DNA from: Mesaphorura yosii
Lineage: Eukaryota > Arthropoda > Collembola > Poduromorpha > Tullbergiidae
Direction: 5' to 3'
DNA length: 64,000 bases
Assembly: GCA_009869945.1 (NCBI GenBank)
Contig: WIXG01000065.1
Coordinates: 1-64,000 of the forward strand
The translations under genes and the position numbers were made by a program. The notes under the pieces were generated by a model. It ran no database searches and was not told where the DNA came from. It worked only from the letters and a program-made list of their open reading frames with translations. Positions 1 to 64,000 of the stretch are shown here, in pieces; within the stretch, counting starts at the first letter, position 1; each line of letters starts with the position of its first letter.

Positions 1-113
1 GAATAAATGACAAGTCATACTTCATCTCTTCGTCGTAGTACTTCAGACACTGCCATTTAGCACAGTTCTTCAAGCGTATGAGCATGACGAGAATCCCATC
101 AGCAATCGCAGTC
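1..113. repeat. Direct repeat copy 1 (P2X terminal exon)
   Basis: Identical over 113 nt to 498-610 in the same orientation. The left limit is the window edge, so the true repeat may be longer. The right limit is sharp: after ...aatcgcagtc the copies diverge (ttgactt here, gcctttc at 611). Confidence 0.95.
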
Positions 114-253
114 TTGACTTTGTGTGCTGATGTTGAAGTGCTCGTATTCTGATTCTGTGCAGGCGTGACTGATTCGTGTCGCCTCTGCATCGCTTCATTC
201 AGTTGCGCCAGAAACTGTCCGTCAGGTAAGGCAAAACTCACGTAAAAAATCAT
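1..253 (-). CDS. Partial ORF carrying a second copy of the P2X last exon (runs off left edge)
   Basis: A reading frame opens at an ATG (253-251) and stays open to the window edge. Its first 47 codons are unlike P2X. From position 113 down to 1 it is base-for-base identical to part of the last P2X exon (498-610), and the frame is the same as in P2X: it would encode TM2 and the start of the cytoplasmic tail ([15 protein letters not shown]...). A possible splice acceptor (tcaag) lies just upstream of the identity block and has the phase needed to join P2X exon 5. It may be an alternative 3' exon, the end of a tandem paralogue or an assembly duplication. The part beyond base 1 is not visible. Confidence 0.4.
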   Translation of the reverse strand, partial: MIFYVSFALPDGQFLAQLNEAMQRRHESVTPAQNQNTSTSTSAHKVKTAIADGILVMLIRLKNCAKWQCLKYYDEEMKYDLSFI

Positions 254-438
254 GTCTCAATTCGAGTGAAATTAATTTCTAATCAGTTTGTGGGTGTATT
301 GCAGGATCCAGTTCAGCAAACAATACGACTATACAGGAAATGACGGCGAGAAAGCTGAGTGACACGGTGGAGACGGAAATTGGCCCGACTTGAGCCCTGC
401 CCTGCTCGGCCTGTTTGGCCGTTGGCCCGCTGCTACTG

Positions 439-2256
439 TCAGTATTGATACATGTCCATGGAGCCATTTCGACTGCCAATCTTGTCCTTATCGTTTTGAA
501 TAAATGACAAGTCATACTTCATCTCTTCGTCGTAGTACTTCAGACACTGCCATTTAGCACAGTTCTTCAAGCGTATGAGCATGACGAGAATCCCATCAGC
601 AATCGCAGTCGCCTTTCAATAAAAGTAGATACATTTCCATTATCAACTCTTTACTTCCAATTCGGACTTCCAAGTTTCGACGTGGTAGAGTTTACCATTC
701 CAATAATTCCAAGCCCGGATCCCACGACCATCGAGAATGTGAGAAAGTCAAATCGCCTTCCGTTCCCAAGAACTTCGATGTTAAAACGTAACCCGTAGTT
801 TTGTCGCATTGTGCGCCGGTCATCGTCGTGTTGAGTCACAGACCTTTGAAAAATACAAAAAAGGCTTTGAGAATAGCAATTGAAAAATGAGAATTCCGGG
901 TCCAGTCACAAATTCTAACTGAAAAGTCGTTCCCAGTCCCAGGACACTAGTCAATGCATCATCAGCACGCAGGAAGGAGTATTTTGGAAGGCAATCCTGA
1001 ATTGTGAACCCCCAATCAAAGCTGCAGTTCCAGGATATTCGGATGGTGAAGACTCCGCCCTGAAAACGGCCCCTAATCGTAAAATCGAGGCCAATGTTCT
1101 TGATTCTGGAACGCTTTTGAATTGAATTTTTGCTTACGCTGATTCCAACTTCTGTAAAGTCAGCTCCGGCCATGTTGACAATATCACCGATTCTGAATCG
1201 TGGACAATAACGATCAATTTTATCGGACGAATTGTAAATGCACGAACTTAAATATTTCCTGTATATGGCATTTGTATGGTTGTGGTAGTTCTTTCGACGG
1301 TATTCGGGACCACAAGCTGGGAATTCGACGGAGTTCTCGATAACCGCCAAAATACTGCTCACTCCTTCCAAGATTAGACGGGAACCTCCACTACAATTGG
1401 AAAAACAAGCTATGTAAATGCGCGCACGCGGCGTAGCCTGCCGTCTTGCCTTACAATGGAAGGACAACTGGCCCAACTGGACACCAGCCTTCTACTTCAC
1501 ACGTTCTCATTCCTGGCCCATTGCGGAACTGAATTGTGGCTTCTTCCTCAGGGACACACCTTCCGGTTGTGATTCCATTACTCAAAATTAGGCCTGGTCC
1601 TTTGCAATCTTTGTCCGTGACGCAGGTTGAATTCACAGATTGCATGAACTATAAAACAGCATAGGTCGGAATTTGGGCAACCCCAAAACCCGTCGAGAAA
1701 AGTTCAATGCAGTTACCGGGTTAGTCCCATTTTGCCTTTTTCCACCACCGCGCTGAATGTAATTCATTGTACTTCCTCTTCCTCTGCCTGAGATGATTGG
1801 TCCCGCGGACGGACATCGTCCCCGTGTTTGATTGGGGAACATGACAAAGTTGGTGAGCACAAAAACACCTCCATTCTCCGACCCACTTGAAGGAGATACT
1901 CTGAGATCGGTGTGATCCCAAACTCCGCGCCGATACGCTTGCGGGTTCGGGACATTGATTTCTTCATCCGTGAAATCAACATTCGTAGCTCCTTCGAGTC
2001 TGCTCAATACCATCGACTGAACCGGACACACAAGCTGGTAACCTCTTTCCCAAATCACTGCATAGCTGAGACAAGTAGACGAGACCAAGCCTAACTCAAA
2101 ATTTAACGGAAATTACTTAATTTTACAATTTTAGAATGTTAATTACCCAAACACGTAAATGGTGGAACCAATGAGCCAACATACGAAGGTCCATTTTAGC
2201 AAGTAACTTGGAACCTTGACAATCTTCTGAGTCTCGTATTCACTGTAAAATGCCAT
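439..2256 (-). CDS. P2X purinoceptor-like ligand-gated cation channel
   Basis: P2X subunits form trimeric ATP-gated cation channels in the plasma membrane. Exons (- strand order): 2256-2147, 2065-1717, 1648-1455, 1390-920, 843-696, 612-439. All phases agree and give 481 aa; P2X proteins are usually about 380-470 aa. Visible family marks are the N-terminal Y-x-T-x-K motif (YETQK, residues 7-11), TM1 leading into WERGYQ, the VWDHTD and TNFV..PNQT segments, the Cys-rich head ([18 protein letters not shown]), [14 protein letters not shown], and TM2 [16 protein letters not shown]. Oddities: the usual TKxKG is SRLEG (residues 58-62), the NFR motif reads TFQ, and the Lys before YG is Gln389, so the canonical ATP contacts are largely missing. 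The exon 2 donor (1716) is the least certain junction. No minus-strand AATAAA follows the stop within the window. Confidence 0.85.
498..610. repeat. Direct repeat copy 2 (inside P2X terminal exon)
   Basis: This copy lies within P2X exon 6 (439-612). It covers all but 2 nt of the exon's 5' end and stops before the last 20 codons of the tail. See copy 1 at 1-113. Confidence 0.95.
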
Positions 2257-2329
2257 TGCTTAAATCAGTTGACGACAAACAAATCAAAAGGTTTTGTTAT
2301 AACAGTTCACACGGACGGTTCACGTTTAC

Positions 2330-2523
2330 AGGATTCGTTTATGTATTGAGTCGTTCAAGACGCTCAATACTAAAATTGGCCCAATTGTAACACCGTCGTA
2401 TGCGAATGGTATCGTTACAAGTTCGTTTTCCGGTGTGTATCCAAGTTCCTTGTGGTAAATGCTTCCAAAATTCTCATACCCATATTTTGCAGCTGGTTTC
2501 ATACATTTGTAGTCAACTACCAT
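2330..2523 (-). CDS. Candidate upstream coding exon of the P2X gene
   Basis: An ATG at 2523 opens a 64-codon frame ending at a possible donor (CT|gtaaac, 2329). Spliced to an acceptor inside the annotated first exon (ttttacag, exon start 2242) the phase matches and the join reads [10 protein letters not shown], which resembles the FEYDTxxIV N-terminus of vertebrate P2X. The intron would be 87 nt, typical here. The exon product resembles no family I know and would lengthen the N-terminus well beyond the P2X norm, so the ATG at 2256 remains the default start. Confidence 0.35.
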
Positions 2524-3051
2524 CGAATCTATGCATTTTATAAAGTTAAAACACTAGCTGGCCCTCATAAATTCGATCCTTGTGTACTTGTATTTTCTTA
2601 GTTTCGTCTTCATTGTGTAAAACGCCGCTCCGAGAACGTTGTTGGAATTGTTTCTCTGCTTACCTGCTTGTTAGGAGAAATTTCCAAGTTTAAAGCATTC
2701 GACCTCTTTCTGTATAATCAGAACAATCAACACAGCGTAGCGAGATACGCGAATACACGATTCGACTGCGCTAGAGGATGTGGTCAGCGTTATCAAAGCT
2801 TTCCGCAAACTTTAAAGTGCTAAAAGTAAAAGCAGTACACATATCATAGCAGTTGGTAGTGCCTCGTCGTGTGGTGAGTAAAATTTGAGTTATCGCCGGT
2901 TTAAACCGATTATTAGCATGACTGTGAGGTGGACGGTACGACGGCGGTGGTTATTTAGCTATTTGTCAACAATGCCAAATACTGCAGCAGTATTTCTCTG
3001 ACTCCTGTGCCATGTCCACACGTACATTAGAAGGCAATCGACGGCCAAAGC
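2524..3051. other. Divergent intergenic region between P2X and MthA
   Basis: No convincing exon on either strand. It presumably holds the promoters of the P2X gene (-) and MthA (+). A TATA-like tttataaaatgc on the minus strand lies just upstream of the ATG at 2523. Confidence 0.4.
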
Positions 3052-5663
3052 ATGGATCTCACATTTGAAGCACAAACGCTTGTTCGGCTGATTCTGCTGC
3101 TTCTGTTCACTCTCCAAGTGTCAGACGCAAATGTGGTCTACACTTGCTTCGTTGAAGACGTCAAAACAGCTGCGGGCACCGCGCCGACGCGGGTGACATT
3201 TCCACCCTCGCTCAGCTTCGGTATGAAGAGCGTTGCCCTTACGTAAGTTGACATTCAAGTGTCAAGCGCAGTCAAATCCGCACTTATTTTTACGTCTGTC
3301 ATCCATTTTCTTGATGTAGCCTGGAAGGAAACAGTCCAGGTTGTGCAAATGGCGACTTTTTGGTGTCGAGGGAGCTCCCTAGCACATCCACGGGAAAAAC
3401 GGTGACGCGGACAAGCGCAAATGAAATGGGTTCAAGCGAAGACGCCGTGCCCAGGCTGGCATACTTTACACAAGACGGACACGTCCGTATGGGGAACGAA
3501 TACTTTGCTGCACAGGAATTTTGCATTCAAAGGTAAGAAACCATGCCCAATTTTCAGGAATTCAGACGACTCATTTATAGCCAGTAAAGCATGTCTTCTT
3601 ATCACAGATTAGCCAGATACATGATCGAACTCCGAGTGTGTCAATCACAGTGCTCGTCAAAAGCCTCCTCATCACCAAAAGCAGGGTCAAGGAACCCAGT
3701 TTCCTGCATCCCGAAATGCTGTGATCTTGGCCAAGCAATAAGTACGGAGTCAACATCGTCTGTAAGTCCACAGTGCATGAATGTTGGCGATGGCAGTGCC
3801 AGTGACTTTCAACCATTTTGGGAAAATGGTATTCTGGAGGGCAGTTCCTCTTTGGCCTCTTCTGTCACGCACATTTCACTGCAAAATTTTACATGCACGG
3901 ACTCGACTGCAAGAGTATTTTTGTTCAGGAACTGGACAAGTACTGCCAATGGAATTCAAACCATCGAGTACGTACGCCATCAACTCACGCAACTGCGGCC
4001 TTCGAAAACATTTAACTGCTATGTTCAATGCCTATGATGCAGGTTGAAAATGTCATCAAATGGCAACGGATTGGTACTCGACAAACCCACGACGTCCACA
4101 GCGAAGTTGGTCACGAAAGTCGCGCTTCCCTTCGGAGACTATTGCGTGGACAATTTGCAAGATCCTGGCGCAGATCAAACACTGGCAGGAATTTCGCTGG
4201 AGTCGACACCGTCTTTGGAAAGTGTCTACCCTCAAGATCAAGTGTTAATCGTTTGCGAGTCGGTGCTATTGAAAGCCATCGACGAAGCTCACGCTCGCCA
4301 AGATGAAGATCATAATTTACTTGCCCTAATTCTCTACTCCGTCCTCATGTTCCTGTCCTGTTCCCTGCTTACGGTCACAATCATTGTCCACCTGCTCTTG
4401 TGGGACAAGCTGAAATTCCACTTGTGGGTCGTGCTCTCGTACGTGACATCATTGTTACTGCTTTATATCTTCTTGGGCGCCGCAAACATGATTCATTTCA
4501 TCCGGGCGTTGTCATCGGGGGCGGGCGAACAGATTGACATTGAAACTAGCCACAATGTTGGCTGTGTGCTCATTGGTAAGTTTTTGGGAATAAAAGTGGC
4601 AATGACAATTATACGAGGGCTCAAGTGCTATTGTATTACAATGCATGCTTGTTATGCCAGGAGCGGCCACGCACTTGATTTTATTGTCAACTTTTTCTTG
4701 GTTGACAGCCATTAATGAGAATCTGTGGACAACGTTCAGGTTATTGATATTTTGCATGAGAATATCACACACTCACGTGATTAATTCTAATTTTAAATCC
4801 TGCGAATGCGAATTTTAGGACTCTAAACATTCCCAACAGTACTAGCCTTCTCGAAGAGCAACGTGCAGGCCGATTTGTGGTATTTTCACTCTTCGCCTGG
4901 GGAATTCCGGGACTTGTCGTAGGATGTGGTTTAGTTTTGGACCTTGTGTACAAGTAAGCAGAGCGCGTGTACCGTTACTAATGCTATAATCGTCCTGTTT
5001 TTATTACTAGAAATAACCTACAAAAGTCGGCTTTGATTTTACCAAGTTATGGAGCCGACGGTCAGTGCATGCTGTCATCAACTGCAGAGGGTTGGTACCT
5101 CTTTTATCCACTCGGCGTCCTTCTGGCATTCAATGTGATCTTTTTTGGCCTCACAATTTGTCGGCTGATGCTCTTTCAAAGGGTCATGAAGAACACAATC
5201 GGCGAACGAAGCGCTACAAAATGGAAACTGTATGGCAAATGATAATTTATGGCCACGCCAGAAGGCATCGTTGTGTACTTGAGTCTCTTAATTTTGTGCA
5301 GGATAATCATTTATCTTAAACTTCTCCTGCTTGCATTGCTCATCTGGATATTTGAACTCACTGCTTGGATGCTGAAGCTGGACTCATTTCGATACTATTG
5401 GGTCATTGTGGAAGTCCTTAATTTACTGCAGAGCATGTTGATATTTTTCATGTTCACGTGTCGAGTGAGCGTTTGGAAACAACTCGAGCAAAAGTATCCC
5501 AGTTTGACAAGTAAGTTAAGCTCAGCATTTCATCACACGTTCGTGTAAGTCTTCTGCTTTAAATTAGCCTTCTTATGTTCGTCCAGGATTCAAGGCACTC
5601 AGCGTGAAATGGGACAGATCGAAAACGACATTGAATTACGGAACCAATACATTCTCGCGGTAG
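3052..5663 (+). CDS. Methuselah-like class B GPCR (MthA)
   Basis: Seven-TM receptor with an extracellular methuselah ectodomain. Nine exons: 3052-3242, 3320-3532, 3608-3967, 4043-4575, 4661-4739, 4819-4953, 5011-5229, 5302-5510, 5587-5663; phases close exactly to 671 aa. Exon 1 encodes a signal peptide (ILLLLFTLQVSDA) and the first ectodomain Cys (VVYTC). Ectodomain hallmarks follow: NEYFAAQEFCIQR, then RVCQSQC, CIPKCC, and the C-terminal GDYCVD. TM1 starts near residue 345 (LLALILYSVLMFLSC); the family's HxW turn after TM1 is present (FHLWVV). TM7 is followed by QKYPSL and a short basic tail. First gene of a four-gene head-to-tail array. AATAAA at 5743. Endogenous ligand unknown; Drosophila Mth itself is linked to lifespan and stress resistance. 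Confidence 0.88.
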
Positions 5664-5742
5664 CGGTAATACGACATAATGGTAATACTTGGAATAGAAT
5701 TACTTGACAAGTCCTTGCGAAATTACATGTAACTTATTTTGC

Positions 5743-5748
5743 AATAAA
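5743..5748 (+). terminator. Poly(A) signal of MthA
   Basis: AATAAA 80 nt after the MthA stop codon. Confidence 0.7.
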
Positions 5749-5991
5749 ATTCCCTCTGTTTTCTAATCCATAAATCTACGAATTGGTGTAGGACACTTTA
5801 TAACGCGAAGAATATTAACACTTCCTTCCTCGACCGAAATGAAATATGCCACAATCGGCTCAAACGTCATTTTCGCCTGTCTCTATCAAGCGTACGCTAA
5901 ATACGGCTTCAATTACACGGTGAAAGGTTGAACGATCTTGGGATGTTCCATTACTGTTCTAAAATGACTTAATTGTTGATCGCACGGAATA

Positions 5992-8900
5992 ATGAAGCAG
6001 TTTCGAATGTATCAATTCTTTGTGGTAGCTTGTGTGGCCTGGAAATATTGTCACGCTCAAGATCCTCAAGCAGTAATTCACACGTGCAATAATTACACAA
6101 ACTTTGTGCATATCTTCGATGTTGAATTCCCACCTGGACTGATGTACAACAATGTGAGGTCCAAGTTCATGTAAGTTGCTTGCTCAATGTCTTGCTGAAA
6201 GTGAGTTCACAGAGCTTGAGATGTACAAATACAAGTCTTGATTATCTTGATCACATCTAGATTGCAGAGACAAGACCTGGATCCCGGGTGCACAAACAGT
6301 CTTTCTGAAATTTCAACAGCTGCGCGTGTCTCGAGCTCCAATCTCAATACACCTTTCAAATTTGATTCGAATGGGGTCCTCAAGTTTGGAGTCAACAACT
6401 TCCGAGTTGACGAATACTGCGTTCAGAGATATGATGGCGAGTCGGTGTCTGTGCACATCTGCAATGCCTGTCCCGTGTCAAGCACCGGCTCGAAATTGTG
6501 TGTGCCGAAGTGCTGCGCTGAGTTCTCGCAAGTTTACGACAAAAATAGCAGCAGTTGCGTCAAGTCAGAAAATGTTGGCTCTTCGTTGCCGACGTCCAGC
6601 GTCGATTTTCACGAGCCACCAGTGCTCAACTGCTTCGACCTCTACAAAAACGATTCTTCTGAAGAAATGGTTGACGCATGTGTGAAGAAAAGTGTACAAA
6701 AACCGGGCGCAGGTATTCACTTTTACGCAGGGGCTGTTTTCACGTGTGCCAGTCCAGCGTTGCTCTCGACGTCAGCAGAAGAACGGTACCACTCATTAAT
6801 TTCGTTCTAATAACAATGGAATGTTGAACGAAAGAATTTGCACTCAATTTCAGATTTGCACTACTTGCGAACGGTTCTGTCGCCTTGTACCTCCACGACC
6901 ACGAAAGGTCTTTGGTGCTGTCGTCTGATTTCTGTTTTGATCACGAACTTCACGATGGCAAGCTGAGCACTATGATTTTGGCTTGTTTGCCTGATTTGGC
7001 CACAGGCACTCCAGACAAGGACGAGATAATTGGCATTTTCCCGGAGAAAGTTGCTCAAATCGAGGAAGGTGGCGTGGTTGAGTACAAAATCAAGAAATGT
7101 AGCAACTTGCATGGTATAACAGATGTGCCAGTCCCAGACGTAATTGAAATTCCAGCATCGACAATGCTGCACGGAAATCGCACTTGGTTCAGGTAAGGGT
7201 GCAAGACGAAGGATAGTTATGTCGAAAACTGGCTATACTGATTTACTGTGGTCATTTTGTTTTCGCATCGCAGCCTGAACGAGACAGTTGACCTTTCGTG
7301 TCCTACTGAGACCTACCGAATTAACTTCACCGGCAATGTAGTCAATTACGAGCATGATTTCCCCAACACATATTTTACGAGCGAGGGAGTGGTTTTGGTA
7401 AAGAACAATTACTACGCGCCCGATGAGTACTGCCTAGAAGAGTAATCCCTTTTCATTTTGATTGTGAATTTGCTCGACGAGCTTGAAGTTGGCGGGCCTT
7501 GATTGCTTCATTGTTTCGCAGGTACTCAGAGAGAAACCAAGTCATTATTATCAAGGCTTGCCGTGTTTCTTGCGTTGGCGCTGGGCCTCACGGCTCACAC
7601 TCAAATTCAAGCACGAGAGTCTGCATTCAAAAATGTTGTCCATGGAACAAGCTTATGATGAACGGAGGCGAAGATGACGGATTCGAATGCATTCCAGCGA
7701 AGTCCGGCGATGTATGGCATCCGACATTTTTGGGAGACGACGAACTCTCTAGCACGAGCACGGGTAACGCCACAGCCCCTGCGCAAGCGAATCGTAGGAG
7801 GCAGATTCATTACAAGACTGGATTAAATTGTTCTCAACAGCACTACTCGAATACGGGCGACCCGTGAGATTAATGACAACCTTACTTTATGTTTCAGCGC
7901 CCTCGCCACGCTTTCTAAATGCTGCCATTTGTGTATAGTAGACCTTTCGACGTGCTTGAGAATGGGTCTGTGTCCATACTAGCAGAAGACGGCACTGTGA
8001 TCACCGTCGCCCCGGAAGAGTTTTGCTTGGATGGGGAATACATTGACGGGGTCCTGAAAGCTCAAGTATTTGGCTCGTGTACTCCTGAGTGGGTGGACGA
8101 TTCGTATCAAGTGAGTGTGCCGTGCTTACTGGAACTTGAAATCTGAGTACTAAGGACATTAACATTAACATCCTTAATTTGTATTAACGGTTTACAGAGA
8201 GCGCTATCTACCGCGTACGCCCCACTGATGCTTATCTCGGCCTTGTTCCTCCTACTGACTGTGATTATCTACACATTGATTTGGGATAAACACAACATTC
8301 ATGGGTGGACCGTGTACGCGCATTCGATTTCCATGTTCTTCATGCTCGTGTTCTTGGCGATAGGGCACATTATGACCCTGCAAAATTACGAGCAGGAGTT
8401 GCGCGGGAATAAGGCGTGTGTGGCAGTTGGTAAGTTGTGCCGTCAAGTCGGCATCCTTGTGAATAAACCTAGCCATTGGCCGCTCTCAAGATTTACATGC
8501 ATCTCTGCACTGTTTTAAGGTCTCTTGACGCATTTCTTCTTCCTGTCGACATTTTGCTGGATGACCGTTCTAGACTTTGTAAGTTATCATGTTATCAATG
8601 TCCCTGATGATTCAAAATCAATACTGTACTGTAGTGGGTCATTTTTGCTTAATTTTTTAGGACCTGTGGTGGACTTTCAGGTAAAATAGGTCTTAACTGC
8701 AAACAGCAAATGCTCTCGTAATTTTATTTTGCGAAATCATTCTGACGTTGAGTGACTGTGTGGCAGAAATTTGACGCCTGCATCAAACAAATCAAAGGGG
8801 TGGACAAGATTCGGGTATTACACTCTGTTTTCCCTTGGGGTTCCACTCTTTATCGTGGTGATTGGAGTGACACTGGATAATGTGTAAGTTTGAGAATTTC

Positions 8901-9790
8901 CAGAAGCCACGTGTGAGGTTGTTTGTGGAAATTGTCTGAATTTTATAAAACGAAACGGCATTTGACGAAGAACTCTATTCCAGGTATTCCATGTCGTCCA
9001 AACCCAGTGGGCTCATACTACCAAACTACGGAGTTTTCAACTGCTTCTTGGAACCTAAGGCTCAAGGTCCGTACTTGTACTACTTGATCGCATTCGAGCT
9101 CGTCGTCGATCTATCAGTGTTTGGAAATACAATCCTCATCATGTACAACTACAAGAAGAATACGATGGCCGTGCGAAGAGGACAGGCTGGCAATCAGTCG
9201 CAGTAAGGACACGATACACGAAGATACGATCTATCAACTGTTAAGCAAACCCGTCGCTGATAAGCCCATTTTATCTTGCAGAGTACAACTCTTTGCGAAA
9301 CTCTTCTTTGTAATGGGTGTGTCGTGGATATTTGAGTTCATTTCGTGGCTGACCAATGACTCAAAGAACAATTCGCCGATTTGGATTGTGTTTGACATTG
9401 TAAACTTGGCCCAAGGAGTTGCCACCTTCTTCATTTTTGTCTGCAAGCCCCAAGTATTGGCGAATCTGTGGCATAAATATCCAAGAGCTCGGCGTAAGAA
9501 TTCACCAAGTCATTAAAAGTTACTGAGATTGCATTATTGTGGTTACAGATTATCGTCTTTCTTGCATTAGCTTTCTTGGACATCTTCAAAAGATTGCCAT
9601 GCTGCAAGCTCATTTCATTGGACATCGACAGTCGAGAGATCAGTGGAACCAAAGTTACGTCAACTCACAACAGCTCGTCACTGAGGCATTACAGTGGAAA
9701 TCCGACTGCGGTCGCGCCCTCGAGCAATTCAACAACGTCAACGCTGTGAAGTTAAACTATAATGCGTGCAATGCGAGTGCGAGTGCCTGA
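5992..9790 (+). CDS. Methuselah-like GPCR with two tandem ectodomains (MthB)
   Basis: Thirteen exons: 5992-6170, 6261-6785, 6854-7192, 7274-7441, 7522-7863, 7939-8110, 8198-8429, 8520-8578, 8661-8680, 8767-8883, 8984-9202, 9282-9493, 9549-9790; all phases agree, 941 aa. A signal peptide (FFVVACVAWKYCHAQ) precedes ectodomain 1: NFRVDEYCVQR, VHICNAC, CVPKCC, then LLANGSVALYL and SSDFCFD. A second complete ectodomain follows: NYYAPDEYCLEE, KACRVSC, CIQKCC, then VLENGSVSIL and APEEFCLD. No TM segment lies between them. One 7TM domain begins near residue 580 (LMLISALFLLLTVIIY, NIHGW). The ectodomain is about 575 aa against about 340 in MthA and MthC. The exon after TM3, 79 nt in all paralogues, is split here into 59+20 nt by an 82-nt intron. 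The exon 6 acceptor (7938) is an inner AG chosen to avoid an in-frame stop. AATAAA at 10003. Confidence 0.85.
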
Positions 9791-10002
9791 TTCCGGTTGT
9801 AATGATCATCAATTTATTCAGGGAGAATTTACTTTTAGATGGTTTTCAGTTTTCACAGAAAGGAATTTAGAGATTAAATACTTTAATCTGGTTGTAGTAG
9901 AACGCGTAAACTTTTTTGCTGGCGCCCGCTCAACCTTGAAGCTCCTCTCCATTCGAAAAATTTGGCCAGAACTCGAGGACGGGATTCAGACATCATTATC
10001 TG

Positions 10003-10008
10003 AATAAA
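10003..10008 (+). terminator. Poly(A) signal of MthB
   Basis: AATAAA 212 nt after the MthB stop. A minus-strand AATAAA at 9813-9818 could end the UBE2W mRNA, so the two 3' UTRs would overlap. Confidence 0.65.
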
Positions 10009-10067
10009 GAGGTTATTCTCTGAGAACTTCACGACCAAGAATGAACATCCGACTAATCCGCCCCGAT

Positions 10068-10786
10068 TCACTTACCATGAAAGTGCCAACTCGTTTCCTT
10101 AGCTGACTTGCCGGCCTGCACATGAAATTCGTCATCGTGTGGTCGTTTCTAAAATAGAACAGTCAACGAGGGATTAGTTACGAGCCGAATGATTCGTGAT
10201 TTGTGCAGAGATCCTCAACCTTTTGTTTGCAGCTGCTCAGCATTGACTGGATGGAGATACAAATTGCGAAAACACCGAGTGCAGGGCTCCAGTCATCGGC
10301 CAGAATGCTCAAGCAAATATGTCCGTTGCTGTAAACGTGCGGGTGGACAGGAATGTGAGGCCCGATGAATGTGACTTCCGGACTCTCAAATGGATAGCTG
10401 GAATTGAACTGTAATTGCAACTCGAACTTTTCTCCAGCGTACAAAGTTCCTTTAGCGCCGTCAATGTTGATAAACCACCTGCAAGCCGCAAAGCATGACA
10501 AGGTTATGACGAGTTGGCGAGTGGCGAAGCCACATGAAGTGAAGTCCGTTTTTAGCTTACGTGGTAAGCCGTCCGTTTCCAACGCTCTCCATCTTTTCTG
10601 TGTTGAGACGAATCCCAGTCGTTTCACCGCTACTCAGGGCAAATTGTTTAAGTTCTCTGTCGAGCCGCGTCTGTATGGTATGAAAAGGTTAAACATAAAT
10701 TGGCGAATTCACGTCACACAGCTAATCCTGATCATGACTTCAATGACTTCTTGCACCAACCTTTGAAGAGACAACCTGTGTGCCAT
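10068..10786 (-). CDS. UBE2W: Ubiquitin-conjugating enzyme E2 W
   Basis: UBE2W transfers ubiquitin to the N-terminal amine of substrates. Exons (-): 10670-10561, 10478-10220, 10148-10068, which give 149 residues plus stop. The catalytic region is clear: PVHPHVYSNGHICLSIL holds the active-site Cys and is followed by DDWSPAL and SMLSSCKQK. The C-terminus (KRPHDDEF...SWHFHGK) matches the UBE2W tail rather than other E2s. The second intron uses a gttgag donor. The first exon must be tiny, since the family has only about five residues before the KRLQKEL equivalent (TRLDREL here). My candidate is 10786-10757 (ATG GCA...|gtgcaa), which is weak. A strong donor-like gtaagtga overlaps the stop, so a further 3' exon is possible. 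The gene sits antisense between MthB and MthC. Confidence 0.88.
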
Positions 10787-12085
10787 TTTTTTGAGAGACG
10801 ACGCCTGAAAATGAAAAGCCTGGCGCTGACATCTTTGTCTAACAATTTTGACGATTTTGATCCTGAATGTCCGAATTTTGCTTTGACCAACATGAACTTC
10901 TGTCTCGGAGTAGGAACGTGGTTAGACAATGCATAGAAAGTCCCAGTTCAGACAAGCCCCGGCTAAGCCAAACTCGACTGAAGTAGTCTCGGTAGAGGTG
11001 CTCAAAGGCCCTGTGCGTGCCTGGGTTTGAGTTCATGGTCAATGGCTCACGTAGGCACAAATCGTTGTTATGTCATTTACGTCAAATCCACCAATGATTC
11101 ACTTGAGAATGCCGATGAATGAGTACGAATGGATGAATTCTCGAAATCCACCTCTGGACAGCATCCACGCAAGGCTGCAATGTGAAACTGCATAATATCT
11201 TGAGAAATTGTACCTTCATGTGAAATGTAAGCACTATAGAGTGCAGAATAGAGTCTACAATCAGTACAACTGGACGTCATTGCATTATTGTCGTGAAATT
11301 ATTGCGTAATCCGTAATCATCACATTACAATTGACAATGCATGCAATCCATCAAGCATCAGGTATGCAATGCGAGATACTGACACTGGTATTGTTGATGT
11401 ACAGATGAGATGACTCAATGTGAATTGCGAATGTTTTATTCTGAATTCACACACAATGCTTTGATAATCTTGAGCTTGTGCTCCTCTTCAGCATGTATTG
11501 TCACTATTTCATGTACTTCACTGTATCATTATAACAATGTGTAGTATTCTGCAAATTTTCCTGCTAAGAATGGTTCAAGCCAGCTAATAGAGCGTCGTGA
11601 GTCGTAGTTTGTACTCGCATTGCAGGGGTTTCGGTAATTTCAGGTCCAGTTCCACGCTATTAAACCATAAACCACAGAACCACGGAATTCTAGCTCGGTT
11701 TGGCAGCGGTGAAGCGCCAGGAAAGGAATTCGCGAAAACAATAACCACATTCAGGATACTTAAGTCATGATTTCGTGACCAGCATTCTGCATTCACAAGC
11801 ACAACTCGAGAATTCAAGGTCCAGACGTCTCAGACTCCTGAGAATCTTGAAAAAATATCGCGCACACGTGTACAACTCAGGCTGGAAATTGTATGGTCAG
11901 GAAATAGTTAACGATTGACAGTGCAAGTCTTCTTCATGTTAAATTCGTGAGCCAATAAGAATCATTTCATGTAATGCCCTTGAGCAAAACATCCACAAAG
12001 TTTGTAAAATTCTGTAAGATATTGCAAGATAAACCAAGATGAACATCTTCAAAAATAGACTCCATCATAATCACAATCACTGATA
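10787..12085. other. Intergenic region, no supported gene
   Basis: Only short open frames with no family resemblance on either strand. It must contain the UBE2W promoter on its left and the MthC promoter on its right. Confidence 0.5.
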
Positions 12086-15000
12086 ATGTGGCGACTCAGA
12101 GTGACAAGACGTTCCAACTCGGCAGTTACAGTATTCTATTGCACAGTGCTCCTAATTTCAATCATAATCGATGGTTTGACTGCGACTGCGGCCGTGACTG
12201 CGAGCGAGACAACAAATCACCTGTACAAATGTCAGCAATTCAGTTCCGCATTCAATGACAGCAGCAATGGACATTTATCACAGTATTTCATCAGTCCCGA
12301 GCACAGCGACTTGAAATTTGGGTAAGTAAATCACTGGGCATTGGGAATTGGTTGGGTTGCACCAAAGGGCGCCCAAAGCGCAAAGTACCAGCTTCCTCTC
12401 ATACTTTACGCACATTAAATAGCGAGCGCAGCGAGCGTCCGACTAGTGATCACATCCAGCTTTTGCTTGTGTGAATGGTGGGTTAGGCTGGGTTAAGATA
12501 CGATATTTTGCTTTCAAATCGTTTAGTGAGTAAGCCGAAGGCTTAATCCACGAGGAGGGCATGCGAAACGCGATTTTGTTGTTAAAAGCAACTTCACCAA
12601 TACAACGATTATCATAACTTAGGTTAGGTTAGGTTCGCGCTTCTAGACCTCTTCAAGACTCGACACCCGCACTAAACACATTTCAGTCCCCAAAAAAGTT
12701 TCTAGACAAAAACACAACATTTTGAGAAAATGCGTCCCCTCTGGTGCAATCCAACCTTGGAAAAGCCTTGTGTTTATATCATCGGCATTCACTGAAAGTT
12801 CAATTTTGACCTGTTTAAAGGTTGCACGAGTTTAACTCTGCCATTACCTGCAACAATGAAAAGATATTGCTGGACTTTCCTGCAGAAGCCAGTCAAGAAA
12901 CCAACAGGGGCGCCGAGTCCAACATTATTATTTCGATTTTATTTGCAGCAAATCTCACCCGGCACGGCCAGCTAAGAATCGACAACGAGTATTATGAACC
13001 AACTGAGTACTGCGTGCAAAAGTAAGGAAGCCGGTAACTTTATTTGTTTTTGGTCAAAATAGGAAAAGTAGTCGTAGATTCAAAGTTGATTCCTGCGGTC
13101 GATGTTCAGTATTGCTAGGTCGAAAATTACTGTGGAGGTCTGCCCACCAAGGTGTGGGACCAATGACAAAGATGGCGACGGTATTGACGTCCTCTGCATT
13201 CCAAAATGCTGCAGTGTCGGTAAATCTCTCGCCATCACAAACGATGGGCCTGGATGTGAGCCGTCCGGTCCGATTTCGTGGTCTCCGACACTGTATTCGG
13301 ACCCACATACAAAGCTCCCTCCTTCACGAGCCCCGCGAAAGCATTTTAGGCAACAAGGCCCAAATTGCGCAGTAGATGTAGATCACAGCATGTGGCCGTT
13401 GAGAGATGTGACGCTGGGCGGTGAATTGATTCAGGAGAAACAAATGTACGTGAGCAGCCAAGCTTTGTGTCTTGTTCTGTGACTGTAACTGGTGAAGAAT
13501 TAAGTTATTTCTCGTCTTTGCGCAGATGGAGGCTGTTAGGTGATGGTAGTATCGCCCATTTAAGCTCGAGCCGAGTTTGGAAGATGTTGAAGGTTGATTA
13601 CTGCATTGATGGCATGATTCCTGACTTTGAGTCAAATTCAAGCCTTAGCGGAGATGAACAGGATCAAGCGCTATTAATTTGTTTCGAAGAAAATACAGAA
13701 ATGTAAGAGATTATTTAGATGCTTTTGATCCATTACAGCAAGGCCAAGGCTGCAGATGGGCAACCTTTCAATGTAGAACTGTTTCACTCCAGGACATACT
13801 CGTATGTCTACGTCCCGGCGATGCTCATCGCGTCATTTTTCCTGCTGCTCACCGCGATTGTCTACGGATTATTGTGGGAGCAGCAAACAGTACATGGCTG
13901 GACCATTTTTACCTTTGTAGTGTCCATGCTTTTTATGTACGTATTTCTCGCAACGGCTCACATCCTCGGAAAGACCAGAACGCATGAGGAAAGCGGTTCA
14001 GTACTTTGCACTTCAATCGGTACGGCCTGTTTTGGGTTCTAATCTTGGGAGTTCATTTAAATGATTGGCGGCTGAATTAAATTCCATTTTGTCCAGGAAT
14101 TGCTGCTCATTTCTTCTTCCTGTCTTCATTTTGCTGGATGACGCTTATAAATGTTGACTTGTTCTGGACATTTCGGTGAGCAATCGAACTTTTTGCGTCC
14201 CTCGTTCATTTGCTCAGGCACTAAAAGGCTATTTGGAATCATTTCAGGATCCTGAGACCAAACGGAACCGGAAAGTCGAAAGGAATCAGAAGATTCGCTC
14301 TGTTTCTTTTTTTCGCTCTTTTTGTACCCGTGGCCGTGATCGGAACTGGACTCGTGTTGAGCGCTGAGTATCCGTAAGTAGCCCATGGCCCAAAGGGCAC
14401 TTCGTCCCACAATAGCGTCTGACTAATGACCACCAGGGGTTTTGACATTTAGAGACATTGAAAGTGAAGTTATTGTGCCGGACTACGGAGTCTCAACGTG
14501 CTTCATCAGTAGGACAGCACGTGGTCCGTATCTTTACTATGTAATTGGGTCCTTGCTTGGGTGCAACACGACCCTGATCGTGGTGACACTCGTCACAGTG
14601 TATAGGCTCAAGACAAGCACAAGATTTGCGAAGATAAAGTCAATGGAGCGATCAGGTCATTCGTAAGTTGGCTCACACCATATTGCAGGTAAATCGACCA
14701 AGACACAGACTCTCTCTTTGTAGGCTCACGCTCTTTGTGAAGCTTTTCATAATAATGGGAGCGACGTGGATTTTCGAACTAATTTCCTGGCTGGCGACTT
14801 CCGGAGCGCGGTCAAGCAGCAACAATGAAACCGAACAGGTTCCAATCGCATGGATTGTAATCGATCTAATCAACGTGCTTCAGGCAGTAGCCATTTTTGT
14901 GATATTTGTGTGTAAAAAGAAGACGTGGGCTCAAGTTCAAGCGAAATACACCGTATTTAAGAGTAAGTCCGAAGGCCTAGCAGTAGCATTCTCAGTCTAG

Positions 15001-15362
15001 CATTCTGGTTCGAGGCATCATAAATTAATTAACCGTCTATTCCAGCATGCTCGACATGCCTTGCCTTGCCGTGTCAATCTGGCCGTGGTGATATCAATGA
15101 TACTGACACGCGGAGCAAGACGAATGGTATTGGCAATGTGGGCATGAATCAGCTCGCAAGAAACCAAACTCGAGATCGTGGTGCAGTTCGTCAAATTCGT
15201 GATTCGGAGCTAAACAGCAAAAATAACTCGGGCCGATCTTCCCCGCCGACAACAGTGACGACTACGGGCATTAGCAAAATAGCAGCAGAAGCGGAAGACC
15301 AGTGCCAAGAATCGCTTGATGTCGATCACCCCAGTTCCAGTGTCATTAGCTCCAACTTGTAG
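12086..15362 (+). CDS. Methuselah-like class B GPCR (MthC)
   Basis: Ten exons: 12086-12321, 12821-13021, 13110-13445, 13526-13702, 13739-14019, 14097-14175, 14248-14373, 14453-14662, 14724-14962, 15046-15362; phases close to 733 aa. Exon 1 has a hydrophobic leader (VFYCTVLLISIIID) and LYKCQQF. Ectodomain marks: IDNEYYEPTEYCVQK, VEVCPPRC, CIPKCC, LLGDGSIAHL, KVDYCID. TM1 is VPAMLIASFFLLLTAIVYG with the VHGW turn; TM6-TM7 contain WIFELISWL and WIVIDLINVLQ. The tail after TM7 is about 110 residues, Ser/Thr/Asn-rich and polar. Intron 1 (about 500 nt) contains an inverted-repeat element. Intron 4 (13703-13738) is only 36 nt. AATAAA at 15407. Confidence 0.87.
12350..12757. mobile_element. MITE-like element with terminal inverted repeats in MthC intron 1
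   Basis: The left end GGTTGGGTTGCACCAAAGGG (12350-12369) is matched by the reverse complement of the right end (12757 leftward: GGTTGGATTGCACCAGAGGG), differing at two of 20 positions and continuing imperfectly to about 24 nt. The element is about 408 bp with no ORF, so it is non-autonomous. Inside are gcgagcgcagcgagcg and gtaagccgaaggcttaat style short palindromes. The flanks share only TT, so the target-site duplication and superfamily are undetermined. Confidence 0.65.
12619..12635 (+). repeat. Short TTAGG run (arthropod telomere-type motif)
   Basis: TTAGG repeated three times followed by TT, inside the MITE-like element. TTAGG is the ancestral arthropod telomere unit, but three copies can arise by chance. 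Confidence 0.5.
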
Positions 15363-15406
15363 ATTTGAACTTTTAGTAATTTGATAAAACTGACCTCTTT
15401 ACTTGG

Positions 15407-15412
15407 AATAAA
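15407..15412 (+). terminator. Poly(A) signal of MthC
   Basis: AATAAA 44 nt after the MthC stop codon. Confidence 0.7.
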
Positions 15413-16142
15413 CAAGAAAAGGCCTGTTTAGCTTTCCTGCTTAGCTATATTGTTCAATGCTGTGCTGATCAGAAATTTAACCGATATAAGCTGGGTGGAG
15501 TAAATGATGCCAGACACTACGCAAAGAAAAACACTGAATATTTTTCACAGTATTTAACTTAGAAATCAGGGCTTAACAGAACTTACGCTTAAATTAATCT
15601 TAGCCCAACAAGACTTTAACGGTGAACCGCCATGTTTGACTCCCAACAAGCGACTACAAGAAAGTACATGAATGGATCAGATCATAGAGAGGGATCCGAA
15701 CAGCCTCTTTGTTTGCAACCCGCCATTCAACATGATGGGACTCAGCCACCAACTCAGCTACCAACAAAATATTATTTACAGACACTCAACGTATATTTAT
15801 ACTGCTATCTTGTAATGACGTCAATCTCTAATTCATTTACTGATGTTAAATAGAACAAGCCCACTAAACTTTGACCAGCCGCAAACAATCCCCGTTCGTC
15901 CCGCCTTGTTAACCGCATCATCATGATCGGGTGCTGACGTCTGACACGATGGTTTTGCAATTAATTAGGTTAATTACTCGAGCGTGGATTGCGGATAGCT
16001 CCAAGCTTGAATGTTTGAATTGCCATTTCTTATTTCTTGTCTTGAGCTTACTATAGATTAAATGTCCTAAAGTTGCGGTGTATCCATTTTTTGAGTACTG
16101 AAAGTGCGTTTCGCATTGCAAATTTTAACTGCGATTGACAAA
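15413..16142. other. Intergenic region between MthC and MthD
   Basis: No supported exon. A 73-codon open frame from 15632 has no family resemblance. I looked here for the missing first half of the MthD ectodomain and did not find a CxxKCC-type exon. Confidence 0.5.
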
Positions 16143-18452
16143 ATGAGCCATTTGGTCATACTCAGGTTGTTGTCGCTGGTCCTCCAACTTGCATTGCTTT
16201 CGCACATTTCTGGTGCCACGTCAGCATCAAGCGACTTTGAGTTGGTTTCGGAATGCTGCAACGCAGAAAACACGCGGGTACGGATACAAGATCCAGTGGA
16301 TCCAACCGAGAAGCCCTGCCTGGATGCCGGCAGAAACTCACTTCTGTGCTTACGATATTCGTGCAAGCAGAAATCTGTCTTAGACACTTCTCCAGGAGGC
16401 ACGCGCATGCTTGGAACTGGATCGGATCTGGAACCGATAATGTCATTTGGCAGGTTCGACGTGAAACGTTTAAAACGCCCGAAGAAGTCGAAAATACATT
16501 TCCACGCTACGCTGCGCTAGGCGTTGTTCTGATTTTTAAATCAAATTGCAGGTGTTTTTTACCAGTTGGAAATCCGCCTCCAACCCAACCAAAGTAATGT
16601 GCCAAACTACTGCTGACTTAATTTAAATAAAAATTTTACCGTATCTTGTCTTCTCTTTTCTTCGCCTTACAGATACATTTTGAAGTTGGACATCATTCAC
16701 AATGGCACACTGGTCTACAAAAACAGGAGCGATCACACCATCAGCTTGCCACCAACCGCATACTGCGTGGTCACGGCCATTGAAAACAGTACGGGCGCGT
16801 ATGGGCGTGTTCAAGACCTCGCGACAAACCAGCTTGAGATTTGCATGGACATTTCTCAAATACACAACATCGATGACGATGTAAGCCTTTAAATGTAGCA
16901 AAACCTACTGCTCCGCCCGCCAGACGCCAGATTGTCATTAAGATCAAGTTTTACCTTACCAATTTGCCAATTTTCGTTCCAGGACCCAACGCTGATTATC
17001 ATTTACTTGATATCGTACACATTTGCTGCGATTGTGCTGCTCATCACAATGTGCTGCTTCATAATGTCGTACGAGAAGCAATCAATTCATGGGTGGACGC
17101 AATTTACGCATGTGCTTGCTTTCTTTTTTCTACTTGTGTTCTGGAACTTGGACGACTCTTTCATATTGGCTAAGAATACTGGAACTACCACCTGCAAGGC
17201 GATCGGTGAGTACCAAGAGGCCAGGCAGCAAAATGCCATTGAGAACATCGAAATTATTTATTCAATTCAAGAGTTATGTAGCCAGGTAAAGTTATGCATT
17301 TTCGGTTGTTTACAGCTGTCGGTAGTCATTTCTTCTACATTGCACTCTTTTCATGGCTTCTTGTCGTAAACTACGACATTCGGCAAGCGTTTCTGTAAGC
17401 TCGATTCAAAAGCCAAAATATTCCTTTACTGTGAATCAGCAATGCTTAACGCCTGCAATTTGTCACCAGGAACATTGGACAAAAGGAATTTCGACCTCGA
17501 TTCTCGACGACGACAAGATACTTGTTGTACTCTGTGCTCGGATGGGGAGTTCCCTTGCTCGTGGTGCTCGTGACGATCATGTTCTCTATTGCATTGTAAG
17601 CTCTTAGTTCTTAGTGTGGCCCGTTGTGCCAATCGTTGGTTCACTGATTAATGTGATTACCTTCACCGTCGCCCTCACACCGCAGTGACACCGATGACGA
17701 AGAAGCCGAGACCCTTTACATGCCACTTTACGGTATTAAAGGCTGTTCGCTTGCGTTTCGCTCGTACTGGCTGTTCCTCACATTGCCGAATGGGATACTT
17801 CTGGTCCTAGTTTTTATCCTGTACGTCAAAATGGTGCGAATGCTACGGAGGCAAAGCCGATCTTCAAGAAGTGGTACAACGTGAGTGGCTCCTGAAACTG
17901 CAACCTACAGCCGAATGACCGGGTGTGAAAATTCTAAGTTCTAAGACTAGTTGTCATTGTCTCAATTCAGAACCGTGCTTGGCGTGAAGATTCTGTTTCT
18001 CATGGGTCCCTTTTGGTTTCTGGACTTGATTACATGCATGCACGTGGCTGTCACAAAGGACGAGTTTGTATGGTACATCACACTCTTCGACATGATTGTC
18101 ATCCTCCAAGCGATTCCTCTGTTCGTCATCTACATTTGTCGGCCCGACCTGCTCCAATTTTTCCAAGAGAAGTACCCACGGCTTAAAAGTGAGTCGAAAT
18201 CTCTTGTAACTTGTTGATCACTTTGCTGTAAACTGTTGCATGTTATTGTTCACTCTTTCCTTCGCCGCAGATGTATTTGTTGGCGTTGAGAAATTATTTT
18301 GCGTGCCACAACCAACGAATACTTCGCAATCTCCAAACACAATCGAAATGGGAGAATCGCGCAACGCAAAGCTGCGGATAAACAAGCGGCCATCGCTTCC
18401 ATCCACGTTTGCTTCCCGATCTGTGAGAGAAACTGCAACCGGACACCTGTAA
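16143..18452 (+). CDS. Methuselah-like GPCR with reduced ectodomain (MthD)
   Basis: Nine exons: 16143-16277, 16454-16593, 16673-16880, 16983-17205, 17316-17394, 17470-17595, 17686-17880, 17971-18188, 18271-18452; the frame closes to 501 aa. Exon 1 encodes a signal peptide (LLSLVLQLALLSHISG) and VSECCN. The 7TM part is unmistakable: TLIIIYLISYTFAAIVLL with IHGW after TM1, the conserved 79-nt exon, LPLYG-type loop (MPLYGIKGCS) and EKYPRL after TM7. Only the last part of the ectodomain is recognisable (HNGTLVY...LPPTAYCV). The CxxKCC core seen in MthA-C and E is absent, leaving about 160 residues before TM1. The intron between exons 1 and 2 is tentative: the open frames in 16190-16450 could hide a frameshifted remnant. 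AATAAA at 18567. Confidence 0.75.
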
Positions 18453-18566
18453 CAGGATTTCTACAGTGCTTACAAATTACAACCTTCGCCAGTCATAATC
18501 GCATCGCGTGCTTTGTGCTTTGTTTTCAATTCTTTTAGTGGCGTGTCGGTGTCCACCCAAGCTAGC

Positions 18567-18572
18567 AATAAA
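18567..18572 (+). terminator. Poly(A) signal of MthD
   Basis: AATAAA 114 nt after the MthD stop. A minus-strand AATAAA at 18610-18615 probably serves the convergent RBM24-like gene. Confidence 0.65.
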
Positions 18573-19074
18573 TTGTCATGTGTCATCTTCAACTGATGAT
18601 ACAAATATTTTTATTGCTAGCATTTTTAGAACTACAGTTGAATATTGCTAATTTGTCGAATTACTAAGTTGTTCGTAAGCAGTCCTCTTAATCCTAGCTT
18701 CATATTAATGGACTACAATTTAAAAGATTAAGATTGAGGTTTTGGTGTGTTTTACTAGGCGAATAATTGCACTTGAGTTCCTAACATCTAAACCACTCTT
18801 GAGCATCGGTTTAATATTTTTTAATTTGAAGTTTTCATGATTGTATATTTGATAAGGCATTTGGACGAATACATGATTTTGAGTCGGAAGACGATTGAGA
18901 TTAGTAGTCGAATTTAAAAAGAACACAAAAATTCTTCTAAAAATGTAACTGAACTTACAAAGCGCCTAAGCTAACAATTAAGTAATTGGGTAACTAGTTT
19001 AAAAATTGTCATTAGCTTTGCTAATTAACGATTTGACTTGTTTTCTTTGTCCCCTGTAAAAGATAAGATTTGTA

Positions 19075-22000
19075 TTATTGAATTCGTGACTCAGTTTGAG
19101 CGTGAGCGTACGGAGAAAGAACTCCATTAGCAGTTGCTCCTCCTGCACCTGCAGCACCCGAGGAAATCAAGGTTAGGGTCAAATTAAGGCTGTCAACTAA
19201 ATTGGTTGTCCTCACCCTGTAAATACGCGTACGGGCTGTTCGCTGCCGCCGCCGCTGCAGCAGCTGCCTGAGCCTGCGCTTGTTGTTGTGCCTGAGCAGC
19301 AGCGATGTAATTCGCGTACGGGTCAAAAGCCGCAGCATTCTGGGCAAAATGTGCTGGTGCCTGCGCAAATTGATGATGTGATCCAATGCCAACTGGTTGA
19401 TAGTCGTAGAATTGTGTTGCTAAAGCTGACGCGAGTGAATTTGATGACAGCATTGTTGGCTGATATGCTGCAGCCGCCGGTTGAAACATTGGCTGTAGTC
19501 TGCAATATAGAAATAGGAAGGATGAAAAGGTTTATCAGAATGGCAGGTGAATTTCTTCGTATTGATAAGGTTTTAATAAGATTTGAGCTTTAGTTAACCG
19601 TTAACGAAAGGGAAACGAAAGGTATGGAAACTTATTGGCTAACGGTGAGCATAAATACGATTAGTTTTAACATCAATCACAATTTCCACAAGTAAAACCA
19701 CTTAACTCCAAGATTGGGTGCCAATTCAACAGCAGCAAAAGAAAGGTCAAGTCAAAAGTCTTACCCGTAATTCCCTGCCAAAAGTGACGGATAGCCAGCA
19801 GCTCGCACGGCTGTGAATGGAAATGCGGCTAAACAACAACAACAAAGGAGAAAAGAAAAAGAAACAAAAGTCACACACAAATCAAAATCATCAATTCCAT
19901 ACGGCTTAATTAATTTAAGTAATTCTGTTTCTGTTGGTCTAGGAATACTATTTTCAATGTGTACTTCAACATATCAAGTATTCAGCCATGAATTTACGGA
20001 GAACATCGCATAAAATTTGAGCTCTGCGTCCCTTTCGACTTAAAATTCGGAACTTTATGACTCACTCGTCAATGTAACATTTGAAATTATACGCCGAAGA
20101 AGTTTCGCCACACCACCAAACGCACAACTGCAATAAACTGAACCCTGGCGTTTTTGCATTTGCATTACGGCCAAACAACTCGCAAAAATGCAGAATCAGA
20201 AAAGGGAGAACGGAAACGGATTGAGATAACTACTAATCACGATTAGATCACTGATCACTTTCTCAAGCATTAAGTATTAATAGTAACTAAATACATTACA
20301 CGTTATGAGTATCAGTTATCAGTGTTCAATGTACAATTAGCTAGTATATTAGTTACGATGAAATCTGAAAACTTGTACAGTGGAGTGCAGTCATAATCAT
20401 TAAAGTGTCTTCTCGTGCTTACCAGCAACAGCAGCATTTCCCCGTGGCTTCGCACCGAGAATGGCCAGATTCACATTCGCCTTGCGTCCGTCGATAATTG
20501 GATTCGGTTCCTTGCAGGCACGCTCCGCAGCTGCGCGATCGCACATTATGACCTGTGGAAAGAGAACATCAGAGTAGGCTGTGAGACTTGAGCAACAGGG
20601 ACGGTTTGTCAAAACATCTGTAATTGGGATCATCACAAATCCATCATCAGCCGGGCAATGAGCAAGAGCAGAAGGAGAGCACGAGGCTTGGCACGAGTCG
20701 CGCCGGGGCCCTGCGTGCTGTTTCGGTTCATCTGACACCCTAATTTTTAACTTAACATCGAGACATCGCGTCCTGCATCGTGTTTGGAGGACTGACACCA
20801 TATTGCACGCTTTACTCCTACAATGTGACTGTGACTCATTGGAATCTTGGATGGAAGATGGAAGGGTGCACTGGCGTAAGCAAAGTAACGAGACGGAAAT
20901 ACGTTTTCGTCGCCCGTCTTGGTGCAAGATTTAAAGATTTTCGGCAGCTGGCCAAGATTTCAGTGTGAAATCCAAGACGAACATTTAAAATGGTCGTGGT
21001 CGTTAAATACTGTACTTGCTTCTTTCACTTCGTCCATATGCACAAACAGGAGCACGCTGCACGCGGACTCGCTTGCGTTTCATTATCATTTAAACCCGAA
21101 TCTTTGCGAGATGCAAGAGAAGATTCAACGATTGTATATATTTATCTTACCGCTACGAGCCCAGAAAAAAGGAGCAACGCAGCGCAGCGGAGCAAGGAAC
21201 AAGCGATCGCATGAGAGTCAGAGCATTTTTCTTCCACCGACAGGAAGTTATGCATGAAGCCTGCCTCCGGAGTTCAAAATTCGGTGAGAGTGATCATGAA
21301 GAGGATGAAACAAACACAATCGGCTGGGAGCATCTGAAAAGTAGCTCGCAGGCAATCATGCAAATGCCAACGTTATTTCGGTGCTTGATCTCATCTACCG
21401 AGTCGACTGTCGATTTTTACAAGCGACACAGCTCGCTTCAATTTGTACTTTCTACTTTAAGTCGCGTCATTTGCACAGTAAAGCGGAGCATTTTGCTTTT
21501 TCCTATCGCGTGACGTTAACTGAAAGACATATTCGCCTTGGCTCGTTCACCATTCGTTCTCCGCTAATAGTTTTATATCTCTTCGGAAATCTGCAGAGAG
21601 CCACATCTCGCACGAGGTTGACGTTGGCATTGGCAAAAATCGGACGGAGGATGACAGACTTAATGTATTTTTAAATTCCTCGAGCATAACTTGACGCTTT
21701 GCTTGGATTATGACATGACTGGTCTACTTCCATAAAATAGAGATTCGTTGTCAAAATTCATGTCATGTCACAGATTTATCGTCGTCAACCTGTCCCTTAG
21801 ACATTTCACAAAAACACATGTGTCGATATCGCGTCTCGTACGCCATAAATTCTATTTTTAATCCCCTTCCTTTAAAAAACACAACATTCAAAGGTGACAT
21901 TATCTTCTTCAATAAGTTGTAAATTTCTGAATTCTAACATCTTGGGACATATTTAAAATAAAAGGGACAACTATTTCGTGGTTTCCTATTTTTCTTGGCT

Positions 22001-22776
22001 TGCGGCTACGGCACTTTAAATCCGTGGTCTACTTTTAATCCCCCACGCCCGAATTCACCATGATAGTCGAAGTTTTAAATTGCGATAGGCGTTAGGAAAT
22101 TGAATTTGAACCATACTCAAATTGCATGATTTTTGTTTGTCTCCTAGTTCTAATTCTGTAACGGCTCTCACGTAATGGAAGTAATTAAGAATAGTACAAA
22201 AGAATCTTTCAACTTACAAATCCATATCCTCGACTCTTGCCAGTTTGTCGATCGGTGATTACCACCGCCTCTTCGATGTCTCCATACACCTTAAAATGGT
22301 CTCGCAACGTCGCGTCAGTTGTGTGGTATGGCAGTCCTCCGACGAACAGCTTTGTCCAATACGTGTCCTTTGAGTTGCTGCTGTTTGATGACTCCGTGGT
22401 GGTGACGACTGCAGGAGACGGTGTTGCTGTAAATAGAAAACACCAGATTACAATTAAAACTTATGCGAATATCTTCTCTGTTTCTGTTTCCTAGAAGTGT
22501 ACGTTGTCCAATATTTATGCCACTGTGAACGTGATCATCTGCTCTTGGAGGTGAATCACTGGTCAGATATACAATTGACGTCCCTGAGCTGCTTCTGCTT
22601 CTACTTCTATTGCTCTCTTGCTTATCCCTTTGCTCCTCTTCAAGGAATGAAAAAGAGAAAGCCTGCGATCCTTCCAAATCTTCCGCTAATTCGTTGTCAC
22701 AAGGCTCAGAAAGGACATGGCCATGTCTAGTATGCCCATAGCCAAAGCGGCCCCGTTGTAAAAATGAGTCCGACAT
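19075..22776 (-). CDS. RBM24/RBM38-type RNA-binding protein (SUP-12 family)
   Basis: Family members bind GU-rich RNA through one RRM and control alternative splicing and mRNA stability, notably in muscle. Exons (-): 22776-22503, 22426-22218, 20552-20423, 19828-19765, 19499-19216, 19148-19075; phases agree, 344 aa. The RRM is nearly identical to the family: [13 protein letters not shown] (RNP2), [22 protein letters not shown] (RNP1, split by the 1.7 kb intron), [20 protein letters not shown] and [10 protein letters not shown]. The C-terminal half is Ala/Gln-rich, and the end QTESRIQ parallels QTDRMQ of vertebrate RBM24. The first exon given here encodes an acidic then Ser/Arg-rich stretch and begins with a good ATG. 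A second set of 5' exons lies at 23739-24024. Two acceptors 6 nt apart precede the last exon, both in frame. Confidence 0.85.
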
Positions 22777-23738
22777 GGCGGCCTGACGCGGTTTCTTTTC
22801 GTGGATGAAAAACACAGTGAGAAAAGCTTGCCTCAATAATTTTTGTCTTTTTTTGTCAAGCTGTCTGGAAGAAAGAATGCCTCACAACTAAGACATTGCG
22901 ACCAGGATGGTGCGGTGTATTGAATTCAGGGAAGAACACCTTTTGGCTTTTTTGCAAAAAAAAACACGCGAAAAACACAATGCATGGATCTTCATACGTG
23001 GTGTTGATGTAGGTGTGGTACCTATTTGCTATTTTAACCTTGGTTGATGTCTGCAGCAGCATCCAAGCCATGCCATGACATGCAATGGGCATAAAGATGA
23101 CAAGAAAAGTATTAAAATTTGCGTACAAAAGTATAGGATTTGTTGCTTGAGCCTCAGCTCTGGCTCAGGCTTCATGCAAAAATGGCTTCAGGGTTGCTCG
23201 CTTGCGTATTAAGTTATGGGGCCCTGGGACTGCAATCTGGATGATGAACGAAGGATTGAAAGTCGAGACGACGACGACTCAAAATGTGAGAACCTGAATC
23301 AGCATTCCATTCCACGCTACCTTTTTCGTCCAGCGTAAGTGTGACTTTATCTAAATGTGCAAATTTTTACACAACGAAGATAGTCAATTGCAAGTTCAAG
23401 GAGAGCAGAGTCCTTTTGTCATTTGTAAAAGACGGGCAAATCTCGAATGAAGGACATTTATTTTAAATGCTAAAGAAGAGTCCACTTGTAAAATCGAAGC
23501 TGTGTGTCAAAGCCATGCACGGATTAGGCAAGGGCAATAAAACTGTCTTATTTTCGAATTGAGCTCCTACAAAGAAGACAAAGAAGCTTTTCCAAGTACG
23601 TGCTGATGACTGACGTTGAGTGCGACTTTCATGTTACGTAACGGAATCTTAGAGAACCGGACTCCAGTCATCATTTATCGACTGAATCTACCAGACTCAA
23701 ACTTGATTTAAATTTTAAAATGTGTAAAGACGTCTCAC

Positions 23739-24024
23739 CTCCAGCAACTGCCGTCACGGCGGCCGTGTTGTAAGCTGGCATTAACATTTGTAGGGCGTCT
23801 TCTGGAAAAAGAAGCGGCGGGACGTAGATTGCCCGTGGTAAAATCTCCAGCCGTTTCTTAGCCGGCGGCTAAGTAAAAATTAAAATAATTGACAATCTCA
23901 CACTTTCAACAATTGAAATTGTATTGCTTACGAGATTAGCCACGTCCCCCAATGGGCTCTCTCCTGAACGCTTCACGGTGACTGCGAAGGCGGGGCTGCT
24001 CAAAGCGGCCACTTTCTTCAACTT
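23739..24024 (-). CDS. Alternative 5' exons of the RBM24-like gene
   Basis: Two exons, 24024-23932 and 23868-23739, are open, end in good donors and splice in phase onto the RRM exon at 22426, giving ...[11 protein letters not shown]. They encode a basic, Pro-rich stretch (KLKKVAALSSPAF, PPAKKRLEIL) and LPRAIYVPPLLFPEDAL. The exon carrying the start codon was not found. Another possibility is initiation at the internal ATGs in the second exon (LQMLMPAYN). Confidence 0.6.
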
Positions 24025-26543
24025 CTGCAAGAACAATCAAAAATGTGGACTTTTCTTTTTTCAAATATCTGTCTCGTGTCGTGATCCAGGATCGACTTAC
24101 ACTTTTCTCTCACCTACTGCAGGCACAGCTTCGAATTGACAATGTTGCGCTCTCAATGATCACTGATACTTGAATGAATAAGCGGAGTACTTCCGCTTTC
24201 GCTGCTTCTTCTTCTAATCCCGAATGAACAATCAAAGTCTGTTCGAAGAACCGAATGATATTCACTGTAGACAAAAGATAACGTCTCGTTCTGGGTTAAC
24301 GTTTGCCCACAACACCAATGGAAAAGACACGTATTAAGTTAATAAGACCACGGCGAAGACGTGAGCCGACAATGAATATGAATCTGCAGACTTGTCTTTA
24401 GCTAAGTTACGGGCTATGGGATGATTTCCTCCTAAAATATGCCAGAAACAATGTTGCTGCCGATTTCCAAAGTCGGGGAGCAACTGATGAGGAGAATGCG
24501 ACTTATGCACTGCACCACACCGAATTGTATTGTAATTATAGGGCTTTGAATGACTTTGCATCCGAAAACGTCTCGTCTCAAGGAGGGCCATGCCATGGAC
24601 CACGCCAGGCATGTGCATATGTTTAAAAAGCCTTAATACGCTATTACGTCGTTCGCTCATGCTGTCTTGTTTCCACCTTCTACATGAATTCCAAAAATAG
24701 ACCAACTGCGTGTCATGCCTCATGCCGTCGCTGTCGGTGTACTGTACCGTGCCGTAGTGCACATGATTATGAGCCGAGAATGAGAATACCCGGTCCGGGT
24801 ATTCTATTTCTGGTTTTCTTCTTTCTCATCACCATCATCTTCCAAATCATCTTCGATGCTCATATGCGTACCTCCTCGTCTTCATCTTCATCTTCGTGCT
24901 CACGTACACATGTGTCGTTCCTCATTCGCTCATTTGCTCGCCGTGATTTCGACTGACTTGTGACCATATGTGCGAACGGAACGGACTAACTTTTGTATTT
25001 GTATCTTGTGTTTTGTCTTGTCATTCCTTCATCGTCAGCCGGGTATTTTGCTGCTGATGCCTGTTACGCTAGGCTGTGTTTTGCTTCTTCGGATTCTTCG
25101 CACGAGATATTCGAATCATCAGCAGGGCAGAGACAGGCATGATAAACACTTTCAAACACGGGCTGCTACGCTGACGCTGCCAGTGCCACTGTTGCACATA
25201 TTGAAGCGCAGAGTTTGGAGATGCAGTCAGATAAAACAGAAGGCCGAGTCCCGGTCCCAGCCACGCACGGCCAGCATGCGGGATCGGATGAGAAAATTAA
25301 CGGTCCAGAGACAGTTAAGGAGCACATGCACCCAATAATTTATGTCCAACGTAATGAAAGAAATGTGTTCATGAATTTCTCCCTTTTCTGAGTCGCTCTA
25401 CTGTGATGTCTTGCACTACGAGATTCTTCATTTCTTCGCTCCGTCGTCTGCATCATCAGTTTCTTCGGGCACAAAAACACATGTGCTTGATTTGACTACT
25501 GAACTGACTCATCATCTTCACTGGCACTGGCAGCTGGTTCGGGTTGACGGTTGATTCATTGCAATTATTCTGAGGCTAATCGGACCGGGTTGGGTAAGAA
25601 TTCGCTATGCACACGCAGATCTTGGATTCTTATCTTAATTACACTGAAAATGACATTGGCAATTGGCACGATACATACCTCATTAGCACTGAAGCTTGCT
25701 ATCGTACGCTACTGCGCAGCAAAAGTGCTGCCAAATTGCAAAATATCATACCAAGTGAAATCGAGCACGAAGCGTTGCTAATCACAAAGTATATTATGTA
25801 CAAACATAACAGACAACTGGCAATAATAACTGTGATAGTGACAGACTGCCACGACACCGGGCGGTCCCACGTTGGCAACCATTCCTGGCAAGACAGTCCT
25901 ATCCCTGTACCTAATAATTATCTTTGGATTTGGAATTGTTCGGGACTTCTGGTGTTTCCACACATCCCCACCCAAAAGTTTGACCGCCTGCAAAAAAGCT
26001 GGACACCTGAGGTCCGGACGGCCTGTTTGCTCGCTTACGGGCTCTGACACACTTCAGTCACGGGACTTGTTGCATAAACCTGGCATTTGCTGGAAGAGTA
26101 CGTACTAAACGAATACAAACCGTGCAAACTGCAATAACTTGCAAAAAGTCATGTCTCATGACTTGAACTTCAATATTTAGCATTAAAAATTGGGTTAGGA
26201 CTGGAATTAAACGGCTGAGATTGCAATAATTATAATTAGCTAACTACTGCTAAATGAAGGATCATCGGTGCATTTGCATTCGAAGCGTACTCGACGTCTT
26301 TGTGGGTAGTGGGGTTCGATTCCATCAAGTTGTTCATTTTTCATGACAACAATGTGAACAACAACCAAGTTGCACGAAACTCCAGGCCGATGAAGCGTCG
26401 AATAAAATTAGAAACTCGTCTGTGCAGTGTGGGCATGAATCAATGGACAAATTAAATGACTAGAATCGAGTTTAGAGCCGTTCGCATTCTTTAGCTTCAA
26501 GTTCAAAAGTTCTCTTCTCCATACTACTGTTCGAAATGGGAAC
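24025..26543. other. Region without a supported gene
   Basis: Several open frames of 70-145 codons occur on both strands but start at non-ATG codons or have unnatural composition, for example the Ser run from the (tcttca)n stretch near 24870-24900. It probably contains upstream exons or promoter of the RBM24-like gene and the tetraspanin promoter. Confidence 0.5.
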
Positions 26544-27671
26544 ATGTGCTTGAGATGGCGAACTGGCAGCATACTAAACTTGTTCGTTCTGGTAATTCTT
26601 TTTCTACTAATTCTATTTTAAACAGCGCAGCGGAACAAACCTGGATATTCATTTGATCTGAACTAATAAGTTGCATCTTATCTGAATATTTGCAGATTAT
26701 AAGCGGCATATTCATAAGCATAAACTTATTCGAGAGCAAGTTGGTCGTTAGGACGCTTCAGTACAACAATGCTCAATCGTTGTACCTCGAATATCACACC
26801 GATGTGGTTGTGTTCCTCATCTTTACGCAGATCCTCACACATCAAAGATGGAAGTTTAAGATTTTACTAGTGCTGGTAAGTAAACAAAATGGTCAAATGT
26901 CAAGGGTCATACTGATAATTAAAGCTCCTGGCTTATGGCTCCTGATTTCTGGTTTCAGTTTCTGCTACTTTGGATTACACTTTTTGTACTTGCGATCTTT
27001 GCCATGCGTGACCTCGCTCTGCTCGAGTACCCCGATGACGACGCAGTGTATAAAGTACTGATAATAGAACACGCAAATGGGAAGGATCCATTCTTCAACG
27101 TACACCCAATGTTGGTAAGTGCGCTCCGGCTGCCGCCGCAAACGTAAATTGCAGGCCTTGCGATAATGCTTACAAGTTTTTGACTGTTAAGTAGAAATGT
27201 TGTGGCTACCGTAATTTCACCGACTGGAGGCTGAAAGTATATGGAAAATACCGAGGACATCTTTCTCGTCATCGCGAGTTCCCAAAGTTGGATCACGATG
27301 CTCCCGTCTGTCCAGACGTTCCTCCAAGCTGCTGCCGTTATCAGTTCTATTGTGGGCAGCATCTATTCAGCGATTACGAAATTACGGACAGTGCGCACAT
27401 CACGAGCCCTGGAAATCCGTCCTCCTCATCTTGGGTGTCCTGCACAACTTCTGCCGCCGCAGGCACTTCCAACGATGATGAGTGCCCTTCACTGAACGAA
27501 AAAATCTTCCTTCGGCCATGCGCGGAACTGGTGAAGAAGTACACTCTCGGAGTGCACCTTTTGCTCCAGACGCTCATGGCGGCCAGCATTGCTATGCATA
27601 TTTGTGTGGGATTGACGTACTTGTACTATTACTTTGAGGAAGAGATACAGGGAAAACCCTCGAGAGCGTAA
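26544..27671 (+). CDS. Tetraspanin
   Basis: Four-TM membrane organiser protein. Exons 26544-26591, 26696-26875, 26959-27114, 27195-27671; all junctions are phase 0; 286 aa. A short N-terminus (MCLRWRTG) leads into TM1 (SILNLFVLIISGIFISINLF, across the first intron). TM2 is VVVFLIFTQIL and TM3 is ILLVLFLLLWITLFVLAIF. The large extracellular loop carries the diagnostic KCCG (first codons of exon 4) and PPSCC with further cysteines (YCGQH, VSCTT, DECPS, RPCAEL). TM4 is LLLQTLMAASIAMHICVGLTY. The loop is longer than usual, with a Ser/Thr-rich insert between PPSCC and the last Cys residues, so the subfamily is unclear. AATAAA at 27740. Confidence 0.85.
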
Positions 27672-27739
27672 ATTCTTGCTATGAAGGCGTAGAAACAGAT
27701 AATATGGAGATGTGGTAGATTTAAATAGCAGGGACAATG

Positions 27740-27745
27740 AATAAA
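27740..27745 (+). terminator. Poly(A) signal of the tetraspanin gene
   Basis: AATAAA 69 nt after the tetraspanin stop codon. Confidence 0.65.
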
Positions 27746-28061
27746 ATTACTTGATTAACTGCTGTGGAGTGCCCACTAAACTTTCATGCGCTTGTCGCCT
27801 GTTTCACAGTCCTTTGAGATTCTTGGTTCGATTTGGCAGCCAACTCGATTCAGGAAAGGAGTTCGACGGCTGGTAGACTTGGTTACCGATACGTAGAAGT
27901 AAAATGAAGCTAACAATCCTATCGAACTCTGAGGTTGTTGGTTGAGTTGAGTTAAGGAGATGTACAGAAAGTTCTACCAAGACACCGACGGGCGGGCGTG
28001 GAAAGTATCAAAAATTGTGGCTGACACAGTTCGAACAGCAGTTTGACAATTGGCAATATAA

Positions 28062-28794
28062 ATGTCCGCCGAACCGCCGTTTGATGCTCCAGCCTCCAGC
28101 TCCAGAAAAAATCTCCCCACTCCACGTGACACGAAATCATTCCGCCCGCATCGCGCCGAAGGAGAATCAAACTCAAAAGGATCTGAACCTGGACCCGAGC
28201 CACTAACGCAGGCATTAGCGAAATGTGTTGTAAGTCCAGCGCTAAGAATTGCTCTCATATGTAATTAAAGTTCTCAATCCTCCTGAATTGATGCTGCTGT
28301 ATTTCAGCTGGATGAAATTCGAATTGTGCTCTTGCACGCAATCGTCCCAACTCTTTTCGCGTGCTTCCTTATTGCGACCGATTTCCAGCTTCAACGGCCC
28401 TTGGTTTTCATAACAATCCTGGCGTTCATATACATGGTACTTCAAGAGGATAGCGAGGTCGCTGGAATGGAACTTTCTCATCTGACAGTAAGTTCGCAAG
28501 GCTTGCTACTGCTAGAGACTCTTTTACGCTTGTAATTTGAATTCCATACAGACTCGATTCGCCATGTCTCTCTGCTTGTATGGTGCAACATATTACAGTG
28601 CTGAATTATGGAAAAACACGCTCCACCTTCAACCACCGTTTTTCTCGGCACAAAAGCCGTGGGCTTCATGGGTGCTGGAACTCGCCTTCGAGTACTTGAG
28701 CGTGGTGAACACAATGGCCGTCATGCGAGTTGGATTCTACGGGCTGGTTCACGCTGTTTTTGGGCTCATCTACTTGTTGACACGTTTTATTTGA
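28062..28794 (+). CDS. Small multipass membrane protein of unknown function
   Basis: Exons 28062-28229, 28308-28487, 28552-28794, all phase 0, 196 aa. The first exon encodes a hydrophilic, Pro/Ser/Arg-rich cytosolic-looking N-terminus. Then come hydrophobic segments: IVLLHAIVPTLFACFLIA, LVFITILAFIYMV, a weaker FAMSLCLYGATYY, and YGLVHAVFGLIYLL near the end. There is no signal peptide. I do not recognise the family. It is a separate gene: it begins about 320 nt after the tetraspanin poly(A) signal and has its own ATG and stop. Confidence 0.65.
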
Positions 28795-29210
28795 ATATGT
28801 CAATACGTGCGCCCTTGCAAAACAAACAAACGTGGACGTGCGTGGAAACAAAATTAGATTTCATGTAATAAACGTACTCTAGACTCTTTTACGACAGTGA
28901 GAAGAGCGTGTGCAGTTTTGAAAGTGGTGATTTGATTTGTGGTTTTTTAATGACTTCTTAATTTACGTTAATTAAGTAAGAATTTTGACCCGCGTCCGAC
29001 GCTAGCGAATGGAGGACCGAAATATGAGACGCGGAGCCTTAATTAATTATGCGGTCTCTATTCAATGACGTTCGCAAAGGATTCTGCCTTTGAAAGAAAC
29101 CATTTGGCCAATGCTGCCATGCACATTGCACTTGTAACTCTGATGCCCTACTTTAGATTCCTGCCGGTCGTGCCGATTTTGCGTTCTCCTGCCAGTTTTT
29201 GATCGAAATA

Positions 29211-31605
29211 ATGTTGACGAAATCATTTCCCTTGTTTTTACTGTTTCTGATAAAATGTGCACCGACTGCAACAACGGGTCCCATTTCGGATTCTGCCCTC
29301 TACACTTGTGAAAATGCCGAAATCGCACGAGAATATGGAGAAACATGGCAGGTGCCTGGGTCATTGATGGCAAACGGAGAGCCGACCAATTTCAGGTTAG
29401 GTCTAATATTAGGTAACACACTGTTTAGGGCTGTCAGGTTATTGCTCAGTAACTTTTTACCTGTCTACGCAATGTAGTATCACAGCTTTGTCGGGAGGTT
29501 GGAGATGTGAGGACGGGCACAAGACATTCAGCCTTCCACTGGGCACGAACTCACGCGCAGATGCAAACATAACAGTTTATCGCAATGGATATGTGCAAAC
29601 AGGATCGGATCCGAACCTGGATTACTTCCCACCGAGACAGTATTGCATTCAAAAGTAAGAAACTGTAACATAAAGTCGGCTGTAGATTAAATGGATAGCA
29701 GCAGAGTAATAAATACTGATCCCGACAGATTATCTGCATCATCGGTCCAGCTACAAATCTGCAGCCGAGTTTGCACGAGAGACCGGCCTTGCATTCGAAA
29801 ATGCTGCCCACTGAACAAATTATTCGCACCCGTGCCTCCGCTCTGTAGACCGCACAACGACACTCGGATGTGGGAGCCACGATTCTACACCAATATTTAC
29901 GGCCAGAGCACGCAGGTCAGGATGTCAAGTGACTTTCAGCCGTCATATTACGTCCAGTTGTGGTCAAGTGACGAGTGGAAAGCGTCGTGCCCGAGCGGGA
30001 AAACTCAAGTTAAGTTCAATCGAGTTCACCGACCTCGTGAAAGGTTCCGTGTGGGGACAAACGGAGAATTGATTGTCTGGAACGCGGAGAAGCGGGAGTG
30101 GGAACTGGACAACGGACCGCATTGCATTGACGAGACGATTGACGGATCAGCAGCCGTGTTGGTATTCTGTGAAGCTCCTTACGAGCAGCGCGGAGCGCCA
30201 ACGTTCTACGGAGCTCTTGTGCTCTGCACTTCCTTCTTTGCGCTGGCCACTCTTGTCGTGCACCTTTTGCTGTGGGAGAAGCAAAACATTCACTCTTGGA
30301 CAATCATGTCTTTCGCCGCGACGTTGTTCATTTTTTTCATGATTTTGGGGATATCACAATTTGTGTCTTATTGGGAAGGGGTTCTTAGTACAGCGCCATG
30401 TAAAATCATAGGCAAGTATCGAAGCGGTTACGGGTCTCAAAGTCCAGGCGGATCTAATTTTTTTGCCTTTGCTAATTGATCCTGCCCTTGTTCACTGCTC
30501 ACGCTCAAATTGTTAATAGGAACGTTGGGACACTTCTTCATGCTGGCAACGTTCACATGGCTAATGTTAATCAGCCTGGATTTGTATTTGACATTTCGGT
30601 AAGCACGGACGCACTTAGCGCTTTTCAACCGACACACTGCCCCGTCAGCTGTTTTGTGTAGGGATATTATGCTCGCAAAATCCAGAGGAATCAAACGGTA
30701 TCTGCTGTACTCGTGCTTGGGCTGGGGCATTCCACTTCTGATTGTCACCGTCGCATGGAGTCTGCAATTGGGATATGGGTAAACTAACTAACTACTAGGC
30801 GTTACTGTTCTTCGAAGGATCGATGCAGTGCAGTGACCTGTTGTTGCCTGGTCTACTTAGATATGACAACTACAGCACGGTAAAAGTGCCCCATTACGGC
30901 AGTAGGAATTGCTACATAACGCAATACGCCATGACCCAGTACGTCTATGGCCCTTGCACCGTTCTGTACGTGATGGACATCGTTTTCTTCATGTTGACGC
31001 TCCGAAAGCTGCTGGAGGTCAAGCGAAGCACCAGATTCGCACGGGCAGACACGAAGAAAGATCGCCAATCGTAACTGAAGCAATCTGGGTGTTTGTTACT
31101 CTACTAAAAATTTGCAGACATAACCCCCATACCTTTTTGTTATTACAGGTTCTACCTTTTTGTGAAATTGTTCTTTGTCATTGGCGTTCTCTGGTTCCTT
31201 GAATTTGCTGGCTGGTACTTGGAGCAAGGACACGCTACTTGGTACTGGATGCTGCTGGATTTCAGCAATTGCCTTCAGCCCGTGTCGCTGTTCGTTATTT
31301 TCATCTTGAAAGTTGATGTCCTGAAATCGTTGGCAGAAAAGTATCCGAGCTTGTCACGTAATGAATGAATTCGCATACGAGCATGAGTTTGCATGAGTGC
31401 ATCGTGAGTTACTGCATTCTGTAATAATTGCATTTGCAATTTCTCTGCAGCCGTGACCGCTCCACTGATCTCAATGCTGAAATCCATTGAGGACAGATGC
31501 GGAGGCAGAAAGAAGGGGACGGGAGCTCAATCCGAAATGAGTTCGTCAAAATCTGAAAAGAGCGCATTTTCGACAGAGACTACGAACTGCGACACTGAAT
31601 TTTGA
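29211..31605 (+). CDS. Methuselah-like class B GPCR (MthE)
   Basis: Eight exons: 29211-29395, 29478-29654, 29729-30411, 30520-30598, 30662-30778, 30861-31070, 31149-31357, 31451-31605; the frame closes to 604 aa. Signal peptide FLLFLIKCAPTATT, then ALYTCEN, FPPRQYCIQK, QICSRVC, CIRKCC, FRVGTNGELIV and GPHCID, followed by TM1 (YGALVLCTSFFALATLVVHLLL, NIHSW). The exon after TM3 is 79 nt as in MthA, C and D. The junction at 30411/30412 has a GC donor (ATAG|gcaagt), at the position where paralogues have GT. The tail after TM7 (EKYPSL) is about 55 residues, Lys/Ser-rich and acidic at the end. It lies about 11 kb from the main array, with unrelated genes between. AATAAA at 31748. Confidence 0.87.
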
Positions 31606-31747
31606 AGGGGCCACGGCTGAAATGTCCCTGGCAAGCGGGGACGCATCAATTAATTATCTGACAACCTTATCGGCTGGGTTGTCCTGAAACAAATTATCTT
31701 TTGATTTATACTTGTCAAGGAACACCAAAGTTCCTCTTCAATAAGAA

Positions 31748-31753
31748 AATAAA
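31748..31753 (+). terminator. Poly(A) signal of MthE
   Basis: AATAAA 143 nt after the MthE stop codon. Confidence 0.6.
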
Positions 31754-32527
31754 AGAGCAGGATACCTCACGAAAAGGTAACCCGCTAGTTCAATGCTCGC
31801 GATGCACACTCCATTCATGGTACTCGAAATTCAAATGTGGAATTTGCGCAACAATTAAATGTATGGCCACTGATTTCGGGTGAGCACAAACTGTGTCTGG
31901 TGTATCATGTTTAATGCGATCCAGTGCATAACATTTTGCATTTCTTTCTTTCGTATTTCATTTTCCATCCAATTAAAATTGTGTAACTGTCTGTTGCGTA
32001 TGCACAGTGCACATGGACAGACATCAACCCACTCACTCCTTGCATTGAGTTTCCCGAAGTCATAACCTTGTTAAACCACAAGCTTATTTGGAGCTGTTCT
32101 TGAAGTATTGAATGGAAATAGAACCTCGCGACACCATTTTGCAATGGTTATTATGCCTGGTGCGGTGCCTGGACTCGGATACGAACAGTCACTGGTTAAA
32201 TCAACCGAGCATTAATTTCTTGATAACAACCTTCTATCCATTTAATTTTATGCCAACTATGATTCTGCCCCTGCAAATAAACTTGGGTTGGGATGTCGGC
32301 TTCTCGATCTTTCAATACAATGATGGTAATTTTATTTAAGCAATATTCCAAAAACAAAAAGTACACAAATCAAATTAAATCAAATCAGTCGTGAATAAAT
32401 GACAAAATAAGTAGTTGCAAGCCTTTTTATCCTTCCTTCTTGTCAGCGTAGAACTTAGAATAAGCTGTTGAACAAAGAACAAAATTGCAGACGAATCTGA
32501 CAATGAAAATGAAGGTAGAAAATGTCT
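31754..32527. other. Intergenic region, MthE to MCM7 (tail to tail)
   Basis: No supported coding sequence. A minus-strand AATAAA (32331-32336 as tttatt on +) is the likely MCM7 poly(A) signal, giving a 3' UTR of about 200 nt. Confidence 0.5.
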
Positions 32528-35110
32528 TTAAACAAAAACGAGGCTAGTCCTCTTCTGGTTAATCTGCCAGACGTTGATGTTCTCGTACTCATCCAGGCAA
32601 CGATCAATTTGTTCATTGGAGTAGCCAGCAGCATGGCACTTGTCGCGAATTTCCTTTATCTGCATGGTGTTCTGGCCTGGGTTCAATGAATTCTTTAAAC
32701 GATTAATGACGTCCTTAATCCGCTCCATCGGGCCGTTGGCTTGGGTCTGGTTTCTTTGTGCTGCGAAAAATTCAGAATTCAACTCGAATAAATTGCAGAA
32801 AATCAAAACTGAGTGAAACTGTGAAACGAATAAAACAACACCATACCCGGTTTAACAGAATCTCGAGATCTCTCTACGAGGCGAATCGCTTCGTTCACGT
32901 CGTCATCAATTACTTGGTCTGCCAGACGGAGTCTCGCCTAAAATGTAAAACAAGGAAGTTTAACAAGAGAGTTTAATTCGAAGAGAAATGGAAACGAGCA
33001 GACTCGTTACTCTTTTGGTACTTTCGGAAACTCACCAGTGCGGTTGAGAAACGCAGAATTGCCAAAAGACTTCTCGGAGACGTAAAAGTTGTCTCACGGG
33101 CGTTCCTGGCTTCATTCCTCAGTTCCACATAAGCTCCGACGATTCTTTCACTGAGAGCTGGTGGAATGGCCGGATTCTTCTTGCGACAAGTCAGAATATA
33201 TCTTCGCATGAACTTCATGTCCAGAGGCTTAATATTTGTAGGAGGTTCAATCGAATGCTGATGGACGTAAGTGATGTGCTTAGCCAGTCTCAAATCTTCT
33301 TGCTGGTCCGCTCGATCCTGAAGTAGCCAAAGCAGATCAAAACGAGACAGCAATGCAGCTGGCAACGCGATGTTATCTTGAATGCTTCGGTTTGGATTAT
33401 ATCGCCCGTAAGCAGGATTGGCAGCAGCCAAAACTGACGTTCTTGCATGAAGCGTTGTCAGAATGCCAGCTTTAGCAATGGAAATAGTTTGTTGTTCCAT
33501 GACTTCATGAAGCGCTGTTCGGTCAGATTCGTTCATCTTGTCGAACTCGTCAATGCAGCAAACTCCTTGATCAGCCAGCATCAGAGCTCCTGCCTCCAGA
33601 GTCATCAAGCCAGTCACAGGGTCCTTCATAATGGAAGCAGTGAGACCAACTCCGCTTGAACCACGCCCGGAAGTCAGCTGACTCCTCGGAGCCAAGCGAT
33701 CCACATAAGACAGCATTTGAGATTTTGCCACTCCAGGATCTCCCATCATACAGATGTTTATTGTTCCACGAATTTTGAGCCCCTCGATGTTTCTCTCAAC
33801 GCCTCCGACAAGCATAAGCAAAAGAGACTTCTTCACGTCGTCGTGACCATAAACTTCTGGTGCAATTGATGCTGCCAGTTTGTCATAAAAATCAGAGCGT
33901 GCAACTTCATCCAATTCTTCTTCCGTTAGCTCTCCACCCACATCGCCATCGTCCCATTTTGATGTCAGCTGAATCTTATGGGCTTCCAGGAAGGTTTCTG
34001 TCAGCAGCCCTTGGCTTAATTGAGCAAAGGCTGTACTTTTTGCAAGTGGAAGAAAAATTCCACTAATGGAAACATGATCCCCGGCAGTAGCAATCCTTGA
34101 GTTCTCTCCTCTGCACTGTATGGTCAAGGCACGCGGGACGTGACCGGCTGGAACATCACCGGACATCTCCTGAACTTTCAATTCTTGAAACTTGACAAAC
34201 TTGGAACCTCTTGTTTGCAACTGAAGTCGGCCGCCGGTCTTGTTCGATTTACAAAAATCAGAACCACAAGAGACGATTGGTGTGAAGGTCGGTCCAGATA
34301 CTGGTTGAAATGTTTCGGCAGAACACATGTCGCAAGAGTAGGTAGCAACGCTAAGCAGCGGGCGAACTTCCGATGCTCTTATCACGGTTCCATGCACAGT
34401 GACGAGTTTTCCTATTTGGTCTGCCCTCAAGCTCCGAATAGTCATTACTGGAACTGAAGTTCTCGGAATCCAGTACGCCTCGAATCGACGAAGGAGATCA
34501 GCCGGAAGCACTTTAGTGATGTCAGTGTTTTCGTCCTGTTGCAGATTTCGGTATGCAGTAAGTCGGTGGTCGATGTACACATCCAACGAATCCTTCAACT
34601 GCGGCTCTCTTGTTTTGAACTCAGGAAGCAACTCGGCTATGGCGTCCGACAAGATTTTGGTGTATCTGCACACAACATGCGATAAAAATTCATTTTAATG
34701 AGGCATTTATTAGGTTAAAAATCAATTTCTTTTGTTTGTTTCACACCTCTTTGTATTTTTTTCAACCTCTTTCAATATGTCTTCAGTATTATCGAATGAT
34801 TCCAGATCATCCAACGCAACAAAAATGGTTGATTGCTCTCTGTTTGCAACCTTGATGAGTTGTTTCGAGTATACAAAATTCTTCGGCCCATTCCCTCCAT
34901 TTGGATCAGGATCAGTGGTGTAAAATCCTGTTAGGAATGTCTTCAGCATTTCTGGCAAGAAAGATTCGATTGTTTCAGAATTAGCGTCTTCTGTCTTCAA
35001 TACATCAGTTTATTTAACGAGTAGTCGGTTCTCAATTACTGATATGTTAATAAGCAAAAGCAAAAGCAAACACACGCAAGCAATTTACCTTTATCGTTGT
35101 CGTACTCCAT
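32528..35110 (-). CDS. MCM7: DNA replication licensing factor MCM7
   Basis: Subunit of the MCM2-7 replicative helicase. Exons (-): 35110-35089, 34990-34747, 34665-33036, 32937-32847, 32760-32528; phases agree, 739 aa (human 719). The N-terminal domain has the zinc-binding cysteines (CDMC and later CGSDFC). The AAA+ core has Walker [10 protein letters not shown], Walker [10 protein letters not shown] and arginine finger SRFDLLW. It is assigned to MCM7 rather than other MCMs by [19 protein letters not shown] spacing ([12 protein letters not shown]), VNEAIRLVE and the C-terminal winged-helix end [18 protein letters not shown]. The first exon encodes only MEYDNDK plus one base. The start is about 720 nt from the RPC1 start on the opposite strand. 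Confidence 0.96.
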
Positions 35111-35830
35111 TATTGATTGAATTGTTCAAGAAAGTCTACCAGCCGGTTAATCAAGAACCGATGAGATGATCAAGTCAGCTTGTGTTTCGTTATCCAGTAG
35201 TCAATTTAAATGATCTCTCCAACTAAAGCACTATTAATTGAAAAAAGTTAAATAGGATCACCGATTCTCGGTAGGGATTACGAGTGAACCTTTCGTTGTT
35301 GGTTTGCGTCGCAGTCGCTTAACTTTTGGTACCTGAAGGCTCAAAGCTGAATCGTAAAGTGAAGCTGGACTCAGGAGCATCTGCCACAACCACAACAGAA
35401 GACGCACAAAGAGCTGGATGGATCGCTGCCCGCTAAATTCTTTACCGGCTTTAGTACAAAAAATCTCTCAACTTGAATTCTTGCTTGCTACCTTTTGAAA
35501 CATTTGAAAAGATCTCACTTGACAAATCTGAATTTAAGTGCTGTGTTGAATCAGGGTATGCACATGTGATGCCAATAAATTACTGTGACTGTTCAACTAA
35601 TTGAAGTTCCACAATCGGCCCTGTTGCAAGCAAAAGTGGACAGAGTAGAAGCATCCCATCGCCTTGAACTTAATTTGGTAAGCATCTAACGCTGGTAATT
35701 AACGACCATTTCTTACTATGATCAGATATGGAACTAAATGTGTTTCATGCTACAGGTGATGAAATCGCACGCCTAAATGGCGCATGCTGGGTGAAGTCAA
35801 GACAGTCAAGGTCAAGAGACATTCGCTAAG
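35111..35830. promoter_or_regulatory. Divergent MCM7 / RPC1 intergenic region, likely shared promoter
   Basis: 720 nt lie between the two start codons and no exon is seen. Both genes are housekeeping genes. Any 5' UTR introns would reduce the true promoter further. No individual motif can be assigned with confidence. Confidence 0.45.
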
Positions 35831-38800
35831 ATGGTCAAAGAAATAGTTCGAGACTTCAAACCAGCGTTCACTGTGTAAGTTAATGGAAGTGGGCTGCAGT
35901 CACAGTATCCTAATGTGACTGCCGATCTCGGTCCAAGAAAAAGGAATTAAATGAAAATGAGTGCTACAAGCTAATCATGTTCATGTATTGTTGGTTTCCA
36001 GTTCCAGTGTTCGCTTTACAGTGGCAAACTCGGAAGAAATACGAAAACAGGGTCAACTGAGTGTCGTCGCGAAACATTTGTATCAACAGGATGGAAAGAG
36101 AACTCCCGTGTACAATGGCGCCTTGGATCGGCGAATGGGAACGTGTTCGAAAGATGCAAAATGCACGACTTGTGGAAAGGGCTTGGCTGAGTGTATTGGT
36201 CATTTTGGATTTCTGAATCTGGAACTCCCCATTCTTCATATTGGATTCTTTCCTGCGCTTCTCAATATTTTACAATGTATTTGCAAGACATGCGGAAGCG
36301 TTCTGCTGAAAGCAGAGGACAAAGAAAGGTTTCGCAAGAAACTGCTGCGAAGCGAACTCAGCTATTTAGCCAAGAAAGCTCTCCGGAAGCAAATGATCAC
36401 ATTGGCTCGCAAAATCCACGTTTGCTTCAAATGCGGAGCGTCAAATGGCATGATCAAGAAATGTGGATTGCTCAAAGTTGCACACGATAAGTTCCGTCAT
36501 GCTCGAAAGGGGCCTTTGCTCAAAGAGTTTCAGCATGAATTCAATCTGGCGACATCCAATCAGTACTCGCATTTGGATCCGACGATAGAAACACTGAACC
36601 CTTTAAACATTTTATCCATCCTGGAACGAGTTCATTGTGACGATCTGATTCTGTTGATGATGGGCAATGAGCAATTCCGTGGGAAGCCAGAAGACTTGCT
36701 ACAGACCACAATTTGTGTACCACCCATTTGCATCCGACCGTCTGTGGTATCTGAATTGAAGGCTGGGACGACAGAGGACGACATAACGATGAAGATCAGT
36801 GAAATCTGTTTCCTAAACGAAGTACTCATCAAGCATCGAGACTCTGGTGGCAAGATCGAAATGCTGGCCGAAGATTGGGAGTTTATCCAAACACAGTGTG
36901 CCTTGATAATCAACTCTGAAGTGTCAGGGCTTCCTTCGCATAATATCGGCAAGAAGAAAATGGGCAGAGGGTTCGTTCAACGTCTGAAAGGCAAGCAGGG
37001 GCGTTTTCGTGGAAATCTCTCTGGCAAGCGTGTAGACTTCTCGGGACGAAGTGTGATATCTCCCGATCCCTCGCTTACTATTCAGGAGGTCGGCGTGCCA
37101 GTGCATATGGGGAAGATTTTGACGTATCCCGAGAAGGTGAATCCACACAATATCAGCCGTTTGAGGAAACGGGTTCAAAATGGCCCGGAGCTGCACCCGG
37201 GCGCAAACTTCATCATCAACAGAGACGGAACTGTGAGAAAGTACTTGAAGTACGGCGACCGCAGCAAAATGGCGGCTGACTTAAGGCACGGGGATACAGT
37301 TGAAAGACATTTGTGCGATGGTGATATCGTTTTGTTCAATCGACAGCCATCCCTTCATCGACTCAGCATCATGTGTCATCGAGCCAAGATCCTGGAGGGA
37401 CGAACGCTCAGATTCAACGAATGCGTATGCGCTCCTTACAACGCTGATTTTGATGGTGACGAGATGAATATTCATGTTCCTCAAACTGAGGAAGCACGAG
37501 CCGAGGCGCTCGTACTCATGGCGAACGCATCAAATCTGCTGACACCACGAAACGGAGAGTTGATGATCTCAGCCACGCAGGTATGCAAACAGGGGCGTTT
37601 GTCTTCGAGGAGCTGTCAAAATTGATGTCTTACTTTTCTTTCGCAGGATTTTTTAACCGGCGCTTACGTTCTTACAAACAAAGACGAATTCTTCTCCAGG
37701 TGCGAAGCTTCGCGGATCATTTCCGCTTGTGTAGTCGACGCAAAAGAATTGATCAGGTTACCAAAACCAGCCATTGTCAAACCCGTCGAGTTGTGGACTG
37801 GCAAGCAGCTGATTTCCCTTGCCTTCAGACCGAATGACTCATCAAAGGCCAAAGTTAACTTGAGAGTCAGAGGAAAGAATTACGCTGGATCAGGGGAAGA
37901 ATTTGCCGAAGGCGACAATTTCCTTGTGCTTCACAATTCACAACTCATGGCTGGAGTTCTGGACAAGGCAACCATCGGCTCCGGGGGAAAGCTGAACGTA
38001 TTTTATGCACTTTTGAAGGACTACGGAAAGGAAGCGTCTTGTTTGGCCATGTATCGACTGGCTTCGATTACTTCGAAGTTCCTGATGAATCGAGGATTTT
38101 CCATTGGGATTGGTGACGTGTACCCTGGAATCCCACTTCTGCAGGCCAAGAAGGATTTAGTTATGAAGGGCTACACAAAATGCTTTGAGCTGCTGTCGCA
38201 GCCAGAAGAAACTGACGGAGCTTGTGAAGGTGCCATCTTGAAAGAATTGTCCGACATTCGGGAAAAGGCCGGAAAAGTTTGTGTCCGCGAGCTGTCAAAG
38301 TTCAACGCTCCTCTGCTCATGGCCCAATCAGGCTCGAAGGGTTCGTATATTAACATTTCTCAAATGGTGGCATGTGTGGGGCAGCAAGCCATCAATGGCC
38401 ACAGAGTCGACGAAGGGTTTCAAGACCGAACGCTTCCGTACTTCCCGCGAGGAGCCAAGGGACCAGATGCCAAAGGGTTTGTGGCGAACAGTTTCTTTTC
38501 TGGACTCACTCCTTGTGAGTTCTACTTCCATGCTATGGGCGGTCGGGAAGGACTCGTCGACACTGCAGTGAAAACCGCTGAGACTGGATACATGCAGCGG
38601 CGTCTTGTGAAAGCACTGGAAGACCTTTGCTGCTTCTACGATATGACCGTACGGAACGCGGACGGGTACCTTGTTCAGCTTTATTATGGAGAAGACGGAC
38701 TGGACCCAATGCACATTGAAGACAAACAGAACCCCGTCGATTTCCTCCGAGTCTATTTAACTACCAATGCTACCTACACAGACCGGAGAAGCCCCTACTT

Positions 38801-40215
38801 GCTGGAGAAGGAGAAACGAACCCACTTGGAGACGATGAAGAATTCATCGAGAATCGGCTACAACAAAGTTTCTTCAGGCTTTGAGCGAGATCTGGAAAAA
38901 TTCGTCCTGAGCAATTCTTTCCGTTCTGAGCAACTCGTACACTTTCTGGACGAATGCTGGCTGAAATTCCAGAGAGCCACAATGGAGCCTGGCACAGCAG
39001 TGGGTGCGTTGGCTGCTCAAAGTATTGGAGAGCCCGGAACCCAGATGACTTTGAAAACTTTCCATTTTGCCGGAGTGGCTTCAATGAACATCACGCTCGG
39101 TGTGCCGCGTATCAAGGAAATCATCAACGCGTCCAAAACTATTTCTACTCCCATCATATCTGCCAAGTTACTGGAGTCAACTCCTGAGGCTGCTGTTGCA
39201 GTAAAGAATGAGCTGCGCAAGATTACGCTGGACGAAGTGATTGAAAGCATGCAGCAAATACTTCTTCCAGATGAATTCTTTCTACTGATACAACTATCAG
39301 TGAAGAGAATGGCGACAAGAGGCATCAGACCTCACATGGTGAGGACTGGCATCATGAATGCACTGAAGATAAGAAAGGCGGATGCTGTACGAGTTGTCAA
39401 GAATATGATTTGCATTTTCCCTCATGCCCTGAACAAATCACAACCATTCTTCGCGTTGCAGACACTGATGAAGTCTGTTCGAGGGGTCCACGTGAAGGTA
39501 AATCATAAATCCACATCCATTGACTTGATCTCGGAGCATTCTTAGCTTGCGAATCGCTACTAAATTCTGACTCTTTGCTTATGATTTCGTAGGGTGCTCC
39601 TGGAATCAACAGAGCTGTGATATCGTCGGACCAGGACGGCAAATTTGAGGTGCTGGCTGAAGGCGACAATTTTCGAGCTGCATTAACCACTCCTGGCGTT
39701 TGCCCGCGGACTACAACGACGAATAATATTTTCCAAATTCAGAGTGTATTGGGAATTGAAGCAGCAAGGTACAATGGCGAATGGTCTAATGAGTTTGGTC
39801 AATACTTGAAGCATTAATTAACCTTTTGTGAATGTGTTTTAGGACCTGCATCATCAAAGAGATCCAGTACACGATGGCGTCTCATGGCATGAACGTGGAC
39901 AAAAGGCACTTGACTCTAGTGGCCGATTTGATGACCTCACGCGGAGAAGTTTTGGGAATCACTCGCCACGGCCTCGCGAAGATGCGGGAGTCAGTTCTCA
40001 TGCTTGCGTCGTTTGAGAAGACCGCAGACCATTTGTTCGAAGCAGCCTACTTTAACCAAAAGGACACGGTGTCGGGAGTATCGGAGTCAATCATTCTTGG
40101 TCAGCCGACTCTCCTCGGCAGTGGATGCATGCAGACGGTGGAGAAACAAGTGCCAATTGTAAAAAGACCTAAGAATATTCTAGCTTTTGAAGACGCTCAT
40201 AGGTTTATGTCTTAA
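35831..40215 (+). CDS. POLR3A: RNA polymerase III largest subunit RPC1 (POLR3A)
   Basis: Catalytic subunit of RNA polymerase III, which makes tRNA, 5S rRNA and U6. Exons 35831-35874, 36002-37580, 37647-39497, 39593-39768, 39843-40215; phases close to 1340 aa (human 1390). The start MVKEIVRDF parallels human MVKEQFRET. Seen in order: clamp zinc-site cysteines ([21 protein letters not shown]), [36 protein letters not shown], the catalytic metal loop [10 protein letters not shown], the bridge-helix region [20 protein letters not shown], the trigger loop [19 protein letters not shown] followed by [13 protein letters not shown], and the C-terminal [30 protein letters not shown] and the overall pattern identify Pol III rather than Pol I or II. 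AATAAA at 40313. Confidence 0.97.
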
Positions 40216-40312
40216 CAAATTGCTCGATCGATTAACTTATCATTTCAACTTGTCATTTGTTTATTTTTTGATTGGTCTCGGAAATATGGCCAAGATTATC
40301 CTATACTTGTTA

Positions 40313-40318
40313 AATAAA
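40313..40318 (+). terminator. Poly(A) signal of RPC1
   Basis: AATAAA 97 nt after the RPC1 stop. A minus-strand AATAAA at 40260-40265, for the convergent gene, lies inside the RPC1 3' UTR, so the transcripts should overlap at their ends. Confidence 0.65.
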
Positions 40319-40394
40319 TAGGAAAATTTGTTCTCCATGCGTCCCTTGTCCGTTGTGGAGTGGAAATTAAGTAGATTTGCGACTGATTCGCAAG

Positions 40395-41146
40395 CTAAAG
40401 CTTGGGCCTCATTCTGCAACTAAGTTGCTCCTCCATTTGCATTTCATTGACATACGCTTTGATGACCCAGAGAAGGTAGAAATCGTAGAGCAGTGCGGCG
40501 ATGCCAAATCCGGTAATAAATAGTTTGTCAGCCATCAAGACAACAGCCGCCACTCCGACCACGATGGCGACGGACATGAGAAAAATTTTGGTTCGCCACC
40601 AGTAAAGACAACGGCGGAGATTCCTCTGAAAAAGTCGCCAAATTCCAAACAATTCAAAACTTCAGAAGGGCTCGTTAGACAAAGTCAGCACTTACGGCCT
40701 TTGCTGCCAGGAAAATGAAGAGGAAGAACGGCATTTCAATGACGAATACTGTGAGTAAAAAGACGGTGATCCCGATCACTTGATCACCTGCAAATAGAGC
40801 GTGACAATGGAAATGGGATTAGGGTCAGAGTTTACTGTTTACACATTAAGCACATTAATGTGCTTGCTCACTTGGCAAAGTAATGAACTCGAACTGGATT
40901 CCATACTTGTCCAACTGCTCAATACTCCAGTCTTTGTAGACGGTAGCGAATACGAGGAATGTGGACACAACGACGAAGCAACAAATCGCTCGACCCTGAA
41001 CAAATTGCATCGCTCAATTAGTTTTGCACTGACTGATCGTTAGTCGTCAGTCGTTAAGTGAAAAATTGACTCACGATTGATAGCAGGGATATCAGCATAG
41101 CTCCCACTCTCAAAGGAATCACGCCCAGGCACGGGTTCGGAGCCAT
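40395..41146 (-). CDS. Small four-TM membrane protein of unknown function
   Basis: Exons (-): 41146-41075, 40995-40872, 40787-40696, 40625-40395; phases agree, 172 aa. It begins MAPNPCLGVIPLRVGAML. Hydrophobic segments: VGAMLISLLSIGRAICCFVV, running into FLVFATVY; IGITVFLLTVFVIEMPFFLF; MSVAIVVGVAAVVLMA; and FGIAALLYDFYLLWVIKAY. The layout (four TM, a loop with a conserved-looking WSIEQLDKYGI, YDFYLLWVIKAYV near the C-terminus) resembles uncharacterised arthropod 4-TM families such as DUF4728-type proteins, but that is only an impression. No signal for function. Confidence 0.72.
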
Positions 41147-42028
41147 CTTGTTGCCGGTGCGGTTTTACCTCTGGAATTGGCGTCAGTACCTACTGACGCA
41201 GTAATTCGGAGTATCTTTTATGACTGTGTATCAGTAGTACTGTGGCACTCAATTAAGTATGCCGACCCAGTCCACCAATTTACTAATTAGTTGGTACGTA
41301 GCTCGATCAAAAAAGTGAATGCTTACTTCTTCATACCTGCGAAACTTTCATATTTGTCGTGCAGTGTTATGCGCATTTGAGGATCTTCCCCTGTATGCAC
41401 CTTATGCTTGTGCACAGTCGGTAATGAGTTAATGAGGTAAGATTTCGACATGCTGGTCCTCATCACATCAACTTTATTCATTATACTTCATTTCAATACA
41501 ATGTGGATAATGGGTCAAGTGAATGTAAATTTCATTGTGATTGTCAGTGGTCGCAGTTTGGGCTGATGCTGATTGTAAAGGGATCTCGTGTTAATCTCAA
41601 CAGAGTACAACCAGTAAAAACTGATACTGACGCTTCTGGCACTGGCGCCATGATGTACAACAGCGAATGATCCTAATTGGCTCATAAGGCATAATGGAAA
41701 AATTACAAGGGGCCAGAATCCAACTACTTTATTGCCAAAAATCAATTTCTGGTGCATCGAGTCAAGACTCTCTTTTCGATTCTATTGGCAATTCGTATGG
41801 CCGTACACATTTCTATGCCGCCACTGTGTATTTCATTTTACACGCAAAGTAACGTACCAAGCCAAAGTTAATCAGGATATGAGGGCCCGGGTTGCGTTAT
41901 GATGAAAGCAAGCCGATAAGATGCTGGTGTTCGTGATCGCATGTAATAATCTCATCCAAAAATAGCAACTGCAACATTTTGTATGGAATATTGAAATTTT
42001 CCGACACTCCTGATTGGCTCTCACGAAG
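41147..42028. other. Intergenic region, no supported gene
   Basis: Divergent spacer between the four-TM gene (-) and the MORN5-like gene (+). An 80-codon minus frame at 41515-41757 has hydrophobic stretches but no splice partner or homology I recognise. Confidence 0.45.
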
Positions 42029-43838
42029 ATGGATCACTCAAACAACGAAACTTACGGCGAGTCTGAAGAATTCAGCTATGATAATGAAGAATTTAACCTG
42101 ACAGATACTGAGCGACAGGCTGGAGAAGCCCTTTCCGTTGTCCACCGAAACCACTTGAACACGTCAGACGAAGAATCGTTATCGTACGACAAGGAGAAAG
42201 AACAGGAAGAGTACAGAGATCGCTATGCTGCGAAAGCGAAAGACACCGATGCTGACAGCAACAGTAAGCATCCTTCGCCAGTTACGGCAGGGATGCCAAG
42301 TAAAGTAATCACAACTGAGGGAACAAAAACGGCTGGTCCCCAGATTCCCACCCACCCACCTCGATTTCGACGGAAGCAGAAACACCAGCCTCAGCCCGAG
42401 CCAGCCAAAGAGATCGATCCCAAGGCAAGCATTCACGTCTCGCGGATGAATATCACAGATCCAGTTCAGGCGCGTGAAATTGCCGAATTCGTGCTTGGTA
42501 AGCTGGACATCGATGTGGAGTTCTTGGAGAAGTACCCGCCCAAAGCGAAGCGTCTGTACAGAGAATCCGTGTCCTCCATTTCGATCACGTCACAGGATCA
42601 TGACACCACACGCCTGTACGCAAACGAGCCGTCTACAATGGACCTGTACTATGAAAAAGGGGAGAACGAATTGAAGCTAGAGCCGCTGGTGATTTCTGCA
42701 GACGGAGGTGTGGATAAAGAGAATCAAGTGCACCTGCATCGAAGTCGTAGGTGGTTTGGCCGACAGGAACCTGCAAGCATTCTGGACAGGGAGGCACAGA
42801 CTCGGGAAATGACGATGGTCAACGCAGGTGAGGCGGAGAAAGTGTTTCGGCACATGTACCCCTTGAATGACGACTACGTACCACCAAAGACGTCGTCCAG
42901 ACAGGCGTCACTGCAATTAAACGTCGATGCGGCCGAACAAGCTCCGAAAGGTGCGGGTCAGACAAAAGTTGGACCAAAAGTTAAGTGGAGTAAGAAACCA
43001 CGCGTGCTGCCGCCACTTCCACAAGATTACCACAAAGTCGAATCGTTCTGGACGGGGTCCACGTATCATGGAAAATACGTCAGCAGGCAGTTTGAAAAAG
43101 GGCGCTTTATGTATCCGCTAAGTAAACCTATCATCACTTAAATTCAATGTCCAATGCTTCAAAATTGTAAAGGAAATGCTTTTACAGTGTCCGCGTACGA
43201 ATCCGAGTTTCAAGATGGGCACATTGAGACGAAGAATCATTTGGGCCTCGTCACTTATCCACGGGGCGATCGGTTTGAAGGCAACTGGCGACGCGGTCGA
43301 TATTTGGCTGGGCGAATCACCTTCGCAGACGGCCTTGAATTCAGCCCTCATCGCTGGACGTACTGTACTCCACCTGATCGAAGGTCAGCATTATTTTCAA
43401 TTGGCAACAATTGCTAAACAACAAAATATAGCGTAAAAGCATGCATTTCCTTCAGATTCTACATTGAACGAGACGTCGGAATGAAGCAAGCTGGAAGAAC
43501 TTTGTACAGCGACTACCTGTCTCCTCCAGAAATTCCTCCCGGGTGCTACGACACTGGCGATGGAATTTTTAATCCGGACACACGAACTGTTACTGCGTTC
43601 ACGGGTCAAATTCTGGGGTGAGCCGAAACATTTCTTGTTCAATAGTAGAACATACGTACAGTGCTAGAAAAGAAATCAATATTTCGTCCAAATCATCCAC
43701 AGAATTCCTGATGACCTTGAAGTAGAGTGGATAATGCAGAATTGTCGCAAATCTAAACTCGTCCAAGAGCGTTACGTACCACGGTTTAGTCCAGAAAGAC
43801 TTCCGTGCTCATACGCACACAAGAACATGTGCGAATAA
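42029..43838 (+). CDS. MORN repeat-containing protein 5-like, with long N-terminal extension
   Basis: Exons 42029-43121, 43188-43383, 43456-43617, 43703-43838; phases close to 528 aa. The last 190 or so residues match MORN5, a roughly 160-aa protein linked to cilia and sperm in animals: MORN-type HGKYVSRQFEKGRFMYP, TYPRGDRFEGNWRRGRYLAG, FADGLEF, HRWTYCTPPDRRFYIE, EIPPGCYDTGDGIFNPDTR and EWIMQNCRK. The first 340 residues have no MORN repeats. They are acidic at the start (Glu/Asp-rich, residues 10-80), then Pro/Lys/Gln-rich, then contain segments such as FVLGKLDIDVEFLEKYPPK. They look like the extended flagellar-protein style but match no family I know. They are in one uninterrupted exon with the first MORN motif, so the fusion is directly encoded. 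AATAAA at 44016. Confidence 0.8.
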
Positions 43839-44015
43839 CAAAATTTCCAAACAAGAACGCGAGAACGAGAAGCGACCGCTGATGTCTTGTGTAGCATGGG
43901 CAAATGAGCCCTCAGCTCGGATATTTTTTTGGTATGACTTAGATATTTTGCTTAGTGAGTATAATGTAAATACTTTATGCAAGCTAAACATTTTGTAATT
44001 TGTAATCAACTAATC

Positions 44016-44021
44016 AATAAA
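44016..44021 (+). terminator. Poly(A) signal of the MORN5-like gene
   Basis: AATAAA 178 nt after the stop, just before the stop codon of the convergent ionotropic receptor gene at 44053. Confidence 0.6.
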
Positions 44022-44052
44022 ATACATAGAAGGGAAGTAAACCATTTGTTCA

Positions 44053-46674
44053 TTACTCCAGCAAGATTGACGTATTCCACAATCGAAAACCTACTGTCTC
44101 CGCAAGCAGCAGGCACAATGAAGCAATTATGCTGAAACTCAGCACTTGAAATATTACTGCAGTTTCCTCCAAGCCGAGTTTCAAGTGATGAAGTCGATTC
44201 TTAAAGAAACAAGTGGGTTGTGTGTTTATCGTGTAGTGGTTCAGGTACCGCTTATTCAGACCGTGTTCCTTTATCTTGATGATCCTTCAGAAACAAAGTG
44301 CGTGCAGGCGCACGTATTAAATTTTACCGTATTTTTATCGCTGCACCTCTAAAGTCCAAATATCCTTACTTGTTATTAAAGATGTCCTGGAATGGCGACC
44401 CTTTCTTGATGACGAATCCACTTTGCACATACCCACGATCGACCGGAAACCCCAAAATGGTGCTGCAAATGAACTCCTCAATATTTTCCTCATAGCTTGG
44501 AAGCAAGCCAAGGAATGAATCCCAGTAGTAAATTAGCATCATTTTCTGCTCCATAATTCCGGTTTTCACTTCGTCGACCGAATTCAGAGGAAGTACGTTG
44601 GGAATATTGTAGTACTCTCGTATTCCCTGCACGAACAATTACATTACTTGACAAGGCAATTTAAAGCAGACGTCTCAAAAACAGTATCGCTGGACAAACA
44701 CTTCACCTAAATGGTGACGTACCTTCACGAAGTACGTCATTGAAATACTATAGTTACTATAAGCCAGTGTGTAATTATGCTCGAGAAGATCTTGAAATGA
44801 ATTCATCATTGGATTGTGAACGGAGAGCTTCGAGACGAGTAATCCCAAATACGCTGAATAAATTATGAGGCAAAATGACGCACCACTTAAGAAAATGAGC
44901 TTCAGGGACCAGGAGGACGGAGAAACGTGCCAGCCTATTTAATTAAAAATTACCTTCATTCCAATTTGTACCGATTTCTCCTGAAACTTACTTCTTTGAC
45001 AGAAGTACGCAAACCCCCAGAGAAATGCTTCATCCTCGATTGATTTTACTTCTTGGCTGTAGTCTCGGAGGTACGCGTTTCTTATCCATGTGCAAATACT
45101 TATTGACACAATCAGCAATGCTATTATCAGGGTAATGGCAATCCATTCCTTCTGTGGAAATATCTTCATAAAAGTGTTGGGTCGGATTACGTAGGTTGGG
45201 TCTTTGCAGAAGGCCATTATTCTAGCCAAAATCACAACGTACGGTCATGTTTAAAAGCATTATATTTCGGGTGACTTAAATTAAATTCAGCAACTAACTG
45301 TAATGGAAAGGTTGGCTGCAGAACTGTGGAAATGTAAAACGTTGTAGGAATGTACACGTTTTGACTGATGCAAATGTCAGCTGTATTATTCTCCAGGCTC
45401 ACATGTATATCGCTGTCACGAGTTAAGTACCCATAAGCCGTCATGGCGTGCTCGCTGGAAAAAAAACAGAAAGATAGTTGCACACATGATGAAATACATT
45501 GAAATAAACGGTTGTCTGTTCTGTTGTGGTTCCAACCTGAAATTCAATGTAAACTGAAGATCTCTGAATAAACTGACCCCGAATCCACTTTCTAGTTTGG
45601 GTTCATCTGTCTCGATTTCGGTAAGTGCAAAAAGCACTTCGAACGGGTACTCGTCCTAATAAAACGAATAGCGAATGCATCCACGATTGTAATTTTAATT
45701 ACAGTCTTTCACCCAGCACGTTATAAACTTACTCCTCCTATTGCAATTGCGGTGATGGGCACCTGGTAAAAATTCTGTCTGCGCTGCACTTTGCTAGACA
45801 TATAAAACGGGATCATGGAAATCTTTGCATCGGAGGAGTTGTGACTTCTCGTTTGATTTTCTTCCTCAACGCGTTCAGATTCAGACGAGAAGAGGAGTTT
45901 TGTAACGCTAACATTTTTAACGGAGTACGAGACCCAGACTTGCCACTGAATACTTGTATCGCTTGAAGCTGGGACTTTTTCTTTTTCTTGTAGTGACGGT
46001 AAATCCTTCTTCAAACCCAATGACCTTCGAACAATAATAACATTCGGAAACAAAACGTACACATTTGTTGATATCGTGAACGTTTCCTTCGATAATGACT
46101 TCATTGCCTTTGCCACGCCAGCTTCATCTTCCAGTGGGTTCGGCCATACTAAAAGAAAGTACAGCTGAACGTTGAGACGTCGGGGTGAAGCACGCCTATA
46201 GTACGATGTCGTGGGTGCATTGTAGTAGTAGTAATTTTCAATTCTGCCAGCCATATACTCAAAATTGGATCGGTTCTCCGTATTTATGATTACCATCGTC
46301 AGCGAATTGTTCGCGTAGTCGAACTGAAAAGAAGAATTCGTTGTCTCTTGCAGGGAAATAAAGTTGGCCGCATCGTAGAACGAGATTTGAACGTTGGCTA
46401 TCAACGATTGGAGCTCCGAACTGATTGACACTGCAATGCACATTCCGATATTAGTATTCCATTCGCGGTACCGTAGCCGTTTACGAAATTAAACACCTTG
46501 ACCGTCATTAAAGACAATGAAGTTGAATCGAGTGATTGTGTCGGAGTCGAAGGCGTTGAACGGATTCTTGCGAAGCTGCTTCATGTCAATAGACGCGAAA
46601 GTTTTAATCTCGAATCCAGCGGTGATGGACACGATAGCAAGATAAATCCTGAGTTCGCTTAACTTCTTAGACAT
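44053..46674 (-). CDS. Divergent ionotropic receptor (IR), iGluR-related ligand-gated channel
   Basis: IRs are chemosensory or environmental sensors of protostomes. Exons (-): 46674-46497, 46430-45733, 45655-45537, 45454-45299, 45221-44992, 44934-44723, 44626-44370, 44284-44053; all phases agree, 693 aa. The long N-terminal region is N-glycosylation rich with no clear LIVBP domain. Then TM1 IAITLIIALLIVSISICTW, the pore region DEAFLWGFAYFCQR..SPSSWSLK, and TM3 FCLIIYSAYLGLLVSKLSV, the counterpart of the iGluR SYTANLAAFL helix. The S2 lobe ends GFPVDRGYVQSGFVIKKGSPF and IIKIKEHGLNKRYLN, followed by TM4 VIFQVLSFSIIASLCLLLAE. The typical S1 ligand Arg and S2 Thr/Asp are not evident. That, together with low overall similarity, fits the divergent, lineage-specific IR class. 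Confidence 0.85.
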
Positions 46675-47309
46675 TGCGAAATGTTGGATCCAAGGCCCTG
46701 TTCTGTTCGCGTTTTCCCGTTACGCCTCATCATGCTGGAGTTTTACTAATACGAAAAAGTTCAGTTTGGGTCGGCATCATACGACACTTTGCTATCGACG
46801 TGGTTCACTTTATTCCACTTTCAGTAAAAACTCTCAGCTCCATGAACATCGTAAATTCCAAATATTAACAATAATAGTCAGAATTGCCGAGTATTTCGAA
46901 TAAGAGGTTCAGCAGTGCAGTGAAGTGTGGGCCTGGTTAAATATTCAGCCATTCATAGATAATGATCGTTTGAAGTGCCTGCATTGAAGTTCTTAGAGAA
47001 TATCGCGTGCATGAGATCTCTTCTCTGAAGATCACATTTAAAATTTAAATGTTCAACCGATTGACGTGCACCGGAGCGGAAACATGGGCAAATTCACATA
47101 TTTCTGTTATTTTGCATTGAATATTGATTTTGTTCTTGGTCCCGGTTTGGAACGAGTTGAAGTATTCAGCAAACTGATTTGTAGGTTGGTAAGTAAGTAC
47201 TATACACTGAGAGAGAATTAGCAATTTTATTCACGTGAGCTGTTATTGTTAAGTTAATTAAACTGTACGTTTCAGATTCCGGTTGAAAATGACGGATCAG
47301 GTAGTAGGG
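46675..47309. other. Upstream region of the IR gene, no supported gene
   Basis: Contains presumably the IR promoter and the 3' UTR of the next minus-strand gene. Nothing else seen. Confidence 0.45.
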
Positions 47310-47810
47310 TCAACGCTGACGCGCCGCGATGACATCGTGATTTCTTTCATAGCCGTTTGCAAAACGTCTGTTGTTATTATTCTGATGCCTTAACTCCATG
47401 TGATGATTGTTAGCCCCGGGATCTGGTCTTTGGAATCGTTGGTGATTTTGCAAGTTGTAGTTGTGGTTGGGATTGGAGATGGCCTTGCAAAATGGCTGAC
47501 AGAAGCATACGGCGCCGCAAGTGAGGAGGATGATAATCGCAATCCACAGTATTATTATGACAATGGATGGAGGTTCCTTCAACCTCTTGTCGACCACCTC
47601 GGGTTTGGCGTTGGGGTGCCCTGATCTCGTATCGGTGAGGTTATGAGAAGTGTTCACAATTGTGGTATTGTCTTCGCTTGACGAACTTTCGTTCGTACTC
47701 GGAGTCACTGGTTGTGGTAGCGGAAATGACAAGACTTGAGAGCAGGTAGGAAGTAACAATTTAATTAGTACGACAACGTACACAGGCGTACTTGAAGAAT
47801 TCACAATCAT
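47310..47810 (-). CDS. Small single-pass type I membrane protein, unknown
   Basis: One open exon, 166 aa. A hydrophobic leader (VYVVVLIKLLLPTCSQ) looks like a signal peptide. It is followed by a 60-residue Ser/Thr/Asn-rich ectodomain with several N-x-S/T sites (NESS, NTT, NTS, NLT). One strong TM segment follows (IVIIILWIAIIILLTCGAVCFC) and then an Asn/His/Gln/Arg-rich cytosolic tail. Not recognised. The ATG lies inside a longer transcribed-looking stretch: a 76-codon frame upstream (47761-48018) ends just after it in another frame, so a further 5' exon is possible. Confidence 0.55.
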   Translation of the reverse strand: MIVNSSSTPVYVVVLIKLLLPTCSQVLSFPLPQPVTPSTNESSSSEDNTTIVNTSHNLTDTRSGHPNAKPEVVDKRLKEPPSIVIIILWIAIIILLTCGAVCFCQPFCKAISNPNHNYNLQNHQRFQRPDPGANNHHMELRHQNNNNRRFANGYERNHDVIAARQR

Positions 47811-48492
47811 TATTGCAGGCCAGGCAGATTTGAGGCACGAACCAAGACTTTGCTATTCGCTTCACTTCGTCCAAGGCCAAAGAGGAAATAATCACACGAT
47901 CTGCGATCTCCGCTTTACAACGACAGAAATGAAACCTGAGGTGACAATGAAGTAAGTCATGTATAATGTGTGTGCTCCGGATTCGCGAATTGAGATCACT
48001 GCGAGCTGCAAAGAGCATCTAATTTTAAGCATTCAAATTATTATTCAATTTTCTGAAAATCACATTTGCGAAACACTTCCATTGAATTTATAAAGCTGTA
48101 GTTTTTAATCGGAAACTGCTGCGAAATATGCTCGGTCTCGTGACTGGCGCAGCTTTGACCTGCCTCAGCATCGATGTCCGATGTCAGTAGCCTTGGAAAC
48201 GATTCGCTGTGACAAGAGTCGTCGGCTTGAATGAAACTTGCCTCGCGTAACAGTAGCCGGGCCGTGCTAACCGTTGATCATGAGTTCAAGGCTTTATAGC
48301 TTTCGTTCTATCAAGTACCTTTGTCTTTCTGTCGACTATCTTCTGACTTTACATCGCAGGAGGTTCATCTCAGTTTTGACTCAGTTCTCTTCATCCTAAG
48401 AAAAGTGTCTTAAACTGCGGAAGAGCCAAAGGATACGAAAAGTGTTACAAGTTATCTGCAATTAACGTTCTACACTTGACAGAGTCCATAAA
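47811..48492. other. Intergenic region between the TM glycoprotein and the secreted-protein gene
   Basis: Divergent spacer. An ATG-initiated minus frame at 47761-48018 encodes a Cys-containing 85-mer (FHFCRCKAE, CLACNNDCEFF) of unknown status. Confidence 0.4.
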
Positions 48493-49413
48493 ATGGCTCG
48501 TTTCTGTCTAATTCTCCCGTTTTTGATCGTTCTTTGTGTGAACTTAACTTTCGGTGACAGACTTAAGAAGAATCCAAAGTGTGACTACGAATTCCAGTTC
48601 TACGAAGAACAGCCGAAAAATTTGTATGAACAGGTGATAAAAGGTGCTCATTTTGACGTCGGCATGCTTGGATCATGCTTCGATTACGACGTGAATTTCC
48701 ATGAACAATCACATAGTAGCAGTCTTGGAGAACCAACGATGGTTTATAATAAACGAATAAATGCCACAGATGAACAGAAGCAGATAAAAGCTCAGCCAAA
48801 GTTTTGTTTGAAGAAGGACGTTCATTTTGTATATCTGGCGAACACTTTTAGAACTCCCACACTTTGCTCAGCTATGCATAATTCTCCGCCTTCAGTGCAT
48901 TGGCTCAATACAATTTTGACATTGGCACACACACCCATCCGGACAACTACGAGGAGATGAACACTTACGGCTGGAAAATATTCGATCTGGACCGTCCCGT
49001 TTATCCATTTATGAACCAAGATCCCGACTACCAGCAAATGTACTACTGGGAAGACGCAGCCGACGTATATTTTCATACAAGACTATCAGATCCAAACAGA
49101 AGCAAGAAGGCACCTTTGATTTCTGTGGAGCCAATTCCCTCTAGGGAACTTCCAAAGGATTTTATAATCGACCAGCTGAGTATTCTAAGCAACCAAACCC
49201 AGGTATCCGTCTTGATTTTCAGTGACTAACTGCTCGGTCGCATTCGTTTGTTAGTCAATTAATAGCAGTTGAAAATTGCGTGTCTCTCCTGCAGCGTGCC
49301 CGAACCCATACTTCATTGACGTCACCGAAATCGAGTCGGATGGCATCAGGCTGCACAATTGGCTGCACATCACAGGTAATTTACATTGGCCAAGTTGTAG
49401 CCATAGCAGGTGA
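48493..49413 (+). CDS. Secreted protein of unknown family
   Basis: Exon 1 (48493-48800) has a clear signal peptide (FCLILPFLIVLCVNLTFG) and encodes KCDYEFQFYEEQP and HFDVGMLGSCFDYDV. Two further exons are proposed: 48896-49179 (starts at T after ccttcag; ALAQYNFDIGTHTHP, YGWKIFDLDRPVYPF, YYWEDAADVYF) and 49295-49413 (CPNPYFIDVTEIESDGIRLHNW). The joins use weak donors (gttttg, gtattc) chosen because they are the ones that keep phase; the total would be 236 aa. A donor at 49375 leaves room for more 3' exons. Family unknown; likely extracellular. The direct neighbour on the right is the UGT gene. Confidence 0.5.
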
Positions 49414-49937
49414 TTAGGTTAGCAACCCGAGATTAGACGCCACCAGTTTAGACAACAATGAACACAGACATGCACGAAGGTAGAAATGCACAATGACAGA
49501 TAATGCAGTAGTCCATGAATTACAAGTTATGAAGGCGCGATGATCGGTCGAAGTATAGTATTATTTGGAGGATTTAGCCCATGAACTGCATGAAAAGTGC
49601 TTACAGTTCAAATGGTTCAAAGTTCAAAGGCTAACCTAACTTGTCCCAGACCCAGAGCAGCTTTAACTCACAGAAGTGGGAGTCTTTCATAACACAATCA
49701 GTTAAAGGCACGACAGGAGAGACGAAAAGATAAACCATGCGATGAGGCAGGCGTACAGCATTAACTATCCATTCGATAGTAGATTATACATCCATTACTA
49801 TCATTAAACTCAAGCCAAGCATAAAGTCTGCGCTCTCAGTCGCCGCGACAGTCGATAGTCAACTGTGCTTGAGTGCAGTGCGAGTTTAGTGAACGAGTCT
49901 GAAAAGGCCGGTGCAGAGGGGCCAAATCGCGTACAAG
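49414..49937. other. Spacer before the UGT gene
   Basis: No coding sequence supported. Carries an 11-nt inverted pair (attaggttagc near 49413 and its complement near 49630), too short to call an element. Confidence 0.4.
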
Positions 49938-51776
49938 ATGAAATGCTTCACAATTTTGCACGTTTTTGACATTTTCGGCCTCGTTTTCCTATTCTTGCCT
50001 ACGTCCTACAGTTCAAATATTCTGTTTTTCTTTGGCGTTTCGACATACTCACATCGAATCACAGTTTGGAACCTGGTCGAGACGCTGGCCGAACGCGGGC
50101 ACAATGTGACCTTCTTCCATCCATACCATCCGAAGAAGACACATCCGAAAGTGAAGGAATTCTTCCCGAAAGAAATCGAAGAGGTCATGTTAGAAGGAGA
50201 TTCGCTCTTCCGTGAAAGTTTGCTCAATATACGACTGCAGAAGGGTCGTTTTGGAAATGTGCTGGCTGCTGCCACGCTGCCACTCGAAGGCGAAAAAATT
50301 TGCCAGAAACTGCTATCAAGGCAAATCACCCTCGACTGGATAAAGAATTCCAAATTCGACCTGGTCGTAATTGACGCGCTATTCAATGACTGTGGATTGG
50401 GATTTGCGTACAAATTCAACGCGAAGGTGATGCTGTTTGGAACGAGCACACTCTTCTCGTGGTTGCACGAACCATTCGGCATACCCGCTGAGAATTCGTG
50501 GCTACCCGAAGTTCACGTCTCGTTTCAGTACCCGATGAGTTTCTTGGAACGATCGCTGAGTACACTGATGCCAATTGGCCTGACCTTTTACAAAGAGTGG
50601 ATTCATTATCCCAAGCTGGAAGCCGTGCTCAGAGACAGACTCGACATTCCAGACATGCCATCAATCAAGGAACTGGAAAGGAACGTCAGTTTAATTCTAC
50701 TTAACACCCATTTTAGCGAAGAATTTGCGAGGTCATTTCCACCTTTCGTTGTTCCTGTCGGCGGGGTTCATCTTGTCAGGTCGGAGAAGAGACAAGAAAT
50801 TCCGAAGGTAGCACATTCGCATTGACATGCATTTCACTTTCACGGTACAGAATTTTCAAAGCAGTTACGGTCTTGCAGGACATGGCCAAGTTTATTGACG
50901 AGTCAGGCAACGATGGATTCATTCTCGTTAGTTTTGGGAGTGCGGCAAGAATCTCCGAGGCACCTGAATCACTTCGGAACATATTTTTCACTGCGTTCAA
51001 GAACAGTCGGACGAGATTCGTTTGGAAGTGGGAAGGAGAACGGCCGGCAGAAATGCCTGGGAATGTATTTACAGCTGATTGGCTACCACAAGCTGAAATT
51101 TTGGGTACAACAAACAAACCTTCTTTTGGCACTGAGCAATAAAACTGCAGTGACCTTTGCTTATGCTTTTGGTTATCCACAGGTCATCCGAAAATTAAAG
51201 CTTTCATGACCCATGGCGGTCTGATGAGCATTCAAGAGTCCATCACGTACGCCGTGCCAGTGATTGTGTTCCCCATCTTCGCCGAGCAGGATTACAATGC
51301 TTTCCGTATCGAACGAACGGGTCGTGGTGTGAGACTAGAAATTGCCGAGTTAACTTTGGGACAGTTGCAGACTGCCATTAGCCAAGTCTTGAAGAATCCA
51401 AAGTAAGTCCATGCACGCACATGCACGCGTTTGACACTTTTGCGGGCTTCTATGCAAAAAACTCCAATCTGATTTCAGGTACAAGCAAAAAATGCTGGAG
51501 ACCCGACAGTTGTTCGAAGACCGACCGGCGTCTCCAGTGGACACTGCCGTTTGGTGGACTGAGTACGTCCTACGAAATGACGACATGAGTCATTTGAAGC
51601 CATTGTCAATGCATCAGACTTGGTACGAGCGGAGATTGCTCGACGTCTGGCTATTTATCGGCGGACTCCTGCTTATTCAGCTATTCAGTATTATTTTTGT
51701 GATAAAGAAAATATTGATGTGTATATTTTGTAGGAAAAATGTTATTAAGGCCACGCCAAAGCTAAAGACAAAGTAG
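49938..51776 (+). CDS. UDP-glucosyltransferase / UDP-glucuronosyltransferase family (UGT)
   Basis: Transfers a sugar from a UDP-sugar to small lipophilic acceptors in the ER lumen (detoxification, pigment and hormone conjugation). Exons 49938-50807, 50879-51104, 51183-51402, 51479-51776; phases close to 537 aa, the normal length. Signal peptide FGLVFLFLPTSYSS, then the N-terminal acceptor domain (SHRITVWNLVETLAERGHNVTF), FPPFVVPVGGVHL, FILVSFGSA, and the sugar-nucleotide signature running from [21 protein letters not shown] to IFAEQDYNA. A C-terminal TM (FIGGLLLIQLFSIIFVI) is followed by a Lys-rich tail, as in ER UGTs. The start was chosen at MKCFT (49938), directly before the hydrophobic leader. 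The AATAAA begins 2 nt after the stop. Confidence 0.93.
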
Positions 51777-51778
51777 GA

Positions 51779-51784
51779 AATAAA
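51779..51784 (+). terminator. Poly(A) signal of the UGT gene
   Basis: AATAAA starting 2 nt after the TAG stop; no later clear plus-strand signal nearby, so the 3' UTR may be only about 20-30 nt. A minus-strand AATAAA at 51823-51828 fits the Culd-like gene. Confidence 0.6.
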
Positions 51785-52136
51785 GCACATGCAATAATGC
51801 ACGCAAAGTCAAGTCGTATTTTTTTATTGTAAAAACTGTCAACATTATCTGTAAATTTATGTGTGTCACTTGTCGCTATTACATATTACTGCACATAATG
51901 CTTAAGATCACACTTAGATTATGAACAATCAGAATATCAACCTCAAATACTCGCCCCAAGTTAGTACTAGACTTTTGGATTATGTCATGTTCTAAAACAC
52001 GAATACTTATTTTGCTGTCATCTCGCTGTAACAATTCTCAGAGTATTGAATTTAAAGCTAGCATTGATGCGCTTGATTTGTCAATAGCACTTTAATTTAA
52101 CCTCCTACACTGCACCGCACGCACTAAACACCATAT

Positions 52137-55100
52137 TCAGTAGTCATCATCCGAATCCTTCCTCCTACAACAGCGATAACAGCAAACACAGAAAAGACAA
52201 AGGAGCAGCGCACCAGAACCGCCTGCAATCGCTGCAGTCATCCAACTTATGTTAAAGCTCCAATTCATTATCATAATTCTACTCTGACTAATTCTGCACT
52301 TGAACTCTGACTCGTCGTGTGGCTCAGAAGAGTTATTGCTCGGGCAATTTTGAACACCGTTGCACTCCAGCTCTTTGGCTATGCATACGCCTTCAGGGCC
52401 GGGGCACAGGAAGCCACACTCTTCGACAATGTTCTTCTGCTCGAGCTTCGACATCATCAGGCTCCCGTCGGGATTCTTGGGTAACTGAAATAGCTCAGTC
52501 CACGATATCAGGAATGTGATCTTGGACGCCGCGGCCGCGTCAAGTCTTATAGTGAGAGGGCCGCCTTGCTTCAGCTTTTGGGCAGTGAGAATTGGCAGTT
52601 GCGACGAAATTTCAGTTTTACGATTGGCGAGGTTGGAGTCTCCGCATAATGTGAGAAGTGGCTGCGGTTGCTGTCTTTGAACGGGCGTGGCTGCACTCAT
52701 ACTGTTAATTATTGTATTGTAATATGAACCCGAGCCACCAGCGGCCGGGACGGGAGGTGCTGGCGACGATGGCAGGTAAAATTCAAGCTTTGCATCCGCG
52801 CATGACTTGGCTGAAGACGCGAATATCAGCTTATCTAGGTGGATCCAGAGATCTTTGTCCGGATGCACTTGCAGCTCCCAAATGCAGGTTACTGGCTGAT
52901 CACGTAGCTGGGGATTGTAGTAGAATGGGAACTTGAGTTTGCCGTCGGCACTTGGGCCAAGGTGGGTGAGACCGCACAGGGGCCCATGAACGAATTTGTA
53001 GATGCCTTCAAAGATGGGCACGTTAAACTTGAAGTAGTTGGCCAGCGCATGGCGTGAGTCGACGCGCAGTGCAACTTCAGCCTGTTCTCCCTTCGAGATT
53101 AGGGTGATTGGAAACGTGTACTGGGCTTGGTTCTCTTTGCAGAGACAAATCTGGGATGTATTTCGTTGAGGATCAATCATTGTAATCTGGAACACAAGAA
53201 ATGAATTGCATTTTCAATTTCCATACACGATTTCTGTGCTTGTGCTTGTTCTTAAAGCTGAACTGACCTTGTCAACTCGATCGGACCAGCAATTTGAACA
53301 CGAATCTTGGTTGTACTTAAAGTTGAGGTGATCAATCTGAATTATGACTCTTGCGTACAGCCGCTTGCTTGTCACGAATTTGTAGTTGCACATGATTGGC
53401 TTCCCAGACTCTGATTTGTAAACGAGTGTATTCAGCGGGGACACAAACCGACCTTCCACGAGAGAAGTCCAGCCAGAAAATACTTCGTCACACACTGTGC
53501 CTGGAACGGGCTCGCCATAATGCGTATTGTTGAAGAAGTCGTAATGCGCCCAGTAATACCTGAAGTATTGCAGCACATGGTTAATTTCTCAAATAGACCC
53601 AAATATGAGGAAAACCACAACTTATAAACGGAGTCTGGCACTTACAAAGACGAGCCACTGTAGCTTCCAGTCTTGCTCTCGAATCTGACGAACAGCGCAT
53701 TCGACGTGGACACGAAATCGTACTTTTCCAACGGCCTCGAGAAAGTGTCGCAGAATGTTTTAATGATCTTTGAATCGTCCGCCCAATTCGAGTCGTAAAT
53801 CGTCAGTGACTCCCCGCACTCGGAGTCCCACCGCTGGATGGGCGCATCAATCTTCTCGATGCGGAAACTCGGAAAGTACAGGCGCACAATCTCCTCCGGT
53901 TTTCCAAGCATGAGGTAAGTGCAGGTTGTGTGCGGAGCGTACCAGTGGGACACTGACCAGAAGAGGCCTTGCTTGTCCCCAATTTCCAGGAGCTGTGAAC
54001 TCGTGTAGATCCAGTCGCAGGTTCCATTTCGTATGCCCGCGTTGTCAATGTGGCCTGGCCAGTGGGCGACGTTGAAATGGAAACCAGTGGAGAGCAGTGG
54101 ACCGGCCGGAGATGTCACGAACTCCAGGAATAAATCGGAACCTGCAGACGCAGACACATCCGCATACATTACAACGTTTCGTATTATGTTGCATAGTCAA
54201 GCTAAGACAATTCCCAGAGGAATCATTAAACGAAGCAAAAGTGGAGTAGAAAAGAAAGTCCCTGCATGCAAAGGCGGCAAGAATAATGCGTTAATAACGT
54301 TTACACGGTTTGGCTTTCACTTTCAGGACATTCTCCGGCCCATGTCGTATTTCTTTTACTTTACGCTTCTAGTTGGTGTCTCCTTTCATTTCTTTTGTTC
54401 TTGTTTCGTATTTCATGGACCTGTTACGTGAAATCCGAGATGCGACACGCGAGCTGTGTCGCGCTTTGCTGGCGGAGACTGTGGCGTGGCTCGACTTAAA
54501 TGGATTATCATTTAATTTGAAATGTCGTTTAGTGAAATCCTACACTCCAAGCCAGGCAGAGAGCAATACAATACGTGTCGTAGCAATGGCGCTGTGTCAC
54601 GCAAACGAGACTTGACTTTCTTCCTGGAAAAGCTCTGGCCTCTTTTCGTTACCCTTCAAGCATGTTTGCTCTTTAATTAGATTTATGAACTTTGCACTCG
54701 GCCAAGCTGCTCTTCTCCATCTTTTCCAGCTCGTACGCGTGCCAAGCTCCTTTTCCTCTTTCACTGTTCTCACTTCCCGTAAATCTATTCCTGTTTCTTA
54801 AATGTGGCCGAGGCATCCATTTTCTTGAAACTCAACAACAGCGAAACAGCTATACTTAAGGTGCTAGCCTACAATTTAGACTCACCTGTCCCAATAATTG
54901 AATACGGAAACTTGCCCACACCACAAAACGTGCCGATGACAGGTGCACTTTCGTCCTTCCCATCGTAAATGCGAATGTAATCGTGTGGACAGTCCGAACC
55001 AATCGGTTTCATGGGGCATAGCATCAGATTCTCACATCGCTGACCGTCCACGTTGAATTCTTCGTTCTCGATATGGAGTTTTGTGAACGGAAGTCTAGTG

Positions 55101-58100
55101 TTGAGGTAGTATTTGCAGTGCAGGTTGCGAGGATACACTCCTGAAAAACCGAAGGGAATGTATTTGAACTCTAACACAAAGCGGCTAATTCACATGAAAC
55201 CCAAGCGAGTAAACGGCTCGAGTGAGTTGAGTAACAATTTTTTGTGTTTTACTGGAATTCCGAAACTGCACTGATTTGCTGCACTGCTGTCCTTAAAATT
55301 CCGCTTCAGGTGGAAACAATACCAATTATTACTAACCTGGATACGCTGGTGACTGAACATAGCACGTTTGCATTCGGCAGTCCCGGAACACACGCTCGCA
55401 GTACGTGTTGGGCACAACCTCTCCACGTCGATTCGGGTAGAGCTCAGGATGCTGGCCATATCTCAGATACACTTCGTATTGTTGCTCTGCACGGGTGTCG
55501 AACCGGAAGTACGACTGCTCTGTAAAGTTGTCCACGTGGAACACAATTCGAACTGAGCTCGTCTCGGAAATGAATGTCTGCGACTGCTCAATTTCACCAC
55601 AGAATTTTCCAGGCTCTCTTCGGCTGCTGAGGCCACTCTTACCGTTTCCGTCAATTATCTGAAAAGGACAGACGAACAGAAGAGTATGTTAAAAGGAAGG
55701 CAAACTACGCAATTCATTTAAGGTCACGCTCGTCACGTGTTGAGACAAGCTGCTTGGATTTTCTAATTGCTAAGTTTTTTCTTTGGCAATGCTCTCATCC
55801 TGGAAAATTAGTAATTGAAAAGTTGAAGCACGATTCGCGTCGCTTCAAAGATCGACTTCACAGGCCGTCATTCATTGAGAACTTTTATTAATTGATACGA
55901 TGTAAATGAATTATGACGCACTTTTAAATTCAATAGCAAGGTTCAAACTCTTTGCCCAGGGAAATCGACCTCGTGGCTCGTGCGACACAGAAATTGGCAT
56001 TCAAACTAGATTACGCAAGTTATTAAACTAATCCTTCGAGCCTCGCCTCGACGGAGTACTGAAGCTGAGGATTTGGTTCGAAAAGTTTAAGCTCGGCTGT
56101 CACTGAACATGAACATAAACTATATTTCTGTCACAAAAATATAATGAATGATGCTCAATAAAGAGCGTTGGTCGTCGGCAGCGCGAAAGGCAGAATCCTT
56201 CGACTCCAGCCGCCTCCGTCTAACTTTTCCTCGTGCACTTCGTCTGCACTGCTATCGGACTAAATGAAAAGTTTTCCAATTAACTATTCCATTGTCGTAG
56301 AATCATGACAATGGCACTCAGCGCTTTAGCTCCACGAATTCGGGTCGCGGAGTCTTGGTCTTGGACTCTGCCTCCGAAGTTTCATTGAATTCAGTGCAGT
56401 TGAAATGTACACAAGTCATTTACACTCTGCTCTTGGCCTGGCCTGACACTGGCAGTGGAAGAGATAAACTTGAGAAATTTATCTTGCGACAGCGACCATT
56501 TGCCGACTCTTCTCTTTCATGAAATGGGAAGAATGTCCTCTCATTTGATATTGTATCTTTGTATCGTACCATCAATTCTTTAAAGCAAACGCAATGGAGA
56601 AGGAACACAGTTAAATATCTGGTGAAAAGATAAATGACAGAGTAAATCGAAAGAAAACGACGTTGGAGGATAGGCAAGCAAGAGCTAGGCACAAGATACA
56701 AGAAATTCTTGAACCCATGCATGCATTTCTTGTAACTTATGTTTGTACTTCTTTCGAGTGTTTCGAGTACAAAATGCACCTATAAACGCCTGATTTATTA
56801 ATGGGAACAAATAAGCCATGAAATGAGCCCTTGCCTTTATTCCCAGAATGAATGACGACACTATACACGTCCGGTATTTGTCAAGTGTTTCAAACTGCAT
56901 CATGCACAATCAGCTTTGCACAGAGCCGAAGCAATTAGACCTGTAAGTTTCCTTTAGGTTTCATGTAAAATTCGAGAAACTTTTACTGGCGTTGTTCAGG
57001 TTTAAAAGTGCTTCACACTTTTTGGACACCGAAATTAGTGAATGCAGCAATTCTTCGGAAGAAATTTAAACAACCATTGGAACTAGCCAATCGCGTCAGT
57101 CCAGAGAAGCGAAATCCTGCTACATCTGTTTTGAGGGACCAAACTGTAATAATTATAAAGCATGTCAGCTACGATCCAACACAAAATTTAAACCCAGTCA
57201 TGTGTGAATTGGGTGGGTACTCATTCGCGTTTGTCTCGTCCCGTAAAACTTGAGTCTGGCTTCCGCGTGAAGTGTGTGGGACTTACTGATTCTAAAATAT
57301 TCAAATACCAACGCCATGCCATACTGGGTATTGTTAAGCTTAGCCTGGAGACGACAACGGACGAAGAGGAAAGCAGGCAGCAGAGATGAATTTTCATTAT
57401 TCCGACTGAAGAAAGCTGAACACGGTGGCCAAGAGGAGACGCAGAAAGCAAACACAGTTAAAAGGCAGGCAGGCAAGATGCAAGACAGCATAGCGGCAGA
57501 CGGAGCATTCAGGCAGCAGAATTCATACCAAAGGAACGGCAACAGCGGCACAGAGCAAAGATTAAAATTGAAATTCTCGACTCCTCCACGAAGCAAATGG
57601 GCCCGGCACCCGTGCCCACAGTAAAAGTAAAAGTACGCTCTGAGCTCGACTTTCGAGTGTCTGCACCACCCGTGTAGGCTCTTTAAGAACACCGCGTAAG
57701 AGAATTTACGAGCCTGCAAATTCGTGGCAAGAGATTGTCATTTCTGTTCTCGTTCTCCGCTTCGGGTGTACTCTACTGAACATCGGCGGGCCTGGAATGC
57801 GTGCACGACACATGGAATTCGCATTTATAATATCTTGCTACAACAATAAGAGCAACGTCACGAGCCACGGCGGATCGCACATCACCGACGTACGAGAAGC
57901 CAAAGAGATAAATTTAATGCAATAATGAAAACCATATTATTTCAGTCTTTCCAGCCCGCACCAGATCGGCAGTCGAGCCCTATGCAGCCATTAAATACGG
58001 CGAAGCCCAGGGAATTTAATATCAACAGCTTCCAGCGTAATTAAACGAATCTCGCAACGCAACTCGCTCAGTGGCTCAGTTCTACCATGAATTTTCCAGT

Positions 58101-61100
58101 TTTTACTTCAAAGCAGCAGTAGCGAGGAGCACGAGGTTCCGGTCCCAAGTGTGGGCTGTGCTGAGGCTGAGCATTTTACATTATTGTGTTGCCTGAAGAG
58201 TTAACGTTTACACGATGTAACATATTGCACGAATTTGTTAATTTCATTCTCCACTCTTGCGTCCAGAATTCTGCTGCGCTGCACGTGTTAAAGACACTCG
58301 ACTGACTCCACTCATTCGGAGTTCATCTTTCATCAACGCAGGCAGGGCTAGTCGACGAGCCAAGTTGCTAAAGCTCAAAACCTCAGCTCCATTCTGAACT
58401 CAGACTGCAATAAAGGATGAAATAACCTGGACTATATTTCCCAAGGCGAATATTTCCAGTATTTCCAGGAAATTGATTGTGGTTTTCGCGAACTGTGACT
58501 GTGGCCAGGTGGCCATGGGCAAAGAGCAAAAGCAAGCTTACCTGAATGTACCCGTTTTCACAGTACGAGTCGTTGATGAGTCTCCCCACTTTAAACTTGG
58601 TGAACCGGATCCGAAGCACCCAGTCTCGGAGGTTCGTCCGAAATGGTCGAAATCGGTAGTGGCAGAGCATCGGCCTTCCATAGTTTTCGGCAGTGATAGG
58701 TGGACTCGTGACTTCTTCGTAGATTCCCACCGTCTTGTTACACTGATCTTGACTGATGTTGATTGGAGTCAGTTCGCTGCCTGTGAAGAGATGCGAAGAT
58801 TAATAAACCGAACACGAAAGCACAGCTACTCTAAGGTTTCGGCTCGCTCAATGTGAAACTGCAGTAATACGTTGTTAACTTGAACGGACGCAAGTCCTAA
58901 ACTGCATCGCTTTAAGTTTCTTTGTAATTGCCATTGCCATCGCCATTCAGTGACTCGATGGCCATGCCATATGCGAATACGCGAACGAGCCGAGTTAAGA
59001 AAGCCTATCCCACTTGAAGAGCCATTCTTCTTTTGTATCGTATAGCATTACTTCAGTTTTGCTTACCTTCAAAAGAAAGCCAAGACGGGCACCACGCACC
59101 AGCAAGAAGAAGGCTCAACTTAAAATTTTACGGTTATCGCTAACTTTTATTAGCGTTCAAGCTCAAGAGTTTAAGCATACAAAAGGGAGAAAGAAGAACA
59201 CAGAATACAAAAGAACACGAACGAGGCTTGCAAAACCTCAAGAAGCTCAAGATCGCATAAATACAAAGTCAGGCCATAATTCTTCAAGTGCGGCTTCTGT
59301 TGTGCTGCTGCATTGTGCTGGTATTCCGCAGACGCGAGGCGTTACGCGACAGTCTCGAGTAATATTTTGACAATAGTTTCACTATTCAGTTCAGCAATGA
59401 AAGAACGGAGCGCGGGTCTCAATTCTTTTTTATTACAATGAAAAATAGTTCCGAAAAATGGGAACGGAAAGAAATTGAAGACGGGTATAAAACTCGAGCT
59501 GTAAAATGGGCTCGATTGTATTTTTGTCGCTGCCGTTGTTTGCACTGCGCGACGCGACACGACTCGTGTCGGGCCGGGCGTGAGCATAAGGCATAATCTT
59601 GCTAGCAGGGTCAGGTTAAGAAACTGAAAGCAGCCGCGAAGTGGGCTGTGATTAATTCACTTCGTACGTGCACGTTGCATTCAGCCGATTCAGTATACTT
59701 AAAGGCATACATTATGAATTAGGAAGAAATCCAAGGGGAAGAAGTAGAAGAGACTTTCCCATGCTCGCCTGCCTGCCGTGCGAAACACGAAATGCAAAAT
59801 GCTTTGTGAATCTGAATACGAACAAGCCTGGAATAATATTGCGATCGAAAACACAGACTACAACTAACTTTTCTTGACGCTGAACTTGTCATTCGTATTC
59901 TCATTTTTGTGCGAGCTTCTTCCTGAATCCTGATTCCTGTAGTGAACAAAAGCTTCTATGGATCTATGGTGTCTGCTTTTGTGCTGTTGCTTTGTAACCC
60001 ATTCGTGTATCGCGCCAGATTGGATTCCTGTGCGTGAAGCAAAGTTGGAATTGGAAGCAAGCCGAAAGCTGAAGACTCCTGAGCCCTGCTTTTCACCGTC
60101 TTAAAATTGCTGGCTCACGTGCGCAGAAAGCCATCTTTAGCACAAAGTTCACTACCACGAGAACGGTGCGAGCTGGAGAAAGTTCTTTGTCTTTCACATC
60201 TTTTGTCTTAATACGACACTTGTTCGTTCAGAGAGTTCAGGCGGTTTCTTCTTTTCGCTAGTATTTTTATCTTGACTCATTTCCTTTCGATTCCATTTGC
60301 GTTTGAGTTCGAACGTGCTCAGCCCAACGACTGGATTCAATTCGTGCCGTTGCCGTATTCGATTTGGAACAAAAGTTTTAGAGATCAAGATAAAATATTT
60401 GCGATCGCAACAGCTTTCTCCGCTCTTTTTCTTTCGTGGCACATCTCTTTTTCTGTTTTACTGCTGTCTTATCTTCGTCCGCGCCTGCCGTTATTGGATC
60501 CGATCAAGGAACAATGGTGAATTGAGCACTGCTCTGAGCATCACAAGGGATCAGCGCACGGCATATTTACTCTTGAGTCTTCTGATTCTGATCCTTGAAG
60601 GTTGGATAAATTTTATACACTTTCTTGCTTCTTTCTCCGGTACTTGCTTCGTTTTTCTTCTAGAATTTGGTGTGCTCAGACATTCCACATGATTGGCTCG
60701 CATTCTCTCACAATTTTATTTAATATCAATTCAATTCGTGCGTATTTCGGTTCGCTTCATCGCTTCTGGTTCATCGGCTCGGATTCTTACATCAAAGCCA
60801 AATAATTCGTCAGGCCCTCTTCGCTCCACTTAAATTTTTGAAGACTTGAATAAAGATGAAGATGAAGGAAGAAAGCGTAATGCCAATGCCACTTATTCTG
60901 CTAATGATTCGAACACGCTTGAAAATGACAAAAATGGATAAAATATTGAAATGTGTCATTTCAAGCCGCAGCCGCATGCATTTTGAATACGAACACGAAT
61001 TCAGGATAAACGTGCGCCACAATCATTCTGAATTTGTAACCACTTCAGCATGAACGGCACATTGAAGAGAAAAACTCTCAGAGAGAAATCTTACATAATA

Positions 61101-63884
61101 ATTCATGAATCATGAGTATGATTTTTATCATCGGAATGATTTAAGCCTCTTTTTTGCTTTCACCGCATGAAAAATAGGAAATTTTATGCATAACTCTGAG
61201 TATGAGTTGGAAAATCTGCGAACGGCGAACATCGCTCTCACGACTAAAAGTTTCACGAGCTCATTCCATTCTCATTGTCTCCGCGGGTGCTTGGTAACTT
61301 GGCATTAGTGCGTATGGCAGGGCACTCGGAGTAAGAGAAAGTGGAGAATAGATCAATAAAATACATTTCTCTCTCTGGAATAGATTCTTTGTTATTACAA
61401 ACTCAAATCCAAACCCCAAATCTTTTCCACATTCTTGCTTGCCTGATGCAGATTTGGTGAGCTTTGGATCGAGTTGAACGCGATCACGAATCGGAGAGTG
61501 AGAGCGAAATGCGAAAGCCTGTCTGAACAAGCACGCATAAAAACATGAGCGAGTCTCGAACGATTATTACTGAGCCGGGAATTGTGAATGATTGCCAAAA
61601 CCATTATCAAAATACCGCTTCATAAGTGGGATGGGCAAACTTCATAATAGTGAACAATGAACGATGAGCATATGAAAAATGGATGAGATGTGCCAGTAAA
61701 GTCCTGGAGCGAGGAATTAATGTGATAATGGCCAGATATATGAGGATGAAATCCTGCAAAGCGATCGTTGATTCTTGATCTCTCGAACTTTCACTTTCAT
61801 CAGTTGCCTGTGAGCGAGTGAGCGGGCGAGTAGAGCACAAAATCAAACCACACTTTACTGCAGTTGCAACTGCAGTCACTGAGAGGAAATGAAATCAAGC
61901 CTCCACCTGCGTGCGCCTTTTGTCGTAGTTTCTGCAGTCAGCACGGAAGTCTGTGAATTGCAGGCTCCAGAAGTAATTGCAATGATGATAGCGGTTACAG
62001 TCACAATAATTCCGATTCCTTCATGCACAACTAATTACGGAGGTTCATTTCGCTCTCGCCTTTCCGAAAGTGAGTATCTGAGTTGTTGTTTTGAACCATG
62101 ATGAAATTATTAGCGGCGAGGGCAAGGGTGAGTGCCTCCAGTTTTACTTCCTGCATGACACTGGCACGGCACGGCATGGCAGTGGTTTTAAGGTTTCCGG
62201 GTGAAGGGAGCCACAGAACAAATTAGTCGAATTGGGGATTAAACCCGCAACCCGAATAGAATACTTCTGCGCCGAGCTTTCCAACAATGAGGAAAATAAT
62301 TCTTTGTGTATTGCATTGAGTTTGAATGCGGCATGCGAATGCAGGTTCAGATCGGTAAGGTTCAGGTTCCGTGTTTCCTTGCGTCCGTGCGTGTATACAT
62401 GGGTACTGGTGCTGGGCTCAAAATGTCTCACGAATTCACGCACTCTCAAATCAATGCCACGCAACTTGTTATTCTGGAAACTTTCTTACATGCATTCCCT
62501 TGCGTCTTGCGTCTGGGTCCTCGATCCTCAGTTGTTGTGCCTCGTACTCCGAGCGTCTACGGCTGCGACATTTGGGCCGATTGCAAAGGAATTCCATTAG
62601 CCGTAACAAACAAGAAACAACTTTATTTCCTCATCCCAGAAATGGCAGGCGGAGACTGGTGAAAGCACGTGTCAATAATACATGTTTTCAGAGAACTTGG
62701 TACTTGGTACTTAGACACTCTGCATGGAAAGTGAGGCATTACTGGCTGCCTGCATTATGGATTCAATTCAATACGAGCACGACTACGACGCGAGCGTTGT
62801 CATTTTACTTGCAGATTTTTCTCGATGCGATGCGAGGTGATACGAATACTTGCTAAACGATAGGAAGGAATGGATGTAAATTGCCTGCCTGCCTTGAACC
62901 CGACCCATCGCGACGCGAGACAAGCTCACTCAAGACGACTCGCGAGTCTCGACACTTAAGTAGTCTTTTGTAAGCCCGGAATTTATTTATTCGCATTCGC
63001 ATTACGAAGATACGAGTTGGAGTTAGCGAGATTTGCTGGGCGGGTGAGAGAAATTTGCATGTATACATTTCAATCTCATTCTGTCTCTCACAGCGGTACA
63101 ACAGACGAGAGAAAGTTTGCATTCGGATCCTGGCGAGAATGAACTTGTTCGGTTAAAATTATGTAAAACTTGGAAATTATTTGCAAGCGAGCAAACTGAA
63201 CTTTCCTTCTTCGGTGAAAAGTTTCCGTTTCTGATTCCGTGTCGGAATTCAAGTTTTTAGTTCCGAAGCCCGGCCGCACGTGACGTGGCGGAAGCTGTGG
63301 CCGTTGAGGTTGGCCAGACTCAGGCGCAAAACCGACTTGGTCTTTTTTCTTCTTTCTTGCGATTGGGACAGATCCAAAATTTTATAATAAAATTCAAATT
63401 CATGCTCGCCTTAAACAAAAGCGTAATCTCCGACCACACGGCCGGGCACTTTCCTCACCGAGAGAGAAAATGAAAATGAAAAGAAGGAAAATGAGTATTC
63501 TTTATTTGTGGGGCGGAAACGGTAATGACAGTGGCAATGGAAGTGGAAATGAAGGCGGAAAGAACATGACACAAATTCACGAGTACTCGAATCTCGTCGC
63601 TATCGCGGTACAGCTCTTTTGCTACTTTTGCATTTACTAAATTACAGCATGATACGATGGCATGGAACGCGAATACACAAATAAGCGGGCGAATGATATG
63701 TTTTCGCTGACAGGAGCCGTAGGCACAGAAGCTTAAGATATTCATAATACAACACCTTACCTCGTTGTGCTTCCGTTGTCCGCTGCAGGAGCACGCAGCT
63801 CATGAAGATAAAAATGAAAAATGTGGAACATAAAACACGAAATGTATCCTCTGATCTTGTATTCATCTTGCAACTTGTGGCCAT
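52137..63884 (-). CDS. CUB and LDLa domain transmembrane protein (Culd-like)
   Basis: Exons (-): 63884-63761, 58780-58542, 55658-55337, 55140-54886, 54141-53646, 53559-53268, 53186-52137; phases close exactly to 925 aa. Exon 1 encodes a signal peptide (STFFIFIFMSCVLLQ). The ectodomain is built of CUB and CUB-like modules; the clearest runs from CYVQSPAYPGVYPRNLHC through DYIRIYDGKDESAPVIGTFCG to GSDLFLEFVTSP. Others start near CTYLMLGKP and CGLTHLG. An LDL-receptor class A-like module follows (CIAKELECNGVQNCPS...ESEFKC), then one TM (WMTAAIAGGSGALLLCLF) and a short tail with a Cys cluster (CVCCYRCC) ending RRKDSDDDY. This domain order recalls Drosophila Culd, which acts in receptor endocytosis in photoreceptors. 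The assignment is by architecture only. Intron 1 is about 5 kb and intron 2 is about 2.9 kb. Confidence 0.8.
55659..58541 (-). other. Intron 2 of the Culd-like gene
   Basis: 2.9 kb with no supported nested gene. Open frames such as 56420-56779 (-) and 57198-57719 (-) begin at non-ATG codons and lack family resemblance. Confidence 0.6.
58781..63760 (-). other. Intron 1 of the Culd-like gene (about 5 kb)
   Basis: By far the longest intron in the window. No nested gene is supported on either strand. It has scattered purine-rich and gaa/aaga-rich low-complexity stretches. A first intron this long in a compact genome may carry enhancers. Confidence 0.6.
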
Positions 63885-64000
63885 GCTTTTGTTTAGGAAG
63901 CTAGAAGCCCCAAACTGCAGCAGCTATTCTTGTACGAGTGCACGAGTCTGACAATAATTTTCGCTGTCACTGACACGCAAAACACTGCAGAATGCAGAGC

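What the first reader, a model, noticed from the sequence alone, without database searches (positions are those of the whole stretch)
5992..8110. Methuselah-like receptor with two complete tandem ectodomains (MthB)
Two full sets of signature motifs (EYC..., CxxKCC, NGS, and FCxD/FCLD) occur in succession without an intervening TM, stop, start or poly(A) signal, and every junction keeps phase. Known Methuselah proteins have one ectodomain. A doubled domain could bind two ligands, a dimeric ligand, or self-associate.
Basis: partly seen in the sequence, partly recalled or inferred. Interest (0 to 1): 0.7.

Follow-up and report, generated by a model that had tools for sequence, protein, structure and literature searches.

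The report
Methuselah-like receptor with doubled ectodomain
A gene for a cell-surface receptor of the Methuselah family, which normally carries one outer sensing domain, here appears to carry two complete ones in a row, an unusual variant of a known receptor type that still needs RNA proof.

Summary
Gene B (window 5992 to about 9.75 kb, + strand) reads as one 13-exon receptor gene with two complete Methuselah-type ectodomains before a single secretin-type 7TM. A gene finder trained without B joins both into one gene (score 73.7 against 60.6 for the best split). A profile from 11 other receptors of this genome matches B twice over the same full range (64.8 and 80.5 bits); none of the 12 other matching proteins has two full copies. 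Both copies hold all 12 family cysteines and phase-2 introns at family positions. Copy 1's end and copy 2's start share one open exon (6854-7192), with no stop, TM or convincing signal peptide between. Of at least 13 ectodomain receptors found in this genome, only B is doubled. Origin, fusion within a tandem receptor array or old internal duplication, is undecided. Likely action, by inference: ectodomain 2 couples to the 7TM; ectodomain 1 is a second outer binding module. No RNA or ortholog was available and no structure was obtained (structure prediction busy ten times). Ten open-access literature searches listed nothing on a doubled Methuselah ectodomain. New variant of a known kind.

The parts
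5992..6170 (+). Exon 1: signal peptide and N-terminus of ectodomain 1 (Cys1); the gene finder starts at the second ATG, 6007
   Evidence: ends phase 2
6261..6785 (+). Exon 2: ectodomain 1, Cys2 to Cys10, plus two extra cysteines; the intron after Cys3 seen in 11 of 12 single-ectodomain relatives is missing here
   Evidence: phase 2 to 2, 525 nt
6854..7192 (+). Exon 3, the fusion exon: end of ectodomain 1 (NGS, FCFD, Cys11, Cys12), linker of about 30 residues, start of ectodomain 2 (Cys1)
   Evidence: open in frame over 339 nt, phase 2 to 2; linker codons score as coding (0.248 per codon)
7274..7441 (+). Exon 4: ectodomain 2, Cys2 and Cys3 (EYCLE)
   Evidence: phase 2 to 2, 168 nt
7522..7863 (+). 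Exon 5: ectodomain 2, Cys4 to Cys10 (CIQKCC)
   Evidence: phase 2 to 2, 342 nt
7939..8110 (+). Exon 6: end of ectodomain 2 (NGS, FCLD, Cys11, Cys12); acceptor 7939 or 7942
   Evidence: phase 2 to 0
8198..8429 (+). Exon 7: TM1 and TM2
8520..9493 (+). Exons 8-12 (8520-8578, 8661-8680, 8767-8883, 8984-9202, 9282 to 9399 or about 9493): rest of the secretin-type 7TM
   Evidence: PF00002 43.6 bits over residues 586-837
9549..9790 (+). C-terminal tail exon, exact borders not settled (gene finder 9549-9749; another frame runs to 9790)
3052..5663 (+). Neighbour gene A: Methuselah-like receptor, one ectodomain
12086..15362 (+). Neighbour gene C: Methuselah-like receptor, one ectodomain
16143..18452 (+). 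Neighbour gene D: 7tm_2 receptor with short N-terminus, no match to the ectodomain profile at E up to 0.001
29211..31605 (+). Gene E: Methuselah-like receptor, one ectodomain (the gene finder splits it in two; a GC donor near 30411 is possible, by eye)

Best explanation
One gene encodes one membrane receptor: a signal peptide, two complete Methuselah-type ectodomains joined by a linker of about 30 residues, then one secretin-type 7TM and a short tail. Shown at gene-model level: the architecture, the frame, the repeated domain with its introns, and that the doubling is unique among the relatives found in this genome. Inferred: ectodomain 2, which joins TM1 as in single-ectodomain relatives, is the part that drives the 7TM; ectodomain 1 sits further out as a second binding module that captures ligand or a partner and raises avidity or adds a second specificity. 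My rough split for ectodomain 1: second ligand site 50%, self-association 20%, inhibitory or decoy module 15%, passenger without a role 15%. Likely origin (inferred): two tandem receptor genes fused by a deletion that removed the first gene's 7TM and the second gene's signal peptide, or an old duplication of the ectodomain exons.
For: Gene finder self-trained with B left out gives one 13-exon gene, 73.7 against 60.6 for the best of 8 splits, and still one gene when the donor at 7193 is masked. Two profile copies, positions 69-291 and 70-290 of 330. All 12 family cysteines in both copies. Introns at family positions and phases, with the phase-0 intron before TM1 only after copy 2. Copy 2 passes Pfam Methuselah_N when scanned alone (23.8 bits, cut-off 21.5); the 7TM passes PF00002 (43.6 bits, cut-off 20.6). 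Same-strand array A, B, C, D within 3-18.5 kb.
Against: No RNA, no ortholog, no structure. Copy 1 has no Pfam Methuselah_N match, and the 861-residue protein scanned whole shows only 7tm_2 at E up to 0.01. Copy 1 has no phmmer match in the PDB at E up to 10. The family profile's two best PDB hits are Methuselah ectodomains, but only at E 0.15 and 0.17, with ribosomal and designed proteins close behind at 0.23-0.29, so this is no significant match. Copy 1 scores lower than every relative left out in turn (64.8-69.3 against 71.4-149.2 bits). The gene finder is home-made, trained on about 69 kb of its own predictions and seeds, and the relatives' models come from it too. The functional steps are inference.
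Confidence: 0.78

Rival explanations
1. Two genes: a secreted ectodomain-only gene (5992 to about 7196) and a separate single-ectodomain receptor starting downstream.
For: If the intron at 7193 is retained, a stop follows one codon later, which would give a secreted ectodomain form. ATG 6972 opens with a short hydrophobic run, 1.88 over 10 residues against 1.99 at B's own start.
Against: The eight split parses tried score 13-17 units worse. Copy 2's Cys1 lies upstream of 7193 in copy 1's own exon. The run at 6972 is seven residues with no basic residue before it, falls to 1.89 over 8 residues against 3.04 for B's start, and is copy 1's Cys12 strand; ATG 7164 gives 0.18 and lies after Cys1; a start at 7655 would lose Cys1-Cys8.
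Confidence: 0.08
2. Alternative splicing is the point: exons 2 to 5 all start and end in phase 2, so one gene can make the double receptor, an ectodomain-2 receptor (1-4-5-6) and an ectodomain-1 receptor (1-2-6).
For: Both skipped forms keep frame and give a single complete domain (78.6 and 74.4 bits, 12 and 14 cysteines).
Against: This follows automatically from the phase-2 ectodomain introns of the family and is no evidence of use; other skips (of 2, 3, 4, 5 or 4+5) also keep frame but break a domain. No RNA.
Confidence: 0.1
3. Ectodomain 1 is a decaying leftover of a fused neighbour, or the whole gene is a young pseudogene.
For: Copy 1 is the weakest match to the family profile, has no intron after Cys3 and has two extra cysteines.
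Against: Exons 1-7 are open and score as coding best in the predicted frame; all 12 cysteines are kept although the copies share only 22% identity.
Confidence: 0.1
4. Assembly error that removed the first gene's 7TM.
For: The window starts at a contig end and an exact 113-base repeat lies at 1-113 and 498-610, so the region was not trivial to assemble.
Against: A mis-join would have to fall inside an exon, keep the frame and remove a signal peptide; the locus is single copy with no N and no repeat of 30 bases or more was reported at the junction.
Confidence: 0.04

Closest known systems
Methuselah / Methuselah-like receptors of arthropods (Pfam PF06652 Methuselah_N plus PF00002 7tm_2)
   Same: Secretin-type 7TM with a cysteine-rich N-terminal ectodomain; copy 2 passes the PF06652 cut-off when scanned alone. 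The family profile's two best PDB hits are Methuselah ectodomains, though not significant.
   Different: Two ectodomains in tandem. In the papers seen, the family has one ectodomain with 10 cysteines (PMC4768249, parts 1 and 2 of 3; PMC3655951, passages); here 12 per copy, and 14 in copy 1.
The 12 other receptors with this ectodomain found in the same genome (A, C, E and those on contigs C66, C94, C484, C267, C284)
   Same: Same 12-cysteine ectodomain with exceptions told in the text, shared intron positions and phases, same 7TM class.
   Different: All have one ectodomain.
Adhesion and hormone (class B1) receptors
   Same: Related 7TM class; adhesion receptors also stack several extracellular domains (recalled, not tested).
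   Different: No domain other than 7tm_2 was reported in B at E up to 0.01.

Membership tests
Methuselah/Methuselah-like receptors | Secretin-type seven-transmembrane domain | tested here: met
   PF00002 43.6 bits, cut-off 20.6, residues 586-837
Methuselah/Methuselah-like receptors | Methuselah_N ectodomain by Pfam, copy 2 | tested here: met
   23.8 bits against cut-off 21.5 when scanned alone; not listed at E up to 0.01 in the scan of the 861-residue protein
Methuselah/Methuselah-like receptors | Methuselah_N ectodomain by Pfam, copy 1 | tested here: not met
   No match; but only 4 of 12 ectodomains of this genome match PF06652 at E up to 1, so the Pfam model is a poor judge here
The 12-cysteine ectodomain family of this genome | All 12 family cysteines in order, both copies | tested here: met
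   12 of 12 columns in B1 and B2; 8 of those columns hold Cys in all 14 ectodomains, 4 in 13 of 14
The 12-cysteine ectodomain family of this genome | Match to a profile built without B | tested here: met
   69.3 and 85.2 bits alone; 64.8 and 80.5 bits in the whole protein
The 12-cysteine ectodomain family of this genome | Phase-2 introns at three family positions inside the ectodomain | tested here: met
   Copy 2 has all three, copy 1 two of three; in the 12 single-ectodomain relatives they occur in 12, 11 and 7
Methuselah/Methuselah-like receptors | A single ectodomain | tested here: not met
   Two full-range copies in B
Methuselah/Methuselah-like receptors | Methuselah ectodomain fold and its five disulfides | not tested

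The most novel reading that the evidence does not exclude
One Methuselah-like gene whose two interchangeable ectodomain cassettes, both flanked by phase-2 introns, are used singly or together by splicing, so that one 7TM is given two different sensing domains or both at once: a splice-switched two-sensor receptor.
Probability: 0.12. Interest if true: 0.68.

Novelty: new variant of a known kind. Interest (0 to 1): 0.45.

Why it matters
How the Methuselah ectodomain binds ligand and drives its 7TM is, to my knowledge, still open, and many members are orphans. A natural receptor with a membrane-proximal and a distal copy would let the two jobs, binding and coupling, be tested apart by deleting one copy. 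It also points to a simple route by which tandem receptor arrays could make new architectures.

Tried and rejected
Separate genes, pseudogene and assembly error were weighed and set aside. A tree of 13 ectodomains could not place the copies: branches are saturated; one model does not group B1 with B2, another does with support 53/16.9, and A+B1 (p-AU 0.444) and A+B2 (0.332) are not rejected. By identity B1-B2 ranks only 30 of 78 pairs (22.4% over 228 columns), although in BLASTP each is the other's best match (E 1.6e-15). So internal duplication and fusion of tandem genes stay open. A 7TM tree of 12 receptors gave no supported partner for B (nearest C, 41%). A Pfam Methuselah_N search of the whole genome rang nowhere, controls included, and shows nothing. 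A COX1 search found nothing in this genome (it rang in 8 of 14 controls), so the organism stayed unnamed. A weak hit on C154 (E 0.002, three stops) and the 7TM-only contigs (C202, C109, C482, C163, C464, C447, C161, C117 and others) were not followed upstream. A hydropathy measure over 10 residues did not separate ATG 6972 from B's own start; a second look did, in part.

Full report
What is there. The window is the first 64 kb of contig C65 of an unnamed 93 Mb genome in 1127 contigs. Genes A (3052-5663), B (6007-9749 in the gene finder, 5992 by the ATG before), C (12086-15362) and D (16143-18452) lie in a row on the + strand, and E at 29211-31605. A, C and E match the ectodomain profile once each (E in two pieces of one domain); D has a 7tm_2 domain but no match to the profile at E up to 0.001.

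One gene or two. I wrote a small splice-aware gene finder, seeded with A, C and E and self-trained on the window and nine fetched loci (L023-L031), with predictions over gene B left out (last round 51 coding sequences, about 69 kb, seeds counted again). It returns B as a single gene of 13 exons. For exons 1-8, which I had drawn by eye before, it agrees except for the start ATG (6007 for 5992), one acceptor (7942 for 7939) and the end of exon 8 (8578 for 8580); the last two exons stay unsure. Over 5700-9950 the single-gene parse scores 73.7; eight cuts between 7000 and 7300 give 56.7-60.6. With the donor at 7193 masked it still makes one gene through another donor (66.3). The same program keeps A, B, C and D apart, so it does not join tandem genes by habit, though A and C were among its seeds; it splits E in two, wrongly I think.

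The fusion exon. Exon 3 (6854-7192) carries copy 1's NGS, FCFD, Cys11 and Cys12, then about 30 residues, then copy 2's Cys1 and the strand before its first intron. All three parts have positive coding scores, the linker most of all (0.046, 0.248 and 0.062 per codon; the ectodomain exons of A and C score 0.085 and 0.073). There is no TM-like stretch. The one in-frame ATG between the copies, 6972, opens with MILACLP, which is copy 1's Cys12 strand; over 10 residues its hydropathy (1.88) is close to that of B's own start (1.99), over 8 it is not (1.89 against 3.04; A, C and E give 2.96-3.62). If the intron after exon 3 is retained, a stop follows one codon later.

Two complete domains. In an alignment of 14 ectodomains, 12 cysteine columns stand out; both B copies have all 12. 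Single gaps fall in L023a, L028 and, twice, L024, whose model was cut short and whose DNA does hold the two missing cysteines. A profile built from 11 relatives without B gives copy 1 69.3 bits and copy 2 85.2; the best shuffles with cysteines fixed reach 18.2 and 19.5. In the whole B protein the profile matches twice over the same range, 69-291 and 70-290 of 330. Of 68 predicted proteins scanned, 13 match at E up to 0.001: the 11 members (by construction), L024 and B. E shows two pieces, but they are different halves of one domain (profile 1-153 and 195-319) broken by a missed splice site. Left out in turn, the 11 relatives score 71.4-149.2 bits; L029 and L031 show small second pieces (7.5 and 1.0 bits) that are not domains.

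Intron map. Of the 12 single-ectodomain relatives, 12 have a phase-2 intron before Cys2, 11 one after Cys3 (not the second C94 receptor), 7 one before the (D/N)G motif, and 6 a clear phase-0 intron before TM1 (from the coordinates and phases, counted by eye; E's third exon by my own reading). Copy 2 has all four. Copy 1 has the first and third, lacks the second, and is joined to copy 2 at about the place of the fourth. Exons 2, 3, 4 and 5 are therefore 525, 339, 168 and 342 nt, all divisible by three, phase 2 at both ends.

Is it unique. Four more protein queries and one search placed this ectodomain on C65, C66, C94, C484, C267 and C284, 13 genes as I count them; apart from a weak hit with stops on C154, the other places matched in the 7TM part, and I did not look upstream of them. 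The tool calls such counts lower bounds. The DNA of 5900-8500 occurs once. Ten open-access searches listed no paper on a doubled Methuselah ectodomain; of the papers listed I read parts 1-2 of 3 of PMC4768249, and I saw passages of PMC3655951, which I took from its reference list; the rest I saw only as listings. PMC3655951 reports mis-annotated or doubtful extra N-terminal stretches in this family, which is why the gene finder and intron map matter. Predicted proteins in public databases could not be searched, so doubled members may already sit there unremarked.

Origin and action. Copies 1 and 2 are as far apart as other pairs of receptors here (rank 30 of 78) and the tree is saturated. A deletion between two tandem receptor genes, from the end of the first ectodomain into the second gene's first exon, would make exactly this exon; an old internal duplication would look the same now. 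For action I commit to ectodomain 2 as the coupling domain, because its join to TM1 is the family's, and to ectodomain 1 as an added outer binding module. That is inference from position, not shown. The splice-switch reading is attractive and in frame, but any duplication in a gene with phase-2 ectodomain introns would allow it.

Changes made on checking: the loss from a start at 7655 is Cys1-Cys8, not Cys1-Cys6; the hydropathy of ATG 6972 is now told, and the two-gene rival raised from 0.07 to 0.08 for it; the near-equal unrelated PDB hits are told.

Noticed in passing
window 439-2523, - strand: A P2X receptor gene (PF00864, 223.8 bits). I recall P2X being absent from most insects, which may help name the animal.
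   Followed up: partly
window 1-113 and 498-610: Exact 113-base direct repeat at the contig start; the second copy overlaps the predicted 3' end of the P2X gene: recent duplication or assembly edge effect.
   Followed up: no
window 16143-18452, + strand: Gene D: same 7TM class in the same array, but a short N-terminus without the CxxKCC core; perhaps a receptor that lost most of its ectodomain.
   Followed up: partly
window 6261-6785: Ectodomain 1 has two extra cysteines between Cys9 and Cys10 (14 in all), perhaps one more disulfide of its own.
   Followed up: no
window 44053-46674 (-), 49938-51776 (+), 32528-35110 (-), 35831-40215 (+): Predicted proteins that look, by eye only, like an ionotropic-type receptor, a UDP-glycosyltransferase, an MCM helicase and an RNA polymerase large subunit.
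   Followed up: no
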